Shown here piece by piece: positions 1 to 64,000 of a stretch of 64,000 nt of DNA. The translations under genes were made by a program, and so were the position numbers. The stretch lies in contig NZ_JSVC01000021.1 of assembly GCF_000814475.1 (NCBI RefSeq), positions 62,001 through 126,000 on the forward strand. The letters are read 5' to 3'. The DNA is from Flavihumibacter solisilvae (lineage in GTDB: Bacteria > Bacteroidota > Bacteroidia > Chitinophagales > Chitinophagaceae). The notes beneath the pieces were generated by a model that saw only the letters and a program-made list of their open reading frames with translations, did no database searches and was not told the origin of the DNA. The first letter of the stretch is position 1; every line of letters starts with the position of its first letter.

Positions 1-652
1 TAAACCGGTCCGCATTATTGAAGAACATCAGGAAGTTTCCTTTGGCAACATTACTTTCTTTCACTTCCCGGAAGATGCCTGATTCCGCAACCTTAATCCG
101 AAGGAAGAGAAGCATTATGCCGAGTCCACCGCCGATAAAGTAGCAAATCCTCCAATGAAAATGTTGCTTCATGAAATAGGCCAGAACAGCGCCCGACAGT
201 CCTATACCGGCAACGAGAGATGTACCGACGCCGCGTTTATTCTTAGGAAGCAGTTCGCTCACCAGGGTGATACCTGCACCGAGTTCACCAGCGAGCCCGA
301 TTCCGGAAATAAAACGGATCAGTGCATACTGGTTAACGGTCTGAACAAAGCCGTTCGCGATGTTACCAAGGGAATACAAGATGATCGATGCAAACAACAC
401 ACTTAACCTGCCTTTTTTATCGGCAAGCACTCCCCATAAAATACCACCAATAAGCAGACCAAGCATTTGCATATTGATGATGAAAAGGCCCTGGTCACGT
501 ACACCATCCGGTGAAAGTCCAAGATCTTTCAGGCTTTCGACCCTGATGATGCTGAACATCAGCAGATCGTAAATGTCTACAAAATACCCAAGGGCGGCGA
601 CAATAACAGCAATGTTGAATACGGAGGTTTTCGGGGAAGGATTTTGATTCAT
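1..652 (-). CDS. MFS transporter, N-terminal part (runs off the window)
   Basis: An open frame on the minus strand begins with ATG at 652 and continues past base 1, so only about 217 residues are visible. It begins MNQNPSPKTSVFNIAVIVAA. Several hydrophobic helices follow, and the MFS loop 2-3 signature appears as GVLADKKGRLSV (usual form G-x-x-x-D-R/K-x-G-R-R/K). A second motif, FISGIGLAGELGAGITLVSE, matches the helix 4-5 region of metabolite:proton symporters. The protein is an inner-membrane secondary transporter; its substrate cannot be read from this fragment. The start codon overlaps the stop of the upstream DedA gene as ATGA (649-652), so the two are probably translationally coupled. 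Confidence 0.85.
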   Translation of the reverse strand, partial: MNQNPSPKTSVFNIAVIVAALGYFVDIYDLLMFSIIRVESLKDLGLSPDGVRDQGLFIINMQMLGLLIGGILWGVLADKKGRLSVLFASIILYSLGNIANGFVQTVNQYALIRFISGIGLAGELGAGITLVSELLPKNKRGVGTSLVAGIGLSGAVLAYFMKQHFHWRICYFIGGGLGIMLLFLRIKVAESGIFREVKESNVAKGNFLMFFNNADRF

Positions 653-1614
653 GATGGTTTCTTTTTACCGAAGATCAGTTTCCAGAGAACCGGGGCTGTC
701 GTTACAAGTACGATAACGATGATGATAACTTCGAGATGGTCTTTTAACTCAAAGCCAAATTGATTCTTTACCCATATCTGAAGGAAATGACCGGCGAAGA
801 TCATGCTGACTACCCAGGCAATACAGCCTGCAATATTGTAAAACGCAAATTTCTTTTTATCCATTCCTACTATTCCGGCAACGATGGGCGCAAATGTCCT
901 TACGATCGGGAGGAACCTGGCAAACACAATTGCACCGCCACCATGCTTATCATAAAAATCATGCGCTTCATCAAGGTATCTTTTCTTAAAAAAGAAATTG
1001 TCTTTCCAGCGGAACATGGCTGGACCGATCTTTCTTCCGAACCAGTAGCCCACCGTATTGCCCACGATCCCTGCAAAAGAGACAAGAGACGCCAGGATAA
1101 CCAGGTTGAGCCACTCGTTGCCAATGCCTTCAAGTCCGACCGCTTTCAGGAATTCATTCGCCAGGTTAGTGCTGTAAATGCCCGCAACAAAAAGGAGACT
1201 GTCGCCCGGCAGAAAGAAACCCGCAAACAGGCCGGTTTCCGCAAAAACGATCAGCAGCAGCATCCATAACCCGCCATAAATAATATAGAACATGGGATTC
1301 AACAGGTCTTTCCAGGAAAATTCCTTGCTGAGTGTTACTGTTTTGTTTTCCGGAAGCTGGCGGTATACGAAGGAGGCGGAGTCATGCAAACTAGCGGTCA
1401 CCTGCACACGTTCATCAGGATTCAGGCTAATCGATGCATAACCTTCCTTATCTGTAGCATACTGTTGGGAACCTGATGATGTAACCAGGAAGATTTCTTT
1501 TACCGGTGACTCATACTGATTAAGAAACCTTACCCTGACCGGTTGCGCGGCAGCCGGCAGCCAGTTCATGATCACGATCAGCAATAACAGGAACCCTTTG
1601 TACTTTTTTATCAT
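649..1614 (-). CDS. DedA-family membrane protein with an added secreted N-terminal domain
   Basis: The protein has 321 residues. A signal peptide (about 1-24, ending AAAQ) is followed by about 75 residues of beta-rich, non-membrane sequence. The DedA (SNARE-associated/VTT) domain starts near residue 108. Its hallmarks are visible: ETGLFAGFFLPGDSLLF with the acidic residue and Pro-Gly, and FARFLPIVRTFAPIVAG with the conserved arginines and Pro. DedA proteins act in membrane homeostasis as polyprenyl-phosphate or phospholipid flippases, or in proton-driven processes. Typical family members have about 200 residues, so the N-terminal extension is extra; it resembles a carboxypeptidase-regulatory or transthyretin-like sandwich. 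The stop overlaps the start of the downstream MFS gene. Confidence 0.88.
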   Translation of the reverse strand: MIKKYKGFLLLLIVIMNWLPAAAQPVRVRFLNQYESPVKEIFLVTSSGSQQYATDKEGYASISLNPDERVQVTASLHDSASFVYRQLPENKTVTLSKEFSWKDLLNPMFYIIYGGLWMLLLIVFAETGLFAGFFLPGDSLLFVAGIYSTNLANEFLKAVGLEGIGNEWLNLVILASLVSFAGIVGNTVGYWFGRKIGPAMFRWKDNFFFKKRYLDEAHDFYDKHGGGAIVFARFLPIVRTFAPIVAGIVGMDKKKFAFYNIAGCIAWVVSMIFAGHFLQIWVKNQFGFELKDHLEVIIIVIVLVTTAPVLWKLIFGKKKPS

Positions 1615-1628
1615 ATCTATTCTACAGT

Positions 1629-2864
1629 TTAGCCTTCAAGTTCGCCTTCCCATTTGCTTACTACCGAAGTAGCCAGCGCATTTCCCAGTACGTTTGTCAT
1701 ACTTCTGAACATATCACAAAAATGATCGATTGGTATAATCAGTGCAATTCCTTCCGGTGGGATATTGAACATGGCGCAGGTTGCAGTCACTACTACAAGA
1801 GATGCCCGAGGTACCCCGGCAATTCCCTTACTCGTCAGCATCAGCACCAGCAGCATGGTCAGCTGTTCTCCTGTACTGAGGTGCACGCCGTAAGCCTGTG
1901 CAATCGCCAGGCTCGCAAATGTCATATACATCATGCTTCCATCCAGGTTAAAACTATAACCCAGGGGCAGGATAAATGACACGATCTTGTCGCGACAGCC
2001 AAAGCGCTCCAGTTCTTCCGTTAGTTTAGGGAAAACAGCTTCGCTCGATGTGGTGCTGAAGGCAATCAGCAAAGGTTGCGCAATGCGCTTAAGCAGTATC
2101 GTCATTCTTCCGCCAAGGATGAGATATCCGACCGAAAGTAAAACTGCCCATAGCACCGCGATCCCTATAAGAAAATAGAACAGGTATAAACCATAAAACC
2201 GGAATACTTCCAGCCCTTTCACCGCAATTACGGCAGCGATCGCACCGAAGACTCCCAACGGTGCAAATGCCATCACGTAATTCACCATTTTCAAAATGAT
2301 ATGCGCTACACCGTCAAGTGCCTTGATCACTGGTTTTGAATAATCGCCGAGTGCTGTTGCAGCCACACCAAAAAAGATACTGAAGACTACCAACTGGAGA
2401 ATTTCATTCGTGGCCATTGCTTCAATGACGCTTTTCGGAAACACATGTTCAACAAAATTGACAAGTGAAAACACTTTGGTCTTACCGATAAGATCCTAGG
2501 CACCGCTGGCATCTGCATTACTAAGATCGATTGCTGCACCAGGCTTAAAGAAGTTTACCAGTACCATGCCTATCAACAGGCTGGTCAAAGAAGCAGTAAT
2601 GAACCAGAGCAAAGCTTTACCTCCTACCCGACCCACTGCTTTAAGATCGCCGAGCTTTGCAATACCGACTACCAATGTCGAAAACACCAATGGTGCTATG
2701 ATCATTTGCACCATACGTAGGAAAATGGTAGTCAGCAGTTTTATATTGTTGGCAAAACTTGTAAGAAAATCCTTCCCTGCATTGTTGTGTACGAGATAAC
2801 CAACGAGTACACCAAGCAGCATTGCTACCAATATATATATAGTTAACCTGTTTTGTTTTGCCAT
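1629..2864 (-). pseudogene. Sodium/proton:dicarboxylate (glutamate) symporter, interrupted by an in-frame TAG
   Basis: Two adjacent open segments lie in the same frame and are separated only by TAG at 2496-2498 (codon 123 counted from ATG 2864). Joined, they give a DAACS-family (GltP/DctA-type) transporter of about 411 residues, close to normal length. The first part (MAKQNRLTIYILVAML...) supplies the early membrane helices. The second part carries the serine-rich STTSSEAVFPKL motif and the substrate/ion-binding YSFNLDGSMMYM and LTSKGIAGVPRASLVV motifs. The reading frame is intact on both sides with no frameshift, so this is a single nonsense substitution (for example CAG or AAG to TAG), a sequencing error, or a readthrough site. 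Alternative upstream codons add an unconvincing leader, so ATG 2864 is preferred. Confidence 0.8.
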
Positions 2865-3032
2865 CGTGAGCGGATATACTTGAAAAAGAAGGCCGAAAAT
2901 TCGAAAAAATCCTGACGCCACCAAAATAATCGTCGGAAATCCGCTGCGGGACAAAGTTTAGGGCGATGGAATCAATTTATTATTTATTTTACGGGCTTCT
3001 TAACAGGATCTCTAAACACCAACAAAACTTGT

Positions 3033-4658
3033 ATGAGTTTATTCAGAAAAAAATCTCTGGCTCACTTACTGGCTTCGGCTGCTGATTCAGAAAAAGGGCT
3101 GAAACGTACACTGGGCGCAACAAACCTGGTTGCTCTCGGTATCGGGGCTATCATCGGCGCCGGTCTGTTTGTACGAACTGCGGCTGCAGCGGCAGAAGCT
3201 TCCGGTCCAGCCGTGACCCTTTCCTTCATAGTTGCTGCAATTGGTTGTGCATTCGCTGGATTATGTTATGCAGAATTTGCTTCAATGATTCCGATCGCCG
3301 GAAGCGCATATGCATATTCTTATGTAACCATGGGAGAACTCGTTGCCTGGATCATTGGCTGGGCACTGATTATGGAATATGCACTGGGTGCTGCCACTGT
3401 ATCCATTGCCTGGAGCGAATACCTGAATAACCTGTTAGGAGGCAGTATTCCTTATGAATGGTGCCACTCGCCGTTCGAATCACTTCACAAGGTGACCGGA
3501 CAGGATAGTATCAACCAGATTGCTGCATTCAACGCTGACTTTATCAAGGCAGCAAAAGACGGTTCTCTGATACTCACGGAAGGACAATTCGCACAGCTTC
3601 CTGCAAACCTGAGCGGGCTGGTACAGGTTACCAGCGGAATTATCAACGCTCCTGCGCTTATTATCCTGCTTGCCCTCACCCTCCTGCTCATTAAAGGAAC
3701 ACAGGAATCAGCAATTGTGAATGCAATCATTGTATTTATCAAGGTTGCCATCGTATTGTTGTTTATTGCTCTCGGCTGGCAGTTCATCAACCCTGACAAT
3801 CATACTCCTTATCTCATTCCACAGGGAACGCCAGGACATGACTCAGTCTTTAAATGGGGTTGGGGTGGTGTACTTGGCGGAGCAGCTATTGTATTCTTCG
3901 CGTTTATCGGTTTTGATGCCGTTAGTACTGCAGCGCAGGAAGCCAAGAACCCAAAGCGCGACATGCCAATCGGAATTCTCGGTTCACTCGTGGTTTGTAC
4001 CATCCTTTATATTCTCTTCGGCCATGTACTGACAGGCGTTGCCCCCTGGCAGGAGTTCAAGACTGCAGGTAAAGAAGCTTCAGTTGCCTATGCGATCCAG
4101 ACTTACATGACTGGTTACAGCTGGCTGGCAACGGCAGTTACTGTAGCGATTCTTGCAGGTTTCTCTTCAGTAATTCTCGTGATGCTGATGGGCCAGAGCC
4201 GGATCTTTTATACTATGAGCAATGACGGACTGATCCCGAAAGCCTTTGGCGATCTCCACCCGAAGTTCAAAACACCATATAAAGCAAACTGGCTGCTGTT
4301 CATATTTGTTGGACTGTTCGCAGCTTTCGTTCCGGGAAGCGTTGCCGGCGATCTTACCTCTTTTGGAACCCTGTTCGCGTTTGTACTTGTAAGTGCAGGT
4401 GTATGGATTATGCGTAGAACTGACCCTCAGATCGAACGGCCCTTCCGGACACCACTTGTTCCGATCGTTCCGATACTCGGCGTATTGATCTGTACAGGAA
4501 TGATCATTGCGCTTGACATCCAGACCCTGAAAGTTGCCATGATCTGGATGGTCGTGGGCCTGGTGATTTACTTTGTCTACAGCCGCAAAAACAGCAAGCT
4601 GAATGAACCTGGCCATAAGCCCGGCGAAATTCTGCCCAAGGCGGCTGATTTTGATTAA
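3033..4658 (+). CDS. Amino acid permease (APC superfamily, cationic amino acid transporter type)
   Basis: This 541-residue inner-membrane protein opens with the N-terminal APC signature LVALGIGAIIGAGLFV (about residues 32-47), where the helix-1 Gly-rich break binds the substrate backbone. Roughly 12 hydrophobic segments follow. The consensus FAFIGFDAVSTAAQEAKNP (helix 6 and adjacent loop) is typical of the CAT/YhdG branch. An inserted loop of about 80 residues (about 130-210) between early helices lengthens the protein relative to YhdG-like relatives of about 460 residues. It stands alone, divergent from the broken symporter, and ends at a strong terminator. The substrate is probably an amino acid; which one is not known. 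Confidence 0.9.
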   Translation: MSLFRKKSLAHLLASAADSEKGLKRTLGATNLVALGIGAIIGAGLFVRTAAAAAEASGPAVTLSFIVAAIGCAFAGLCYAEFASMIPIAGSAYAYSYVTMGELVAWIIGWALIMEYALGAATVSIAWSEYLNNLLGGSIPYEWCHSPFESLHKVTGQDSINQIAAFNADFIKAAKDGSLILTEGQFAQLPANLSGLVQVTSGIINAPALIILLALTLLLIKGTQESAIVNAIIVFIKVAIVLLFIALGWQFINPDNHTPYLIPQGTPGHDSVFKWGWGGVLGGAAIVFFAFIGFDAVSTAAQEAKNPKRDMPIGILGSLVVCTILYILFGHVLTGVAPWQEFKTAGKEASVAYAIQTYMTGYSWLATAVTVAILAGFSSVILVMLMGQSRIFYTMSNDGLIPKAFGDLHPKFKTPYKANWLLFIFVGLFAAFVPGSVAGDLTSFGTLFAFVLVSAGVWIMRRTDPQIERPFRTPLVPIVPILGVLICTGMIIALDIQTLKVAMIWMVVGLVIYFVYSRKNSKLNEPGHKPGEILPKAADFD

Positions 4659-4680
4659 TAAATTTTTTCTATAATATTAA

Positions 4681-4710
4681 GCGGTCCGGGCCTGTCCGGA
4701 CCGCTTTTTT
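4681..4710 (+). terminator. Intrinsic terminator of the APC permease
   Basis: A perfect 9-bp stem GCGGTCCGG/CCGGACCGC (4681-4689 and 4696-4704) with a 6-nt loop is followed by six T residues. It lies 22 nt after the permease stop. Confidence 0.93.
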
Positions 4711-4722
4711 ATTTCCCGGCTA

Positions 4723-4752
4723 TTGTCAATCGTCGCGTAAAAAGTAACTTCG
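4723..4752 (+). promoter_or_regulatory. Possible promoter of yebC
   Basis: TAACTTCG at 4745-4752 is one base from the Bacteroidota -7 consensus TAnnTTTG. A TTG at 4723-4725, about 20 nt upstream, sits near where a -33 element is expected. The predicted 5' leader is about 40 nt. Confidence 0.35.
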
Positions 4753-4798
4753 CCCGGAAATTAATTTTTGACTATTGACATTTGAATAAGAAATAACA

Positions 4799-5521
4799 AT
4801 GGGCCGCATATTTGAAGTTCGTAAAGCAACAATGTTTGCCAGGTGGGACAGAATGGCAAAGCAGTTCACCCGTATAGGTAAGGAAATTGCTATTGCAGTA
4901 AAATCAGGAGGTCCGGATCCTACAACCAACCCGGCTCTTCGCCGTTGTTTCCAGAACGCCAAATCGGTAAACATGCCGAAGGATCGCGTGGAAGCAGCCA
5001 TCAAGCGTGCGCAGGGCAAGGACATGGAGAACTATGATGAGATCCTGTATGAAGGATATGGTCCTAACGGCGTTGCCATCCTGGTTGAAACAGCAACGGA
5101 TAACCATGTGCGTACGGTAGCAAACGTAAAAGCTATTTTCAATAAGGGCAACGGAACACTCGGCAACAGCGGAAGCGTGAGCTTCCAATTCAAAAAAATG
5201 GGCGTTTTCAAGCTGAAACCCGAAGGACTGAACGCAGAAGATATGGAGCTTGAGCTTATAGATTTTGGTCTCGAAGAACTTGGGGAAGGAACCGGTGAAA
5301 ACGGTGAAGAGGTGCTTGTGGTTCGATGTGCGTTCACTGACTTCGGAAATATGCAAAAAGCGCTGGAGGATAAAGGTATTACACCAATAAGCGCCGAAGT
5401 CGAATGGATACCGCAGAATACCGTTCAATTGGCGGAAGAACAGGCCCAGGAAGTCTTAAAGCTGGTTGACAAGATCGAACAGGACGAAGACGTCCAGAAG
5501 GTGTTCCACAATCTTGCCTGA
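4799..5521 (+). CDS. yebC: YebC/PmpR-family translation or transcription factor
   Basis: The 240-residue protein starts [20 protein letters not shown], a short-headed form of the YebC signature seen in Bacteroidota. It continues with [20 protein letters not shown] and [15 protein letters not shown], matching the family's first domain. The acidic middle and C-terminal domains ([32 protein letters not shown]) are intact and the length is normal. YebC proteins have been described both as transcriptional regulators and as ribosome-associated factors that help with difficult peptide sequences; sequence alone does not choose between these. The gene stands alone between two terminators. Confidence 0.95.
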
Positions 5522-5541
5522 TCGCCTTATTAAAATATCAA

Positions 5542-5568
5542 AACCTGTTCATTGCAACAGGTTTTTTT
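5542..5568 (+). terminator. Intrinsic terminator of yebC
   Basis: An 8-bp stem AACCTGTT/AACAGGTT with a 6-nt loop (CATTGC) runs into a T-rich stretch ending at 5568. Confidence 0.9.
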
Positions 5569-5690
5569 ATTGACTATGTTCAGCAATAATTTTACCTTGT
5601 ATTGCCATTCCGCACCAGTACCAATAATCTGTCCTTTCCGTCCCATCTCCGCGCCTGATACAAAGATTTATTCATCTTAATCTTTGAAAT

Positions 5691-6563
5691 ATGTCAGCTA
5701 ATCTATTCCGCGGTTACTGTTTGCACAGTTTAAGCAGACGGTTATTCATCCTGATCGCTTCCATCGCCTGGCTTTTGATACTTACACCAATTGCAGATGC
5801 CCAGACCGCAGGCAATCAGCAGGTATTTGTAAGTGCCACATTTTTTAAGGTTAAACCTGGAAAAAATGAAGCGTATGTGGACATGGTCAAAAACACTGCA
5901 CATAAAGTGCTTGAATACCGGTTCAAACAAAAGGCCATCCTTGGATGGTATTTCTATGAAGTACTGATGACCGGTGATGAAGAAAAAAAGTATGATTATG
6001 TGGCGGTAACAGTTTCCACCAATTTTGCAGACCTTGTTGAATACCCGACTCCTACCAGGGACCTTTACATGAAAGCTGTTAGTGGGGCACCGAAAGATGG
6101 CTTTGATAAATTTGTAGCACAGATCAATGACCTCCGCACGCTTGTAAAGAGAGAAGTATATATTCACCGGGCAGGGATAAACGAAAACACACCGGTTTCA
6201 AAGTATGTGCAGATAGATTACATGAAAACCGTTCCAGGGAAAGTGCAGGATTATATAAAAACTGAGCGGGATGTTTACTATCCTATTCACCAGGAAAGGA
6301 TCAAACTGCATGCGTTGACAGACTGGGGACTATATGAAAAGCTGTTACCGGTTTCAATAAATGCCGACAGTGATTTTGTCACGGCAAATTTCTTCGATGA
6401 TCTGAAGTCACTGATAGATCCCAAGTACGAAGAAGCTTTCAATAACATTCCTCACAATGTGGACTTTGCGAAGATGACCGAAATGGTTGAGCAACTAAGG
6501 AAAATGGTAAGAAGTGATATCTGGAAGCTGGTTGACTATGTAGACCAGAACAACACTAAATAA
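5691..6563 (+). CDS. Exported protein with two tandem dimeric-barrel-like repeats, function unknown
   Basis: The 290-residue protein has a hydrophobic segment at about 17-37 ending in Ala-Asp-Ala-Gln, consistent with a signal peptide. Two similar halves follow. Each opens with a ferredoxin-like pattern: FVSATFFKVKPGKNEAYVDM near 46-65 and YVQIDYMKTVPGKVQDYIKT near 175-194. The Lys/Val-Pro-Gly-Lys turn followed by an amphipathic helix (tyrosine, aspartate) resembles antibiotic-biosynthesis monooxygenase (ABM) or NIPSNAP dimeric alpha-beta barrels. I therefore infer an intramolecular barrel in the periplasm. I see no catalytic or cofactor signature and assign no reaction. It stands alone and converges on the E1 gene through a shared hairpin. 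Confidence 0.7.
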   Translation: MSANLFRGYCLHSLSRRLFILIASIAWLLILTPIADAQTAGNQQVFVSATFFKVKPGKNEAYVDMVKNTAHKVLEYRFKQKAILGWYFYEVLMTGDEEKKYDYVAVTVSTNFADLVEYPTPTRDLYMKAVSGAPKDGFDKFVAQINDLRTLVKREVYIHRAGINENTPVSKYVQIDYMKTVPGKVQDYIKTERDVYYPIHQERIKLHALTDWGLYEKLLPVSINADSDFVTANFFDDLKSLIDPKYEEAFNNIPHNVDFAKMTEMVEQLRKMVRSDIWKLVDYVDQNNTK

Positions 6564-6568
6564 CAGTC

Positions 6569-6604
6569 ACAACGCAGTTACCCGGGAAAAGGCCACTGCG
6601 TTGT
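6569..6604. terminator. Hairpin between convergent genes
   Basis: A perfect 10-bp inverted repeat, ACAACGCAGT (6569-6578) and ACTGCGTTGT (6595-6604), lies between two convergent stop codons. T-tracts are short on both sides, so it is a weak bidirectional terminator or RNA-end stabiliser. Confidence 0.6.
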
Positions 6605-6611
6605 TTCCACC

Positions 6612-9005
6612 TCATTCAGCCATCATTTCCTTAACGACTTCGAACACATCTTCAACATTGGGTTTACTGAAGTAATCACCATCACTGGCATAAGCCGGGC
6701 GGTGAGCTTTGGCGGTGAGAGTTCTGGGTGCCACATCGAGCCACCGGTATCCACCCTGTACTTCCATCACGTGGTTGAACATATATGCTGCTGCTCCACC
6801 CGGCACATCTTCATCCGCAAAAAGGATCCGGTTTGTCTTTTTCAGTGACTCAAGGATCTTATGATTGATATCGAATGGCAGCAGTGTCTGCACATCTACA
6901 ATCTCACATTGCACTCCAGACTCTGCCAGCATGTTTGCTGCTTCCTGGACGATCCGAAGTGTTGCACCATAAGACACAATAGTAATATCTGAACCGGAAC
7001 GCAGCACTTCCGGAATACCTAACGGTAAGGTGAACTCGTTCAGGTTATCAGGCATCTTTTCCTTTAGCCGGTAGCCGTTAAGGCACTCGATCATGATTGC
7101 CGGGTCATTGGCTTTAAGGAGGGTATTGTACATTCCAACAGCCTGAACCATATTCCGGGGAACACAGACATACATTCCACGGAGAGAATTTATGATCATA
7201 CCCATGGGTGATCCACTATGCCAGATGCCTTCGAGGCGGTGACCGCGGGTTCTCACAATCAGCGGGCAACTCTGTTTTCCAGAAGTGCGGTAATGCGTCG
7301 TGGCAACGTCATCACTAAGTGGCTGCAGGCCGTAAAGAAGGTAATCGAGGTATTGAATTTCTGCAATCGGCCGTAAACCCCTGAATGCTGCTCCTACCCC
7401 CTGGCCCATTATAGTAAGTTCACGGATGCCTGTATCCGAAATCCGGAATTCACCATGTTTTGCCTGCAACCCTGCAAAACCCTGGTTCACGTCACCAATA
7501 TACCCGACATCTTCACCAAAGGCGATCACTTTCGGATTAGTGGTGAAGAGCTGGTCGAAATAACGATTAAGAACCTCATACCCGTTAAGCATCGGAGCAT
7601 CTGCGCTGTAGGTCACCGGAACCGGTGTTACATTAAGCGCACTTTTGGGTCCCTCGTTATATAGGTGGGTATTATACAGGCTGGCATTCAGCTCTTTAAG
7701 TTCCCGGTAATAGTCTTTCAGCCAGAACGCACTGTCATGCCTGCCTAATGTTTCAATAACCTGGTGCAGCGTATGCATTACATCACGGCGCATGGGCTCT
7801 TTTTCCGCTTCGAGACGAGTGACAAGTTCATTCAGCCGGGCGGCCTTCTCCGGAACCTGCGGCACCACATTCCGTGTAAGTTCAAGGACACGGGTAACCT
7901 GGTCTTTGATCGGTTGGAGGTAAATTGACCATGCCCGGTTTTTGGCGTCTCTTACATTTTCTTTAGCCCTGATCTCCAGATCATTCAATTCTTCCTCACT
8001 GCTCAGCACGTTTTCAAGGATCCATTCCCTGAATTTTTTGATGCAATCGAATGCCCGCTCCCACTCCAGCCTTTCCGGACTCTTATAACGCTCATGACTA
8101 CCTGATGTGGAATGCCCCTGGGGCTGCGTGATCTCCTCGACATGAAAAACGGCGGGGATATGAGTATCCCTGATCTTTTGGATGGCAGGTTCCATAACCT
8201 CAACCATGCCGGCATAGTCCCAGCCTTTCAGGCGATAAATATCCAATCCGTTTGATCCATCCCTTTGCTGAAATCCTTTCAGCACCTCTGAGATAGAACC
8301 TTTTGTTGTCTGGTATTTTTTCGGGACAGAAATGCCGTAGCCGTCATCCCATACGAAAATCGCGAGCGGAACCTGCATTACGCCGGCTGCATTAACGGCC
8401 TCCCAGAAGTGTCCTTCAGATGTGGAGGCATCCCCGATTGTACAAAAGCAGACTTCATTTCCATTATTGGATAGTTCCGGGAAATCTTTCAGCCCATCTA
8501 CATTCCGGAACACTTTTGATGCATATGCAAGCCCAAGCGCACGGGGCATTTGTCCCGCTGTAGGAGCCATATCGCTGGAAACATTTTTCTGGTAGGCCAA
8601 CGGCATCCAATTGCCTTCTTCGTCAACATTTGGAGTTGCAAAATGTGAATTCATCTGCCTGCCGGCGCTAAAGGGATCCTGGTTGATATCCGGATTAGCA
8701 TATAACTGGGCAAAGAACTGCTCTACAGTTGCCAGTTTACTGGCAAAAACGAACGTCTGATCCCGGTAGTAACCTGCCCTGAAGTCACCGGGCCGGAAAA
8801 ATTTTGCGGCCGCGATCTGGGCAACTTCTTTACCATCACCGAAGATGCCAAATTTGGCTTTACCGGTGAGCACTTCCTTGCGACCCATAAGGCTGGCTTC
8901 CCTGCTTTCGCAGGCCAGCTGGTAATCGCGGAGTACTTCTTCCCGGAAATGGTCGAAACTAAGTTTTTCTGAAGCTATCAGGTCCTGGTCCATGAGCTTT
9001 TCCAT
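6612..9005 (-). CDS. Fused 2-oxoacid dehydrogenase E1 (alpha + beta), probably branched-chain type
   Basis: This 797-residue protein joins the E1-alpha half (about 1-400) to the E1-beta half (about 450-797) of a thiamine-diphosphate 2-oxoacid dehydrogenase. The alpha part carries the ThDP/Mg motif GDASTSEGHFWEAVN with its distal half FVWDDGYGIS, and the phosphorylation-loop-like HSTSGSHERYKS. The beta part has FGEDVGYIGDVNQGFAGLQ, ADEDVPGGAAAYMFNHVME and a C-terminal transketolase-type domain. Such fused E1 proteins are common in Bacteroidota and decarboxylate 2-oxoacids for acyl-CoA synthesis. Substrate preference (branched-chain versus pyruvate) is inferred, not proven. No E2/E3 genes are adjacent. 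The final Asn of the classical ThDP motif is Asp here (WDDGYG). ATG 9005 is used; Met5 is also possible. Confidence 0.9.
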   Translation of the reverse strand: MEKLMDQDLIASEKLSFDHFREEVLRDYQLACESREASLMGRKEVLTGKAKFGIFGDGKEVAQIAAAKFFRPGDFRAGYYRDQTFVFASKLATVEQFFAQLYANPDINQDPFSAGRQMNSHFATPNVDEEGNWMPLAYQKNVSSDMAPTAGQMPRALGLAYASKVFRNVDGLKDFPELSNNGNEVCFCTIGDASTSEGHFWEAVNAAGVMQVPLAIFVWDDGYGISVPKKYQTTKGSISEVLKGFQQRDGSNGLDIYRLKGWDYAGMVEVMEPAIQKIRDTHIPAVFHVEEITQPQGHSTSGSHERYKSPERLEWERAFDCIKKFREWILENVLSSEEELNDLEIRAKENVRDAKNRAWSIYLQPIKDQVTRVLELTRNVVPQVPEKAARLNELVTRLEAEKEPMRRDVMHTLHQVIETLGRHDSAFWLKDYYRELKELNASLYNTHLYNEGPKSALNVTPVPVTYSADAPMLNGYEVLNRYFDQLFTTNPKVIAFGEDVGYIGDVNQGFAGLQAKHGEFRISDTGIRELTIMGQGVGAAFRGLRPIAEIQYLDYLLYGLQPLSDDVATTHYRTSGKQSCPLIVRTRGHRLEGIWHSGSPMGMIINSLRGMYVCVPRNMVQAVGMYNTLLKANDPAIMIECLNGYRLKEKMPDNLNEFTLPLGIPEVLRSGSDITIVSYGATLRIVQEAANMLAESGVQCEIVDVQTLLPFDINHKILESLKKTNRILFADEDVPGGAAAYMFNHVMEVQGGYRWLDVAPRTLTAKAHRPAYASDGDYFSKPNVEDVFEVVKEMMAE

Positions 9006-9100
9006 GCGGCAAATCTAATGGAAAAACAGCTGAAGCGAACAATCGTTAGTCATACCCGGCAGAAGACATTACCCGGTGGGGAAAAATCGTGGACAATAGC

Positions 9101-9108
9101 TACATTTG
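9101..9108 (+). promoter_or_regulatory. -7 promoter element of the first DUF1573 gene
   Basis: TACATTTG matches the Bacteroidota -7 consensus TAnnTTTG exactly. It lies 20 nt before ATG 9129 and inside the longer frame that begins at 9018, which argues for 9129 as the real start. Confidence 0.6.
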
Positions 9109-9128
9109 TCTTGCGTTTATATAAAATA

Positions 9129-9569
9129 ATGAGAAATCCTGCCGTTCGCTTATTAATTGTTGCTGTAAGCTGTTTTGCCGGCTCACTGGGACTGAGTGCA
9201 CAAACTTCCGGAAACGATCCGCTGGAAATCTCAGCAGCTCACGATTTCGGAACAATAAGACACGGGCGGCCAGTACATTATACCTTTACGCTAATCAACA
9301 GGGGAACAGACTCATTGCGGATTGAACAGGTGTCGGCCAGTTGCGGGTGTACTACGCCGGAATGGTCAAAAGACCCGGTTCCTCCCCGGGGCACAGGGGC
9401 AATCAAAGTAGGCTATAATGCAGCTGCAGAGGGCATTTTTGAGAAAACTGTGACTATTGTATATAACCAGGGCAAATCCAAAACAATTGTTATAAAAGGG
9501 CAGGTGGGCAAACCAATGTCATCGGCGCCTGTTAATAGCTCAGTTCAACTGCTAAAACAAACCAATTAA
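9129..9569 (+). CDS. DUF1573-domain exported protein (first of a pair)
   Basis: From ATG 9129 the protein has 146 residues. The frame is open back to 9018, but only 9129 gives a clean signal peptide (MRNPAVRLLIVAVSCFAGSL..., cleavage near LSAQ) and it sits just after a -7 box. The mature part is a DUF1573 domain, an ASH/MSP-like immunoglobulin sandwich: HDFGTIRHGRPVHYTFTLIN, then SASCGCTTPEWSKDPVPPRG with the hallmark SCGCTTP. DUF1573 proteins are abundant exported proteins of unknown role in Bacteroidota. It is followed 21 nt later by a second copy, so the two are likely co-transcribed. Confidence 0.85.
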   Translation: MRNPAVRLLIVAVSCFAGSLGLSAQTSGNDPLEISAAHDFGTIRHGRPVHYTFTLINRGTDSLRIEQVSASCGCTTPEWSKDPVPPRGTGAIKVGYNAAAEGIFEKTVTIVYNQGKSKTIVIKGQVGKPMSSAPVNSSVQLLKQTN

Positions 9570-9590
9570 TATCAAGAGAAAACGAAAAGT

Positions 9591-10022
9591 ATGAAAAAAA
9601 TAGCGCTTACCTTATTCGCCTTTGTGATCAGTGCGGCCATTTTTGCCCAGTCAAAAAAAGCTGAAGACCTGGTTAAATTCAGTGAACTAAAATTCAATTT
9701 TGGTAAGATCAAGCAGGGTACTCCTGTAAATCACCAGTTCGAATTTACCAATGTGTCCGCACAACCGGTGGTAATTGAAACTGCCACTGCCAGCTGCGGA
9801 TGCACTACCCCGGTTTGGCCTCAACAACCGGTAGCAAAAGGTAAGGCGAATAAAATCACGGCAGGTTTCAACGCGGCAGCCGCAGGGCCGTTCGAAAAAA
9901 CAATCTTTGTCAAAGTTGCCGGCGCCGATCAGCCACTTGAACTGCGTATAAGCGGAGAAGTACTCACCGCTGAGCAATACGCCAAGTTTGAAACCGAAAA
10001 GGGCAAGAAAGACGGAAAATAA
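9591..10022 (+). CDS. DUF1573-domain exported protein (second of a pair)
   Basis: The 143-residue protein has a signal peptide (MKKIALTLFAFVISAAIFAQ) and one DUF1573 domain: LKFNFGKIKQGTPVNHQFEF, then TASCGCTTPVWPQQPVAKG. It shares the SCGCTTP motif and the G-(F/Y)-N-A-A-A-x-G-x-F-E-K-T segment with its upstream neighbour, so the two arose by tandem duplication, and it ends in a lysine-rich tail. A strong terminator follows 19 nt later. Its role is unknown. Confidence 0.88.
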   Translation: MKKIALTLFAFVISAAIFAQSKKAEDLVKFSELKFNFGKIKQGTPVNHQFEFTNVSAQPVVIETATASCGCTTPVWPQQPVAKGKANKITAGFNAAAAGPFEKTIFVKVAGADQPLELRISGEVLTAEQYAKFETEKGKKDGK

Positions 10023-10041
10023 TCCGGAATAATTTTATACG

Positions 10042-10069
10042 ATCCCCGCTTCCAGCGGGGATTTTTTTT
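10042..10069 (+). terminator. Intrinsic terminator of the DUF1573 pair
   Basis: A 9-bp stem ATCCCCGCT/AGCGGGGAT with a 3-nt loop runs into a stretch of eight T residues. Confidence 0.95.
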
Positions 10070-10119
10070 GCCCTTCACGGGCATGGTTTTTTGATAATAT
10101 TCAAATTAACATCCTGCAA

Positions 10120-11025
10120 ATGGACAGCAAACAGCTTCTCGACTATCTTGACACATTGATCGTTCAGCCAAATCAGCAAGTTTCCCTGGATAAAGATTTC
10201 AAAACCGACCATGATGGTAAATTCGTTACTAAGGAGCAGGGAGTTGAAATGCTTCAGGAAGGGATACTAATGCTCTCTGATATGCAGGAAAAATTGTATG
10301 CCCACAATCGTTACAGCATTCTTGTTGTACTACAGGCAATGGATGCTGCAGGTAAGGACAGCGCCATAAAACATGTGATGAGTGGATTTAATCCCCAGGG
10401 AGTTAAAGTGACCAGCTTTAAGAAACCATCGGTGGAAGAGCTTGAATATAATTTCCTCTGGCGACATTATAAAGCACTCCCCGCCCGCGGTGAAATCGGG
10501 ATCTTTAACCGCTCCCATTACGAAAACGTTTTGGTTACCAGGGTTCACCCCGAATACATATTAGGTGAAAACCTGCCGGGCGTTGAAAAAACGAGTGATA
10601 TAACCGAAGACTTCTGGGACAAGAGATACAAACAAATCAACCGTTTTGAAAAAAACCTTGCGCAAAACGGGATGGTGATTATCAAGATCTTCCTTCATGT
10701 GAGTAAAAAAGAGCAGAAAAAAAGGTTTTTGGAAAGAATCGACGAACCTGCAAAGAATTGGAAGTTTTCACTCGCAGATGTAGACGAAAGGAACCTGTGG
10801 AATGAATATATGGCTGCGTATGAGAGTATGCTTGGGGAAACCTCAACCAGTATAGCACCCTGGCATGTGGTACCGGCTGATGATAAATGGTTTTCCAGGC
10901 TATGCATTGCCGCCATAATCGCAAGGGAATTTAATCGCATAGAAACATCTTTTCCTGTGCTCAGCAAAGACCAGCTCCTGGAACTTCAGCGAATCCGGGA
11001 AAAATTAGTGAGTGAGCCGGACTGA
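10120..11025 (+). CDS. Polyphosphate kinase 2 family protein
   Basis: This 301-residue P-loop kinase has the PPK2 motifs: Walker A LQAMDAAGKDSAIKHVMSGF (near 68-87), the PPK2 block GVKVTSFKKPS, Walker B-like GEIGIFNRSHYENVLVTRVH, and the lid region with DEPAKNWKFS and DVDERNLWNEY. PPK2 enzymes transfer phosphate between polyphosphate and nucleotides, often making ADP/ATP or GTP from polyphosphate. The length and single domain fit class I or class III; a class needs alignment. It is cytoplasmic and probably independent of the aminotransferase downstream, which has its own promoter. Confidence 0.93.
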   Translation: MDSKQLLDYLDTLIVQPNQQVSLDKDFKTDHDGKFVTKEQGVEMLQEGILMLSDMQEKLYAHNRYSILVVLQAMDAAGKDSAIKHVMSGFNPQGVKVTSFKKPSVEELEYNFLWRHYKALPARGEIGIFNRSHYENVLVTRVHPEYILGENLPGVEKTSDITEDFWDKRYKQINRFEKNLAQNGMVIIKIFLHVSKKEQKKRFLERIDEPAKNWKFSLADVDERNLWNEYMAAYESMLGETSTSIAPWHVVPADDKWFSRLCIAAIIAREFNRIETSFPVLSKDQLLELQRIREKLVSEPD

Positions 11026-11033
11026 TCTGCAAT

Positions 11034-11041
11034 TATCTTTG
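11034..11041 (+). promoter_or_regulatory. -7 promoter element of the aminotransferase gene
   Basis: TATCTTTG fits TAnnTTTG exactly and ends only 4 nt before ATG 11046, so transcription should begin at or within a few bases of the start codon. Confidence 0.65.
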
Positions 11042-11045
11042 CGGC

Positions 11046-12269
11046 ATGTTACAGATTAGTCAACGCGGCCTTGCCATGCCGCCCTCGCCTATCCGCAAAC
11101 TTGTACCTTTTGCGGAAGCAGCCAAGAAAAAAGGAATCAGGGTTTATCACCTCAACATCGGCCAGCCTGACATTGAGACACCAAAGGCTATGCTGGATGC
11201 GGTGCGCAATGCTGATTTCAAAGTGCTTGAGTACAGCCATAGTGCAGGTAATGAAAGTTACCGCCGGAAACTCACCGAATACTATGAAAAGGTCGGCATC
11301 CATGTAAACCACAACCAGATCATCGTTACAACAGGTGGTTCGGAAGCAATACAGTTCGGGTTTATGGCCTGCCTCGACCCCGGTGACGAAGTCATTATCC
11401 CGGAACCCTTCTACGCCAACTATAACGGTTTTGCAGTGGCTGCAGGTGTGGTGGTAAAACCGATTACTTCTTACATCGAAAACGGCTTTGCGTTGCCTCC
11501 TATCGAAGAATTTGAAAAGGCCATTACCCCACGCACAAAAGCGATCGTGATCTGCAATCCTAATAATCCAACCGGCTACCTGTATAGCCGGGAAGAGATG
11601 GAAGTACTCAAGCAGATCATCCTCAAACACCAGCTTTTCCTTTTCGCAGACGAAGCATACCGCGAATTTTGCTATACAGGCGAGCATTTCAGCGCCATGC
11701 AGCTGGAAGGGGTTGATGACCATGTAGTCCTGATGGATACCATCAGCAAACGATATAGTGCATGCGGTGCCAGGATCGGCGCCCTGGTGACCAGGAATAA
11801 GTCCCTGCTGGATGCTGTTATGAAGTTTGCACAAGCCAGGCTGAGTCCGCCCGGTTTTGCTCAAATCGCCGCCGAAGCAGCAGTTGATCTTCCAGACACA
11901 TATTTCGATGCCACTAAAGCAGAATACCTGTTGCGTCGCGATACCCTGGTTAACAGGCTGAATGCCATGGAAGGCGTGTTCTGCCCGAACCCCGGCGGAG
12001 CCTTTTATGCCATCGCCCGACTTCCGATCGACGATGCCGATAAATTCTGCCAATGGCTGCTTGAAGACTTCTCATATAAAGACCAGACAGTTATGCTTGC
12101 GCCAGCAACAGGATTTTATGGTACAGCAGGACTGGGCAAAAACGAAGTAAGGCTGGCTTATGTACTGAATGTGGAGTCGATTAATGCTGCGATGGATTGT
12201 CTGGAACAGGCATTATTCACATATGCAAATGAAATCAATGTGAGCGTTTCCGATACCAAGCACGTTTGA
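11046..12269 (+). CDS. Class I/II pyridoxal-phosphate aminotransferase
   Basis: This 407-residue fold-type I aminotransferase shows the N-terminal block HLNIGQPDIETPKAM, TTGGSEAIQF (phosphate binding), CNPNNPTGYLYSREE (Asn near 174), FADEAYREF (Asp202, pairing with the pyridine nitrogen) and SKRYSACGARIGALV with the Schiff-base Lys235. An Arg near 375 in the C-terminal KNEVRLAYVLN block should bind the substrate carboxylate. It is related to the aspartate/aromatic (AspC/PatA) group; substrate specificity cannot be assigned. No amino-acid biosynthesis operon surrounds it. Confidence 0.92.
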   Translation: MLQISQRGLAMPPSPIRKLVPFAEAAKKKGIRVYHLNIGQPDIETPKAMLDAVRNADFKVLEYSHSAGNESYRRKLTEYYEKVGIHVNHNQIIVTTGGSEAIQFGFMACLDPGDEVIIPEPFYANYNGFAVAAGVVVKPITSYIENGFALPPIEEFEKAITPRTKAIVICNPNNPTGYLYSREEMEVLKQIILKHQLFLFADEAYREFCYTGEHFSAMQLEGVDDHVVLMDTISKRYSACGARIGALVTRNKSLLDAVMKFAQARLSPPGFAQIAAEAAVDLPDTYFDATKAEYLLRRDTLVNRLNAMEGVFCPNPGGAFYAIARLPIDDADKFCQWLLEDFSYKDQTVMLAPATGFYGTAGLGKNEVRLAYVLNVESINAAMDCLEQALFTYANEINVSVSDTKHV

Positions 12270-12438
12270 TTTTCAAAATTGCAGATTAATTTATCATTAT
12301 AAATTTGTGATTCTTCAGAAGAACAGAAAATTATTTGCCATATTTGCCTCAGGAACAATGTATTAAATTTTTTTTAATTCATATTTCCCCCTGGCAATTC
12401 CTTGTCTCAAGGGGCTTATATGGCAAGCAATCGTTGAG

Positions 12439-12471
12439 GCCTTCCATCTCTATGGAAGGCTTATTTTTTTT
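12439..12471 (+). terminator. Intrinsic terminator in non-coding DNA
   Basis: A perfect 9-bp stem GCCTTCCAT/ATGGAAGGC with the 4-nt loop CTCT is followed by TTATTTTTTTT. It is far (170 nt) from the preceding stop codon. Confidence 0.88.
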
Positions 12472-12530
12472 GGTGATTGATTTCCGTTCAGTTGTTGTGG
12501 TCAGGCTAAGAGCGACTGTAAAGGGCCTCG

Positions 12531-12552
12531 AAAGGGGGTGCAAAGGGGGTGC
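12531..12552 (+). repeat. Short G-rich tandem repeat (2 x 11 nt)
   Basis: AAAGGGGGTGC occurs twice in tandem (12531-12541, 12542-12552). It is bracketed by two copies of AAAGGGCCT (from about 12520 and from 12553). No function is apparent. Confidence 0.7.
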
Positions 12553-12610
12553 AAAGGGCCTACCCGTCTTCATCCTCCGTGAAATCACTGAGCTGTGCAA
12601 AGCATGAAAT

Positions 12611-12637
12611 AAAAAAACCCGGAGATTAACTTCCGGG
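12611..12637 (-). terminator. Terminator of tRNA-Met
   Basis: On the minus strand a CCCGGA/TCCGGG stem is followed by seven T residues, immediately downstream of the tRNA. Confidence 0.85.
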
Positions 12638-12647
12638 ATTTATTCAG

Positions 12648-12721
12648 TAGCGAGGAGCGGACTTGAACCGCCGACCTTCGGGTTATGAATCCGATGCTCT
12701 AACCAGCTGAGCTACCTCGCC
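12648..12721 (-). tRNA. tRNA-Met (anticodon CAT)
   Basis: The minus strand folds into a 74-nt cloverleaf: acceptor stem GGCGAGG/CCTCGCT (first pair G-U), D arm GCTC/GAGC, anticodon loop TTCATAA, variable loop AGGTC, and T arm GGCGG-TTCAAGT-CCGCT. The anticodon is CAT. The regular acceptor pairing points to elongator Met rather than initiator; an Ile2 (lysidine) identity is less likely but not excluded. CCA is not encoded. The closing anticodon-stem pair (31-39) is A-C. It has its own terminator. Confidence 0.95.
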
Positions 12722-12780
12722 AAACGGGTCGCAAAAATAGAAAATCGTTGCCAAACCGCCTAAAGAAAACGAAAAAAAAA

Positions 12781-13626
12781 TTAGTGGTGCATCTCATGAG
12801 GATTCCCTGCTTCTGCAACGTGGGCCTCACCTTCAACAACCTGTAAAGTCAGATCAATAGTATGTAATGTATCATCGGCATTGAATTGCACCCATGCCCT
12901 GAAAATGCCAGGTTTGTCAAAGGCTATATGCATTCCCAATTCCTTCCCCATTACATGCGGATGCGCATGAATAAAAGTTATCTCCTGCTGCCCGACAACC
13001 ACAACATGTGCTTTAGCACCCAGGTAATTACTTAAGGTATTCACATCAACGACCACTCCATCCTTTTTTAAAATTCCCACCAGGTGATTATCACTTTCGG
13101 CTCTTAATGCAGCACCTGCCGGTTTAAGTTCCAGTGAATAACTTCCTGAACTACCGGTAAGTTTTGGAACGTTGAAAATTGCTGGTGTTTCAGTTTTGCC
13201 CTCAACATTAAGTTCAGTTTTTTCAACAACAGCCTTCCCCCCGACCGGCTTAAAATCAGCGAATGCATGAAACCGTCCCCCAAATGGGAAAATAGTCTTC
13301 ACTGTATAGTTTCCGTGGCCATCAGGCTCTGGATGAATATGACTGAACCAGGAGAGATCATCACTTACGAGAATCAGGTGTATCTTTTTTTCATGCTGTA
13401 CTTCCAGGTCAAAAGTACCGGAATCCGGCGCTACCGGGCTCATCCCGAGAACGACTTCCCTCCCCGCATGAACCGGACCGGGTTCAAAATTTATTTGCAT
13501 CATCTCTTTAGATTTCACTGACATATTTCCTTTCTGGTCGTTGATTGCGGATCCACTTCCATTGTTACATGCATAAAACAAAAGGGATGTGGAAAGAGTC
13601 AGAACACACTTAATAAATAGGTTCAT
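12781..13626 (-). CDS. Histidine-rich lipoprotein of the copper operon
   Basis: The 281-residue protein has a lipoprotein signal peptide (lipobox LLFYAC, Cys20). The mature part has two beta-rich repeats with histidine motifs: FSHIHPEPDGHG near 95-106 and FIHAHPHVMGKE near 218-229. Its C-terminus is also His/Met-rich (HVAEAGNPHEMHH). It is the last gene of a minus-strand set with a copper chaperone and a copper ATPase, so a periplasmic copper-binding or copper-handling role is a reasonable inference. I cannot name the family with certainty. The spacing to copZ is 9 nt. Confidence 0.72.
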   Translation of the reverse strand: MNLFIKCVLTLSTSLLFYACNNGSGSAINDQKGNMSVKSKEMMQINFEPGPVHAGREVVLGMSPVAPDSGTFDLEVQHEKKIHLILVSDDLSWFSHIHPEPDGHGNYTVKTIFPFGGRFHAFADFKPVGGKAVVEKTELNVEGKTETPAIFNVPKLTGSSGSYSLELKPAGAALRAESDNHLVGILKKDGVVVDVNTLSNYLGAKAHVVVVGQQEITFIHAHPHVMGKELGMHIAFDKPGIFRAWVQFNADDTLHTIDLTLQVVEGEAHVAEAGNPHEMHH

Positions 13627-13635
13627 AATTTCCTT

Positions 13636-13851
13636 TTAGTCATTTATTTTTTCCGCACGATAACCGGCCTTTGACAGAATGGAACGCACTTCTGCTTCAC
13701 CTATCCCCTCTGTTTCTACAGTGAGGATTTTCGACGGATCGGATGTATTCACGCTCCATGATTTGATGCGCTTCTCACCATCGAGTACCGCTGTTACATT
13801 TGCTACACAACCACTGCAATTGATGTTCGTTTTAAACTGATATTTCTTCAT
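13636..13851 (-). CDS. copZ: Copper chaperone (heavy-metal-associated domain)
   Basis: This 71-residue single HMA domain has a ferredoxin-like beta-alpha-beta-beta-alpha-beta pattern and the metal-binding pair in NINCSGCVANV (Cys12, Cys15). CopZ-type chaperones carry Cu(I) in the cytoplasm to the P-type ATPase. It lies 10 nt after copA and 9 nt before the lipoprotein gene, consistent with one operon. The usual Met before the CxxC motif is replaced here by Asn-Ile-Asn. Confidence 0.88.
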   Translation of the reverse strand: MKKYQFKTNINCSGCVANVTAVLDGEKRIKSWSVNTSDPSKILTVETEGIGEAEVRSILSKAGYRAEKIND

Positions 13852-13861
13852 ATATTAATTG

Positions 13862-16108
13862 TTAGATTTTCAACCATTTTAATCGTAAGCTGTTCATCAC
13901 CACACTTATACTGCTCAATACCATGGCAGCACCTGCCGCCATAGGGTTAAGGAGATATCCATTGATTGGATATAATAATCCTGCTGCAACCGGAATACCA
14001 ACCAGGTTATAAATAAATGCCCAGAAAAGATTCTGCCGTATAGTGCGGACCGTATTACGGGATAACTTTATCGCCGCGGGGATCCGCAACAGGTCGCCCT
14101 GTAAAAGAGTTATATGGGCTACATCCATAGCTATATCACTGCCCTTGCCCATAGCAATACTTACATCGGCCTGCGCCAGTGCATGACTGTCATTGATGCC
14201 GTCACCTACCATTGCAACTACTTTTCCCTGTTCCTGCAACTGCCGTACAAAACCGGCCTTTTCTTCCGGTAATGCTCCTGCCCTGAACGACTTAATGTTT
14301 ACTTGTTTTGCTACCTCGGCAGCCGTATGCATATTGTCACCTGTGTACATATACACTTCAAGTCCTAACTTCTGCATCTCTTTTACTGCTTCGGCTGAAT
14401 TTTCCCGGATGCGGTCACTAATTGAGATAGCTGCAATAGCATTCTGTTCGTCAGCAAAAAAAACTACTGTCATTGCCTGAGCTTGTTTTTCAAGCGCCCA
14501 CGCCCTTAAACCCGGTGCAACAACGATTTTATTGTCGTATAACAACTTCTCTGTTCCGGCAAAGTATTGCCTGTTATTATACCTGCCACTGATACCGGCT
14601 CCCGGCAAGGTTTCCAGTTTTTCTATATCCACCCAGGATGCATTTCCTTCCAGGTAATTACTCACTGCGTCTGCAAGTGGGTGTCCTGAGGATTTTTCCA
14701 TGCTGAATAAAATATTCCGGTATTCGGCCGTATCGCGATGCCAGGAAACACCATTAACCTTAGGAACACCCTCTGTCAGGGTTCCTGTTTTGTCAAGCAC
14801 AATTGCGTTTACTTTATATGCAAGTTCAAGCGCTTCCGCATCCTTGATCAGGATTCCATTTTGCGCGCCTTTACCTATCCCAACCATAATGGCGGTTGGA
14901 GTGGCAAGTCCAAGCGCACATGGACAGGCAATAACCAACACCGTTACCAAAGCCAGGAATCCCTGGGTAATTGCATTTTCAGAACCGAATAACAGCCATA
15001 TGAGCAGCGACAGGACGGCTACTCCTATTACAACAGGCACAAATACACCGGCAATTTTGTCCACCAGTTTTTGCACCGGTGCTTTAGAGCCCTGGGCCTG
15101 CTGTACCATCCGGATAATGCCGGCGAGGAGTGTCTCACTTCCCACTTTGCGGGCAACAAAGCGGAAGCTACCCTGCTGATTGACAGTGCCAGCAAAAACC
15201 GCATCTCCCTGTACTTTTTCGACAGGTATTGGTTCCCCTGTGATCATGCTTTCGTTCACAAATGACGTTCCTGAAACCAGCGCGCCGTCCACCGGAATTT
15301 TCTCCCCCGCTTTTACCTGAAGAATATCACCAACTTTAACACTACTCACGGGGATATCATTCAGCTGTCCATCAGGCTGTACCAGTGAGACCGTTTTTGG
15401 CTGAAGCCCCATCAGTTGTTTAATCGCCGAAGATGTGGAGGCTTTAGCGCGGGCCTCAAGAAGCCGGCCAAGTAATATGAAAGCGATTACCGTTGCTGCT
15501 GCTTCAAAATATACATGGGCGTGCAATCCCCGTGTATGCCAGAAATGCGGAAAGACAGTATTGAAAACGCTGAAAAGAAATGCAATACCAGTACTCATTG
15601 CAACCAGCGTATCCATACTGGCAGTAAGATGACGCGCCTGTTTCCAGGCATTGATAAAAAATTGCCTTCCGGTTATTGTCATAACAGGCAATGTCAATAA
15701 CAGCATCAGGTAGTTTGCATATGGCATATCCATAAAAAACATACTGATGGTCATGATGGGGACTGACAAAACCAGCGACCATATCGTACGCCGTTTCAGG
15801 GAACGGAAATGATTCAGTTGTTCATCTTCCACCTGCTTACGAACATCCCCGGCGTCTTCGACCAACATGTCATATCCGGCAGATTGTACTGCGGCTTTTA
15901 GTGCACCCGGCTGAATCAGCGAGGGCAGGTATTCAACGGAAGCTGAAGAGGTTGCAAAATTTACGGAAGCTTTCATTACTCCCGGTTGTGCATTCAGCAC
16001 CTTTTCAGTATTGATTGCGCAGGATGCACAACTCAGGCCGGTCAGGGGGAAATCACGCCTTGCAACTGTATTGTCTGTTTCTATTATTTCTATTGGTGCC
16101 GTTTTCAT
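13862..16108 (-). CDS. copA: Copper-translocating P1B-type ATPase
   Basis: The 748-residue protein has one N-terminal HMA domain ([17 protein letters not shown], Cys27 and Cys30), the transmembrane metal site [10 protein letters not shown] (Cys395-Pro-Cys397), the phosphorylation site DKTGTLTEG (Asp439), the nucleotide-binding SSGHPLADA (His-Pro), and the hinge [15 protein letters not shown]. The CPC motif together with Asn/Met-Ser residues in the last helices marks the Cu(I) export subgroup. It is an inner-membrane exporter working with CopZ. The start follows the regulator gene by 77 nt. Confidence 0.96.
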
Positions 16109-16185
16109 CTCTTACGTTATTAACACTGCAAATCTCGCCACAGTAAGAGAACCGACTGTTACACAATTCCTGAAAAGACTTATAC

Positions 16186-16761
16186 TTAATTGGTATCGCC
16201 GCTCACATTGTCCAACGGTTTCCGATGCACGACACCTAGTTTCTTAAACTCGGAAGCCGTCATCCCGGTTAACTTTTTAAACTGGTTAGAAAGGTGCTGT
16301 GGACTGCTGTATCCCAGTTCAAAAGCAATTTCAGCCAGGGTCATTTCATCATAGGCAAGCCACTCCTTCGCCTTTTCAATCTTCTGTAGAATGAGAAACT
16401 GTTCAATTGTAACTCCTTCCACTTCAGAGAACAATTTGCTTATTGACGAATAATCCCGATGTATATGTTTACCCAGGTACTTGCTTACACTGAAATGATC
16501 TTCCATGTCACCCTGCTGTACTTTTTTGATGATGAGCTGCTTGATTCGTTCTATCAACTGCTTCTTCTGGTCATCCAGAAGTTCAAATCCCATGGAAGAA
16601 AGATCTGACGACAATTGTTCCAGTTGCTTTCGGGTAGGTTCAGACGTTAGTTCCACTTCACCAAGCCTGACAGAAACGGCCGGAATTGAATTCTTTTCCA
16701 ATAGCTGCTCGACAACCATAACGCATCGCGGACAAACCATGTTTTTGATAATTAGTCTCAT
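16186..16761 (-). CDS. AraC-family regulator with an HMA-like metal-binding head
   Basis: In this 191-residue protein, residues 1-65 read as an HMA-like fold with MVCPRCVMVVEQLL (Cys10, Cys13) followed by beta-strand VSVRLGEVELTSEPT. Residues about 90-180 form an AraC double helix-turn-helix: LAYDEMTLAEIAFELGYSSP and QHLSNQFKKLTGMTASEFKK. This places a copper-binding module directly on a DNA-binding domain. It is the first gene of the minus-strand copper set, so it likely senses Cu(I) in the cytoplasm and controls copA-copZ. CueR, CsoR and CopY are absent from the locus. Metal sensing is inferred from domain order and position. Confidence 0.82.
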   Translation of the reverse strand: MRLIIKNMVCPRCVMVVEQLLEKNSIPAVSVRLGEVELTSEPTRKQLEQLSSDLSSMGFELLDDQKKQLIERIKQLIIKKVQQGDMEDHFSVSKYLGKHIHRDYSSISKLFSEVEGVTIEQFLILQKIEKAKEWLAYDEMTLAEIAFELGYSSPQHLSNQFKKLTGMTASEFKKLGVVHRKPLDNVSGDTN

Positions 16762-16922
16762 GAAAAAGAATTAAAGTGGCACGGAAATAACCGGCAATCT
16801 AACCAACCTATTGTTTTGTTTGTAAATTATTTTAATTTTACTTTGTTTCTCAAAGCGCTTTTATAAAACGTTAAACTTGTGTCACTAAGTCAACCAAGCC
16901 TATCATTTTCCGAAATTTAACT

Positions 16923-17678
16923 ATGGAATTCTTCGTACGTGAAGACCATATTATCCGTAAGATCTGGTCGAAAGCAGATACCATCATGCTAATTTTTGCA
17001 GGTTCCGCTGCAGAATTTGCCTTGAACAAAGCGGTGGATTGGTTGTACTTCACCGGAAAACTACCTGCTGATCCGATCGGCAGGTTATTTACGACAGTAG
17101 AATACGCGAGACAGATCATTTTCGCCGAAAGGGAACAGGCACTGGCAGCAATCGCCAGGATCCGGTCCATCCATTCAGCCGTCGAGTCGGCGCGAGGCGA
17201 AAAAATTCCTGACTGGGCATACCGGGACGTCCTGTTCATGCTTATCCACTACTCCATTTCCGCTTACGAAGCACTGGAGAGAAAACTCACTCCAAATGAA
17301 AAACAGGATGTATATGAAACTTTCAGGGATGTTGGTGAACACATGTTGATTCCTGCATTACCGGAAAATTACACCGAATGGCTACCCGTGTATGAACAAC
17401 ACCAGGCCGAACACCTTCAAAATGGCAGACTTACCAAAGACCTGTTTAAACAATACCGCAAACACCTGGGGAGCCTGAGATACAGGATCCTGCTTGAATC
17501 GCAAATGCTCGTTGTTCCGCATCAGGTTGCACGGCTGATGCACTTCAATCGAAATTCTCTCCTGAAAATCCTGCTCCCTTTTTATCGCTTCCTCAGGAAG
17601 GTCAATCTTGCCTGGAAATTAAAGCAGTTGCTGGTGCCAACACAATATTACCCAAGAATCAGACAGCTCGAAATGTAG
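16923..17678 (+). CDS. Oxygenase MpaB-like protein (DUF2236)
   Basis: The 251-residue protein fits the DUF2236/MpaB (latex-clearing-protein-like) family. It has FAGSAAEFALNKAVDW near the N-terminus, DPIGRLFTTVEYARQIIFAE, then IARIRSIHSAVE with the expected His, followed by WAYRDVLFMLIHYSISAYEA, where a second His is well placed for heme ligation. Family members are b-type heme proteins that act on polyisoprenoids or similar lipids; the substrate here is unknown. Its start is divergent from the copper regulator, and 76 nt separate it from the polymerase cassette, which has its own promoter. Confidence 0.72.
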   Translation: MEFFVREDHIIRKIWSKADTIMLIFAGSAAEFALNKAVDWLYFTGKLPADPIGRLFTTVEYARQIIFAEREQALAAIARIRSIHSAVESARGEKIPDWAYRDVLFMLIHYSISAYEALERKLTPNEKQDVYETFRDVGEHMLIPALPENYTEWLPVYEQHQAEHLQNGRLTKDLFKQYRKHLGSLRYRILLESQMLVVPHQVARLMHFNRNSLLKILLPFYRFLRKVNLAWKLKQLLVPTQYYPRIRQLEM

Positions 17679-17716
17679 AATTTTCGGTGGAATATGCCAT
17701 GAATTCGCCGAACAAT

Positions 17717-17749
17717 AATGCTAATTATTTTAGCATTTCCCTACTTTTG
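17717..17749 (+). promoter_or_regulatory. Promoter and dyad operator of the mutagenic polymerase cassette
   Basis: A perfect inverted repeat AATGCTAA-N5-TTAGCATT (17717-17737) ends 4 nt before an exact -7 box TACTTTTG (17742-17749). The ATG lies 5 nt further on. The dyad covers the -33 region, so a bound protein would block RNA polymerase. The arrangement suggests a damage-responsive (LexA or S24-type) repressor site, but the binding protein is not in the window. Confidence 0.6.
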
Positions 17750-17754
17750 CCCTG

Positions 17755-20748
17755 ATGTACCTGAACTGTAAAACATACTTTAGTCTTCGCTATGGTACCT
17801 ATGCCACGGAAGAACTGGTTAAGGCCGCCGCTGACCATGGCGTGAGCTGCCTGGCCCTTACCAACATTAATTGCACAACTGATGCATGGGATTTCTACAG
17901 GCACTGCATTCACTATAAAATCAAGCCAATACTTGGGACTGAGATCCGTAATGCTGACAAAACCTGTTACCTCCTGATCGCCTCAAACCTGCAGGGCTTT
18001 GAATGGATCAACGAATTTCTATCTGATCACCTGCAACGGGACGGGTTGTTTCCGGAGCATTCAGATGAAACTCATTTCTTTCGTGATCCGGCAGATGGTT
18101 TTGTCATTTATCCATTTGGAACAAGGTCACCGGCGGAGCTGAAGCAGAATGAATATCTCGGCGTTCAACCGGCTGAAGTTACCAAGCTGTTCAACTTCCC
18201 CCTTGCATCATTCATGAACAAACTGGTGGTACGTCACCCGGTAACCTTCCAGGACAAAAGACATTTCAATGCACATCGTTTGCTGCGGGCCATCGATAAC
18301 AATATGTTGTTGTCAATGTTGCCCAAAGAAAAGGAAGCCGGTGAACATGAAATGTTTATCTCGCCTTCTTCGATAATCGAATCCTTCGCACATTATCCGG
18401 CAATAATCACCAACACTTACAGGCTCATGGATTTCTGTGCGCTGGAAATTGAACTGCACACCGACAAGAATAAAAAGACTTTCAGTGCAACCCAGGCCGA
18501 CGATAAAATCCTTTTGGCCAAGCTTGCGAACGACGGTTGCCTTACGAGATATGGCAGGAAGAATAAGGTTGCAATGGAAAGAGTAAAAAAAGAGCTTGCC
18601 ATTATTGATGAAATGGGTTTTAATGCCTATTTCCTGATCACCTGGGACATTATCCGTTATGCGCAAAGTCGTGGATACTATTATGTCGGGCGGGGAAGTG
18701 GTGCCAATTCCATTGTCGCTTATTGCCTGCAGATCACTGATGTAGATCCCATTGAGCTTGACCTGTATTTCGAACGTTTTCTCAATCCGCACCGTTCATC
18801 ACCGCCGGACTTCGACATTGACTTTTCCTGGCTCGACCGCGACGATGTAATCGACTATATTTTCAAAAGATATGGCAGGAAACAAGTGGCGTTACTGGGG
18901 ATGGTCACAACATTCCAGTACAACGCGCTTATCCGTGAACTCGGAAAAGTATTTGGATTGCCTAAATCTGAAATAGACACACTTGCCGTAAAAGGTTATT
19001 ACTCCAGGAATATCCGCTTTGACGAGGAAAAAGCCCAGGATAAGATACAACGGCTGATTTTTCAATACGGGGAATTGCTGGTTAATTTCCCAAACCATTT
19101 GAGTATCCATCCGGGAGGCATGCTCATCAGTGAAGCGCCAATCTTTCGTTACACTGCGGTACATATGCCACCCAAAGGTTTCCCTACAACGCAGGTTGAT
19201 ATGTTTGTTGCCGAAAGTGTCGGATTATACAAGCTCGATATCCTTAGTCAACGCGGACTCGGACACATCAAGGAATCACTACGCCTGGTAAGCGAAAACC
19301 AAAACATCACAGTAAACATCCATGATATCGAAGCATTCAAGAACGATAAAAAAGTAAGAAACCAGATCCGGCGGGTGGATACTATCGGGTGTTTTTATAT
19401 TGAAAGTCCGGCCATGCGCCAGCTGCTCAAAAAACTCGAGTGCGACGATTACCTTACACTGGTAGCTGCAAGTTCCATTATCCGGCCAGGCGTATCGAGC
19501 AGTGGAATGATGAAAGCTTATATCCAGCGATACCATGCCCCCGGTTCATTTGAATATATTCATCCCATCATGAAGGATTTACTTGAAGAGACGTATGGAG
19601 TTATGGTTTACCAGGAAGATGTGATCAAAGTGGCGCATTTTTTTGCGGGACTTGATATGGGCGAAGCAGATATTCTCCGCCGGGCGATGAGTGGCAAATA
19701 CCGGGGCAACAAAGAAATGATGCGGATCAGGGAAAAGTTTTTCGTCAACTGCAGCGAAAAGGGCTATGATGAAAACATCTCCAAAGAAGTATGGCGACAG
19801 ATTGAAAGTTTTGGCGGTTACAGTTTTTCAAAAGCACACTCGGCGAGTTTCGCTGTAGAAAGTTATCAAAGCCTTTATTTAAAAACATATTATCCGAAGG
19901 AGTTCATGGTTGCAGTAATCAATAACTTCGGCGGATTTTACAGCAGGGAACTGTATTTCTATGAACTTCAAAAAACCGGTGCAACTATTTATCCGCCTTG
20001 TGTCAATAACAGTGAATGGCTTACGAATATCAGGGGGAACGATGTGTATACTGGTTTCATTCATATCAAATCGCTTGAAGAGTCATTTGCATTGGCTCTT
20101 ATTGAAGAACGGAAAAAAAATGGACCATACCTGCACCTCCAGGACCTGATCGAGCGAACGGAAACAGGCAAGGAGTTTTTGAATATCCTGATACGCATCG
20201 GGGCATTAAGGTTTACTGGAAAAACAAAAAAGAGCCTGTTATGGGAAGCAAATTTCCTCCACTCTCACATCGATCACAAAGTATATCTGGCAAACCCAAT
20301 GTTTCCTGAACCACCCGTTTCATTTCAATTACCTGAACTACCTGTGTACCCGTTGGAAGATTTATATGACCAGATGGAGTTGATGGATTTCCCTCTGCAC
20401 AACCCGTTTCCGCTTGTGGATGATGATCCCTCAAATTATGTAACAGCAAGTACAATGTCTGATCACAAAGGATGTAATATCGAGATGCTGGGTTACCTGA
20501 TTACTTCCAAGCCGGTCAGGACGGTCAAGGGTGAAACAATGTGTTTCGGAACCTTCATCGACTCCACATTGAACTGGATTGATACTGTGCATTTCCCCGA
20601 CAGCCTCGCGAGGTTTCCATTGCGTGGAAACGGTTTTTACAGGCTTTCCGGCCGCGTCATCGAAGAGTTCGGAGTTTATAACCTGGAAGTGCATAGCATG
20701 GAAAAAAAAGGACTTAAAAAAAGTACTTATAAGTCACATGTTCATTGA
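17755..20748 (+). CDS. Short DNA polymerase III alpha (DnaE-like, probably error-prone)
   Basis: The protein has 997 residues, shorter than replicative DnaE (about 1160-1200). The polymerase core is intact: GRGSGANSIVAYCL, SPPDFDIDFSW (Asp352, 354, 356) and the palm/thumb and finger blocks, followed by a C-terminal OB-type domain. The N-terminal PHP domain is degenerate: the usual His-x-His-Ser is Asn-Cys-Lys-Thr (LNCKTYFS) and the usual Thr-Asp-His is Thr-Asn-Ile, so metal-dependent proofreading is unlikely. It overlaps the downstream Pol IV gene by 11 nt. By analogy with DnaE2/ImuC cassettes it should act in translesion synthesis. No imuA or recA-like gene is adjacent. Confidence 0.88.
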   Translation: MYLNCKTYFSLRYGTYATEELVKAAADHGVSCLALTNINCTTDAWDFYRHCIHYKIKPILGTEIRNADKTCYLLIASNLQGFEWINEFLSDHLQRDGLFPEHSDETHFFRDPADGFVIYPFGTRSPAELKQNEYLGVQPAEVTKLFNFPLASFMNKLVVRHPVTFQDKRHFNAHRLLRAIDNNMLLSMLPKEKEAGEHEMFISPSSIIESFAHYPAIITNTYRLMDFCALEIELHTDKNKKTFSATQADDKILLAKLANDGCLTRYGRKNKVAMERVKKELAIIDEMGFNAYFLITWDIIRYAQSRGYYYVGRGSGANSIVAYCLQITDVDPIELDLYFERFLNPHRSSPPDFDIDFSWLDRDDVIDYIFKRYGRKQVALLGMVTTFQYNALIRELGKVFGLPKSEIDTLAVKGYYSRNIRFDEEKAQDKIQRLIFQYGELLVNFPNHLSIHPGGMLISEAPIFRYTAVHMPPKGFPTTQVDMFVAESVGLYKLDILSQRGLGHIKESLRLVSENQNITVNIHDIEAFKNDKKVRNQIRRVDTIGCFYIESPAMRQLLKKLECDDYLTLVAASSIIRPGVSSSGMMKAYIQRYHAPGSFEYIHPIMKDLLEETYGVMVYQEDVIKVAHFFAGLDMGEADILRRAMSGKYRGNKEMMRIREKFFVNCSEKGYDENISKEVWRQIESFGGYSFSKAHSASFAVESYQSLYLKTYYPKEFMVAVINNFGGFYSRELYFYELQKTGATIYPPCVNNSEWLTNIRGNDVYTGFIHIKSLEESFALALIEERKKNGPYLHLQDLIERTETGKEFLNILIRIGALRFTGKTKKSLLWEANFLHSHIDHKVYLANPMFPEPPVSFQLPELPVYPLEDLYDQMELMDFPLHNPFPLVDDDPSNYVTASTMSDHKGCNIEMLGYLITSKPVRTVKGETMCFGTFIDSTLNWIDTVHFPDSLARFPLRGNGFYRLSGRVIEEFGVYNLEVHSMEKKGLKKSTYKSHVH

Positions 20749-21907
20749 TGCCGACAGACATATCGCACACCTTGACATGGATTCATTTTTTGTTTCTGTG
20801 GAATGCCTGAAAAACCCGGTATTAAAAGGTAAACCGTTGATCGTGGGAGGATCAGGCGACCGCGGAGTAATAGCGGCCTGCAGTTATGAAGCGAGGAAAT
20901 TCGGCCTTCATAGTGCCATGCCAATGAAACTTGCGAGGCGACTTTGTCCACAGGCAATTGTCATCAGCGGCGACATGGAAGATTACAGCAAATATTCGCG
21001 CATGGTAACAGACATCATTGCGGATAAAGTGCCGGTATTCGAAAAATCATCGATCGATGAATTTTATGTTGACCTGAGTGGAATGGATCGGTTTTTCGGT
21101 TGCAGCCTGTTCACGGCAGAACTTAAAAAAACGATTAACCGCGAAACCGGGTTACCCATCTCCTATGCGCTTGCGAGCAACAAACTGGTGAGCAAAGTTG
21201 CAACCAACGAAGTAAAGCCCAACGGTCAGTTGGAAATCCCATTTGGTACAGAGAAAAGCTTCCTCGCCCCATTACCGGTTGGAAAGATTCCCGGCATCGG
21301 GAAAGAAACGGGTGAGCTCCTTATCAGGATGGGTGTTGAAACCGTCAGGACTCTAAGTGAGATCCCGGTAAAAATGCTGCACAACCTCCTTGGCCGCAAT
21401 GGTCTTGAACTATGGAAGAGGGCAAATGGGATAGACGATTCGCCGGTTGAACCTTATCGGGAGCAAAAATCCATTTCAACTGAACAGACATTCCATACGG
21501 ATACGATCGACCTGCAGTTCCTGAACGCCCAATTAACGCGAATGACGGAGCGGATCGCCTTTGAACTGAGAAGCCAGAACAAGCTGACAGGTTGCATTAC
21601 CGTAAAACTCCGCTATGCCAACTTTGACACGGTTACGAAACAGCAAACAATTCCCTATTCCGGTGCTGACCATATTATCCTTACTGTGGCAAAATCACTT
21701 TTCCAGCAACTTTACGATCGACGCATGCTGGTGCGCCTGGTTGGCATCCGCTTCACCCACCTGATTCCCGGCAACTACCAGATTAATCTCTTTGATGACA
21801 CCCAGGAAATGATCCGTTTATACCAGGCAATTGACAGTGTAAAAAACCGGTTTGGGGAGAGCTTCATTTTGCGCGCAAGGGGTATTACACCTGGTAGTGG
21901 TTACTGA
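20738..21907 (+). CDS. dinB: Y-family DNA polymerase IV
   Basis: The frame is open from 20579, but the family start is ATG 20738, giving MFIDADRHIAHLDMDSFFVS. This yields 389 residues and an 11-nt overlap with the DnaE-like gene. Catalytic acids are present in HLDMDSFF (Asp13, Asp15) and SSIDEFYVDLS (Asp107, Glu108), so unlike ImuB this polymerase looks active. A helix-hairpin-helix (VGKIPGIGKETGELLIRMGV) and a little-finger domain follow. QINLF (348-352) fits the beta-clamp-binding motif QxxLF. With its upstream partner it forms a two-polymerase translesion operon. Confidence 0.93.
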   Translation: MFIDADRHIAHLDMDSFFVSVECLKNPVLKGKPLIVGGSGDRGVIAACSYEARKFGLHSAMPMKLARRLCPQAIVISGDMEDYSKYSRMVTDIIADKVPVFEKSSIDEFYVDLSGMDRFFGCSLFTAELKKTINRETGLPISYALASNKLVSKVATNEVKPNGQLEIPFGTEKSFLAPLPVGKIPGIGKETGELLIRMGVETVRTLSEIPVKMLHNLLGRNGLELWKRANGIDDSPVEPYREQKSISTEQTFHTDTIDLQFLNAQLTRMTERIAFELRSQNKLTGCITVKLRYANFDTVTKQQTIPYSGADHIILTVAKSLFQQLYDRRMLVRLVGIRFTHLIPGNYQINLFDDTQEMIRLYQAIDSVKNRFGESFILRARGITPGSGY

Positions 21908-22685
21908 TCAGTTTCTCGAACATCGGCGCAGGCAGAATCTTTTTCAGGACTACCGATAACCGCTCGGAAAAAGTGCCCATCCGGTATAATTTCTTAACCC
22001 GGTTGGAAGAAATTATTGAAGATATAAGTCGTGCAGCTTTTACCGGGTCCATTCCTTTACGTACTCCATCATTCATTAATCTGTTTGTACGGGCAAAGCT
22101 CTTGCCATACGCTTCGCTGTCTGCCAATTCACTTGTTAACCGGTTCCGGTTGATATTGGTGTTGATGTCACCGGGTTGTACAATACACGCCCTTATGCCA
22201 AATGGCTTCATTTCCATCCGGAGGGATTCTGTCAGTCTGTCTACCGCAGCTTTGCTGGCGCTGTATACGCTTCTATAGGGCAATCCCATTTCAGAACCTA
22301 TGGAACTAATGTTGATGATCACTCCAGCTTTTTGCCTGCGCATGTGGGGAAGAACGGCCTGGCAGGTCAAAAGCACTCCCAATATATTTGTGTTTATTAC
22401 CGCTTCTGTATCGGCCCTGGCGAGAACTTCAAGCGGTCCGGCAATCCCCAGCCCGGCGTTGTTGACCAATACGTCGATCCTGCCGTGCTCGCGGACAATA
22501 GTTTCCACTGCTTTACGAATATCCGATTCGCTGGTAACGTCCATAACCACCTGGTGATAAGAGACCTGCGAAGATGCCTGTGAACGGGCAGCACCGTAAA
22601 CTATATGTCCATCTTCTGTAAGCTGTTCTGCAATTGATTTACCCAATCCCCCGGAAGCGCCGGTAACCAGGATGACTTTTGACAT
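21885..22685 (-). CDS. Short-chain dehydrogenase/reductase
   Basis: With ATG 22685 (MSKVILVTGASGGLGKSIAE) the protein has 266 residues. The upstream in-frame extension lacks a domain match and is discarded. Visible SDR motifs are TGASGGLG (cofactor), NNAGLGIAG, INISSIGSEMG (Ser) and SVYSASKAAVD (Tyr-x-x-x-Lys). The C-terminal part (about 190-266) resembles classical SDRs that act on lipids or ketones; the substrate is unknown. Its last 23 nt overlap the end of dinB on the opposite strand. Confidence 0.9.
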   Translation of the reverse strand: MSKVILVTGASGGLGKSIAEQLTEDGHIVYGAARSQASSQVSYHQVVMDVTSESDIRKAVETIVREHGRIDVLVNNAGLGIAGPLEVLARADTEAVINTNILGVLLTCQAVLPHMRRQKAGVIINISSIGSEMGLPYRSVYSASKAAVDRLTESLRMEMKPFGIRACIVQPGDINTNINRNRLTSELADSEAYGKSFARTNRLMNDGVRKGMDPVKAARLISSIISSNRVKKLYRMGTFSERLSVVLKKILPAPMFEKLISNHYQV

Positions 22686-22716
22686 TGGCTTTGATTTTCG
22701 GGTACGTAAATACAAA

Positions 22717-22760
22717 AAAAGCAGATAGTAGACACTATCCGCTTTACACACATGAGAAAA
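22717..22760 (-). terminator. Hairpin repeat copy A: terminator of the IS1595-like gene 1
   Basis: On the minus strand an imperfect stem (GATAGT/ACTATC core, 22724-22739, with GC pairs outside) is followed by seven T residues, as expected of an intrinsic terminator. The element, including the adjoining 17-nt block TTTTCTCATGTGTGTAA, recurs at 23557-23597. The two stems differ at paired positions (GA/TC here, GG/CC there), so base pairing has been conserved. Confidence 0.8.
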
Positions 22761-22768
22761 AAAAATCG

Positions 22769-23419
22769 TTATGCCTGTAGTTGCATTTCGTGCAACGGTT
22801 GTTTCTGAATCATTTGCATCAGCTTAAGCTGCATATTTTCATTGCGATAATTGTACCGAAATTCACATTCCTTGATATGCAGGTATAAAGTATTCCTGTT
22901 CAGGCCCCTGAATTTCATGAGCCGGCTCCTGGTAAGCCCCCAAAACCCGGAAATATCATCAGAAGAAAGTTTTCCATTGGCGCTGGAGATAATGTCTCGC
23001 CGGTAAAGCCTCCAGTTTGTGAAATCTGCCACGGCCTGAATAGCGCTCATTTGATGTTTAATTTCGCCGGAATGCTGTTTTTGCCAGCTAATCAGGTTTT
23101 CCTTTGACATTTCCATGAGTCCTGTGGAATATACCAGGCCATTCCAACGTGTAAACCCGAAAAATAGTGTCCTTGGAAGACCGTTTGTGCTGTGGAACAG
23201 GGAAATATGATTTTCTGGCAAATGCTGAAGCGGAAAGGCTTCATCACAATACATTGCCAGCCTCGTCCTGATCATTTTCAGGTATGCGTTGATGGTTACC
23301 CTGCTGACCCCGGTGATCGCTGCGATCTGGGTAGCGGTCAGGTCCTCACAAAACAGGTTCACTATTTCCCGGCACTTTCTTTCTGAAAGATGTGCGCCTT
23401 TAAGCATTCTATTTTTCAT
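22769..23419 (-). CDS. IS1595-like transposase-derived protein without catalytic residues (copy 1)
   Basis: The protein has 216 residues. The N-terminus (about 8-52) is the IS1595-type helix-turn-helix: LSERKCREIVNLFCEDLTAT then QIAAITGVSRVTINAYLKMI. The C-terminus is the conserved IS1595 block ISGFWGLTRSRLMKFRGLNR and YLHIKECEFRYNYRNENM. In active relatives the first block reads I-E-x-F-W; here Glu is replaced by Ser. The region that should hold the first catalytic Asp (D-E-x-Y-F-G) has been deleted down to about 25 residues. The protein therefore looks like a domesticated, DNA-binding relic. A close paralogue lies on the other side of the Sus operon. I saw no terminal inverted repeats. Confidence 0.75.
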   Translation of the reverse strand: MKNRMLKGAHLSERKCREIVNLFCEDLTATQIAAITGVSRVTINAYLKMIRTRLAMYCDEAFPLQHLPENHISLFHSTNGLPRTLFFGFTRWNGLVYSTGLMEMSKENLISWQKQHSGEIKHQMSAIQAVADFTNWRLYRRDIISSANGKLSSDDISGFWGLTRSRLMKFRGLNRNTLYLHIKECEFRYNYRNENMQLKLMQMIQKQPLHEMQLQA

Positions 23420-23556
23420 CCGGACAGGTTATTGGTTACTAGATTACGAAGGCGTTCGGAGATAAATATCAGATCAAATTGGCGCAGCAAAAACATAATA
23501 TACACAAGTGGATAATTACCGGGATAAACAGTTCATGTTGATATATAAATAATTGA

Positions 23557-23597
23557 AAAGCAGGTAGTGGAAACTACCTGCTTACACACATGAGAAA
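23557..23597 (-). terminator. Hairpin repeat copy B: terminator of Sus operon 1
   Basis: A perfect 9-bp stem GCAGGTAGT/ACTACCTGC closed by a GGAA tetraloop on the plus strand (23560-23581) is followed on the minus strand by TTTTCAATT. It lies 60-100 nt after the last Sus operon 1 gene. It shares the 17-nt block TTTTCTCATGTGTGTAA and most of the stem with copy A. The two copies form direct repeats of about 40 nt bracketing the IS1595-like gene 1. Confidence 0.75.
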
Positions 23598-23656
23598 ATC
23601 TATACTTCGGCTGCGTGAGAAGATGCCGGGCTGCAGCCGGAGCCGGCAAATCGAGG

Positions 23657-24295
23657 TCATTTATAAAACTCCCTTACCTGGGTTCCATATCCCGCGTTGT
23701 TTACACGCCAAAAGGCAGCACCTTCCGCAAATGAGATCTCATCAAGAGAGGTCGTTCCTTCCACCGTAGGCTGGTCCGGAGCCGTATAAACTCCAAGTTC
23801 TGTTTCAACCATATAAACGATGGTGTTAACCCCTACGCCAGCCCCGCCCGGGTTAGTTATCTTATAAACGCCTTCCCCTAATTGCTCCATGATCATTTCA
23901 ACCCCCGTCTGCGGGCGCACATATGTTCCTGACCTGTCTGTTGTTCCGGTCACATCTGTGACAGCAACTTTACGCGCCACAGTTGTTTCAAATCCATTTG
24001 CATTTGCAGCGGTGAAGATTACCAGGTATAGTCCTGGTTCAGCTGTATTTACATTGTCAGATACCGCCTCGAGGGGTGACTCCTGGCCGGTTATATCGTC
24101 TTTAACTATCGCTCCGGCATCGGTATAGGAAGCCCCCACCGGCAGTATCACAACTTCATCCCCATTGAGGATTATTTCAGGGTAACTGACTTTCACTTCA
24201 CGCGAAACGCTTTCAGTGTCGTCTTTCTCGCAGGATGTAATAAGAACTACCGCGGACATTGCAACAATGCTCAGCCTGATTTTATGGAATAGCAT
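23657..24295 (-). CDS. Surface lipoprotein with DUF5011-type Ig-like domain (Sus operon 1)
   Basis: The 212-residue protein has a lipoprotein signal (lipobox LITSC, Cys22) followed by the acidic tract EKDDTES. This resembles, but does not prove, a surface-export signal. Residues about 38-115 form a DUF5011/HYR-like domain (YPEIILNGDEVVILPVGASY; DAGAIVKDD; PGLYLVIFTAANANGFETTV). The C-terminal part (about 125-212) has no recognised fold. It is the last gene of the operon, 18 nt after susD, in the position normally held by a surface glycan- or ligand-binding accessory protein. The ligand is unknown. Confidence 0.8.
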   Translation of the reverse strand: MLFHKIRLSIVAMSAVVLITSCEKDDTESVSREVKVSYPEIILNGDEVVILPVGASYTDAGAIVKDDITGQESPLEAVSDNVNTAEPGLYLVIFTAANANGFETTVARKVAVTDVTGTTDRSGTYVRPQTGVEMIMEQLGEGVYKITNPGGAGVGVNTIVYMVETELGVYTAPDQPTVEGTTSLDEISFAEGAAFWRVNNAGYGTQVREFYK

Positions 24296-24313
24296 ACAAT
24301 TCAGTTTTAAGGT

Positions 24314-25825
24314 TTAATTCTGACCGGTGGTATTCACATCCCACCAAACTTTATCGGTTACCCTTTTTTGCGGAGGAGTGTTTGGATTCCGGCTGACTTC
24401 AGAGTCGCCATATAACAGCCTTACCGGGAAGGAATTCCCGATGCTGCTGGTTTTAGAAATCACAAAGAAATCAGGATATCCGGTGCGACGCCATTCACTC
24501 CAGGCCTCCACATTCTGCGATCCCGTGAAGCTGACCCATTTTTGGGTTATTATACTCCTGATCTGCTGTTCAGCCGAACCTCCAGCTGGAAACTGAACCT
24601 GTGGCCTGGCGATATATGGAGCAAAATCATCTGTTTCATCTAATCCCAGGAAAAGGAAGGAAGAAAGGACGCCGTTTTCATATAATTCCTGGGCATTGCC
24701 ATTACCCCAGCCGCGGGCTACTGCCTCTGCCTGTAAAAAGAAACTTTCAGCTGCGCTCAGAAAAATGACGGGTGCATCAGCACCTCCATCATCATCATCC
24801 GGAGTCGGGGGACCACCGACCGCCGGACCAGGCTTGGAATAACTGTCATCATCCTGGTTGCCCGTAAGATTGGCACCATTACCCTGGTCAATGCCCGCAT
24901 GGTTTCCTGCGTTCGGTGCAAATGTTGCCCGTGCAAAAAACACATCAACTCTCGGATCATTTATAGAAATCAGATATTCGAGACTGGTGTTGCTTGCAAT
25001 GAGGTTTGCAGGAGTCAGTGCTTCATAAGTCGCATAGAGGGGATTCTGATTGAATTGTTCCGTGTTGAACGGAACAAACGCATCCTCCTCAAAATCCAGG
25101 AACTCTTCCCCTGCAGCGTACATCGCACTTATCCCGGCCTGGGCAACATCAGGGCGTACATAAGCCTGCCGCAGGTAGATCCTGAGCTTAAGTGTATTGG
25201 CAAACTTCCTCCAGAGAAACATGTCTCCATGGAAAAAGAAATCATCTTCACCTGGATGATTAATGCTTTCCTCATCGATCAATGCAAGTCCTTCGTCCAC
25301 CAGCCTGATCAGGCCATCATAGATCTCCTGCTGTGAATCAAATTTCGGCGTAATATTCACCGGTGCACTAAGAGCTTCACTGAATGGAATATCTCCATGC
25401 AGGTCTGTCATCACCTGGAACATATATGCCTGCATTATTTTACCTATAGCAACATAGTTGTTACTACCTGTCCTTGTTCCTTCATCAACCAGGTAGCGAA
25501 AGTCCTGTATGGGACCGGAATACATACCCTGCCATTGGTTGTCAAAGTCTGTACTGTTTATTGAATACTGATCATAGGCCTTGTATTGGCTTGCTGTTGG
25601 CCCCTGCGTCCAGAACTGTGACCATAAACCGCCTATGATCTGGAAGGGGTTCCCAAGGTTATATGCGCTGTATCCCAATGCCGTTGGCAGAATCACATCA
25701 ACGGATGCCGTGGTAGGATTATTGGGATCATCGTTTACATCGAGGTAGTGTTTGGAACATCCGGGAAATGACAGGACCGTTCCAGCTACTAGCAGCGCTG
25801 CAATGATTTTATAGCTGTATTTCAT
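24314..25825 (-). CDS. SusD/RagB-family outer-membrane lipoprotein (Sus operon 1)
   Basis: This 503-residue lipoprotein has lipobox SFPGC and a mature start SKHYLDVNDDPNNPTTASVD, typical of the SusD-like_2 group. The family helical block KIMQAYMFQVMTDLHGDIPF precedes the TPR-like core (LRIYLRQAYVRPDVAQAG), and the conserved C-terminal ITQKWVSF and EAWSEWRRTGYPDF are present. It sits on the outer surface as a lid over the SusC barrel and delivers substrate to it. The start is 16 nt after susC. No carbohydrate-active enzyme or peptidase is nearby to suggest the substrate. Confidence 0.93.
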   Translation of the reverse strand: MKYSYKIIAALLVAGTVLSFPGCSKHYLDVNDDPNNPTTASVDVILPTALGYSAYNLGNPFQIIGGLWSQFWTQGPTASQYKAYDQYSINSTDFDNQWQGMYSGPIQDFRYLVDEGTRTGSNNYVAIGKIMQAYMFQVMTDLHGDIPFSEALSAPVNITPKFDSQQEIYDGLIRLVDEGLALIDEESINHPGEDDFFFHGDMFLWRKFANTLKLRIYLRQAYVRPDVAQAGISAMYAAGEEFLDFEEDAFVPFNTEQFNQNPLYATYEALTPANLIASNTSLEYLISINDPRVDVFFARATFAPNAGNHAGIDQGNGANLTGNQDDDSYSKPGPAVGGPPTPDDDDGGADAPVIFLSAAESFFLQAEAVARGWGNGNAQELYENGVLSSFLFLGLDETDDFAPYIARPQVQFPAGGSAEQQIRSIITQKWVSFTGSQNVEAWSEWRRTGYPDFFVISKTSSIGNSFPVRLLYGDSEVSRNPNTPPQKRVTDKVWWDVNTTGQN

Positions 25826-25841
25826 ACAATCATTTTTTGAA

Positions 25842-28800
25842 TTAGAATATCACTTTCAGATTCGCTCCGTAACTGCGGATCGATGGTACTGTTCCATATT
25901 CAAACCCCTGCACGTTACCAGAACCAAACGAACTTGTTTCGGGATCAGCGTAGGTGTTTTCAGATGGAGTCCACAGCAACAGGTTCCTTCCGCTTACACC
26001 AACAATAATGGCACTCATAGGCCAGTTCTGGATCCACTGTTTCGGAATCCTGTAACTCACACTTACTTCTCTTAATTTGAGGAAGCTGGCATCGATCAGC
26101 TGACCGATTGAATTATTTGAGGAATAGTTTGTCCAGTAATCCTGCGCGTCGAGTGTCGGAGTAGTATTAGGCTCAAACTTGCCATCGGATGTTTCGATTA
26201 CACTGTTTGGCACAACGAAAGGTTCACGGTTGTTATATAGTGTTCGTGGATCGGTTCCGACAAACTCCTGTAAGGACATAGTCCTCGAATAAAACACACC
26301 ACCTTTTTTTGCATCAAGCAGGAAGGAAAGACTGATGCCTTTATACGTAAATGTATTAGTAAGGCTTGCCAGGTAATCGGGCTGAATATTGCCATGAATT
26401 CTCGCGATTGGATCAGTAAGCGGATACCCTGTAGCGGCATCAACCACCACTCTTCCCTGGGGATCTTTCTGAAAGCCTGCACCAAAAAACGATCCGTATG
26501 GCTCACCCACTTTGGCAACAAGTGTCGCGCCGACGAAACCACCCAGGCTGATCTGCTCGATTCCTGAGAAGAGTTCCTTCACCTTGTTTTGATTGTGTGT
26601 AAATGTTCCGGTTATTTCCCAGGTAAAGTTTCTGCCTCTCACGGGTTGACCACGAAGCAGCACTTCCACTCCTTTATTGGTAATAGAACCAGCATTTAAT
26701 GTCTGGTTGGTATAACCGGACGATGCCGCAATAGGAACCGTTACAATCTGGTCACGGCTTTCATTGGAATAGTAAGTAAATTCAATTCCAAGCCTGTCTT
26801 TGAAAAATCCAAGATCTGCGCCGATCTCAAATGATGTGGTGATTTCCGGTTTCAGCTCAGGATTGCCGATTATATCACCCTGGGTATATCCCGGAACGCC
26901 ATTCAGCGGAAAGTTGATCAATGAATTCTGGTAGCCGTCAGTTATTAACGAATTGTTCGGATCGGTGGTTACAATCGCCGGCACAAACACCGATTGCAAC
27001 GAATATGGTGGTGCATCATTACCCACCTGTGCTATACTTGCCCTCAGCTTGCCATATGTAAAGAATTCCGGCAACTGGAATAGTTCACTGAATACGAGAG
27101 AAACGTTGGCACTGGGATAGAAGAAACTGTTGTTATCCTTGGGTAAAGTTGATGACCAGTCGTTACGTGCTGTTATGCCGAAGAACAGGTAATTCTTGTA
27201 AGCAAAATTGATATCTGTATAAATACCCCAAAGTCTCCTGTTGATTATCTGGTTTATTGCGGTTGGCCTGTTCAACGAGTTGGCTAAAGTGTATACATTA
27301 GGAACAATCAAGCCATTTGCTGTACTGATCTGGGAGTTGAAATCGCGTTGGCGAACATTATGTCCCACAAGCACGGAAAGGTTCAGATCTTCACTTAACT
27401 TTTTCTTGAATGTTGCCATCAGGTCTGATGTCAGTTCACGGATGTTGATTGTGGTCTCTTCATATTTTCCCTGGAACCTGTTGTCATAGTTCTGGTTGTT
27501 GGGATCCGTTATAATTCTCTTGGATTGGATCTGCCTCCTCTTGTCTGCAGAAAAATCTGTTCCGATCCTGTAGTTGATGTCCAGCCATTTTGCAGCCCTG
27601 TAACCAACCTGCACGTTTGCAATTAACCTGTCGACATTAGTTTTATACGCATCCTCGCCAAGCAGGTACCAGGGATTAATTGTGTAGGCTCCATAATATC
27701 CATACAGGTCATTGAATTTATTCTTGTAGTCTTTTAATTCGAGCAGGGAGATGTCGCGCGGAGTTTGCAGCACCTGGTCGTATGGTGAACCGCTTTGTCC
27801 CTGTATAGAAAGATCACCCGTTGCCTTAATATAATTGACACTGGCACTGCTATAGAAATTATTGGAGAATTCAGTATTGGCACTCAGCCGTACAGATGTG
27901 CGTTGATATTCTGTTCCGGGCATGATCCCTTTCTGATCAACGTTATTAAATGAAACGAAATAGGCAGACTTATCGTTGTTCTGGGAAAACGAAACGCTGT
28001 TCGTCCACGTTCTTCCGATGTCAAAAAATTCTTTTACGTTATCCTCCAGCCCGACGTAAGGTTTAACGCGCATCGAATCACCGACTTGTTGTCCCCACGG
28101 CTTTACCAGGCCATCGAAGGCAGGTCCCCAACTGAAATTTTCTCTTGAATCCGGCTCTTTCTTTCCGCCTTGCCCATATGAGTTCTGAAAATCCGGAAGG
28201 CGTAGAATCTCATCAAAGTTGTATGCACTTGATACAGTGATCTCAGTTTTCTTTCCTCCCCTGAGTTTTCCTGATTTCGTGGTAATTACCAGTGCACCGT
28301 TTGAAGCACGGCTGCCATAAAGTGCAGCAGCCGCCGGCCCTTTAAGCACGGTAACTGATTCAATATCGTCAGGATTTATATCGTTGCCCCGGTTACCCGC
28401 ATCAACCTGGTTGTTAAGGTTATCGCCGGCATCGATCTGCGAATTGTCGATAGGAATACCATCCACCACCATCAATGCCTGGTTGTTACCTGTGAGCGAT
28501 GTGCCGCCCCTGAAAACAATCCGTGTTGAACTTCCCACACCACCTGAACTTCCGGTGATCTGAACACCAGCTACTTTACCCTGCAGGGAATTAAGTACAC
28601 TCCTGTCCTTTCCCCTTGTGAGTTCGTCATTCTTAATAGTGGAAGTGGCGTAACCGAGACTTCGCGCTTCTCTCTTGATTGCATTTGCAGTAACAACTAC
28701 TTCATTCATCTGGCTCGCCTCCTCTTCCAGGATAACAATCATCTTGTCACTGGGAGGAACTTTGGCCTCGTAAGTCTTGTAACTGATAAATGAAAAAACC

Positions 28801-29012
28801 AGTGTGGTTCCTTCAGCAACACCGGATAGGGAAAACTCGCCCGTTTGACTTGTCTGTGTTGCCTTCGTTCCACCCTTTACAGAAACAGTAACACCTGGAA
28901 TGGGAGCGCCTGTCTTGGAGTCAGTAACGCGTCCTGTGAGGACGCGGTCTTGTGCTAACGTATTCGCCAATGCGAATACCATCAGCAAGCATAAGCATAG
29001 CATTTTCTTCAT
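25842..29012 (-). CDS. SusC/RagA-family TonB-dependent transporter (Sus operon 1)
   Basis: ATG 29012 gives MKKMLCLCLLMVFALANTLA and 1056 residues; the frame extends back to a TTG that adds only seven residues. After the signal peptide comes a carboxypeptidase-like domain (RVLTGRVTDSKTGAPIPGVT), a TonB-box region (MNEVVVTANAIKRE), the plug domain (GKVAGVQITGSSGGVGSSTR, ALMVVDGIPIDN) and a 22-strand-type barrel ending SYGANLKVIF with a terminal Phe. It imports large nutrients through the outer membrane in a complex with SusD. The 367 nt upstream lack a regulator gene but contain a palindrome array. Confidence 0.95.
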   Translation of the reverse strand: MKKMLCLCLLMVFALANTLAQDRVLTGRVTDSKTGAPIPGVTVSVKGGTKATQTSQTGEFSLSGVAEGTTLVFSFISYKTYEAKVPPSDKMIVILEEEASQMNEVVVTANAIKREARSLGYATSTIKNDELTRGKDRSVLNSLQGKVAGVQITGSSGGVGSSTRIVFRGGTSLTGNNQALMVVDGIPIDNSQIDAGDNLNNQVDAGNRGNDINPDDIESVTVLKGPAAAALYGSRASNGALVITTKSGKLRGGKKTEITVSSAYNFDEILRLPDFQNSYGQGGKKEPDSRENFSWGPAFDGLVKPWGQQVGDSMRVKPYVGLEDNVKEFFDIGRTWTNSVSFSQNNDKSAYFVSFNNVDQKGIMPGTEYQRTSVRLSANTEFSNNFYSSASVNYIKATGDLSIQGQSGSPYDQVLQTPRDISLLELKDYKNKFNDLYGYYGAYTINPWYLLGEDAYKTNVDRLIANVQVGYRAAKWLDINYRIGTDFSADKRRQIQSKRIITDPNNQNYDNRFQGKYEETTINIRELTSDLMATFKKKLSEDLNLSVLVGHNVRQRDFNSQISTANGLIVPNVYTLANSLNRPTAINQIINRRLWGIYTDINFAYKNYLFFGITARNDWSSTLPKDNNSFFYPSANVSLVFSELFQLPEFFTYGKLRASIAQVGNDAPPYSLQSVFVPAIVTTDPNNSLITDGYQNSLINFPLNGVPGYTQGDIIGNPELKPEITTSFEIGADLGFFKDRLGIEFTYYSNESRDQIVTVPIAASSGYTNQTLNAGSITNKGVEVLLRGQPVRGRNFTWEITGTFTHNQNKVKELFSGIEQISLGGFVGATLVAKVGEPYGSFFGAGFQKDPQGRVVVDAATGYPLTDPIARIHGNIQPDYLASLTNTFTYKGISLSFLLDAKKGGVFYSRTMSLQEFVGTDPRTLYNNREPFVVPNSVIETSDGKFEPNTTPTLDAQDYWTNYSSNNSIGQLIDASFLKLREVSVSYRIPKQWIQNWPMSAIIVGVSGRNLLLWTPSENTYADPETSSFGSGNVQGFEYGTVPSIRSYGANLKVIF

Positions 29013-29379
29013 AGAAAAGTTAGTTTTGTCCAATTAAAATTATCTTAATAGGCAGGAGCATGAAGGTGGAATTACAAAGCATGTTCTCCGGTCATGAAAA
29101 CTTGAACTTCACCGTTTCAAATTCGCCTTCATAAAAATTTATCAGGAATTATTTCCCAGCGGATTGAATCTTATATGAATGGAAAGAAGAAGAAAGGTTG
29201 GAACTGAAAAAATGTTAACAGGCGATTAATTACTTGATAACTTATCAAACAATACTTATCAACACGCTGAAATGCCCTGCTGATAAGCATTTCACGGCTT
29301 ATAGCATATTCCGGTTATCTTGTGGTAAGATATGGTACTGTGACGAATGGTTATTTTTAAAACATGAATGGTTGTACGG
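29013..29379 (-). other. Upstream region of Sus operon 1
   Basis: No gene is present in these 367 nt between susC and the second IS1595-like gene. They hold the promoter region of Sus operon 1. The proximal 150 nt are A/T-rich without a convincing TAnnTTTG box. The distal part has the TTATCAA dyad array at 29234-29262, a possible hairpin GAAATGC...GCATTTC (about 29269-29293), and near-repeats ACGAATGGTT/ATGAATGGTT near 29345-29370. Confidence 0.55.
29234..29262. promoter_or_regulatory. Candidate operator array TTGATAA-C-TTATCAA plus a third half-site
   Basis: A perfect 7-bp inverted repeat with a 1-nt centre, TTGATAA-C-TTATCAA (29234-29248), is followed by a third TTATCAA at 29256-29262. The two direct copies are exactly 14 nt apart. 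It lies about 220 nt upstream of the susC start and about 120 nt downstream of the IS1595-like gene 2. Confidence 0.5.
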
Positions 29380-29991
29380 TTAGTCTGCAGGACGGAGGTT
29401 AATCAACTGGAGGATCAGGCTGTTCATGTCTTCATTCCGGTAGTTATATCTGAATTCACATTCTTTGATGTGGAGGTAAATCGTGTTCCTGTTCAGTCCC
29501 CTGAATTTCAACAAACGGTTTTTGGTCAGCCCCCAGAATCCTGAGATTTCATCCATTACTGCACGGCCGTTGCCATTCGCGGATTGGTCGAGGCGGTAAA
29601 TTTTCCAGTTGCTGATATCAACGACTGCCTGCATGAGACTGCTCTTCTCTTTCATCTGTTCAGGATCCATTTTATTCAAATCGGAAATCTGGTCCCTGTT
29701 CATACTTTCAAGCGCAGAAGTATAGATGTGATTATTCCATTTACTGAATGCAAAAAAAACTGAAGAAGGTATGTTGCTGTTATCGTTCCGATGTGGGAAA
29801 AATGGATGTTCCTTCTCGCAACTGCTGGCGATCTTTCTCCGGATCATTTTCAGATACGCATTGATCGTAATCCTGCTGACCCCGGTAATATGTGATATCT
29901 GGGTGGCCGTGAGGTCCTCACAGAAAAGATAAACTATCTCGCGACACTTGCGCTCGGTAAGATGCGCTCCCTTAAGCATTCTATTTTTCAT
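29380..29991 (-). CDS. IS1595-like transposase-derived protein without catalytic residues (copy 2)
   Basis: The 203-residue protein is a clear paralogue of the one at 22769-23419: an identical start MKNRMLKGAHL, the helix-turn-helix ERKCREIVYLFCEDLTATQI, and a near-identical C-terminus (ISGFWGLTKNRLLKFRGLNR, YLHIKECEFRYNYRNEDM). The same catalytic loss is seen: Ser replaces Glu in I-E-x-F-W and the D-E-x-Y-F-G segment is missing. A possible second Asp remains in QAVVDISNWKIY. The middle third has diverged and differs in length. It lies immediately upstream of Sus operon 1 on the same strand, the position a local transcription regulator would take. Regulation is inferred only. Confidence 0.75.
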   Translation of the reverse strand: MKNRMLKGAHLTERKCREIVYLFCEDLTATQISHITGVSRITINAYLKMIRRKIASSCEKEHPFFPHRNDNSNIPSSVFFAFSKWNNHIYTSALESMNRDQISDLNKMDPEQMKEKSSLMQAVVDISNWKIYRLDQSANGNGRAVMDEISGFWGLTKNRLLKFRGLNRNTIYLHIKECEFRYNYRNEDMNSLILQLINLRPAD

Positions 29992-30126
29992 CGTTTTGGT
30001 TGAAGGGTAAAGACAACAGATAGAATACTAATACATCATTCACTCATGAAATTGATGATAAATCATGAAAACATAAACACAATATATATGAGCGGGTCAG
30101 ACAAGATAAGGGAGATGCACGGACTT

Positions 30127-32193
30127 CTAATTTTCCAGCATTGTCATGAGACGGTCACGAACTTTTTCTGCATTTGGCAGCATAGCTGATTCCAGGATGG
30201 TATTCATCGGAACAGCAGGAAGATTCAGAGCTCCCATAACTTCAACAGGAGCATCAAGCCAACGAAAACATTTTTGTGAAATGCGTGCGGCCAGTGCTTC
30301 TGCGAAAGAGTTGTTTTGCTGTTCTTCAGTTAGCACCAGGCACTTACCATGCTTTTTTACAGTTTCGAAAACAAGGTCTTCATCAAGCGGATACAGGCAT
30401 CGCAGGTCAACTACTTCAACCTGTCCGGGCAACGCAGTTGCCGCAGCTTTCGCCCAATAAACACCCATGCCATAAGTAATGACGCAACAACTGTCTCCTT
30501 CTTCAACGCGAAGCTGGAACGCAGGTAAAACAATGGCTGCTTTCCCGAGAGGCAGGATATAATTTTCATCGGGTTCCACTGTGCGGGCAGACTCCGTTCC
30601 CGGTACCTTACTCCAGTAAAGCCCTTTATGTTCCAACATTACGACCGGATTAGGATCGAGAAATGCCGCTTTCATTAAACCTTTCATATCCGCAGCGTTT
30701 GACGGATATACAACTTTGATGCCCTTTATAGACAACAATGTTGTTTCAATGCATCCACTATGATAGGGACCACCTCCGCCGTATGCACCAACAGGGACTC
30801 TGATGAGTGCCTGGACCGGAAATTTTCCGCAGGTCAGGTAACAGGATTTTGAAATTTCCGTTACCAGTTGATTAAAGCCAGGATAGATATAATCCCCAAA
30901 CTGCACTTCAACAATCGGCTTCAGCCCTGTGGCACTCATTCCAACAGTTGATCCTATAATATAAGCTTCCTGTATGGCAGTATTGAAAACGCGGTGATCG
31001 CCGAACTGGTCAGCAAGTGTCGCGGCTTCCCGGAACACACCACCTAACCTTTTCCCGACGTCCTGTCCATAAAGTATCGCTTCGGGATATTGTGCCATAA
31101 TTTCACGGATGGCGAAAAGGGCGGCATCTACCATCATGATCCTGTCACGCCCCTGCGGTTCCCGGATTCCTGATTCTGTAATTACCGGGGTCGGAACAAA
31201 AATATACTCGCCCACTTTTGCAGGATCGGGCTCAGGCGCAGCAATAGCCAACTGGAAGGCTTCTGAAATTGTATTCGCTGCATCATGCTCCAGGTCAAGA
31301 ATTAACTCTTCCCCCGCACCATGCTCCAGCAGGTAATTTCTTAAAAGTATCCGGGGATCACGTGTCGCATGTGCATCAAGGTCGGCATCACTTCGGTAAA
31401 ACTCCTTTCTTACCCCGCTTGTGTGATGACCCAGCAAAGGGACATTTGCCTGTACCAGGTGCGGCCTTCGGTTATGCCTTACTGATTGTACGATCTTTCC
31501 CATTGCATGGAAGCTTTCAACAAAATCACTTCCATTGATCCGTGACCTTTCCATACCGTAAAATCCGCCTGCATATTCATAAGCGTCCATTGCCCTGGAT
31601 TCTTCTGCACAGACGCTGATGCCCCAACGATTGTCCTGTATCAGGTAAATGATCGGCAACTGTTTCAACACTGCGAACTGGAGTGCCTCACTCACTTCTC
31701 CTTCGGTTATGCTGGCATCTCCGAGTGAACAAACAACTACCGGTAATGAACCATCCCCGTTCTTCCGTAAGGTTGACGGCAGATATTTCTCCCGGAACTG
31801 CAGGCCTTGCGCGATGCCGGTAGTTGGGATCACCTGCATGCCGGTTGCACTGCTCTGGTGGATAATGGTTGGCTTGTCCGGGCCTGAATAGTTCGGATGT
31901 GAGTAATATTCCCTCCCGCCCGTGAAAGGGTCGTTGGCCTTAGCCAGCAGCTGAAGCATTAGTTCGTATGGAGAAAAACCAAGTCCTAGTAAAAGACTTT
32001 CATCACGGTAATATGGACTTACATAGTCTGCAGGTTGCAGGTGATATGCTGTGGCCAGTTGAATGGCTTCATGGCCGCGGGAAGTGGAGTGAACGTATTT
32101 ACAGATAGACCGATGCTGTTCGTAGGTCACCGCCATATTGTTTACAAGGCACATATGGCGGTAAGCCTGCAATAGAGTTTCTTTGGCAATCAT
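30127..32193 (-). CDS. Fused 2-oxoacid dehydrogenase E1 (alpha + beta), second paralogue
   Basis: ATG 32193 gives 688 residues; an upstream codon at 32214 lies inside an exact -7 box and is rejected. The alpha half (about 1-340) has STSRGHEAIQLATAYHL and the ThDP motif GDASITEGEVSEALQFA ending IQDNRWGIS with the canonical Asn. The beta half (about 355-688) has ILYGQDVGKRLGGVFREA, FNTAIQEAYIIGSTVGMS and the C-terminal transketolase domain. It shares the fused layout of the larger E1 at 6612-9005 but is shorter and diverged. It may serve a different 2-oxoacid (pyruvate, branched-chain or acetoin type). No E2/E3 is adjacent. Confidence 0.88.
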   Translation of the reverse strand: MIAKETLLQAYRHMCLVNNMAVTYEQHRSICKYVHSTSRGHEAIQLATAYHLQPADYVSPYYRDESLLLGLGFSPYELMLQLLAKANDPFTGGREYYSHPNYSGPDKPTIIHQSSATGMQVIPTTGIAQGLQFREKYLPSTLRKNGDGSLPVVVCSLGDASITEGEVSEALQFAVLKQLPIIYLIQDNRWGISVCAEESRAMDAYEYAGGFYGMERSRINGSDFVESFHAMGKIVQSVRHNRRPHLVQANVPLLGHHTSGVRKEFYRSDADLDAHATRDPRILLRNYLLEHGAGEELILDLEHDAANTISEAFQLAIAAPEPDPAKVGEYIFVPTPVITESGIREPQGRDRIMMVDAALFAIREIMAQYPEAILYGQDVGKRLGGVFREAATLADQFGDHRVFNTAIQEAYIIGSTVGMSATGLKPIVEVQFGDYIYPGFNQLVTEISKSCYLTCGKFPVQALIRVPVGAYGGGGPYHSGCIETTLLSIKGIKVVYPSNAADMKGLMKAAFLDPNPVVMLEHKGLYWSKVPGTESARTVEPDENYILPLGKAAIVLPAFQLRVEEGDSCCVITYGMGVYWAKAAATALPGQVEVVDLRCLYPLDEDLVFETVKKHGKCLVLTEEQQNNSFAEALAARISQKCFRWLDAPVEVMGALNLPAVPMNTILESAMLPNAEKVRDRLMTMLEN

Positions 32194-32211
32194 AACAGGT
32201 GCAATCGGAAG

Positions 32212-32219
32212 CAAATATA
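32212..32219 (-). promoter_or_regulatory. -7 promoter element of the second E1 gene
   Basis: Read on the minus strand, TATATTTG is an exact TAnnTTTG match, 18 nt before ATG 32193. It rules out the in-frame codon at 32214 as the start. Confidence 0.6.
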
Positions 32220-32250
32220 AACGAACACCTGTTAGTTTTACGACTCCGGT

Positions 32251-32862
32251 TTATTTTATTTCAATGTTAAACATGGATTTATCGTCCATGAACCCTTCCA
32301 GTTCATCTCCGACAACGCATTCTCCAACTCCATCGGGTGTACCGGTAAATACGAGATCCCCAATGTTTACACTGAAATAATTGGAAATATGTGCAACTAT
32401 TTTGTCAAAGTTGAAGATCATCGATCCTGAGTTTCCGATCTGGACCTGCTCCTTGTTTTTCTGCAGGCTAAAGTTGATGTCTTTCTTATTCTTGACCTCT
32501 TCAAGGTTAACCCATTTGCCAATAACAGCTGAATTGTCCCATGATTTTGCTTTCTCCCAGGGTAGCCCCTTTTCCTTGAGCTCGGCCTGGATATCACGGG
32601 CTGTAAAATCGATACCGACAGTTACAGCATCATAATATTTACTTGCGTAGCGGTCCTGGATATATTTGCCGTTTTTGCAAATCCTTAATACCAGTTCGCA
32701 TTCATAATGTAGTTCGTTTGTGAATTCCGGGTAATAGAAGGGTGTATGCGATTGCAGCAATGCGCTTTTTGGTTTCATGAACACGACCGGTTCGAAAGGA
32801 ACTTCGTTTCCCAATTCCTTGGCGTGTGCAACATAGTTACGGCCTATGCAGAATATTTTCAT
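32251..32862 (-). CDS. Fumarylacetoacetate hydrolase-family enzyme
   Basis: With ATG 32862 (MKIFCIGRNYVAHAKELGNE) the protein has 203 residues; a GTG two codons earlier is possible. FAH-fold motifs are the metal-binding pair in HYECELVLRI (Glu-x-Glu), VGIDFTARDIQ with the metal Asp, and the lysine in GLPWEKAKSWDNSAVIG. VFTGTPDGVGE closes the core. Single-domain members act as acylpyruvases or oxaloacetate tautomerases/decarboxylases. It probably uses Mg2+ and acts in the cytoplasm on small 2-oxo acids. Its position between the E1 gene and pth gives no firm pathway. Confidence 0.88.
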   Translation of the reverse strand: MKIFCIGRNYVAHAKELGNEVPFEPVVFMKPKSALLQSHTPFYYPEFTNELHYECELVLRICKNGKYIQDRYASKYYDAVTVGIDFTARDIQAELKEKGLPWEKAKSWDNSAVIGKWVNLEEVKNKKDINFSLQKNKEQVQIGNSGSMIFNFDKIVAHISNYFSVNIGDLVFTGTPDGVGECVVGDELEGFMDDKSMFNIEIK

Positions 32863-32996
32863 ATTCACTAAGGGTTTAATGATTGAACAATCATAGATTA
32901 CAATTGGACCTCTCCGGCCCAGGATTCACATAGGTTGTATTGAATAAGAAGAGTAAGTCTCCAGGGTTTGCGAAAATAACTATTCATATACAATAA

Positions 32997-33575
32997 TCAT
33001 AACTTGAAGACCATATTATTGTAGAGGTTCATAGTTCTTGCCAGTCCCGTGAGTACAAATTGCTCAGCCAGCTCAACACTTTTTTCCATTTTTTGCACTA
33101 CCAGGGGCCATTCTTCCGAGGTCCATTTGTTAAGTACAAAATCCGCCTGCCGGCCTTTCGGATAGTTGTTACCGATACCAAACCTCAATTTGGGGTATTC
33201 GGTTGTTCCTAAAAGTTCCTGAATGCTACGAAGGCCGTTGTGTCCACCATCGCTTCCACCGCCCCGGATCCGCAGACGCTCCAGAGGTAAAGCCAGATCA
33301 TCTACCACTACCAGCAAGTTCTCCAGGGGAATATTTTCCTTGTCACGCCAGTACTTAACCGCTTTCCCGCTCAGGTTCATGTAGGTGGTCGGTTTAATAC
33401 AGACCAGTTGCCTGCCCTTGATTTTGATCTCCGCAACGTCTGCAAGCCGGTCTGCCCGGAAACTGCCTTCATATTTCTTTACCAGCGTGTCTACAATATC
33501 AAACCCGATATTATGCCGGGTCTGGGCATATTCACTACCGATGTTCCCCAATCCGACGATCAGAAATTTGCTCAT
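32997..33575 (-). CDS. pth: Peptidyl-tRNA hydrolase
   Basis: ATG 33575 gives MSKFLIVGLGNIGSEYAQTR and 192 residues; a Met three codons earlier is less likely. The catalytic His is in TRHNIGFDIVD (about residue 21), the substrate-binding Asn in GLGN, and PTTYMNLSGKAVKYW and VVDDLALPLERLRIRGGGSD are characteristic. Pth recycles peptidyl-tRNA released from stalled ribosomes. It lies downstream of rplY and prs in the same orientation, a common Bacteroidota arrangement, although a terminator separates it from rplY. A -7-like TATCTTTC lies at 33600-33607. Confidence 0.97.
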   Translation of the reverse strand: MSKFLIVGLGNIGSEYAQTRHNIGFDIVDTLVKKYEGSFRADRLADVAEIKIKGRQLVCIKPTTYMNLSGKAVKYWRDKENIPLENLLVVVDDLALPLERLRIRGGGSDGGHNGLRSIQELLGTTEYPKLRFGIGNNYPKGRQADFVLNKWTSEEWPLVVQKMEKSVELAEQFVLTGLARTMNLYNNMVFKL

Positions 33576-33614
33576 TCCAGTCACTTAATAATTCCTACGG
33601 AAAGATAATAGAAA

Positions 33615-33635
33615 GTCAAAAGTAAAAAGTCAAAA
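33615..33635. repeat. A-rich heptad repeat (3 x 7 nt)
   Basis: Three tandem heptads, GTCAAAA-GTAAAAA-GTCAAAA, lie in the pth-rplY gap. The same heptad family recurs in the inverted repeat at 52291-52390. Confidence 0.6.
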
Positions 33636-33677
33636 TTTTCAAAGTATAAGCGGTAAATCGGTATTATTCGCAGGCAA

Positions 33678-33713
33678 ATAAAAAAAGGGTGTCCGATACG
33701 GAACACCCTTTTT
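33678..33713 (-). terminator. Terminator of the prs-rplY transcript
   Basis: Read on the minus strand, a stem GGGTGT/ACACCC extended by CCG/CGG around an ATA-type loop with one bulge is followed by seven T residues. A-runs and T-runs flank both sides, so it may also act in the other direction. Confidence 0.88.
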
Positions 33714-33748
33714 AAACTATTAGCCTTAAGGTAGTTATCTACCCTGAA

Positions 33749-34333
33749 TTACTTCTTGCCTTTTTCAGCGGCTGCTTCTTCCTGCTTCAGCTGACGAGTC
33801 ATAACGATTGACGCAATGGGAATACGGGGAGAGTTCAGGATCTCCATGTTATCTGCCTTTACATCTTCAACACGTACGTTTTCGTTCAGACCGAGCGTGG
33901 AAATATCCATTTCTATGCTTTCCCTCAGGTATTTAGGAAGCGTCTTAACTTTCAGCGATTTGATCTTGGTGATCAGTTTACCACCTTCTTTAACCCCGAT
34001 AGGTGAACCAGTCAGGTGCAGCGGCAGAGAGGCGATGACTTTTTTGTCTTCAACCAGCTCAAGCAGGTCCACGTGGATCAGCTCATCAGATACTTTGTCA
34101 AATTGCAGGTCCTTCAGAATGCAGCGGTAAGATTTTCCGTCTACCTTAACTTCTGCAAGGATAAATTCCGGTGTGTAAACAAGCGATTTGAAAGCCCGTG
34201 CAGGAGCAACAAAGTTAACTTCCTGCGCACCCCCGTAAATTACACCTGGCACTTTTTCCTCAGAGCGAAGCTGGCGGGTGGCTTTTTTGCCGGTTTCGGT
34301 CCTGAGTTGTCCTTCGATTGTAATTGTCTTCAT
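33749..34333 (-). CDS. rplY: Ribosomal protein bL25 (Ctc form)
   Basis: The 194-residue protein has the L25 beta-barrel: MKTITIEGQLRTETGKKATR, RSEEKVPGVIYGG, and the 5S-rRNA-binding YRCILKDLQFDKVSDELIHV with DLLEL. It also has the C-terminal TL5/Ctc domain (LTGSPIGVKEGGKLITKIKS) and a lysine/glutamate-rich tail. This two-domain length is normal for the Ctc type. It binds 5S rRNA in the 50S subunit. It lies 23 nt after prs and is probably co-transcribed with it. Confidence 0.97.
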   Translation of the reverse strand: MKTITIEGQLRTETGKKATRQLRSEEKVPGVIYGGAQEVNFVAPARAFKSLVYTPEFILAEVKVDGKSYRCILKDLQFDKVSDELIHVDLLELVEDKKVIASLPLHLTGSPIGVKEGGKLITKIKSLKVKTLPKYLRESIEMDISTLGLNENVRVEDVKADNMEILNSPRIPIASIVMTRQLKQEEAAAEKGKK

Positions 34334-34356
34334 TGTTGATTGTATTAATAAAATTC

Positions 34357-35307
34357 TTACTTATCTCTTCGTTGAGAATGAATGAACAGGCTGGTAATAC
34401 TACGCTGTTCAAATGCATTCCTCAGGGCTACTGCAAACAGATCGGCCACGGATAATACTTTAATTTTGCTGATCTCCTGCCTTAATGGTATGGTGTCACA
34501 AACAACCAACTCCTCCAGAACGCTGTTCTGGATATTGTCATAAGCCTTACCACTCAATACCGGGTGTGTACACATTGCCCTGACGCTTCTGGCCCCTTTT
34601 TCCAGGAGCAGTCCCGCACTTTTGGCGAGGGTTCCACCGGTATCGCAAATATCATCTATAAGAATTACTTCCCTGTCTGTCACATCACCGATTACCACCA
34701 TGCTGGCTATTTCGTTTGCCCTTTTCCTGTGTTTGTCACAGATTACCATTTCGGCATTGAAATAACTGGCAATTTCCCTGATCCTGTTGGCACTGCCTAC
34801 GTCAGGGGCCGCAAAGGTAAGGTTTTCAAGCTTCAGTTGCTCGATATATGGAATAAAAATGACAGAACTGTCCAGGTGATCTACGGGTATATCGAAATAC
34901 CCCTGGATCTGGGGTGCGTGCAGGTCCATCGTGATTACCCGGTCCGCTCCCGCAGCCGTTAACATATTGGCAATCAATTTAGAACCGATCGCAACGCGGG
35001 GTTTATCCTTTCTGTCCTGCCGGGCATAGCCATAATATGGGATCACTGCAATCACTTTGTAAGCTGAGGCCCGCCTGGCGGCATCGATCATCAGCAGCAG
35101 CTCCATCAGGTTATCTGAAGGAGAAAAGGTGCTTTGAATGAGGAAGACAACGTCTCCGCGAATACTTTCCTGGAAAACCGGTTGAATTTCCCCGTCACTG
35201 AATTTCTGGATATTAATCCTTCCTAAAGGGATGCCATAAGACCTGGCAATTCTTTCGGCGAGATACTGGGATCCTGTTCCTGAAAAGATTTTCGCAGTCG
35301 ATTGCAT
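34357..35307 (-). CDS. prs: Ribose-phosphate pyrophosphokinase
   Basis: The 316-residue class I PRPP synthetase shows INIQKFSDGEIQPVFQESIR, the regulatory/ATP block IPYYGYARQDRKDKPRVAIG, DLHAPQIQGYFDIPVDHLDS and the ribose-5-phosphate loop VILIDDICDTGGTL. It makes PRPP from ribose 5-phosphate and ATP for nucleotide, His, Trp and NAD synthesis. A -7-like element TATCTTCG lies 21 nt upstream of the start, and rplY follows in the same transcript. Confidence 0.97.
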   Translation of the reverse strand: MQSTAKIFSGTGSQYLAERIARSYGIPLGRINIQKFSDGEIQPVFQESIRGDVVFLIQSTFSPSDNLMELLLMIDAARRASAYKVIAVIPYYGYARQDRKDKPRVAIGSKLIANMLTAAGADRVITMDLHAPQIQGYFDIPVDHLDSSVIFIPYIEQLKLENLTFAAPDVGSANRIREIASYFNAEMVICDKHRKRANEIASMVVIGDVTDREVILIDDICDTGGTLAKSAGLLLEKGARSVRAMCTHPVLSGKAYDNIQNSVLEELVVCDTIPLRQEISKIKVLSVADLFAVALRNAFEQRSITSLFIHSQRRDK

Positions 35308-35328
35308 AGAAAGTTAGAATTCGTGCCG

Positions 35329-35336
35329 CGAAGATA
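35329..35336 (-). promoter_or_regulatory. Probable -7 element of prs-rplY
   Basis: On the minus strand TATCTTCG is one base off TAnnTTTG and ends 21 nt before the prs ATG. Confidence 0.4.
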
Positions 35337-35383
35337 AAAGAAAAGCTCAAAGCCGGAATCACTCTGAATCACCGGATTGAAAT

Positions 35384-35435
35384 AAAAAAGCAGGAGTCAG
35401 AAAGCGGGTTGTGTTACCTGCCTGCTGAGTCCTGC
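35384..35435 (-). terminator. Terminator of the 65-residue membrane protein gene
   Basis: GCAGGAGTCAG (35390-35400) pairs with CTGAGTCCTGC (35425-35435) with one central G-G mismatch. On the minus strand the stem is followed by six T residues. Confidence 0.75.
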
Positions 35436-35458
35436 AATTAGATTGGTTCAGACCAATT

Positions 35459-35656
35459 TCATCTTGCTGCGACCAACACCTTGCTGCCAGATACCGGCTG
35501 CGTCACCTTTACGGTTGAGATGCCGCCACGGCTGTTTACGGCTTTGAAAATCGCTGAGCAGATGAAAATGGAAAAAAAGAGGGCAATTACGTAGATGCCA
35601 ATGCAGAAGAGCATGGACTGAAACCCTCCGAGTGTGTTAAAAGTACGGGCATTCAT
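35459..35656 (-). CDS. Small single-span membrane protein, unknown
   Basis: This 65-residue protein has one strongly hydrophobic segment at about 14-37 (MLFCIGIYVIALFFSIFICS) and a basic C-terminal tail (NSRGG...VTQPVSGSKVLVAAR). It has a clear ATG and its own terminator, which supports a real gene despite its size. I do not recognise a family. It lies alone between prs and radC. Confidence 0.6.
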   Translation of the reverse strand: MNARTFNTLGGFQSMLFCIGIYVIALFFSIFICSAIFKAVNSRGGISTVKVTQPVSGSKVLVAAR

Positions 35657-35752
35657 AGATAGTGATTTTAGCTTTTCTAAAGGATCTTGAAAATTGGATA
35701 ATCGGGTTAAAACCCTGTTTTACAGAATAAAAATATTATATAATCTTACCTC

Positions 35753-36445
35753 ATGCAAGAGCATAACCACTCAATTAAGGACTGGGCAAAAGACGATAGG
35801 CCCCGCGAAAAACTACTTAGTAAAAACCCTATGTCGGTAAGTAATGCCGAGCTGATCGCCATTTTATTGAATAATGGCAGCCGCCACAGATCGGCGCTGG
35901 ACCTGGCCCGGGAACTGCTCCTGCTGGGTCGGAACAACCTGATGGAACTGGGTAAGCTGTCGGCCTATGAGTTTATGAAAGTTAAGGGCGTTGGTAAGGC
36001 AAAAGCCGTCATTCTCGCTGCTGCATTGGAACTTGGAAGGAGACGACAGGCCTCGACGGCAGTTGAATTTCCCATTGTTAAGCATTCCTCAGACGTGGCC
36101 AGGTACCTTCAGCAAATGCTGCAGGACCTGCGCCAGGAAGTATTTGTGGTGTTGTTTCTAAACCGCGCCAACCGGATCCGGCATACTGAGATCATCAGCA
36201 CAGGGGGAATAACCGCTACAATTGCCGATCCAAGAATTATTCTGAAAAAGGCATTGGAACACGAAGCTGTGTCCCTGATTCTCAGCCATAATCATCCCTC
36301 AGGAAGCACACGCCCAAGCAAAGCAGATGAAGAGTTGACAATAAAAATCAGGGATGGAGCCAGGCTGCTCGACATAAAGCTGCTTGACCATATTATTATT
36401 GGACAGGACGCCTTTTTCAGCTTCGCAGATCAGGGATTGATCTGA
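35753..36445 (+). CDS. radC: RadC-family JAB/MPN-domain protein
   Basis: The 230-residue protein has an N-terminal UPF0758 helical part (IKDWAKDDRPREKLLSKNPM; LSNAEL-like SVSNAELIAILLNNG) with a helix-hairpin-helix KVKGVGKAKAVILAAALELG. The C-terminal JAMM metal site is intact: SHNHPSGSTRPSKADEEL fits His-x-His-x7-Ser-x2-Asp. The role once proposed in DNA repair is doubtful; the biochemical function of the family is unsettled. It converges on the DUF3467 gene, with stop codons 6 nt apart. Confidence 0.94.
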   Translation: MQEHNHSIKDWAKDDRPREKLLSKNPMSVSNAELIAILLNNGSRHRSALDLARELLLLGRNNLMELGKLSAYEFMKVKGVGKAKAVILAAALELGRRRQASTAVEFPIVKHSSDVARYLQQMLQDLRQEVFVVLFLNRANRIRHTEIISTGGITATIADPRIILKKALEHEAVSLILSHNHPSGSTRPSKADEELTIKIRDGARLLDIKLLDHIIIGQDAFFSFADQGLI

Positions 36446-36451
36446 CAGGGA

Positions 36452-36766
36452 TCAGGCCTGGGCTGCAGGTCCACCGAAATTCATAGGGATCTGAACTTCT
36501 TCGAGATCTTTTATGTCCCCATTTACTTCTTCGAAACGATCAATATTTTCAATCAGCGCCTTCATGAAACGTTTTGCATGCTGTGGAGTAAGTATGATCC
36601 GTGACTTAACCCTGCTCTTTGGTGTTCCAGGCATTACGTTCACAAAATCGATCACAAATTCAGCATGCGAATGGGTAATTATGGCAAGATTGGCATATTC
36701 CCCTTCCGCTATTTCTTCAGAGATCTCAATATTCAACTGATTATTGTTGTTGGTGGTATTGTCCAT
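36452..36766 (-). CDS. DUF3467-family protein
   Basis: The 104-residue cytoplasmic protein fits DUF3467: NLAIITHSHAEFVIDFVNVM, PGTPKSRVKSRIILTPQHAK, RFMKALIENIDRFEEVNGDI. The family has no known biochemical role. An exact -7 box is placed 20 nt upstream of the start, so it is transcribed on its own. Confidence 0.9.
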   Translation of the reverse strand: MDNTTNNNNQLNIEISEEIAEGEYANLAIITHSHAEFVIDFVNVMPGTPKSRVKSRIILTPQHAKRFMKALIENIDRFEEVNGDIKDLEEVQIPMNFGGPAAQA

Positions 36767-36786
36767 TTTTTAAGGTTTGAATTTTC

Positions 36787-36794
36787 CAAAGCTA
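36787..36794 (-). promoter_or_regulatory. -7 promoter element of the DUF3467 gene
   Basis: Read on the minus strand, TAGCTTTG matches TAnnTTTG exactly, 20 nt before ATG 36766. It lies within 40 nt of the preceding gene's stop codon. Confidence 0.55.
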
Positions 36795-36806
36795 ACAAAG
36801 AAACTG

Positions 36807-38876
36807 CTATTCATGCTTCTGCAAGTTTACTATTAACTGGCATTTCCAATCTGACTTTTGATTGCCGGAAATTTCATCCTGGCCGCTTCCGATTGACGAT
36901 TTGTTATTGTACAATGTTTGTGCCCAACGTACCCACCAGGAAAAAGTTAATGACTTAAGCATCCTCAATGGTGGCAGTTTACCCTGGATCTGAAGGTAAT
37001 ATCGCCACCCTGAGTCAAAAAATGAAGGTATTGAGTATGTATATAAGACATCCCTTTCGTAAGCATAAATTCTGGACTCATAGCCATCAGTGTTAAAAAA
37101 CTGGGATCTCACAGACAAGGTAATGGAAGGTTTTGCCAACTGGTATTTGGCATCTGCGTAGGCTGCAAAGCCGAATTGACGGTGATTGTCCTTATTATAA
37201 ACCGCATAATCAAATCGCGAAGCGACCACTAACTGGCGGTTCAAAGTAAGTTCTGCATGCACACGAGCATTAAAAATCCTTTTCGAAACTGTCTCGTTCA
37301 CTACATTTCCCTGGCCGTTCTCTGGATTTGCTGAATACCGCATACGAATATAGGTTTCCCATTTGCGTTTTTTTGTCCAGTTAACCTGTATCAAATATTC
37401 CTGCCCGGAGGATGGTGCGTCATTCCTGAATCGCAGCCATGGAAAATGGAAATGGTCAGCATACGCAGAAACAACCCATCCTTTGCTTAACATGAACTTC
37501 ATACCAAGATAAAAGCCTGTTTCATTATTTACGTTTGAGCCCTCTGTAAGTGCTGATGCAAAAAACGCCTTGTAACCGGGATCGATTTTCCGGTAAACCA
37601 AAGACATATCAATGCTGCGATGTAGATTTATTATCATTCCCTGCAGTACAGCTGCCCCTTTGAAGCCCTTGGCCACCTCCCCGAAAAAGAATGCGTTCCT
37701 GATATGGTAATTGTAATGGGCGCCAGGGTTTAAAAGACTCTTACCCCTGAACGCATAATAATTATACGGTTCATTCGCTGGAATAAATTGATGGGAAAAC
37801 CTGTATTGAATGATATTTATACCAGATTGTAATTTTCCCCGACGATATTCGAGATTTGCGCCCATGCAAATCATCCGCACACGATTCCGGTCTTCCAGTT
37901 CACCGGCCGTACGATGATAACCGGTTTCAGACAGGCTGCTTATAGCAGCGACAGAGGTATCATTGACGAGGTTTCCGGATAATTTCCGGTGAGAAATAAA
38001 TGTTGTCAATTCAAAATTTCCGTATTGAAATGAGCCAGCCAATCCGCGATGAAAATTCCACTCTCCCGCTGAACGATAAGGTGCTAGTAAGTTGCCCTGC
38101 CTGAATACCTGAATCGATTCACCTGACTTTCCAAATGCGAGCCCCTGCCACTGCGTTAACCCCTGGCCTATATTCACAACATAATCACCAATTGCAAGAA
38201 CTCTCAGAAAGCCATTTCCCCTTAGCATAACATGAAACCCAGTGAAATCAATTCCTTTTTTCACTCCCATCACCTCACCTGCATCTTTTTCACCCGATAG
38301 GCCCCACCATAGTCGTTGCCTGTACTGATAAGTATACCTGAAAAAAAACTTTGAGGGATCGCCGGAATATTTTTTGTGACTCACGCTGTCAGGAATATAA
38401 CCTTTCGACTTTTCTACCACGGACCCGGTCCTGAGCAGCAATTGACTCTGCCCCTCTGCGATTATCTCCTTCCAGCTGACTGCTGATTCGATATCGTTTG
38501 AAACGGAGAGAAAAGGTAAAATCCTGCGGATTGTAATGATATCCCACCCCGGCACTGCCTGGAGTTCATACCTGCTGATAAAAGGTCCGAACAAATGGCG
38601 GTATTGAAAAAAACTTTGCAACTGCAATGGAGTCAGGAAGCTGAAAACAGAAAGCTGTTCCAACGAAACAGCATTGATATTAAGTTGCCGGCCTTTCAGA
38701 AAACTCAGCTGCAACAACTGTTCATCATTTTCAAGTTCGTTTTCATTTTGGGCTGCAAGCATTTCCAATGAACCTGACTCCTGCCCTGGTAATTCCTGTG
38801 CACTGCAATGCCTTGCAGAACCAGAATAAATCATAATAAAAAGGATCACCAAAGCTTTCATCTGCGTTGATTTCAT
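36807..38876 (-). CDS. Exported protein with ComEA-like helix-hairpin-helix motifs and a probable outer-membrane barrel
   Basis: ATG 38876 (MKSTQMKALVILFIMIYSGS) gives a signal peptide and 689 residues; its ATG overlaps the upstream stop as ATGA. Residues about 50-130 carry two ComEA-type helix-hairpin-helix units: LNINAVSLEQLSVFSFLTPL, then YRHLFGPFISRYELQAVPGW. These match the ComEA pattern N-I-N-x-A...E-L and Y-R...G-x-F-x-S...E-L-x-x-V-P-G. The rest (about 150-689) is rich in alternating aromatic and polar strands, as in an outer-membrane beta-barrel. A periplasmic DNA-binding head on a barrel would suit DNA uptake, but this is inference. Confidence 0.72.
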   Translation of the reverse strand: MKSTQMKALVILFIMIYSGSARHCSAQELPGQESGSLEMLAAQNENELENDEQLLQLSFLKGRQLNINAVSLEQLSVFSFLTPLQLQSFFQYRHLFGPFISRYELQAVPGWDIITIRRILPFLSVSNDIESAVSWKEIIAEGQSQLLLRTGSVVEKSKGYIPDSVSHKKYSGDPSKFFFRYTYQYRQRLWWGLSGEKDAGEVMGVKKGIDFTGFHVMLRGNGFLRVLAIGDYVVNIGQGLTQWQGLAFGKSGESIQVFRQGNLLAPYRSAGEWNFHRGLAGSFQYGNFELTTFISHRKLSGNLVNDTSVAAISSLSETGYHRTAGELEDRNRVRMICMGANLEYRRGKLQSGINIIQYRFSHQFIPANEPYNYYAFRGKSLLNPGAHYNYHIRNAFFFGEVAKGFKGAAVLQGMIINLHRSIDMSLVYRKIDPGYKAFFASALTEGSNVNNETGFYLGMKFMLSKGWVVSAYADHFHFPWLRFRNDAPSSGQEYLIQVNWTKKRKWETYIRMRYSANPENGQGNVVNETVSKRIFNARVHAELTLNRQLVVASRFDYAVYNKDNHRQFGFAAYADAKYQLAKPSITLSVRSQFFNTDGYESRIYAYERDVLYTYSIPSFFDSGWRYYLQIQGKLPPLRMLKSLTFSWWVRWAQTLYNNKSSIGSGQDEISGNQKSDWKCQLIVNLQKHE

Positions 38877-39667
38877 TTTACATATAATAAGCCGATGCCT
38901 GGAGACCAACCTATAGAAGGCGCCCATCTGGTCAATGTCACAATACTGTATTTTCCTTTCGTCCACCCCAGCTCAATGCAATAGCCACCTGGATTAGTAG
39001 TGAAGCCAACCGCCGAAACAAGTCCTGAAATACCTGCATAACGGAAATTTGTAACCGTACTGACTTTCCGATTGTCGCCAATAGTTACTTCGAAATCGGT
39101 ATACAAAAATTCTGACCAGTCTCTTCCAAAGCCTAAGCGTAGCCAGTGGAGTCTTTCATTTGAAGGAAAATTGTGGAGATACTCAGACAGGTAATGTACT
39201 CCGACCTTGCCTGTCTTATTACCTAATATGCATGAAAACCCGGCTGTCCATCGCGTATGATTGTTACCGGCTACGCTGACTGGCATTGCGCCAAATAGAA
39301 CACCGAGGGAAATATTCTGGCAAAGCTGCTTACCTGCTGCGAGCGAGAGTGACAACCGTCGAAAATAATCATTACCGGAACTGCCAATATGCAGCCCGGC
39401 TCCGCCAAATGTTTGTAGTGGAAAAGTGAACTGGGCAGCTGCCGAAGACAAGCCAGGGATACCATATGGCCTGGTTGCAGCAATATGCAGACCTACGTTA
39501 TTGATTCGCCCAAGTGCTGCAGGTTGCAGGAGCATAATTGCGGGCGATGAAAACCTGTCGCTGAAAATTCCTGCACCGGGGTGATTGGCTGGAAAACTCA
39601 GCAATTCCTGGTTGAATGCCGGGAACCAGGATAACAGAAACAATGCTGTACAAATACTTCGATACAT
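38873..39667 (-). CDS. Exported barrel-like protein coupled to the helix-hairpin-helix protein
   Basis: ATG 39667 (MYRSICTALFLLSWFPAFNQ) gives a signal peptide and 264 residues; the frame also extends five codons to a TTG. The mature part has glycine- and aromatic-rich alternating strands (VGLHIAATRPYGIPGLSSAA, FGGAGLHIGSSGNDYFRRLS, WSPGIGLLYVK) and resembles PorV/PorQ-type or FadL-like outer-membrane barrels. The precise family is not recognised. Its stop overlaps the start of the next gene (ATGA), implying a matched pair of proteins made together. Confidence 0.62.
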   Translation of the reverse strand: MYRSICTALFLLSWFPAFNQELLSFPANHPGAGIFSDRFSSPAIMLLQPAALGRINNVGLHIAATRPYGIPGLSSAAAQFTFPLQTFGGAGLHIGSSGNDYFRRLSLSLAAGKQLCQNISLGVLFGAMPVSVAGNNHTRWTAGFSCILGNKTGKVGVHYLSEYLHNFPSNERLHWLRLGFGRDWSEFLYTDFEVTIGDNRKVSTVTNFRYAGISGLVSAVGFTTNPGGYCIELGWTKGKYSIVTLTRWAPSIGWSPGIGLLYVK

Positions 39668-39730
39668 ACCGCAAGCTTGCAAAACAGCTGGTCATGTACA
39701 ACCGTGTTAACACGGTATCAGGGGCAAAAA

Positions 39731-39762
39731 AAAAAGCTGCCATATTTCAGGCAGCCTTTTTT
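39731..39762 (-). terminator. Terminator of Sus operon 2
   Basis: GCTGCC (39736-39741) pairs with GGCAGC (39750-39755) around an 8-nt loop. On the minus strand the stem is followed by a long T-run (about ten). Confidence 0.88.
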
Positions 39763-39781
39763 GACATTCGAAAAGAAACTA

Positions 39782-40750
39782 TTATCTGTCACCTGTTCTC
39801 TTCATAGTCCAGTTAAACTTCACCCTGATGTGGGGTGCAGTAGTAATTACACTGGGCTGCTTCATGAAGAACTTAACCTTAATGGTTTTGGTTGCAGGAT
39901 CATAGAAGTTTTCACCGGAAGGATCAATCTCGGCAGAGCGAGTGTTTCCAGCCGGCTGGCCATAAATATTGGTTACACTTACGATCTTATTGGTAGCCGG
40001 GTCAAAAGTGAATACCGGAGAAAATGAACCATAGCCTGAAACATCCGCACCGTTCATAATGGGTACGAAATAATCTCCCCAATAAACTGGATCGAATCCG
40101 TCTACAGTGTTTGCACCGGAAGTGATCAGGTTATATTCCATTGGGAACAGGCCGCCAAGAGCAGCGCCATCATCCTGCATGGTACCAGTCACTTCATAAG
40201 CACCATCCCACGCATTCTTTACCAGTACCTTAACGAGAACTGTTTTAGACGCGGAAATGGTTTTACCTGAAGCTACTTCCGTAATAGTAAGCGGAAATGC
40301 ATATTGCTTGGAGAAGTCAATTTTCGTTGCATCTGTTAAACTGAACTTGATCTGCTTGGCAAATTCACCCGGAGCAAAAACCAGGTTGAATTTATCACCT
40401 GACAGCGCAGGAGTTGTGGTGTAGATGTCAACCGGCAGATATTCATATTCGGTTTCATTCTCTTCATTGTAAGCATCGAGATATGCCTGGTCAAGAGAAA
40501 CAACTGCAGTTGCTTCTGTATTCAGGTCGCTTGAAGAAACCGCATCTCTTCTTACATCCATCAATATCCCTGTCTGGGGTGTAGAGAGCGGGTCAAATGC
40601 CAGCACCTTTTCTCCCGCATTCATTGCTTTAAATATGGTTGTACCTGCGCTTCCCAGTTCTTCAACTTCACCTGGCTTTTTGCAGGACGCAAAGGATAAA
40701 CCCAAAGCGAGAAATCCCAGTGCGAAAGCTTTACTTAATGTTATGTTCAT
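39782..40750 (-). CDS. DUF1735-type surface lipoprotein (Sus operon 2)
   Basis: This 322-residue lipoprotein has lipobox LSFASC (Cys near 23) and residues KKPGEVEE after it. The N-terminal half fits the DUF1735/BT_3987-like Ig-type domain common in Sus loci (ILMDVRRDAVSSSDLNTEAT, FNLVFAPGEFAKQIKFSLTD, YAFPLTITEVASGKTISASK). The C-terminal half (about 175-322) is beta-rich and may bind ligand (WDGAYEVTGTMQDDG; IRVKFNWTMKRTGDR). It is last in the operon, 41 nt after susD, the usual place for a surface substrate-binding accessory protein. Confidence 0.85.
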   Translation of the reverse strand: MNITLSKAFALGFLALGLSFASCKKPGEVEELGSAGTTIFKAMNAGEKVLAFDPLSTPQTGILMDVRRDAVSSSDLNTEATAVVSLDQAYLDAYNEENETEYEYLPVDIYTTTPALSGDKFNLVFAPGEFAKQIKFSLTDATKIDFSKQYAFPLTITEVASGKTISASKTVLVKVLVKNAWDGAYEVTGTMQDDGAALGGLFPMEYNLITSGANTVDGFDPVYWGDYFVPIMNGADVSGYGSFSPVFTFDPATNKIVSVTNIYGQPAGNTRSAEIDPSGENFYDPATKTIKVKFFMKQPSVITTAPHIRVKFNWTMKRTGDR

Positions 40751-40791
40751 TGCTGAATTTTTTGTGTTCGATAATTTGATCAGGCAGAAAA

Positions 40792-42252
40792 TTATTTATC
40801 CCACCACATGCGGCTATCCTGTGTATCACCACCCTGCAGACGTGCTGCAGCAGCTTTCACGTTTTCGTTGTTGGTACCATATTCATTAGTACCGTAAACG
40901 AACCTGCGGGGAATTTCACCAGTAGAGTTGCTAGCATATTCTGCAGGCGTCAGAACCGGGAAACCAGTCCTTCTCCATTCAGCCCATGCCTGCATTCCAT
41001 CAGGATACAGCGCGATCCATTTCTGAGTACCGATCTTTTCAAGATGATCTTCAGTACCAAAAGAAACAGATGGATGGCCTAGATATGCAGCAGACTGAGA
41101 TCCGTAGCCCCACTGGTCAAGTGAAGCAGTCACTGCCTGGTTGTAAAGCGCAGCAGGATCTTCTGATGTCCATCCCAGTTCAGCTGCTTCAGCTCTTGCA
41201 AAAAGGACTGTAGCCGCATTCATGATCACTACGTCTTCTGCATCACTGATAGATTGACCATCGAGAATAAGTCCCCAGCCGGAAGGAACAGTGATTGCGT
41301 GTGGACGGTCCAAACCGTAAGGGAAACCGGTAGTACTGGTTCCGAAGCGGCTGATCCGTGGATCGTTGAAATCAGACAGTTTATCAGTTATTGTGCTGGA
41401 CACGGCATCATCGATACGTGAGTTAGTAACATAAGAAACATACCAGGGGTTCTGATAAGCACCGCCGGGGAAGTCGATCTTGGCATTGTCAGCGTTTGTG
41501 CTGATAGTGCCTGCAGGATGACTCAGAGCTGCAGCAAATTCAGTTGCAGCAAGTCCGCCCGCATTGGGATATACTTTACTCATGCGCAAAGCGATCTGCA
41601 TGCGCAGGGAGTTGGCAAATTTCTGCCATTTTGCATTCGCCCCTTTATAGATTACGTCACCTGACATACCAAACCCATTATCGAAACCATCAACTGCTTC
41701 TTTCAATTCTGTAAGTAATGAAGCATAGATCTCTTCCTGTGTATCATACTTTGGAAGGAAGTTCTCTACCCCTTTCAACGCTTCAGAATATGGAACATCA
41801 CCCCAGCGATCTGTAATTGTCCAGAAAGCATATGCTTTCAGGATACGCGCTGTTGCTATCTGGTTTGCGTTGGAACCGGAAACCGCAACTGCCTGTTTGG
41901 TTTCTTCGCTTGTGTTGAATAACAGGACGTTCTGCAAATCCATCAGGAATCCGCTATAGTTCTGATGGAATTCCAATTGCGGTACACCGTAAAGTGATGC
42001 TTCCGGGTACTGTGTTTCAGCAAAGAACTGAGCATAATAACCAGGACGTGTATACGCAGAAATTGCGAGGCCATTTTCACGACCGCCAAGTTCGGCGATA
42101 GCCCTGGTAAACAACGCACCTGTTACCGGTGTTGGAGTACCATTCGGGTTTACGTTCGTATCCTCGAAATCCTTGATTTTATTACATCCGGTAGTTCCGA
42201 ATGCCACCGCGGTAGCAACCGCAAGAAGTGTCTTGTTGAATATGTTTTTCAT
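40792..42252 (-). CDS. SusD/RagB-family outer-membrane lipoprotein (Sus operon 2)
   Basis: ATG 42252 gives MKNIFNKTLLAVATAVAFGT and 486 residues with lipobox GTTGC; nine extra upstream codons only lengthen the basic head. SusD-like_2 features are FEDTNVNPNGTPTP, RILKAYAFWTITDRWGDVPY, KWQKFANSLRMQIALRMSKV and the C-terminal KIGTQKWIALYPDGMQAWAE. It sits 32 nt downstream of its susC. The substrate is unknown. Confidence 0.93.
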   Translation of the reverse strand: MKNIFNKTLLAVATAVAFGTTGCNKIKDFEDTNVNPNGTPTPVTGALFTRAIAELGGRENGLAISAYTRPGYYAQFFAETQYPEASLYGVPQLEFHQNYSGFLMDLQNVLLFNTSEETKQAVAVSGSNANQIATARILKAYAFWTITDRWGDVPYSEALKGVENFLPKYDTQEEIYASLLTELKEAVDGFDNGFGMSGDVIYKGANAKWQKFANSLRMQIALRMSKVYPNAGGLAATEFAAALSHPAGTISTNADNAKIDFPGGAYQNPWYVSYVTNSRIDDAVSSTITDKLSDFNDPRISRFGTSTTGFPYGLDRPHAITVPSGWGLILDGQSISDAEDVVIMNAATVLFARAEAAELGWTSEDPAALYNQAVTASLDQWGYGSQSAAYLGHPSVSFGTEDHLEKIGTQKWIALYPDGMQAWAEWRRTGFPVLTPAEYASNSTGEIPRRFVYGTNEYGTNNENVKAAAARLQGGDTQDSRMWWDK

Positions 42253-42284
42253 TTTCGTTTTCTTTTTGATGTAAGCCAATGCAC

Positions 42285-45200
42285 TTAGAAGTTCAGTTTC
42301 AGGTTAAAGCCGATAGACCTTGTTCCGGGGAACTGACCGTTCTCACCATACGTGTTACTGATTTCAGACGGATCGAAATCTCTTGTTTTGGCATAGATCA
42401 GCCATGGGTTGCGGGATACAACAGAGAAAGTAGCGCCTTGAATTACTTTGCTGATGCCCATTTTCTCCAGGTTGAAACGGTATCCGAGACTTACCTCACG
42501 AAGTTTAATGAATGTCAGATCGTGAATGCTGTTCTCAGAGATCTTGTTGGTCTGGAACTGGTGCCAGTATGTCTGAGCTTCTACATAATAGCTAACTGCT
42601 TTTCCGTCAGCATCTACACCCTCAACATGCACACCACCACCGTCAGCAACTGCATCACGGACTGGGTTGCCTTTATCATTGACTGTAGCTGTTTTCGCAG
42701 TCAGACCAGAGAATGAACCCCAGAAATCTGAAAGGGAGAAAAACTTACCACCGTGTTGGTAGTCAATGTTGAAATTCAGGTAAAAGTTCTTGTAAGAAAT
42801 GCTGTTCTGAACACCACCTGTGTAGTCAGGAAGTACTGAACCGAAGTACACTTCAGCCTCACGAACGTGAAGTCCATTGGCATCAAGTACTGGCTGTCCG
42901 TTGATACGCTTGAAACCAGGTCCGAAGAGCTGACCCCATGGCTTACCTACTTCGTTTACAACGTATGCACCATAAGTTGTCGCAAATGCACCTGAGTTAT
43001 CATAGGTGATCCTGTTAATACCAGGTGCGATGTCAACGATTTTGTTCTCAAGAAGTTTCGCATATGTAGCAGAAATCTCCCACTGGAAATCCTTTGTGCG
43101 GATCGGAGCCACGTTAACAAGCACTTCCACACCTTTTTTCGAAATTTCACCCACATTGGTCAGGTATTGAGAGAAACCTGATGTACCTGTAACTGGAAGA
43201 GGTAAGGGGAAGTCCTTAACTGTACCATCCCAGTAAGTGAATGCAAATCCGAAACGGTTCTTCATGAATTTCATGTCAAGACCGAGTTCACGCTGAGTTG
43301 AAACGGCACCTTTAATAGCCGGGTCAGGCAGCTGGTTCGGAGTGTTCATCAGGATATTACCATTCCACTGGTTAGTCGCAATAGAATAGTTGAATCCTGT
43401 CTGGTACGGAGTAAGTGCCTGAGGAATTTCACCCCATGATGCACGCAGTTTACCATAAGAAATAATCGGAGCGATATCTCTCAGCAGGTCACTGAATACG
43501 AAGCTACCACCGAAGGATTTGCTCAGGATTCCATTGTCGTTAGCAGGGAGAGTTGAGAAATAGTCCTGGCGCAGGGTAAATTCTGCAAACAGCATGTTTC
43601 TCCAACCCACGTCACCTCTTACGAAACCTGAACGATATTTAGAATCTTCACGGTAGTTACGGTAGCTGATCGGGTTTTTAGAGTTGTTGAGGGCAAAGAA
43701 GTCAGGAACAACCAGGCCATTGTTGGTATTGGCATAGATATCCTTGTATTTGTTCCTCATGATATCGAAACCAACGTTCGCGTTAACTGAGAAGTCTTTG
43801 ATCTTTTTGTAGTAAGATAACAGACCTTCAAAGTTTTCACGGTTAGAATAGCTTTCCCTTGTTTCGTAGTAAGCCTTGGTACCAGTCTGTGTTGCACTGC
43901 TTTCAATGATTGATTTTGTCTTGTACTCAGAGAAAGTAGTCAGCTGGTTCTTACGGTAAGTAAGCTTAACCTTCAGGTCATTTGTGATTTTGTATCCCAG
44001 TGATACATCACCGAAAAGACGGTCACGGTTGTTCAGGTTACTTACATTATCGAAATAAGAATAGAAGTTATACCAGTAGTTACCGCCATAGAAGTTAAGC
44101 GGGTTTGAAGCGTTATACACATCAGGGTTCTTGTGGTTCCAGCTGGCCAGTGCTCCTTGTGGAGAACGCAGGTCTTTCAACTCCTTCATGATGCCCATAT
44201 CGAGATCACGATGGAACCACTGGTTAAATGAACCGGATGACTGGTTTGAATATCCGTCGTTGAATTCACCTCTTGTTACCTGGTTAAGGTAAGTGATATT
44301 GGCACCAAGCGTAAGGCGGCTTGTAACATCAACAGTTGTGTTCAAAGCGAGGTTATTCCTGTTCATGCTTGAATTCGGAATAAGTCCCTTTACACCCAGG
44401 TTAGTGTAAGAAAGACGAAACGTATAGTTGTCTGCAGCCTTTGAAAAGCTAACGTTGTTATTCAGCGTTACACCTGTGTTGTAGAAGTCTTTAGAATTAT
44501 CTTCCTGCGGAGTGAGCTTCGCCGTCTTATAGGAATACTTGGAATCAGGGTACCATGCATACCAGGGAATGTATTCCTGTCCTACCATTCTCGGACCCCA
44601 GCTGGCGTCATCTGAATAGTCATGATAGTACTTTCCGTCGAGTGCCTGCCATTCTTCCGGCATTCCCGGCTTCCAGGTAAATTGCATAAGATCAGTTACA
44701 CCACCACCAGCGTAAGAATTCTGGTAGTTCGGAAGGATATAAACCTTGTCGAAAGTAACACCACTGTTTACTTCAACACCGATACCCTTTGCATTTTTCT
44801 TAGCTCTTTTGGTAGTGATTACAATAGCACCGTTTGCACCTTGTGCACCAAAGATCGCAGATGCTGCAGGTCCCTGCAGTACAGTCAGATCTTCAATGTC
44901 GTCAGGGTTGATATCACCAGATGCAGATGTCGGAATTACCGTACCATCCACAACATACAGTACTTCTGAGGCTCCTGTAAGTCCTGATTCACCACGGAGA
45001 CGCACAGACGCATATCCGTTTGTTCCCAATTTAGCAGCAGACTGGCTTCTTACCTGTACACCAGCTACTTTACCTGCCAGTGCGTTGTTAACGTCTGTCT
45101 GGCGGATCGTGTTAAGTTTTTCATCGGAAATAGATTGTACAGTTGAGCTTGTACTACGCTGCGTACGCTTCATGTTGTAAGCTCCGGTTACAACCACTTC

Positions 45201-45506
45201 CTGCAATCCCTGCTCACCGGCTCCCTGCAATGCAATACTAACCATGGACTGTTCGCCAAGGGTAATATTGTTCGCTTTCTGACCAATTGCAGACACCTCA
45301 ATTACATCGCCGGTCTTTGCTTTGATGGTAAATACCCCGTTTACATCGGCTGAAACGCCGCCGGGGTGGCCTTTTACTTTGACTGATGCATAGGGAATGG
45401 GATTCCCCTTCTCGTCAACAATCTTTCCTGTAACAGTGCGAGTCTGGCCGAATGCTAATGAACAGCAAAGCGACCCGATCACCATTAGTGATAGGACTTT
45501 TCTCAT
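42285..45506 (-). CDS. SusC/RagA-family TonB-dependent transporter (Sus operon 2)
   Basis: The 1073-residue protein starts MRKVLSLMVIGSLCCSLAFG with a signal peptide. A carboxypeptidase-like domain (TVTGKIVDEKGNPIPYASVK) and a TonB box/plug follow (LQEVVVTGAYNMKRTQRSTS; LAGKVAGVQVRSQS; VLYVVDGTVIPTSASGDIN). The beta-barrel ends TRSIGFNLKLNF with a terminal Phe. It should form the outer-membrane import pore with the adjacent SusD and the DUF1735 lipoprotein. About 300 nt of upstream DNA contain no regulator gene. Confidence 0.95.
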   Translation of the reverse strand: MRKVLSLMVIGSLCCSLAFGQTRTVTGKIVDEKGNPIPYASVKVKGHPGGVSADVNGVFTIKAKTGDVIEVSAIGQKANNITLGEQSMVSIALQGAGEQGLQEVVVTGAYNMKRTQRSTSSTVQSISDEKLNTIRQTDVNNALAGKVAGVQVRSQSAAKLGTNGYASVRLRGESGLTGASEVLYVVDGTVIPTSASGDINPDDIEDLTVLQGPAASAIFGAQGANGAIVITTKRAKKNAKGIGVEVNSGVTFDKVYILPNYQNSYAGGGVTDLMQFTWKPGMPEEWQALDGKYYHDYSDDASWGPRMVGQEYIPWYAWYPDSKYSYKTAKLTPQEDNSKDFYNTGVTLNNNVSFSKAADNYTFRLSYTNLGVKGLIPNSSMNRNNLALNTTVDVTSRLTLGANITYLNQVTRGEFNDGYSNQSSGSFNQWFHRDLDMGIMKELKDLRSPQGALASWNHKNPDVYNASNPLNFYGGNYWYNFYSYFDNVSNLNNRDRLFGDVSLGYKITNDLKVKLTYRKNQLTTFSEYKTKSIIESSATQTGTKAYYETRESYSNRENFEGLLSYYKKIKDFSVNANVGFDIMRNKYKDIYANTNNGLVVPDFFALNNSKNPISYRNYREDSKYRSGFVRGDVGWRNMLFAEFTLRQDYFSTLPANDNGILSKSFGGSFVFSDLLRDIAPIISYGKLRASWGEIPQALTPYQTGFNYSIATNQWNGNILMNTPNQLPDPAIKGAVSTQRELGLDMKFMKNRFGFAFTYWDGTVKDFPLPLPVTGTSGFSQYLTNVGEISKKGVEVLVNVAPIRTKDFQWEISATYAKLLENKIVDIAPGINRITYDNSGAFATTYGAYVVNEVGKPWGQLFGPGFKRINGQPVLDANGLHVREAEVYFGSVLPDYTGGVQNSISYKNFYLNFNIDYQHGGKFFSLSDFWGSFSGLTAKTATVNDKGNPVRDAVADGGGVHVEGVDADGKAVSYYVEAQTYWHQFQTNKISENSIHDLTFIKLREVSLGYRFNLEKMGISKVIQGATFSVVSRNPWLIYAKTRDFDPSEISNTYGENGQFPGTRSIGFNLKLNF

Positions 45507-45735
45507 GTCGTGTGTTTTAGTTAACGGGGCTCAAATTAGTGAGTAAACAAATTGTTAAAATGCCCGAGGCATAAAAAAGTAAGGTATTTTTAAAACTTTT
45601 TACATTACTTTACACATATTGTGATTTTAATTCATTCAATTCACCCCCAAAAATGACCGTTCACAAAATTTAGCGACCAAATATTTTTTTGGTAAAAAAT
45701 CAGCTGATTCGGACATACATATCACAGAAAACCAA
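45507..45735 (-). promoter_or_regulatory. Upstream region of Sus operon 2 with a small dyad
   Basis: There is no gene here. The only clear structure is an inverted repeat ACCAAA-N6-TTTGGT (45676-45693), about 170 nt upstream of the susC ATG. No exact TAnnTTTG box was found; TAATTTG close to the start (about 45541) is a 7-nt near match. The region is A/T-rich. Confidence 0.4.
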
Positions 45736-45765
45736 ATAAAAAAGGCCCCGCTTTTGAGCGGGGCC
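45736..45765 (-). terminator. Terminator of Sus operon 3
   Basis: A perfect 9-bp stem GGCCCCGCT/AGCGGGGCC (45744-45752, 45757-45765) with a 4-nt loop. On the minus strand it is followed by six T residues. Confidence 0.95.
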
Positions 45766-45806
45766 CTTGATTATCAATCGATCAGATCGAATAATTATTA
45801 GATCCG

Positions 45807-47237
45807 TCAGAATTTATCCCAGAAAAGCTTGGTTTCAACTTTATCACCACCAATTGTGCTTGCCGCCTCGGTATAGTTAGCCGGGTTTAGCTGTTGCTCA
45901 TTGTTAGGATAAGTGAAACGAGTTGGGAAGCCAGACTTTGGAGCGGCAGGCTCTGCCAGTTTCGGCTGATCAAGGCGTCTCAGTTCAGTCCAGCCTTCAA
46001 CAGGACGGTTATGCAGAGCGATCCACTTCTGGAAACCGATCTTTTCCTTCCAATCACCAGCCGCTGTCAGGTAGTTGACATCAGGCCTTGCGAGGTACGC
46101 AGCAGCTTCCGCTTCAGTACCGCCCCATGCAAGGATGGATGCTTTGATCGCATTGTGATAGTGTTCAGCAGCAGTACCGCCAACTGCAAAACCTCTTTCG
46201 ATAGCTTCAGCACGCAGGAATTCCGCTTCAACATAATCAATTACAACACCCGGCATATCAGGCTCTTCGAATTTTTCGCTTGGCCTTGCAGTGAGCGAAT
46301 AAGTGTTGTTGGCACCAACTATACCACCATTGAACGCACCATCACTGTTCGGCGCAAAGAACTGCGTTTTGCGGGGATCACTCATCGCGGTGAGTTGATC
46401 CAGCAGCGGCTTACCTGCAACCATGTCCTGGCGACCACTCTGTACGAGGTCATTCCAGATCGGGTTGGTGTTCGGCGTAGTCTTCAGGTATTGGAAGATC
46501 GCATCATCAGCAGCAGAAGTAATCGCACCGGCGCTGGCCTGCTCGATCGCTGTCTGTGCAGTTGAAGTTTCAACATCGGCAACGGTCATGGCCATACGCA
46601 TTTTAAGCGTGTTGGCAAACCTGATCCATTTTGCGATATTTCCCTGGTAGAAGAAGTCAGCACTTTCACTGAATCCTGCACCTTCGGTATTCAATGCTGC
46701 GATATCAGCATTGAGACGGGTCAGCAGGTCAGCATAAATGGTCTTAGCATCATCATACTTCGGGAACAGGTTATCATAGTCCAGCGCTTCCGAATAGGGT
46801 ACATTCCCAAACGAATTTACCAATACGTTGAATGTGTACACCTGCATGATATCGATGATAGCCAGCTGGTTCTTCCTGGTGTCCTCATTCATTACAGCCA
46901 CCGCTTCCACGTTCTTCTTTGACTCTTTCAGGTCTGCAAGAACATCACGGTACATCCTGGTCCACCATGCCTGGGGGATATTCCTGGTTGTGAAATCATA
47001 GTTCGGCTCGTCCTGGTAGGTAGTAGCCGCCCAATGCTGTACAGTAAAGCGCAGTACATTGGTATTTACATTCGGACTGTTCAATCCGTCCATCAAATTC
47101 CGTACACCATTCGAAAAAAGCATTTCAGCAGGTGCAGACGCCGGGTTCTTGGTCTCGTCATTGAAGCGGGAGATATCCTTTGTGCAGGATGCCAGCGTCA
47201 TCAGAGAGAGGCCTGATATTATTAGATAATTTTTCAT
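45807..47237 (-). CDS. SusD/RagB-family outer-membrane lipoprotein (Sus operon 3)
   Basis: ATG 47237 (MKNYLIISGLSLMTLASCTK) gives 476 residues with lipobox TLASC; a GTG two codons upstream is possible. SusD-like_2 features are NPASAPAEMLFSNGVRNLMD, IIDIMQVYTFNVLVNSFGNV, KWIRFANTLKMRMAMTVADV and FQKWIALHNRPVEGWTELRR. It lies 14 nt downstream of its susC, and no third gene follows, so this operon is only a SusC-SusD pair. Confidence 0.93.
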   Translation of the reverse strand: MKNYLIISGLSLMTLASCTKDISRFNDETKNPASAPAEMLFSNGVRNLMDGLNSPNVNTNVLRFTVQHWAATTYQDEPNYDFTTRNIPQAWWTRMYRDVLADLKESKKNVEAVAVMNEDTRKNQLAIIDIMQVYTFNVLVNSFGNVPYSEALDYDNLFPKYDDAKTIYADLLTRLNADIAALNTEGAGFSESADFFYQGNIAKWIRFANTLKMRMAMTVADVETSTAQTAIEQASAGAITSAADDAIFQYLKTTPNTNPIWNDLVQSGRQDMVAGKPLLDQLTAMSDPRKTQFFAPNSDGAFNGGIVGANNTYSLTARPSEKFEEPDMPGVVIDYVEAEFLRAEAIERGFAVGGTAAEHYHNAIKASILAWGGTEAEAAAYLARPDVNYLTAAGDWKEKIGFQKWIALHNRPVEGWTELRRLDQPKLAEPAAPKSGFPTRFTYPNNEQQLNPANYTEAASTIGGDKVETKLFWDKF

Positions 47238-47250
47238 GTTCACTGGTTCT

Positions 47251-50200
47251 TTAGAATTTAATTTTTGCGTTTACACCGATCTGGCGGGTAGTGGGATAAG
47301 CACCACTCTGGTAACCCTGCGCATTACCTGCAGAAAGATTTTCCTCAGGATCTGAATAAGGTAGGTTCTTGTGGATGATCCACAGGTTCCTTCCGATCAC
47401 AGAAAGATCAATTCCTTTTACCGGGCCGAGTTTAGAAACCATAGCAGTAGGGAAAGAATACGTAAGGTTCAATTCACGCAGTTTCACATAGCTTGCGTCG
47501 TACACGAAAGTGTGTGCAGGGTTGAAGGAATATCCATAGGTACCGTAGATGTTCTCAACACGGATATCATTTGGTTTTCCATCAGGTTTAACACCAGGAA
47601 CAATAATTCCACCACCGTCTGCAACTGCATCACGTGAAGGATTGCCCTTGTCATTAAGTTGAGCAGTTTCCTCGTAGAGACCGGTAGCGAGACCATAGTA
47701 CATGTCCAGTGAGAATACATCACCACCTTTCTTCACATCAATTAGGAAGCCCAGAGAAAGGTTCTTGTACTTGAAGGTGTTGTATACACCGCCAATCCAG
47801 TCAGGGTTCACATTACCAATAACATTGTTGGTGGTAGTCGTCATTTTGTAACGACCGTAGTTTGCATTTTTCTTACCGTTAGACAGAAGAGGAGCATCGT
47901 CTACAACACGCTGACCATCCAACAATACCCAGGTTTTACCCTGCAGTGTACCATAAGGCTGACCAACAGTTGCGTTTACAGAAACACCACCCTGGTAAGA
48001 AGCCAGCAACTGGTTTGTGCTTTCACCATACAGGTCAATAACCTCGTTACGGTTACGTGTAAAGTTTACATTCACATTCCAGGAGAAATTCCTTGTCTTA
48101 ACAGGTGAACCATACAGAGAAAGCTCGATACCCTTGTTCTGGATATCACCAGCGTTCATCACTTTGCTGCTGTAACCTGTTGCAGTTGACACCGCAACTG
48201 AAGTGATCTGATCCCTTGTGTTAGTGATATAATAGCTCACGTCAAATCCTAAACGGTTTTTTAGGAATGCCATTTCCAGACCGACTTCCTTACTGAAAGT
48301 CCTTTCAGGCTTCAGGGTGTTGTTGTTCTTGGTATTAGGCAGGGTAAACAAAGTACCATTTCCAAAGGGAGTTGGTTTTTGATATACATCAGAGATGTAT
48401 CCCCATGGTGCATCATTACCAACTTCAGCATAGTTTGCACGGAGTTTACCAAATGACAACCAGTCAATTTGCTTCAGGTGATGAGAGAACAACCAGCTAC
48501 CAGATACTGAGTAGTAGTTATAGGCATTCTTATCAACAGGAAGTGTTGAAGAACGGTCCCTTCTGAACGATCCATCAAGCGTAAGGAAGTCACGGTATCC
48601 CAGGGTAACGCCACCAAAATAACCATCCACTGCTTTAGGCTGGTACGCTTCAGTTGGAGCAGTAATAGGGTTCACTGAGTTTGCCAGTGAATACAGTTTA
48701 GGAACTACAAGCCCACCGTTTGTCTGTGCGAATTCGCTGTTCAACGCAGACCTTCTCATGTTTACACCTGCAAGGGCCTTCAGGTTAAAATCATCATTGA
48801 GATCTTTATCGAAGTTTGCCATCAGGTCATAGTTCAACTCATGAACGTGACGGGTAAAGCGGCTATAGGACGCTGGATCAGCACTTCCCACAGCTATCCT
48901 TTCTTCCTGCAGTTCATCATAAGTATCTAATGAAACCCGTCCAAGGAAACTCAGGTAATCAGTCGCTTTGTAATTCAACGCTACGTTACCGAATACACGG
49001 TTACGGGTATCTGTTTCAAAGCTTTCGTTACGCATGAAATACGGGTTGTCAGAGTAGATGGGTACAAGTCCATCAGCAGCGGAAGGATCAGCCCAGTTCC
49101 ATGTAATGTTCTGGCCGGTTCTCTTGTATGCTGCCTTTTGCTCCAGTACATCCACATTGGTCTGGAACCACTGGCGGAATCCCTGGTTAACGTTCTTACC
49201 ATCATAACCGGTTCCATAACGGCCAGTACCATCAACTTTTGAGAAGTTAACAGAAGCTGAAGCTGTCAGTTTGTTAGTGAGGTTATAGGTAGAACCAAAG
49301 TTTACAATGTTCTTTGTAACACGGCTATTGGGAAGGATGCCCTTCTCATCGCTGCGGGTATAACCAAGTTTGAATGAACCCTTGTCGTTCGCACCATCGA
49401 GCATAATGCTGTTGTTGGTAGAGAAGGGATTCTCGAAGAACTCGACAGGCGTGTTCTTCGCAGCAACCCAGGGCCTTTTTTTCATGTAGTTGGGAGAAGT
49501 CGGATCAAATGCATCCCAATGGTACACCATAAGATTCGGATCGAACTTCTGACCGTAAGAGGCATCTTCAGTGGTAGGAACTACCCTGTCTTTTACGCCG
49601 TCGCCATCAACATCGAAATACAGGAAACCTGCATCAGGAGCTGGCGCACCGTAATCATATGCATAACCGGCGCCGTACTGGTCCTGGTATTTTGCATAAG
49701 TGTCCTTATCAATTGAACCGTAGGTAACACCGGAATTTACAGTTATACCCAGGCCTTTTTTACCTTTTTTGGTAGTGATCATGATCACACCGTTCGCAGC
49801 TCTTGAACCATAAAGAGCAGATGCCGCAGCACCTTTCAGTACGTTCAGAGATTCGATGTCATCAGGGTTGATGTCCGCTGCTGCGTTACCATAATCGTAT
49901 CCACCGCGTCCGGTCTGTTGGTTGGAAGAGTTGGTATTGCTGTTGTCGATGGGAACTCCATCCACTACAAACAACGCCTGGTTGTTGTTCAACAGAGATT
50001 TCGCACCACGAATCACCACGTTGGTAGAACCGCCGATAGAGTTACCCTGCTGAATTTGCAGACCGGATACTTTTCCGGAAAGTGCAGAACCTACGTTGGC
50101 AGTTCGGGCACCGTTGATTTCATCACCCTTCAATTGCTGCGCTGCATAAGGGAGCGTGTTCTTGTTCCTCTTCACGCCTAATGCGGTTACTACCACTTCG

Positions 50201-50496
50201 CTCAGCCCTTCCTTTGTCTGCAGGGTCACTCCCAGAACGGTCTGTGAACCTACTGCTACTTCAAAAGATTCGAAGCTGATTGCGGAAAACTCAAGAACCG
50301 CATCGCCTTCTGCATCGATCTTGAAGTTTCCGTCTTTGTCGGCAGAGACACCTTTGCTACTGCCCTTAACCTTCACAGATGCAAACGGAACCGGGTTCCC
50401 TTTCGCATCCCTCACCTGCCCGGTAATCGGCCGGACCTGTCCGTATGCTATTGCCCCGGAGAACAATAACGCGAACATTAATGATGATTTCCTCAT
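47251..50496 (-). CDS. SusC/RagA-family TonB-dependent transporter (Sus operon 3)
   Basis: This 1081-residue protein has a signal peptide (MRKSSLMFALLFSGAIAYGQ), a carboxypeptidase-like domain (ITGQVRDAKGNPVPFASVKV), a TonB box/plug (LSEVVVTALGVKRNKNTLPY; GKVSGLQIQQGNSIGGSTNV; ALFVVDGVPIDNS) and a barrel ending GVNAKIKF. It is closest in layout to the SusC of operon 2, suggesting old tandem duplication, but the barrels differ throughout. It is divergent from folD. Confidence 0.95.
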   Translation of the reverse strand: MRKSSLMFALLFSGAIAYGQVRPITGQVRDAKGNPVPFASVKVKGSSKGVSADKDGNFKIDAEGDAVLEFSAISFESFEVAVGSQTVLGVTLQTKEGLSEVVVTALGVKRNKNTLPYAAQQLKGDEINGARTANVGSALSGKVSGLQIQQGNSIGGSTNVVIRGAKSLLNNNQALFVVDGVPIDNSNTNSSNQQTGRGGYDYGNAAADINPDDIESLNVLKGAAASALYGSRAANGVIMITTKKGKKGLGITVNSGVTYGSIDKDTYAKYQDQYGAGYAYDYGAPAPDAGFLYFDVDGDGVKDRVVPTTEDASYGQKFDPNLMVYHWDAFDPTSPNYMKKRPWVAAKNTPVEFFENPFSTNNSIMLDGANDKGSFKLGYTRSDEKGILPNSRVTKNIVNFGSTYNLTNKLTASASVNFSKVDGTGRYGTGYDGKNVNQGFRQWFQTNVDVLEQKAAYKRTGQNITWNWADPSAADGLVPIYSDNPYFMRNESFETDTRNRVFGNVALNYKATDYLSFLGRVSLDTYDELQEERIAVGSADPASYSRFTRHVHELNYDLMANFDKDLNDDFNLKALAGVNMRRSALNSEFAQTNGGLVVPKLYSLANSVNPITAPTEAYQPKAVDGYFGGVTLGYRDFLTLDGSFRRDRSSTLPVDKNAYNYYSVSGSWLFSHHLKQIDWLSFGKLRANYAEVGNDAPWGYISDVYQKPTPFGNGTLFTLPNTKNNNTLKPERTFSKEVGLEMAFLKNRLGFDVSYYITNTRDQITSVAVSTATGYSSKVMNAGDIQNKGIELSLYGSPVKTRNFSWNVNVNFTRNRNEVIDLYGESTNQLLASYQGGVSVNATVGQPYGTLQGKTWVLLDGQRVVDDAPLLSNGKKNANYGRYKMTTTTNNVIGNVNPDWIGGVYNTFKYKNLSLGFLIDVKKGGDVFSLDMYYGLATGLYEETAQLNDKGNPSRDAVADGGGIIVPGVKPDGKPNDIRVENIYGTYGYSFNPAHTFVYDASYVKLRELNLTYSFPTAMVSKLGPVKGIDLSVIGRNLWIIHKNLPYSDPEENLSAGNAQGYQSGAYPTTRQIGVNAKIKF

Positions 50497-50744
50497 GTAC
50501 GTGTGTGTTTTATGAGGCTGAAAATAGAACTGTTAATTTTTTATGAAATCCAAATCTGTGGTACTTTCCATGGTATTTGAATTAGAAAAAAAATAGATGA
50601 TTTACTTGTATATATTTTCGTCAAATACAAACCTGTAAAGGCTTTCAAGGCAACCGGAAAAGATATAAGTGCTTATACATTTAGGCTGAATTTAACGTCA
50701 GAAACTGTTAAAAATTTCCCTCTTTCCCGCAAAAAAGGAAGAAT
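50497..50744. other. Intergenic region between Sus operon 3 and folD
   Basis: There is no gene in these 248 nt. They contain divergent promoters; the folD -7 box is clear, while on the Sus side only a weak CAGATTTG resembles the consensus. Confidence 0.45.
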
Positions 50745-50752
50745 TACCTTTG
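50745..50752 (+). promoter_or_regulatory. -7 promoter element of folD
   Basis: TACCTTTG matches TAnnTTTG exactly and ends 4 nt before ATG 50757, implying a leaderless or nearly leaderless message. Confidence 0.65.
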
Positions 50753-50756
50753 CGCC

Positions 50757-51632
50757 ATGCAAATTTTAGATGGTCAGCTGGTTTCCAAAGCCACAAAAGA
50801 CGAATTGAGAATCAAAGTAGCACAACTTGTAACAGAGGGAAAAAAAGTCCCGCACCTCGCTGCCGTGCTGGTTGGGAATAATGGCGCCAGCGAAACATAT
50901 GTGGGAGCCAAAGTAAAAGCCTGCCAGGAAATTGGCTTTAAGTCAACACTGATCCGTCTCGAAGATGACATTACAGAGAATAAACTTCTTTCGGTAATTG
51001 AATCACTGAATGAAGATCTCGATATTGACGGCATCCTGGTTCAGTTACCACTTCCCAAACATATTTCAGACGAGAAGGTGATCAACACCATTCTCCCTTC
51101 TAAGGACGTGGACGGATTCCACCCGGTAAACGTGGGGAAAATGGTGCAGGGACTCGACACTTTTGTACCTGCAACACCATACGGCATTATGCTGCTCCTT
51201 GAACACTATAAGATCAATACAAAAGGAATGAATGCTGTCGTAATCGGCCGAAGCAATATCGTTGGACGGCCTGTCAGCATCCTGCTCAGCCAGTCGTCGA
51301 ACCCTGGCAATTGCACCGTAACCGTTACGCATTCCCATACAAAGAATTTAAAGGAACTTTGCCTTAACGCAGACCTCATCGTTGCGGCTATCGGCATCCC
51401 TGAATTTGTAAAAGCAGACATGGTAAAAGAGGGCGCTGTAGTAATCGACGTGGGTATCACAAGAGTTCCGGATGCCAGCAAAAAATCCGGCTTCGCCTTA
51501 AAGGGAGATGTTGCCTATGCTGACGTTGCCCCGAAATGCAGCTTTATCACACCGGTTCCCGGCGGAGTTGGCCCAATGACCATTGCAGCATTGATGAAAA
51601 ACACTTTCAAAGCCTGCGAATTAAAAAACTGA
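50757..51632 (+). CDS. folD: Methylenetetrahydrofolate dehydrogenase / cyclohydrolase
   Basis: The 291-residue bifunctional enzyme shows [16 protein letters not shown] with catalytic Lys52 and Tyr48, [29 protein letters not shown], the Rossmann motif [16 protein letters not shown] and the C-terminal [20 protein letters not shown]. It interconverts 5,10-methylene-THF, methenyl-THF and formyl-THF in the cytoplasm, using NADP(H). queE follows 18 nt later with its own ribosome-binding site, so the two are probably in one operon. Confidence 0.97.
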
Positions 51633-51636
51633 ACAT

Positions 51637-51641
51637 AGGAG
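51637..51641 (+). promoter_or_regulatory. Shine-Dalgarno site for queE (GTG start)
   Basis: AGGAG lies 9 nt upstream of the GTG at 51651. It is worth noting because most genes in this window lack such a site; it supports the unusual GTG start. Confidence 0.55.
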
Positions 51642-51650
51642 AAGATCATT

Positions 51651-52283
51651 GTGAAGATAGAAGTTGAACAGATTATCCCCGACACTACTACCCTGCCTGT
51701 CATGGAAGCTTTCTACACCCTCCAGGGTGAAGGCTACCACCAGGGTAAAGCAGCTTATTTTATTCGCCTCGGCGGGTGCGATGTCGGCTGCGTATGGTGC
51801 GACGTGAAGGACAGCTGGGATGCTGACCGCCACCCACAGTTATCTATAACCGAAATAATTACCGAAGCACAAAAATATCCCGGGCGCCTGGCCGTAGTAA
51901 CAGGCGGCGAACCGCTGCTTCATAATCTAGACAACCTGACTGCAGCTTTGCATGCTGCAGGATTCGACACCAACATTGAAACATCCGGATCCAGCCCATT
52001 ATCCGGTAAGTGGGACTGGATCTGTCTTTCCCCGAAAAAATTCAAATTTCCGCTGGACGAAGTAATCTTAGCGGCAGACGAACTCAAAGTTGTTATTTTC
52101 AACAAGTCGGATTTTGAATGGGCGGAAAAATATGCCAGCCAGGTAAAACCATCCTGCAAACTTTTCCTGCAGCCGGAATGGGACAAGAAAGACCAGATGC
52201 TACCACTCATTATCGATTATATCAAGGAAAATCCGCAGTGGGAACTCAGTATCCAGGCACATAAGTACATTCACGTGCCGTAA
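51651..52283 (+). CDS. queE: 7-carboxy-7-deazaguanine synthase
   Basis: The 210-residue radical-SAM enzyme uses a GTG start (MKIEVEQIIP...). It opens VMEAFYTLQGEGYHQGKAAY and carries the 4Fe-4S cysteines in RLGGCDVGCVWCDVKDSW (Cys43, Cys47, Cys50; CxxxCxxC). VVTGGEPLLHNL is the SAM-binding GGE motif, and IETSGSSPLSGKWDW follows. It makes 7-carboxy-7-deazaguanine for queuosine. No other queuosine gene is in the window. Confidence 0.95.
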   Translation: MKIEVEQIIPDTTTLPVMEAFYTLQGEGYHQGKAAYFIRLGGCDVGCVWCDVKDSWDADRHPQLSITEIITEAQKYPGRLAVVTGGEPLLHNLDNLTAALHAAGFDTNIETSGSSPLSGKWDWICLSPKKFKFPLDEVILAADELKVVIFNKSDFEWAEKYASQVKPSCKLFLQPEWDKKDQMLPLIIDYIKENPQWELSIQAHKYIHVP

Positions 52284-52290
52284 AGCAACA

Positions 52291-52390
52291 TTGAAAATTA
52301 AAAAGTAAAAAATAACTCCACGGGTATTCACGTTCATACAGAAATTAACAACCGGGGTACGGTTTTTTAATTTTTACTTTTTACTTTCAA
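52291..52390. repeat. Large imperfect inverted repeat of A-rich heptads
   Basis: The left arm at 52291-52314 reads TTGAAAA-TTAAAAA-GTAAAAA. The right arm, read on the minus strand from 52390, reads TTGAAA-GTAAAAA-GTAAAAA-TTAAAAA. The arms pair over about 24 nt with one offset around a loop of about 45 nt. It occupies the whole queE-to-52393 gap. The heptads match the tandem array at 33615-33635. Confidence 0.65.
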
Positions 52391-52392
52391 AA

Positions 52393-54300
52393 ATGATCAG
52401 GCAGGCAATCATATTAATAGCAGTTACTATTTGTTCGCTTCAGGGCGTTGCACAGTACAACCAGGATAACGTAAACCCGAAAGCAGCGAAACTGTACCAG
52501 AAGGCACTTGAGCAGGCCGAAAACAACAATTTTCCCGAAGGCATCCGCATCCTTAAAGAAGCGGTAAAAATAGACGGGGGATTTGCAGACGCCTGGTTGT
52601 CTATAGCCGGGATGTACGGCGAAATGAAGGATTACGATAACGCCATTTTTCATTATGAAAAAGCCCGTACAATCGATTCGGTGTATTTCCGTGACTACAA
52701 TCTCCCCTATTCTATCAACCTCGCTGGCAAAGGCAGGTTTGAAGATGCTCTGAAGGCCGTCAACAGTTTCATGACCATTAATGACCTGAATGAATCCAGT
52801 CAGCGCGCTTCTTCCTATAGACGACGTTGCTATAAGTTTGCAGTTGAACAGGCACAGCAACTCCAGGGATACCATTTTGCTCCACAGAACCTGGGGGACA
52901 GTGTCAATAGTTCTGTTTCTGAATACTATCCTGCCCTAACTATCGATAATAAGCAATTGATTTTCACCAGGCGGGTAAATAATTTCAATGAAGACTTTTA
53001 TGAAACCTGGCATGATAAGGATAACTGGAACGAGGCAAAAGGATTGAAGGGAATGATCAATTCCAACATGAATGAAGGAGCGCAGTCAATTTCCCAGGAT
53101 GGCCAGTGGTTGGTCTTCACCGGATGTAATTTCCCGGATGGTCACGGAAGCTGTGATCTCTATATTTCCTACCTCACTCCCGAAGGATGGAGTGAGCCAC
53201 AAAACCTCGGCACTTCAATCAATACAGAATATTGGGAATCTGCACCCAGCCTGTCTCCGGATAAGCGTGACCTTTATTTCGCCAGCAGGAGACCGGACAG
53301 CTACGGTGGCAGCGATATTTATGTGAGTCACCTGCAGGCAAATGGCAAATGGAGTGAACCTGAGAACCTGGGCCCGGAAATAAATACCAGCGGCGATGAA
53401 AGCTGCCCGTTTATTCATGCCGATAACCAGAGCCTGTACTTTACATCGAATGGCCTGCAGGGTTATGGGGGTGATGACCTGTTTCTTGCGCGAAAAGGAC
53501 CAAAAGGTACTTTCAGCCTCCCTCGCAACCTGGGCTACCCCATAAATACAATTGAAAACGAAGGTAGCCTTGTCATAACTGCCGATGGTTTAACCGCATA
53601 CTATGCAAGTGACAGGGCAGACAGCAGGGGCGGACTGGACCTTTACACATTCCGGATGCGTCCTGATGTTCAGCCGATCAAAACCCTTTGGGTTAAAGGC
53701 AGGGTGATTGATGAAAAAACCCGGCAGGGATTGCCCAGCGCCGTTGAGCTAACAGACATCAGCAGCCGACAGCTGGTAAGCCGGGTGCAGACTGATGAAA
53801 CAGGCAATTACCTGATCACACTTCCTGTTGGCCGGGACTATGCCTTCAATGTTAACAGGAAAGGATATCTCTTTTATTCTGAAAATTTCCCGCTCAGCAA
53901 AAAATCGCCCGACTCAACTTATCATATCGATATTCCATTGAAGCCAATCTCCGCCAATGCTACCATGGTGCTGAAGAACATCTTTTTTGAAACCAACAGT
54001 TCTACACTGGACAGCAGCTCGCAATTCGAAATTGACAAACTTGTTCAGCTACTTAAAGAGAACCCGACACTACAGATTCAGATCAACGGCCACACAGACA
54101 ACGTTGGAAAAGCTGCAGATAACCTGAAACTGAGTAATGATCGGGCACGGGCAGTAGTCGATTTCCTTGTTGGCAAGGGCATTGACAGCAAACGCCTCCG
54201 TTTCCAGGGCTTTGGCGCCACCATGCCGGTTGCTGAAAATGATACGGATGAAGGAAAAGCAAGGAACAGGCGCACTGAACTGAAAGTGGTAGCCCAATAA
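52393..54300 (+). CDS. TPR / beta-propeller / CRD / OmpA-like protein (PorE-like)
   Basis: The 635-residue protein has a signal peptide (MIRQAIILIAVTICSLQGVA). TPR-type helices follow (about 30-140: AAKLYQKALEQAENNNFPEG), then WD40-like PD40 repeats (about 165-420: SAPSLSPDKRDLYFASRRP; ESCPFIHADNQSLYFTSNG). A carboxypeptidase-regulatory domain (about 430-510) and an OmpA C-terminal peptidoglycan-binding domain (about 520-635: QIQINGHTDNVGKAADNLKL, RAVVDFLVGKGIDSKRLRFQ) close the protein. This is the domain order of PorE, which anchors the type IX secretion machinery to peptidoglycan. A related envelope protein of the same architecture is the alternative. Confidence 0.8.
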   Translation: MIRQAIILIAVTICSLQGVAQYNQDNVNPKAAKLYQKALEQAENNNFPEGIRILKEAVKIDGGFADAWLSIAGMYGEMKDYDNAIFHYEKARTIDSVYFRDYNLPYSINLAGKGRFEDALKAVNSFMTINDLNESSQRASSYRRRCYKFAVEQAQQLQGYHFAPQNLGDSVNSSVSEYYPALTIDNKQLIFTRRVNNFNEDFYETWHDKDNWNEAKGLKGMINSNMNEGAQSISQDGQWLVFTGCNFPDGHGSCDLYISYLTPEGWSEPQNLGTSINTEYWESAPSLSPDKRDLYFASRRPDSYGGSDIYVSHLQANGKWSEPENLGPEINTSGDESCPFIHADNQSLYFTSNGLQGYGGDDLFLARKGPKGTFSLPRNLGYPINTIENEGSLVITADGLTAYYASDRADSRGGLDLYTFRMRPDVQPIKTLWVKGRVIDEKTRQGLPSAVELTDISSRQLVSRVQTDETGNYLITLPVGRDYAFNVNRKGYLFYSENFPLSKKSPDSTYHIDIPLKPISANATMVLKNIFFETNSSTLDSSSQFEIDKLVQLLKENPTLQIQINGHTDNVGKAADNLKLSNDRARAVVDFLVGKGIDSKRLRFQGFGATMPVAENDTDEGKARNRRTELKVVAQ

Positions 54301-54357
54301 ACCGTTTTTTCACTCTGGTAATGGACGCATTCTGTATCTATCTTGTCGCATAAAAAG

Positions 54358-55464
54358 ATGGATCATGAAAGAGTGTGTCAGATCGCCCTGTCAAACATAA
54401 AAAAGATCGGCCCGGTACATGCCAAATCACTTGTCGGGCATTTCGGTTCAGCCAGTGCAATATTTGCCGCATCTCAGTATGAACTGGAAAACCTTGAAGG
54501 TATTGGTTCTGTGCGGGCTGGCGCAATCGCCAGGTTCAATGGTTTCAGTGAGTGCGAAAAAACCCTGAAACAAGCAGAAAATCATGGCCTGGAACTCCTA
54601 TTCCTGAGCGATCCGGAATATCCCCGGCTTTTACTGGAATGCAATGATCCTCCCACCCTGCTGTATTGTAAGGGAAAGGCAGATCTGAATGTTCCCAGGA
54701 TGGTTGCAGTGGTCGGCACCCGTCGCTGTAGTGATTATGGAAGGCACCAGACGGAAAAACTTATCAGGGAACTTGCCGGTGAGCAGGTCACAATAGTTAG
54801 CGGTATGGCATATGGCATTGATGGTGTAGCACATAAAACAGCCCTGGAAGCCGGCCTGCCTACTATCGGCGTTATGGCACATGGGCTTCACACCGTCTAT
54901 CCCCCGCAACATTATTCCCTGTCCAGGGAGATGATAAAGTACAATGGAGCCCTCATCTCTGAATTCCATCCGGGTATAGGTCCTGAAATGCATCATTTTC
55001 CCGTTAGGAACCGCATTGTCGCAGGTATCTGTAAAGCCGCCATTGTCGTTGAGACTCGCGTCGACGGTGGAAGCATGGGTACAGCTAAATTTGCCTTTGA
55101 TTACCACCGCGACGTTTTTGCCTTTCCCGGCAAGGTAACCGATATTAAAAGCAGCGGCTGCAACCTACTTATCAATAAGCTTAAAGCCTCGCTGATCACC
55201 GGCGCGGACAGTTTTATTGAAGCGATGCGCTGGCAGGATGAGAGGCTACCCGAAAAGCAAAACGTACAGCTTCCGCTTTTTAGCGACATAGACCCCGAGG
55301 CAACAACCATTGTAAACCTGTTGGGTATACATGGTACCCTTCCCATAGATGAGCTTTATCTGCGAAGCGGACTCACCGCAACAAAAGTTGCATCCATCGT
55401 ACTGCAGCTGGAACTTACAGGTATGTTAAAATGCTTACCTGGCAAGCGTTACAGGCTTCGTTGA
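54358..55464 (+). CDS. dprA: DNA-protecting protein DprA
   Basis: ATG 54358 gives 368 residues; an in-frame TTG five codons earlier lies against a -7-like sequence and is less likely. The protein has a SAM-like N-terminus ([20 protein letters not shown]), the Rossmann core [60 protein letters not shown] and [20 protein letters not shown], and a C-terminal winged-helix-like part ([20 protein letters not shown]). DprA loads RecA on incoming single-stranded DNA during natural transformation. No com genes are adjacent. Confidence 0.95.
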
Positions 55465-55509
55465 ACCCTGGCCGGAAAAATTCATTTGGGACTAATTTCC
55501 CGCCTGCCC

Positions 55510-55517
55510 TATCTTTG
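55510..55517 (+). promoter_or_regulatory. -7 promoter element of guaB
   Basis: TATCTTTG matches TAnnTTTG exactly and ends 3 nt before ATG 55521. It fixes the start at 55521 rather than the longer in-frame extension back to 55431, which overlaps dprA. Confidence 0.65.
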
Positions 55518-55520
55518 CAC

Positions 55521-57023
55521 ATGGCAATAAGAAAGAGTTCTACCCCTAAGATTGATCTGTCACACAAATTTTTTGGAGAAGGCCTGACCTTCGATGATGT
55601 ACTCCTGGTCCCCGGTTATTCCGAGATTCTGCCCCGGGAGGTAAATATCCAGACAAGACTTACAAAAGAAATCCAGCTTAACATCCCGATGCTTTCAGCA
55701 GCCATGGATACGGTTACTGAGGCTAACCTCGCCATTGCACTTGCACGGGAAGGTGGCATAGGCATGTTGCACAAGAACATGACCATCGAAAAACAGGCGG
55801 AACAGGTGCGTAAGGTAAAAAGAAGTGAAAGCGGGATGATTATCGATCCTGTTACACTGCTGGAAGATGCATCAATCGGCGACGCTCTCCGCCTGATGAA
55901 GGAAAACAAGATCGGTGGTATTCCCATTATTGATAAGAAAAATAAACTGGTCGGGATCCTTACCAACCGTGACCTCCGGTTTGAAACTTCAAAAACGCGG
56001 AAGGTAAGCGAAGTAATGACCAGTGAAAGGCTGGTTACCGCACCCGATGGAACCGACCTTAAAAAGGCGGAAAAGATCCTGCAGCAGTATAAAATCGAAA
56101 AGCTCCCTGTCGTTAAAAAAGACGGCACCCTGATTGGTCTTATCACATACCGGGACATCCTGCAACTGCAAAGCTTCCCCAATGCCAATAAAGACAGTTT
56201 CGGCCGCCTTCTCGCAGGTGCCGCGATCGGAATTACGAAAGATATGCTCGACCGCGTAGCGGCATTGCAACACGTAGGCGTCGACGTTATTTGCCTTGAT
56301 AGCGCACATGGCCACTCCAGGGGAGTCATGGATGCGCTTAAAAGGGTCAAAAAGAACTTTAAAAACCTCCAGGTAATTGCTGGAAACGTAGGCACTGCCG
56401 ATGGCGCCAAAGCCCTTGCAGAAGCAGGAGCAGATTGCGTTAAGATCGGGATTGGTCCTGGTTCCATCTGTACTACCAGGATAGTAGCCGGTGCAGGCGT
56501 TCCGCAACTCACTGCCATCATGGAAGCATACAGCGCATTGAAACCTCTGGGTGTTCCCCTGATCGCAGACGGAGGTATACGTTATACCGGTGACATGGTG
56601 AAAGCACTCGCCGCAGGCGCGGATTGCGTGATGATGGGTTCAGTGTTTGCAGGTGTGGAGGAAAGTCCGGGCGAAACCATCATTTATGAAGGAAGGAAAT
56701 TCAAGGAATACCGGGGCATGGGTTCTATCGGTGCTATGGCACAGGGCTCCAGCGATCGCTACTTCCAGGACGTGGAAGACGATATTAAAAAGCTTGTTCC
56801 TGAAGGAATCGAAGGTCGTGTTGCCTTTAAAGGATACCTGAAAGAAGTAGTTGCCCAGTTTGTAGGCGGATTAAGGGCCGGAATGGGATATTGTGGTTCA
56901 AAGGATCTCGAAACCCTCAAAGCCCAGGCGAAGTTTACAAAGATCACCAATGCAGGAATGAAAGAGAGCCACGCACACGACGTGGACATTACAAAAGAAG
57001 CTCCGAACTACTCCCGGAAGTAA
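55521..57023 (+). CDS. guaB: IMP dehydrogenase
   Basis: ATG 55521 ([20 protein letters not shown]) gives 500 residues, the usual size; the frame extends upstream into dprA but lacks family sequence there. It has [20 protein letters not shown], two CBS domains (about 105-225), the catalytic loop [10 protein letters not shown] with Cys317, [20 protein letters not shown] and the flap region [19 protein letters not shown]. It converts IMP to XMP with NAD+, the first step in GMP synthesis. A TAnnTTTG box directly precedes the start. Confidence 0.97.
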
Positions 57024-57050
57024 GTACAGGCTCAACTTTACCATACCTGA

Positions 57051-57117
57051 ATGGTTAAATGGTCAGATGGTCAAATGGCTCTATCTTTAGCCAGGGAACC
57101 ATGTCCGTTTAACCATT
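57051..57117. repeat. 8-nt tandem repeat with an inverted partner, guaB-lnt gap
   Basis: Three octamers, ATGGTTAA-ATGGTCAG-ATGGTCAA (57051-57074), are followed at 57099-57117 by an inverted copy (minus-strand reading AATGGTTAAACGGACATGG). Together they form a potential hairpin between guaB and lnt. Confidence 0.6.
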
Positions 57118-57140
57118 TTTTATTTTAAAAATCCGTTTGT

Positions 57141-58754
57141 TTGAAAAAGCTACACCCTGCAATATTATCCCTGTCATCAGGATTGTTGCTGGCCGCAGCA
57201 TGGCCGCCCCTGCCTGCCACATTCCTTATTTTCCTGGCTTTTATCCCACTGTTTTTTCTTCTTGAACGCAATCTCAGCAGGCTGAGCTTTCTCGGTTGGT
57301 GCTTCGTGGCAATGCTCGTCTGGAATTCCGCCACTACCTGGTGGATCTGGAACTCAACCGGTCCGGGTACCGTTGCTGCTATTCTTGCTAACAGCCTGTT
57401 CATGCTGCTTCCCTGGCTGGCTTTATACAACGTACATAAACGGTTGGGAAGCAACTATAGCTACTGGGCATTCATGGCATGCTGGATCACTTTTGAATAT
57501 ATTCACCTCAATTGGGAACTTAGCTGGCCCTGGCTTACACTGGGGAATGTTTTCGCTGCACAACCCGAGTGGGTACAATGGTACCAGTTTACAGGTACCA
57601 GCGGTGGATCCTTATGGATCCTGATCATCAATATTGTCCTGTTCAAACAACTCATCTCGGTTGGCAGTAACCGGAAACTGCTTATCAGGTCGCTGGTATG
57701 GTTTATGGCCGCGGCGATCGGAATCCCCCTGGCAATCTCGTTTATGGTGCGCACATTCAATATGCGGCTCGACTCACGGGAAACCGGTATCTCCGGCAAG
57801 AAGGTCGTGGTGGTACAGCCGAATATTGATCCGTATATGAAATTCAGCGAGGGTACCCAGCAGGAACAACTCGCCAGGCTTATCACGCTAAGTGAATCAG
57901 CCTGTGACAACAACACGGCACTGGTTGTATGGCCTGAAACTGCCATCAATATGCCCAACGGAATCCTGGAAGACAGCATCAGGAAAATTCGCGCACTCAC
58001 ACCAATCTGGGAGTTTCTCAAAAGAAATCCGCAGTTGAAACTGTATAGCGGAATCGAAAGTTACCGGCTTTACCGGGAGGCAGAAAAAACCGAATATTCC
58101 AGGAAGATCCAGGGAACGGAAACCTGGTACGACAGCTACAACACCGCAGCAATACTCGATTCGAATGGCATCGTTGCCAGTTACCATAAATCCAAACTTG
58201 TGCCGGGCGTGGAAGCCCTGCCTTCTTTCCTGAACTTTATGGGAGACTGGTTTGAACAGTTTGGTGGAACCACGGGCGGTTATGCGAGACAGAAAGAAAG
58301 GACAGTTCTCGCTGATGCATCAAGTGGATTTGCTATTGCGCCCGCCATATGTTACGAAAGCATCTACGGAGAATTCATGACCGGGTTCATGCGCAACGGG
58401 GCCAATGTGATCGGCATCATTACAAATGATGGGTGGTGGGGAAATACACCCGGACATAAACAACATCTGCAATATGCAAGGCTGCGCGCAATCGAAAGCC
58501 GACGATGGGTCCTGCGAAGTGCAAATACCGGAATAAGCGCTTTTATCGACCCTTATGGCAGGGTCCTGCAACCGCAGGGTTGGGATAAGGAATCCGTGAT
58601 ATCCCAGGTTATACCGGCACGTGAGGGAATGACTTTTTATTCCCGCTTCGGGGATTGGGTTTCGAGGGTAATGATCGCTCTTGCGATCGTGCTCATCGGC
58701 TATTCCACCTACCAGATGCTGGGGGAACGTAAGCGAAAAAACGCCGCGATATGA
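57141..58754 (+). CDS. lnt: Apolipoprotein N-acyltransferase
   Basis: The 537-residue inner-membrane enzyme starts with TTG (MKKLHPAILSLSSGLLLAAA); no ATG fits better. Six or so N-terminal helices precede a CN-hydrolase domain with the catalytic triad: Glu in LVVWPETAINMP, Lys in SYHKSKLVPGVEALP and Cys in AICYESIYGEF. IITNDGWWGNTPGHKQHL and RWVLRSANTGIS complete the domain, and one C-terminal helix follows. Lnt adds the third acyl chain to lipoproteins, which fits a lipoprotein-rich genome. It overlaps the hydrolase gene by ATGA. Confidence 0.95.
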   Translation: MKKLHPAILSLSSGLLLAAAWPPLPATFLIFLAFIPLFFLLERNLSRLSFLGWCFVAMLVWNSATTWWIWNSTGPGTVAAILANSLFMLLPWLALYNVHKRLGSNYSYWAFMACWITFEYIHLNWELSWPWLTLGNVFAAQPEWVQWYQFTGTSGGSLWILIINIVLFKQLISVGSNRKLLIRSLVWFMAAAIGIPLAISFMVRTFNMRLDSRETGISGKKVVVVQPNIDPYMKFSEGTQQEQLARLITLSESACDNNTALVVWPETAINMPNGILEDSIRKIRALTPIWEFLKRNPQLKLYSGIESYRLYREAEKTEYSRKIQGTETWYDSYNTAAILDSNGIVASYHKSKLVPGVEALPSFLNFMGDWFEQFGGTTGGYARQKERTVLADASSGFAIAPAICYESIYGEFMTGFMRNGANVIGIITNDGWWGNTPGHKQHLQYARLRAIESRRWVLRSANTGISAFIDPYGRVLQPQGWDKESVISQVIPAREGMTFYSRFGDWVSRVMIALAIVLIGYSTYQMLGERKRKNAAI

Positions 58755-59512
58755 TACACTATACTGCTACCGGTAACGGAGAACCGATTTTTCTCGTTCA
58801 CGGGTTCGGCGAAGACAGCAGGATCTGGGAACAGCAGGTTAACCCACTTGCTGCGAAATACCGGGTATTCCTTCCCGATCTGCCGGGCGCAGGCAAATCA
58901 GCGGGGAAGCCGGGACTTTCAATCGAATCAATGGCAGATGACCTCGCTGAAATACTCGATCATGAAAAGATTGACAAGGTCGTGATGGCAGGGCATTCCA
59001 TGGGAGGATATGTGACCCTTGCCTTTGCAGAAAAATACCCCTTAAAACTTAAGGCATTCAGCCTTATACATTCCACTGCATTCGCTGACAACGAACAGAA
59101 GAAAGACACACGTCGAAAAAGCATTGATATTATCCGCCAGTATGGAACGAAGCCATTTCTTGAATCGGCTATACCCAACATGTTTGCAGTAAAAAACAGG
59201 ACGGCCATGGTTAAAATGATAGATAAAATCATAGCCGAAAACAAACACATACTACCGGGGTCACTCATTTCGTTTTATGAAGCAATGATGATCAGACCAG
59301 ACCGGACAGGGATTCTCAAAAATGCATCCATACCAGTTCAATTTATCGTTGGAAAAGAAGATCAGGCAGTACCTTTTTCTGACTCCATGCAACAGATACA
59401 TCTACCTGATTTGTCGTATATTCATATACTCGAAACATCCGGCCATATGGGAATGATCGAAGAACCCGATAAAACCAATACCTCTCTCTTAGAATTTTTA
59501 CGAAAACTATGA
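58751..59512 (+). CDS. Alpha/beta-hydrolase-fold protein
   Basis: The 253-residue protein has the oxyanion-region HGFGEDSRIWEQQ, DLPGAGKS, and the nucleophile elbow MAGHSMGGYVTL (Ser83). An Asp in IVGKEDQAVPF and a His in LETSGHMGMIEEP complete the triad. It is a soluble esterase/lipase-like or acyl-transfer enzyme; the substrate is unknown. It is translationally coupled to lnt (ATGA overlap), which suggests but does not prove a link to envelope lipid or lipoprotein metabolism. Confidence 0.9.
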   Translation: MIHYTATGNGEPIFLVHGFGEDSRIWEQQVNPLAAKYRVFLPDLPGAGKSAGKPGLSIESMADDLAEILDHEKIDKVVMAGHSMGGYVTLAFAEKYPLKLKAFSLIHSTAFADNEQKKDTRRKSIDIIRQYGTKPFLESAIPNMFAVKNRTAMVKMIDKIIAENKHILPGSLISFYEAMMIRPDRTGILKNASIPVQFIVGKEDQAVPFSDSMQQIHLPDLSYIHILETSGHMGMIEEPDKTNTSLLEFLRKL

Positions 59513-59546
59513 CAATGAAAGGAATACCCGGGTAAACTCCGTACGA

Positions 59547-62204
59547 ATGAAATTTCTAACTACCTTATTTGTGCTGCTATTGATTGCCAGTAATAACTTA
59601 CTGGCTAACCACATTCGGGGGGGAGAACTTTCATATAAATATTTAGGTCCGGGCAGAACGGCAAATACCTCACGGTATATGCTTACTTTAAAACTTTACA
59701 TTGATTGTTTTCAAAACAACCAGGGACAGTTCGACCGCCAGGTTCCATTTACCATCTTCGATCGAAGTACTAATCGCCAGATCGGGCAACCTGAAATTGC
59801 TCCGTTCTCGGAAGAACGAAGGATCAGTTATGATCCGAATTCCAACCCGTGCATCACCAACCCACCTTCCGACATCTGCTACAACCTGAGGTTTTATTAC
59901 AAGGAAATCGAACTGCCAAATACACCCCAGGGATATATAATTTCTTTCCAGCGATGCTGCCGCATTGCCGGGATCAGGAATATTTCCGGCAACAGCGATG
60001 ATACAGGCGCCACTTATTTTTGCGAGATCCCTGGTACCGACATACTTCCTTCAAACGAGCATAACAGTAGTCCCGTCGTTTCCGGTAACGACGCGGTGGC
60101 AATTTGTGCAGGCACAAACTTCACTTTTGACTTTTCGGCCAGTGATGGTACTGAAAAAGATTCCCTCTCCTATGCATTGTGCAGCGCATATAATGGTGGT
60201 GGCCAGACCCAGGGAGAAAATTGCTACACCTGTCCGACCCCGAATCCGGCTGCACCACCTCCCTATATTACGCTTCCCTACCGGCCAAGTTTTCCGGGGT
60301 CTACTCCGTTAGGCATTAACGTGAGCATTGATCCAAAAACCGGAATTGTTAGGGGCACGGCACCGGTTGACGTAGGCCAGTATGTTGTTTCTGCCTGTAT
60401 CAGTGAATTCCGGAATGGAAAACTCATCAATATTCACCGGAAAGATATTCACCTCACTATCTCTGACTGCCTTCCATTGAAGGCTGTCCTTGCGCCAGAC
60501 TATAAATTCTGCGACGACTTCCTGGTGACCTTCCAGAATGGTCAAATGAATCCTGCCGGCTCTCTATATATCTGGAATTACGGGGACGGAACAAAACCTG
60601 ATACGGCAAATACCGCTCTTGGTGGTGTTGAACACAGATATGCAGACACAGGCAGTTACACCGTAAAACTGAAAGTAATTCTTGCGGGTGGACAGTGTCT
60701 CGATTCCACAACCACAATAGCTAAAGTATACCCGGGTTTCTTTCCCGGCTTTATCGCTAACGGTTCATGCCTGCTCACTCCATTTTCATTCGTTGATACT
60801 ACTTTCTCCAGGTATGGGAATGTGATCAGATGGAACTGGGATTTCGGAGACGAAACATCAACCACTGATGTTTCCGAATTACGCAACCCTGTTTATAAAT
60901 ACAATACGCTTGGGTTCAAAACAGTTACTCTAAATGTCGAAAGCCAGTTCGGTTGTACAGGCACGGCAACAGCGCAGATCGAAGTCCGCGATAAACCGAA
61001 TCTTGTGCTTCCATTCAAAGACACACTAATTTGCAGTATAGATACGCTGCCGCTTATTGCCAATGCCCCGGGCACCCTCAATCCCACTTTCAGCTGGACA
61101 CCCGGAACAAACATCCTCAATGCCAATACCGCTAACCCGCTTGTCTTCCCGAAAACAACAACTACCTACTCTGTCACACTGAATGACAATGGCTGTGTGG
61201 CAACTGATAATATACTGGTCAGGGTTGTAGATGAAGTAACCCTGTCCACCGCTCCTGACACAACAATCTGCCTCACTGACCCCGTTATGCTGCGAGCTTT
61301 CGGGGATGGACTCCGCTATGAATGGAGCCCGGCAGTTAGTATGAATGACCCGCAATCGCGAACGCCATTCGTTACTCCGACAACAACGACAGTCTATACG
61401 GTAACATCCAGAATTGGCAATTGCTTCAAAACTGATGAATTGATGGTAAGAACTGTTCCATATCCCGGTGCCAATGCCGGGCAGGACGTTTTCATCTGTT
61501 ACGACGATACCACACAACTTAATGCAACCATCGCCGGATCCGCATTCACCTGGACGCCTGCCAATTCCCTAATTGATGCGCAATCCCTGAACCCGCTGGC
61601 ATATCCGCGACGTTCAACTGCATACGTACTGACGGTTACAGATAATATTGGTTGTCCCAAACCTGGCAGGGACACCGTTTTTGTCGGCGTGCGTCCGCCA
61701 GTAAGGGCGTTTGCCGGGAACGACACTTCAATAGTGGTGGGTCAACCGCTCCAGTTAAATGCAAGGGGCGGCGATATTTATCAGTGGTCTCCATCCTTCG
61801 GTCTCAACGCTTCAAACATCAACAACCCGGTCGCAAACCTGTCACAGAACCAAACCTACCAGGTTAGGGTTTCTACCCCTGAAGATTGTTTTGCTTTCGA
61901 CACCATTAATATAACAGTATTCAAAACCAACCCTGACATTTTTGTACCAAATGCGTTTACCCCGGGCCGAACCGCCAACGCCATTTTCCGCCCCATCCCG
62001 GTAGGTATTTCCCAGTTTGACTACTTCCGGATTTATAACAGGTATGGACAGATGGTATTCAGTACTTCGGAAGCCGGCCGTGGCTGGGATGGCAGAATCG
62101 GCGGTAAGGAGCAGGGAACGGGATCCTATGTATGGATGGTACAGGGAAGGGACTTTACAGGTAAGATGATCTTCAAAAAAGGAACCGTAGTTTTGATCCG
62201 CTAA
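59547..62204 (+). CDS. PKD-domain surface protein with type-B CTD (T9SS cargo)
   Basis: The 885-residue protein has a signal peptide (MKFLTTLFVLLLIASNNLLA), an N-terminal domain starting NHIRGGELSYKYLGPGRTAN found in gliding-related surface proteins, one or two PKD domains (about 325-470; YIWNYGDGTKPDTA, RWNWDFGDETSTTDVS), and repeats of C-rich Ig-like modules (FSWTPGTNILNANTANP; FTWTPANSLIDAQSLNPL). The end is a gliding-motility/CHU_C type-B sorting domain: IFVPNAFTPGRTANAIFRPI, FRIYNRYGQMVFSTSEAGRG, FKKGTVVLIR. It should be exported by the type IX system. The function of the passenger is unknown. Confidence 0.88.
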   Translation: MKFLTTLFVLLLIASNNLLANHIRGGELSYKYLGPGRTANTSRYMLTLKLYIDCFQNNQGQFDRQVPFTIFDRSTNRQIGQPEIAPFSEERRISYDPNSNPCITNPPSDICYNLRFYYKEIELPNTPQGYIISFQRCCRIAGIRNISGNSDDTGATYFCEIPGTDILPSNEHNSSPVVSGNDAVAICAGTNFTFDFSASDGTEKDSLSYALCSAYNGGGQTQGENCYTCPTPNPAAPPPYITLPYRPSFPGSTPLGINVSIDPKTGIVRGTAPVDVGQYVVSACISEFRNGKLINIHRKDIHLTISDCLPLKAVLAPDYKFCDDFLVTFQNGQMNPAGSLYIWNYGDGTKPDTANTALGGVEHRYADTGSYTVKLKVILAGGQCLDSTTTIAKVYPGFFPGFIANGSCLLTPFSFVDTTFSRYGNVIRWNWDFGDETSTTDVSELRNPVYKYNTLGFKTVTLNVESQFGCTGTATAQIEVRDKPNLVLPFKDTLICSIDTLPLIANAPGTLNPTFSWTPGTNILNANTANPLVFPKTTTTYSVTLNDNGCVATDNILVRVVDEVTLSTAPDTTICLTDPVMLRAFGDGLRYEWSPAVSMNDPQSRTPFVTPTTTTVYTVTSRIGNCFKTDELMVRTVPYPGANAGQDVFICYDDTTQLNATIAGSAFTWTPANSLIDAQSLNPLAYPRRSTAYVLTVTDNIGCPKPGRDTVFVGVRPPVRAFAGNDTSIVVGQPLQLNARGGDIYQWSPSFGLNASNINNPVANLSQNQTYQVRVSTPEDCFAFDTINITVFKTNPDIFVPNAFTPGRTANAIFRPIPVGISQFDYFRIYNRYGQMVFSTSEAGRGWDGRIGGKEQGTGSYVWMVQGRDFTGKMIFKKGTVVLIR

Positions 62205-62237
62205 CCTGAACTTCAACATTCAAACTACAAGATCAAA

Positions 62238-62990
62238 ATGCCCATCGTTGCTATTACCGGGGCAACTTCCGGATTTGGAAAAGCCTGTGCCGAGAAATTC
62301 GCCTCAAATAAATATGATATCATAATAACCGGCAGAAGAAATGAACGGTTACAGGATATCAGGGAGCAACTGGAAAAAGATTTCGGAATCAGATGCCTTG
62401 CCCTATGTTTTGATGTGCAGGAAAGAAATGCTGTAAAGGAAATATTTGCCGGACTTCCCGATGAATGGAAAGTTATTGATCTCCTCATTAATAACGCAGG
62501 ACTCGCATTGGGAAGGGATTATTTCGACGAAGCCGATCTCGACGACTGGGATCAGATGATCGATACCAACCTGAAGGGCCTATTGTATGTCAGTCGTGCC
62601 GTATTGCCGTATTTCCCTGACAAAGGCGGGCATATCATCAACATCGGGTCTACTGCAGGAAAGGAAGTTTATGAAAAAGGGAATGTCTATTGCGCTACAA
62701 AACATGCGGTCGATGCAATTTCCAAAGCAATGAGGATAGACTTACTGAGACATGGAATAAAAGTTACCGCTATTCATCCCGGCGCCGCTGAAACAGAGTT
62801 TTCAATGGTACGATTCAAAGGTGATACCGGAAAAGCAGATGCAGTTTATTCAGGCTATAAAGCGTTGACAGCAGCGGATATTGCCGATGCTGCCTGGTAT
62901 TGTGCGACCCTTCCCCCGCATGTTTGCATAAACGACCTTGTTATTACCTGTACCGCACAGGCAAACTCTTTTTATACTGATAAACAATAG
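62238..62990 (+). CDS. YdfG-like short-chain dehydrogenase
   Basis: This 250-residue SDR has TGATSGFGKACAEKFAS, NNAGLALGRDYFDEADLDDW, INIGSTAGKEVYEKGNVYCA with Ser and the Tyr-x-x-x-Lys (YCATKHAVDA), and HPGAAETEF. The match to YdfG (3-hydroxy acid/serine dehydrogenase, NADP-dependent) is close through the whole length. It is cytoplasmic. Its stop lies only 2 nt from the converging end of sprA. Confidence 0.9.
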   Translation: MPIVAITGATSGFGKACAEKFASNKYDIIITGRRNERLQDIREQLEKDFGIRCLALCFDVQERNAVKEIFAGLPDEWKVIDLLINNAGLALGRDYFDEADLDDWDQMIDTNLKGLLYVSRAVLPYFPDKGGHIINIGSTAGKEVYEKGNVYCATKHAVDAISKAMRIDLLRHGIKVTAIHPGAAETEFSMVRFKGDTGKADAVYSGYKALTAADIADAAWYCATLPPHVCINDLVITCTAQANSFYTDKQ

Positions 62991-62992
62991 CC

Positions 62993-64000
62993 TTATTGTG
63001 CGAGTGATACCCGCACCTGCAACCCAGCACGTGTAGTGGTAATAGGTGCGGACGTCGAGACCTTCGGCTCTGTTCGTCGCTGATCGAAGAACAACCTTAG
63101 GTTTATGCGATTATTCAGTACGTAGTCGACAGAAGGTGAAATGGTAATCACACGCTGGCCCGCAGTCGGCAATGCTGCTTCCTGGTCAAGCCTGCTGTTA
63201 GCTGTTGCATCATCCCGAAGACTCAGGTCCAGCCTCAGGTTAAGGTCGTTTGACAATTCTTTTGCAGACTTCTTCATACCCGGAAGTTTGATCTTAAACG
63301 GCAGGTTGAGTCCACGCTTTCTCCATCCCACTCCTATTGTAAACTCTTCTGATCTCGCTTCGCTCAGCTGGAAGTCTATCAGGCTCAGGCTTAACTGGCG
63401 GCTTTTCTTGTACTCAAATCTTGCGGTAAGCTGGTTAGTGAACTGCATGTCTATATCCAGGAACGGTGCGAATGCCTCTGCAATGGTGATGTTCGGAACC
63501 AGGAAATAAGGATAAAAATTTCCTGTTGCAGTATCAATGAATCCAGGATCATTGTAGCCGAGCGGATCACTGAACATCAGGTTATTATTGAAACTGTTCA
63601 TACTGAGATTGCTCGTGTATGCATGAGTAAGGGTAAAATTGGTAAAGGTCTTTTCCATTCCCGGGATCCTGGTAAGTCCGGTATACGTTACACGCCAGTT
63701 GGGTTTTGGTATTATTCCTGAAAACGGGTTTGAACGGATATTTCCATTCTCCTGTTTAATAAGCGGAACACTGTTGGGATCCTTGTTTGTGTAAGCCGCA
63801 ATGAATGAAGGTATCAGTACATCCTGGGCATACCTGCCATAGCCGGTGTAATAGCCATCAGGAAGGAACTTCTCCGAGGGATCAAGACTTTGCCAGTATT
63901 TGTTGTTTTCTGCGTTTCTCCGGCTGAGTATTATCCTGTTTTGTTCAAATCGCCTGAACGTTTCCGTTACTTCATTTGGCTCGAACTTGCCAAACAGCGT
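62993..64000 (-). CDS. sprA: Cell-surface protein SprA, C-terminal part (type IX secretion)
   Basis: The open minus-strand frame continues without a stop to the window edge, so about 335 C-terminal residues of a very large protein (about 2400 in relatives) are visible. Matching SprA segments are KFEPNEVTETFRRFEQNRII, DGYYTGYGRYAQDVLIPSFI, NPFSGIIPKPNWRVTYTGLT and SFNNNLMFSDPLGYND, followed by a barrel-like end (TRAGLQVRVSLAQ). SprA (Sov) is the giant outer-membrane translocon of the type IX system and exports CTD-bearing proteins such as the one at 59547-62204. Confidence 0.92.
   Translation of the reverse strand, partial: TLFGKFEPNEVTETFRRFEQNRIILSRRNAENNKYWQSLDPSEKFLPDGYYTGYGRYAQDVLIPSFIAAYTNKDPNSVPLIKQENGNIRSNPFSGIIPKPNWRVTYTGLTRIPGMEKTFTNFTLTHAYTSNLSMNSFNNNLMFSDPLGYNDPGFIDTATGNFYPYFLVPNITIAEAFAPFLDIDMQFTNQLTARFEYKKSRQLSLSLIDFQLSEARSEEFTIGVGWRKRGLNLPFKIKLPGMKKSAKELSNDLNLRLDLSLRDDATANSRLDQEAALPTAGQRVITISPSVDYVLNNRINLRLFFDQRRTEPKVSTSAPITTTRAGLQVRVSLAQ

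Follow-up and report, generated by a model that had tools for sequence, protein, structure and literature searches.

Origin of two transposase-like genes beside a Sus operon

Are the two transposase-like genes that bracket a Sus operon of Flavihumibacter solisilvae remnants of insertion sequences, or have they become host proteins that control the uptake genes next to them? IS1595 transposases possess a DDE-type active site, and Sus loci are usually under ECF sigma/anti-sigma or hybrid two-component regulators sited beside SusCD operons. To our knowledge, the coordination of Sus loci in SusC-rich bacteria is poorly understood. The window analysed here is a stretch of 64,000 nt (GCF_000814475.1, NZ_JSVC01000021.1, 62,001-126,000), and all coordinates are window positions.

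T1 (22769..23419; 216 aa), a catalysis-dead, IS1595-derived helix-turn-helix (HTH) protein recognised by ORF, profile, alignment and tree, and T2 (29380..29991; 203 aa), its paralogue by ORF, alignment and tree, are encoded by intact reading frames on the same strand, as an earlier note on this DNA had described; this is the minus strand, and the plus strand is without them. The bracket seen in that note holds as well: Pfam places between them a susC-like gene for a TonB-dependent transporter (25842..29033; likely start MKKML...), with T2 directly upstream, a susD-like lipoprotein gene (24314..25825; SusD-like_2) and, as the last gene of the operon, BIg, encoding an Ig-like surface protein (23657..24295; PF16403), all on the minus strand. 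The same bracket occurs in genome G272 and in Flavihumibacter petaseus; it is seen at L034 and L306. The family usually occupies one chromosomal site, recognisable by the E1 dehydrogenase gene E1dh (30127..32214, minus strand) together with FAH, pth, rplY (L25) and prs. Among the nearest genes, no ECF/anti-sigma or hybrid two-component Sus regulator is found, which agrees with the earlier reading.

T1 and T2 are 56% identical and have in common the start MKNRMLKGAHL and the C-terminal block first used to pair them. Their relationship to IS1595 is real, yet the single proteins lie under the curated cut-off of NF033547 (25.3 and 33.8 bits against 75, the best stretch being the C-terminal part); all 31/31 aligned family proteins match this profile at E ≤ 0.01, with 1.2e-15 as the best value, 1/31 match PF12762, and a profile search of the F. 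solisilvae genome gave no IS1595 above the cut-off. Alignment to relatives carrying VDESYFG...HSDGW...INGIEGFW bears out the proposed exchange of the catalytic Glu for Ser in both proteins and the loss of the D1 segment (D-E-x-Y-F-G), and D2 is gone too. The conserved Asp of 'IADF' was considered as a catalytic D2 and rejected, since in the alignment its counterpart in the active enzymes is LVDLGY. The position of the catalytic Glu is occupied in 47 homologues by D (25), S (10), E (4), F (3), T (2), A (2) and N (1), and the D1 motif is present in 0/47 homologues and in 0/80. The AF2 model of T1 has a pLDDT of 86.4; no transposase catalytic core was among the structural matches listed (Foldseek/VIA), and a PDB sequence search gave two matches, with E values of 0.76 and 2. 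T1 and T2 derive from a compact IS1595-type transposase and have kept the HTH and the C-terminal part of the catalytic domain, with the DNA-cutting residues lost.

Conservation without mobility

Homologues occur in 44/294 sampled genomes of the Chitinophagaceae, usually as one copy, at one or rarely two sites per genome and mostly at the same position, after prs-rplY-pth-FAH(-E1dh). The genome of F. solisilvae holds two copies at one locus. The homologues form one clade with a support of 100/100; T1 is the copy kept in 6/6 sampled genomes of the genus, and T2 falls outside the T1 clade of the genus, the single T2 pair compared being 51% identical. No full-length homologue contains a stop codon, and dN/dS is 0.019-0.174, with 22/24 pairs at or below 0.10 (24 of the 55 within-genus pairs have dS < 1.3). 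Because the homologues are this widespread, sit mostly at one site and are under purifying selection, T1 and T2 are not recent insertions.

The ends of the locus tell the same story. Three active short relatives end in repeats of 13-15 bp (GGGTCTTATGAAG and variants), which start 52 bp before the ORF; no ends were found for two other active relatives, L124 and L126. The window shows no excess of this repeat: with up to 3 mismatches it has 21 matches where 16.5 would be expected, and none of them adjoins T1 or T2. Around T1, no inverted repeat exceeds 11 bp; the one of that length belongs to the hairpins of the RNA-like element treated further on and is equalled at 6/300 random places. The lack of terminal inverted repeats beside either gene, reported earlier, persists in searches with the ends of active relatives and for flanking repeats. 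An active or decaying insertion sequence was rejected on the grounds of orthology, shared site, purifying selection and missing element ends. The earlier note had named in advance what would contradict domestication, either intact DDE residues together with inverted repeats at many unrelated positions, or many stop codons along with relaxed selection; neither pattern appeared. The family is inherited vertically under purifying selection and without mobility; that it represents a domesticated transposase, vertically inherited as host proteins, is near certain from its orthology and synteny, from the low dN/dS and the freedom of full-length copies from stops, and from the loss of catalytic residues and the absence of element ends.

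Linkage to SusCD operons

The next gene downstream on the same strand encodes SusC in 14/44 genomes and in 6/15 genera, and something else in the other 30/44, whereas SusC follows E1dh in 0/39 E1dh loci that have no family gene at that site (14/44 vs 0/39; Fisher 4e-5, with kinship ignored). In Chitinophaga-type loci SusC is the next gene in 40/40 cases, a set that overlaps with the 44-genome sample. The linkage of the family to SusCD lies above background; both this linkage and purifying selection are points that the earlier note had proposed to test. The adjacent SusC proteins belong to several SusC lineages: in a tree of 24 rows, at least three changes of label have to be placed on starred branches, and SusC lineages have therefore been swapped at the family locus.

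The idea of a new class of Sus-locus regulator survives in part: the linkage speaks for it, with the reservation that 30/44 genomes have other downstream genes and that a common operator was not found. No shared upstream operator was seen across genera, and the palindrome TCATGA was dismissed as a candidate because its excess is only mild (1.08/kb in upstream regions, 8/47 of which contain it, against 0.42 in the remaining intergenic DNA). The conservation of the family, its frequent position upstream of an RNA-like element and its constant position beside uptake genes in Chitinophaga suggest that its members probably act as regulators.

An RNA-like element downstream of the family gene

The element was absent from the earlier reading of the sequence, and its linkage to the gene is wider than that of SusC (10/15 vs 6/15 genera). 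In the window, copy 1 lies directly after T1 (22710..22764, minus strand; ...TTTTCTCATGTGTGT followed by a terminator-like hairpin and a T run; covariance model R1, 60.1 bits, E 8.7e-12), and copy 2 lies after BIg and before T1 (23549..23602, minus strand; R1, 51.7 bits, E 1.3e-9; direct repeat D12). It is found within 700 nt downstream of 33/47 genes, a count in which two CTCATG matches (L069, L076) are taken as lacking the element, and within 900 nt in 38/40 non-Chitinophaga loci; the Chitinophaga loci carry a different RNA motif. The terminator hairpin covaries, with 8/9 pairs changed on both sides (0/500 shuffles; 24 of the 33 sequences), and hairpin plus T run are present in 31/33 gene-linked elements. 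Stems that covary and mostly end in T runs are as expected of transcripts. Rfam gave no family at the gathering threshold in window positions 20000-34000; for one relative the best known family reached 19.4 bits against a cut-off of 36, and for one Chitinophaga locus none appeared at E ≤ 1. Some copies are not next to the gene, and some genomes that lack the gene have copies too; the scan shows one to five matches of the element per genome.

The motif of the element is predicted to be complementary to the start codons of some SusC genes. F. solisilvae has 56 SusC-like genes, and two of the three best SusC matches in the genome are the other SusC-like genes of the window, at 42285..45506 (duplex -18.4 to -18.8 kcal/mol) and 47251..50496 (-16.2 to -21.3 kcal/mol), both on the minus strand and both predicted targets at the start-codon region. 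Duplexes of -14 kcal/mol or lower are predicted for 7/56 SusC genes vs 3/330 other genes (Fisher 8e-5), while the medians do not differ, and 0/94 genes with signal-peptide-like starts reach -14 kcal/mol. Shuffled motifs gave a SusC mean as low in 3/300 cases and a share at -12 as large in 0/300.

A combined model and its alternatives

These observations can be joined in one model, which is held tentatively, as possibly rather than probably correct: the proteins would be DNA-binding regulators of their own locus, and the RNA would silence a subset of susC mRNAs. The HTH of T1 and T2 would bind DNA and control transcription of the RNA that follows the gene and, where present, of the adjacent SusCD operon, here susC-susD-BIg in the case of T2. 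The short, terminator-ended RNA could pair with the start-codon region of its susC targets, which in the window would be the other two Sus operons, and block translation in the manner of the Bacteroides FopS RNAs. With the protein acting on the local SusCD and the RNA on other susC genes, the outcome would be preference for one uptake system and silencing of others.

A somewhat doubtful alternative is that the protein regulates the adjacent SusCD only and the element is an mRNA terminator, a conserved upstream sequence devoid of any role in trans. Regulators commonly adjoin their targets, and the SusC adjacency and the terminator-like hairpins fit this account; however, the 10-nt motif TTTCTCATGT is invariant while the stem varies, the element turns up at places remote from the gene and in genomes that do not have the gene, even genera that lack SusC there keep element and gene together, and some SusC starts show an excess of pairing with the motif. 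It is unlikely that function resides in the small RNA, with a protein that only regulates or binds this RNA and a SusC linkage that reflects shared use of it. The wider gene-RNA linkage would follow from this, 9/20 fetched stretches with gene-free RNA copies carry a SusC-like gene, and some gene-free copies are divergent to LytS-type kinase genes, as if another regulator had taken the role; nevertheless, gene and SusC stay together at all 40 Chitinophaga loci with their different motif, and T2 has SusCD and no RNA element in the window, L034 and L306.

That the protein instead binds the element as DNA, the site being for instance a relic of an element end, is improbable: its position beside the gene and its highly conserved motif would agree with this, but the stems covary and mostly run into T tracts, the element exists without the gene, the motif is not enriched upstream of the gene, and the dissimilarity to the ends of active relatives, with that lack of enrichment, led to its rejection as an insertion-sequence end. 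A fossil insertion sequence, or elements still mobilised in trans, standing beside the Sus operon by chance is hardly credible, since IS1595 ancestry and two paralogues in direct orientation are outweighed by the near-constant single site, purifying selection, the missing ends and a host genome with no IS1595 over the cut-off.

A second dead IS1595 clade lies divergent beside operons of haem-type TonB receptors in 10/11 loci, and this recruitment to haem operons in other families is apparently parallel to the Sus case. It is conceivable, if rather unlikely in this general form, that compact IS1595 transposases were domesticated more than once in Bacteroidota as regulators of TonB-dependent uptake (SusCD; haem hmu), and that the Chitinophagaceae protein and its dedicated small RNA constitute a two-layer switch that chooses the uptake system, the protein acting on promoters and the RNA on SusC start codons.

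Comparison with known systems

In the open-licence PMC literature, no paper contains IS1595 and SusC together as whole words, and among the records listed on IS1595 with TonB-dependent uptake, transposases with HmuY operons, domesticated IS1595 or DDE proteins and Chitinophaga small RNAs, mostly titles and the starts of abstracts, none appeared to describe such a system; the term IS1595 has 0 occurrences in the available part of PMC10434189 and, by term search, in that of PMC8987985. A conserved dead transposase and a conserved RNA offer named, testable genes for the coordination of 56 SusC-like genes.

The T1/T2 family resembles IS1595 (NF033547/PF12762) in the HTH and the C-terminal FW...KFRG...KECEFRYN block and differs from its active members in lacking D1, D2 and terminal repeats, in the replacement of Glu in most members and in its one conserved site. 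ECF sigma/anti-sigma and hybrid two-component systems are alike in SusCD adjacency, and the T1/T2 proteins are unrelated to them. FopS RNAs of Bacteroides are reported to be short and multicopy, with one member derived from a 3' UTR, and to use a motif that base-pairs close to where translation of susC-like mRNAs starts (PMC11697453); the RNA found here is predicted to resemble them in this mode of action, and differs in being tied to a transposase-derived gene and in its one to five matches per genome. If the model is true, the control of SusC by small RNAs extends beyond Bacteroides. TldR proteins, as covered by the accessible portion of their account, are nuclease-dead, RNA-guided TnpB repressors that lie beside a flagellin gene, with the RNA encoded alongside (PMC13418256). 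The T1/T2 family is likewise transposon-derived, has a dead active site, and is found beside host-surface genes and an RNA-like element; it differs in being of the DDE type, with no known RNA guide, and in that the RNA also occurs without the protein. If borne out, the family would be a DDE-type counterpart of the TnpB-derived regulators.

Ancestry and Inheritance of the T1/T2 Family

T1 (22769-23419) and T2 (29380-29991), both intact open reading frames on the minus strand and 56% identical, are the only copies found in a search of the whole genome. The genes between them encode a SusC-like receptor, a SusD-like lipoprotein and an Ig-like protein (BIg); the earlier note had described two same-strand paralogues bracketing a Sus operon. 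The IS1595 relationship that it had recognized is borne out at the level of relatives, with all 31 members of their alignment matching the NCBIfam IS1595 model at E<=0.01, whereas T1 and T2 taken singly remain below its cut-off (25.3 and 33.8 bits against 75). Pfam gives only sub-threshold HTH matches for both, and no IS1595 transposase exceeds the curated cut-off in this genome. The T1/T2 family is almost certainly a domesticated transposase family.

Homologues match in 48 of the 294 genomes of the bacterial family surveyed and are full or near-full in 44 (four weak or short matches were left out of the 44, and the homologue in genome G191 is truncated by the contig end). They form one clade in the tree (support 100/100), and the genera bearing them include Flavihumibacter, Chitinophaga, Niastella, Paraflavitalea, Pseudoflavitalea and Pinibacter. 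The gene's usual neighbourhood is the prs-rplY-pth-FAH-E1dh run: 33 of 45 loci, counting the window and 44 fetched ones, place it after E1dh (28) or FAH (5). The purifying selection that had been named as a check is found in 24 of the 55 pairs compared within genera, those whose dS stays below 1.3 (dN/dS 0.019-0.174), the other 31, including the single T2 pair, being saturated or more diverged.

The T1 copies of the genus form a clade (100/99), with T2 outside it and its own placement unsupported. The order T2-susC-susD-BIg-T1 is common to the window, G272 and Flavihumibacter petaseus (L306), whereas the four remaining Flavihumibacter genomes of the survey carry T1 alone, beside E1dh or FAH, with no Sus operon there; thus, T2 and the Sus operon seem to have been gained or lost together, while T1 was retained.

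Linkage to SusC

Fourteen of 44 genomes, in 6 of 15 genera, have a SusC gene as the next same-strand gene downstream, compared with 0 of 39 control E1dh loci having a downstream gene (Fisher 4e-5, kinship ignored). The 40 controls, lacking the gene at the site, were hand-picked from the strongest matches on long contigs; one genome (L202) carries the gene at another place, and SusC lies third downstream in two, on the same strand in L166 and the opposite strand in L198. In an overlapping sample, which L306 entered by its T1, SusC is next in 40/40 Chitinophaga-type loci (38 named Chitinophaga) and in 5 of the 36 other loci having a downstream gene. Enrichment beside susC, which the earlier note had proposed to test, is seen in these counts. 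Elsewhere, the neighbour is in many cases an unrelated gene, such as one for a LytTR protein, cation efflux, fasciclin or an AraC-type regulator. Gene-linked SusCs come from several lineages in a 24-row tree with a small background, with five label changes, at least three forced by starred branches. It is fairly probable that a family member acts as a regulator linked to Sus uptake.

In Chitinophaga (L064, L295-L343), the gene is preceded by a gene of ~800 aa instead of E1dh; the one tested (L064) is of MMPL type by Pfam. In L166 (G258, without the gene), two ORFs, of 198 and 347 aa, lie ahead of a SusC gene at the E1dh site and, judging by size, may encode a sigma/anti-sigma pair.

Parallel IS1595-Derived Clades

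A second IS1595-type clade without the catalytic D1 and D2 (support 99/100; L118-L123, L129 and L130 in families f24, f43 and f51, and L133-L140) is divergent to an adjoining TonB-dependent receptor in 8/8 loci read at length, the receptor being Pfam-confirmed in the four tested. Haem-uptake genes occur in the examples tested (HmuY in 2/2, HemS and FecCD in L119). Among nine such genes in f24, six of them loci already read, the receptor stands beside eight and is absent beside L139. Overall, 10 of 11 distinct loci have the receptor, L139 being the sole exception. A third, single-copy clade (F18; L113-L117, family f18) keeps D1-like and Glu residues and has lost D2; it shows no TonB-receptor neighbour, and two neighbouring proteins tested gave no Pfam match. 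The tree leaves undecided the number of separate domestications behind these sequences.

In genome G445, a compact IS1595-type element of ~750 bp lacking a zinc ribbon (L145, L150, L153, L158) is present in several identical copies and has the 13-bp ends GGGTCTTATGAAG.

A Downstream RNA-Like Element

Intergenic k-mers pointed to the motif TTTCTCATGT, which lies 9 to about 450 nt 3' of the gene and leads into a terminator-like hairpin. It is present after 33 of 47 genes, spread over 10 of 15 genera; in two of the 33, L065 and L066, the hairpin is poor and the T run is missing. The 10-nt motif is invariant while the stem varies (24-sequence alignment), both sides having changed in 8/9 pairs (25 cells; 0/500 shuffles). 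A covariance model, scoring 150 of 2346 candidates in this genome, finds two strong copies flanking T1 (60.1 and 51.7 bits) and a third, weak one (22.2 bits, E 0.05). Of the 294 family genomes, 145 give a match at E<=1e-3, and at least 101 of these lack the full gene; the scan scored 20 candidates in each genome with a model trained on gene-linked copies, its E-values are rough, and weak matches may be ordinary terminators.

A SusC-like gene is present in 9 of 20 fetched stretches with a copy away from the gene, some from genomes carrying the gene elsewhere. Several off-gene copies adjoin a divergent gene of ~345 aa, a histidine kinase in 4/4 tested, with LytTR regulators as partners in 2/2 tested; at L236, L238, L239 and L250 the kinases are of LytS type, with a LytTR regulator too in two. 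In three genomes of one genus (L249, L254, L255), an extra copy with a different hairpin lies beside the same genes of ~711 and ~740 aa.

Chitinophaga has a distinct invariant motif, GATTTAGATTTTGGTTGATGA, plus a hairpin between the gene and SusC (exact in 34/40); the hairpin is 100% paired and its covariation weaker (4/10 pairs changed on both sides; 73/500 shuffles as many). Neither element matched Rfam in the stretches scanned (window 20000-34000, one relative and one Chitinophaga locus).

Predicted SusC Targets

The RNA motif is complementary to ATG-AGA-AAA starts. With start sites set by heuristic, predicted pairing at -14 kcal/mol is reached by 7 of the genome's 56 SusC genes versus 3 of 330 others (16 stretches plus the window), at -12 by 11 versus 16 and at -10 by 16 versus 51; median energies do not differ (p 0.43), and genes with signal-peptide-like starts give 0, 3 and 11 of 94, respectively. 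The three SusCs that pair best are the window's two other SusC genes and L371, which matches ACACACATGAGAAAA over 15 nt. The genome contains 10 exact copies of the 11-mer ACATGAGAAAA, against three of the reversed control pattern. Of the 10, two belong to the RNA, five fall at ORF starts (SusC in two cases), two lie elsewhere and one is unclassified. In Chitinophaga, the motif pairs with the second downstream SusC better than shuffled motifs do (6 of 400 as low), reaching -23.3 kcal/mol in two species, whereas with the first SusC it does not (127 of 400 as low).

The specific protein-plus-RNA mechanism proposed from these patterns is a real possibility, though a little less likely than not. 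Pairing at SusC starts has a precedent, because FopS RNAs of Bacteroides (PMC11697453) are reported to repress translation of SusC at its start codon; the likeness drawn here between FopS and the present element concerns the proposed mode of action.
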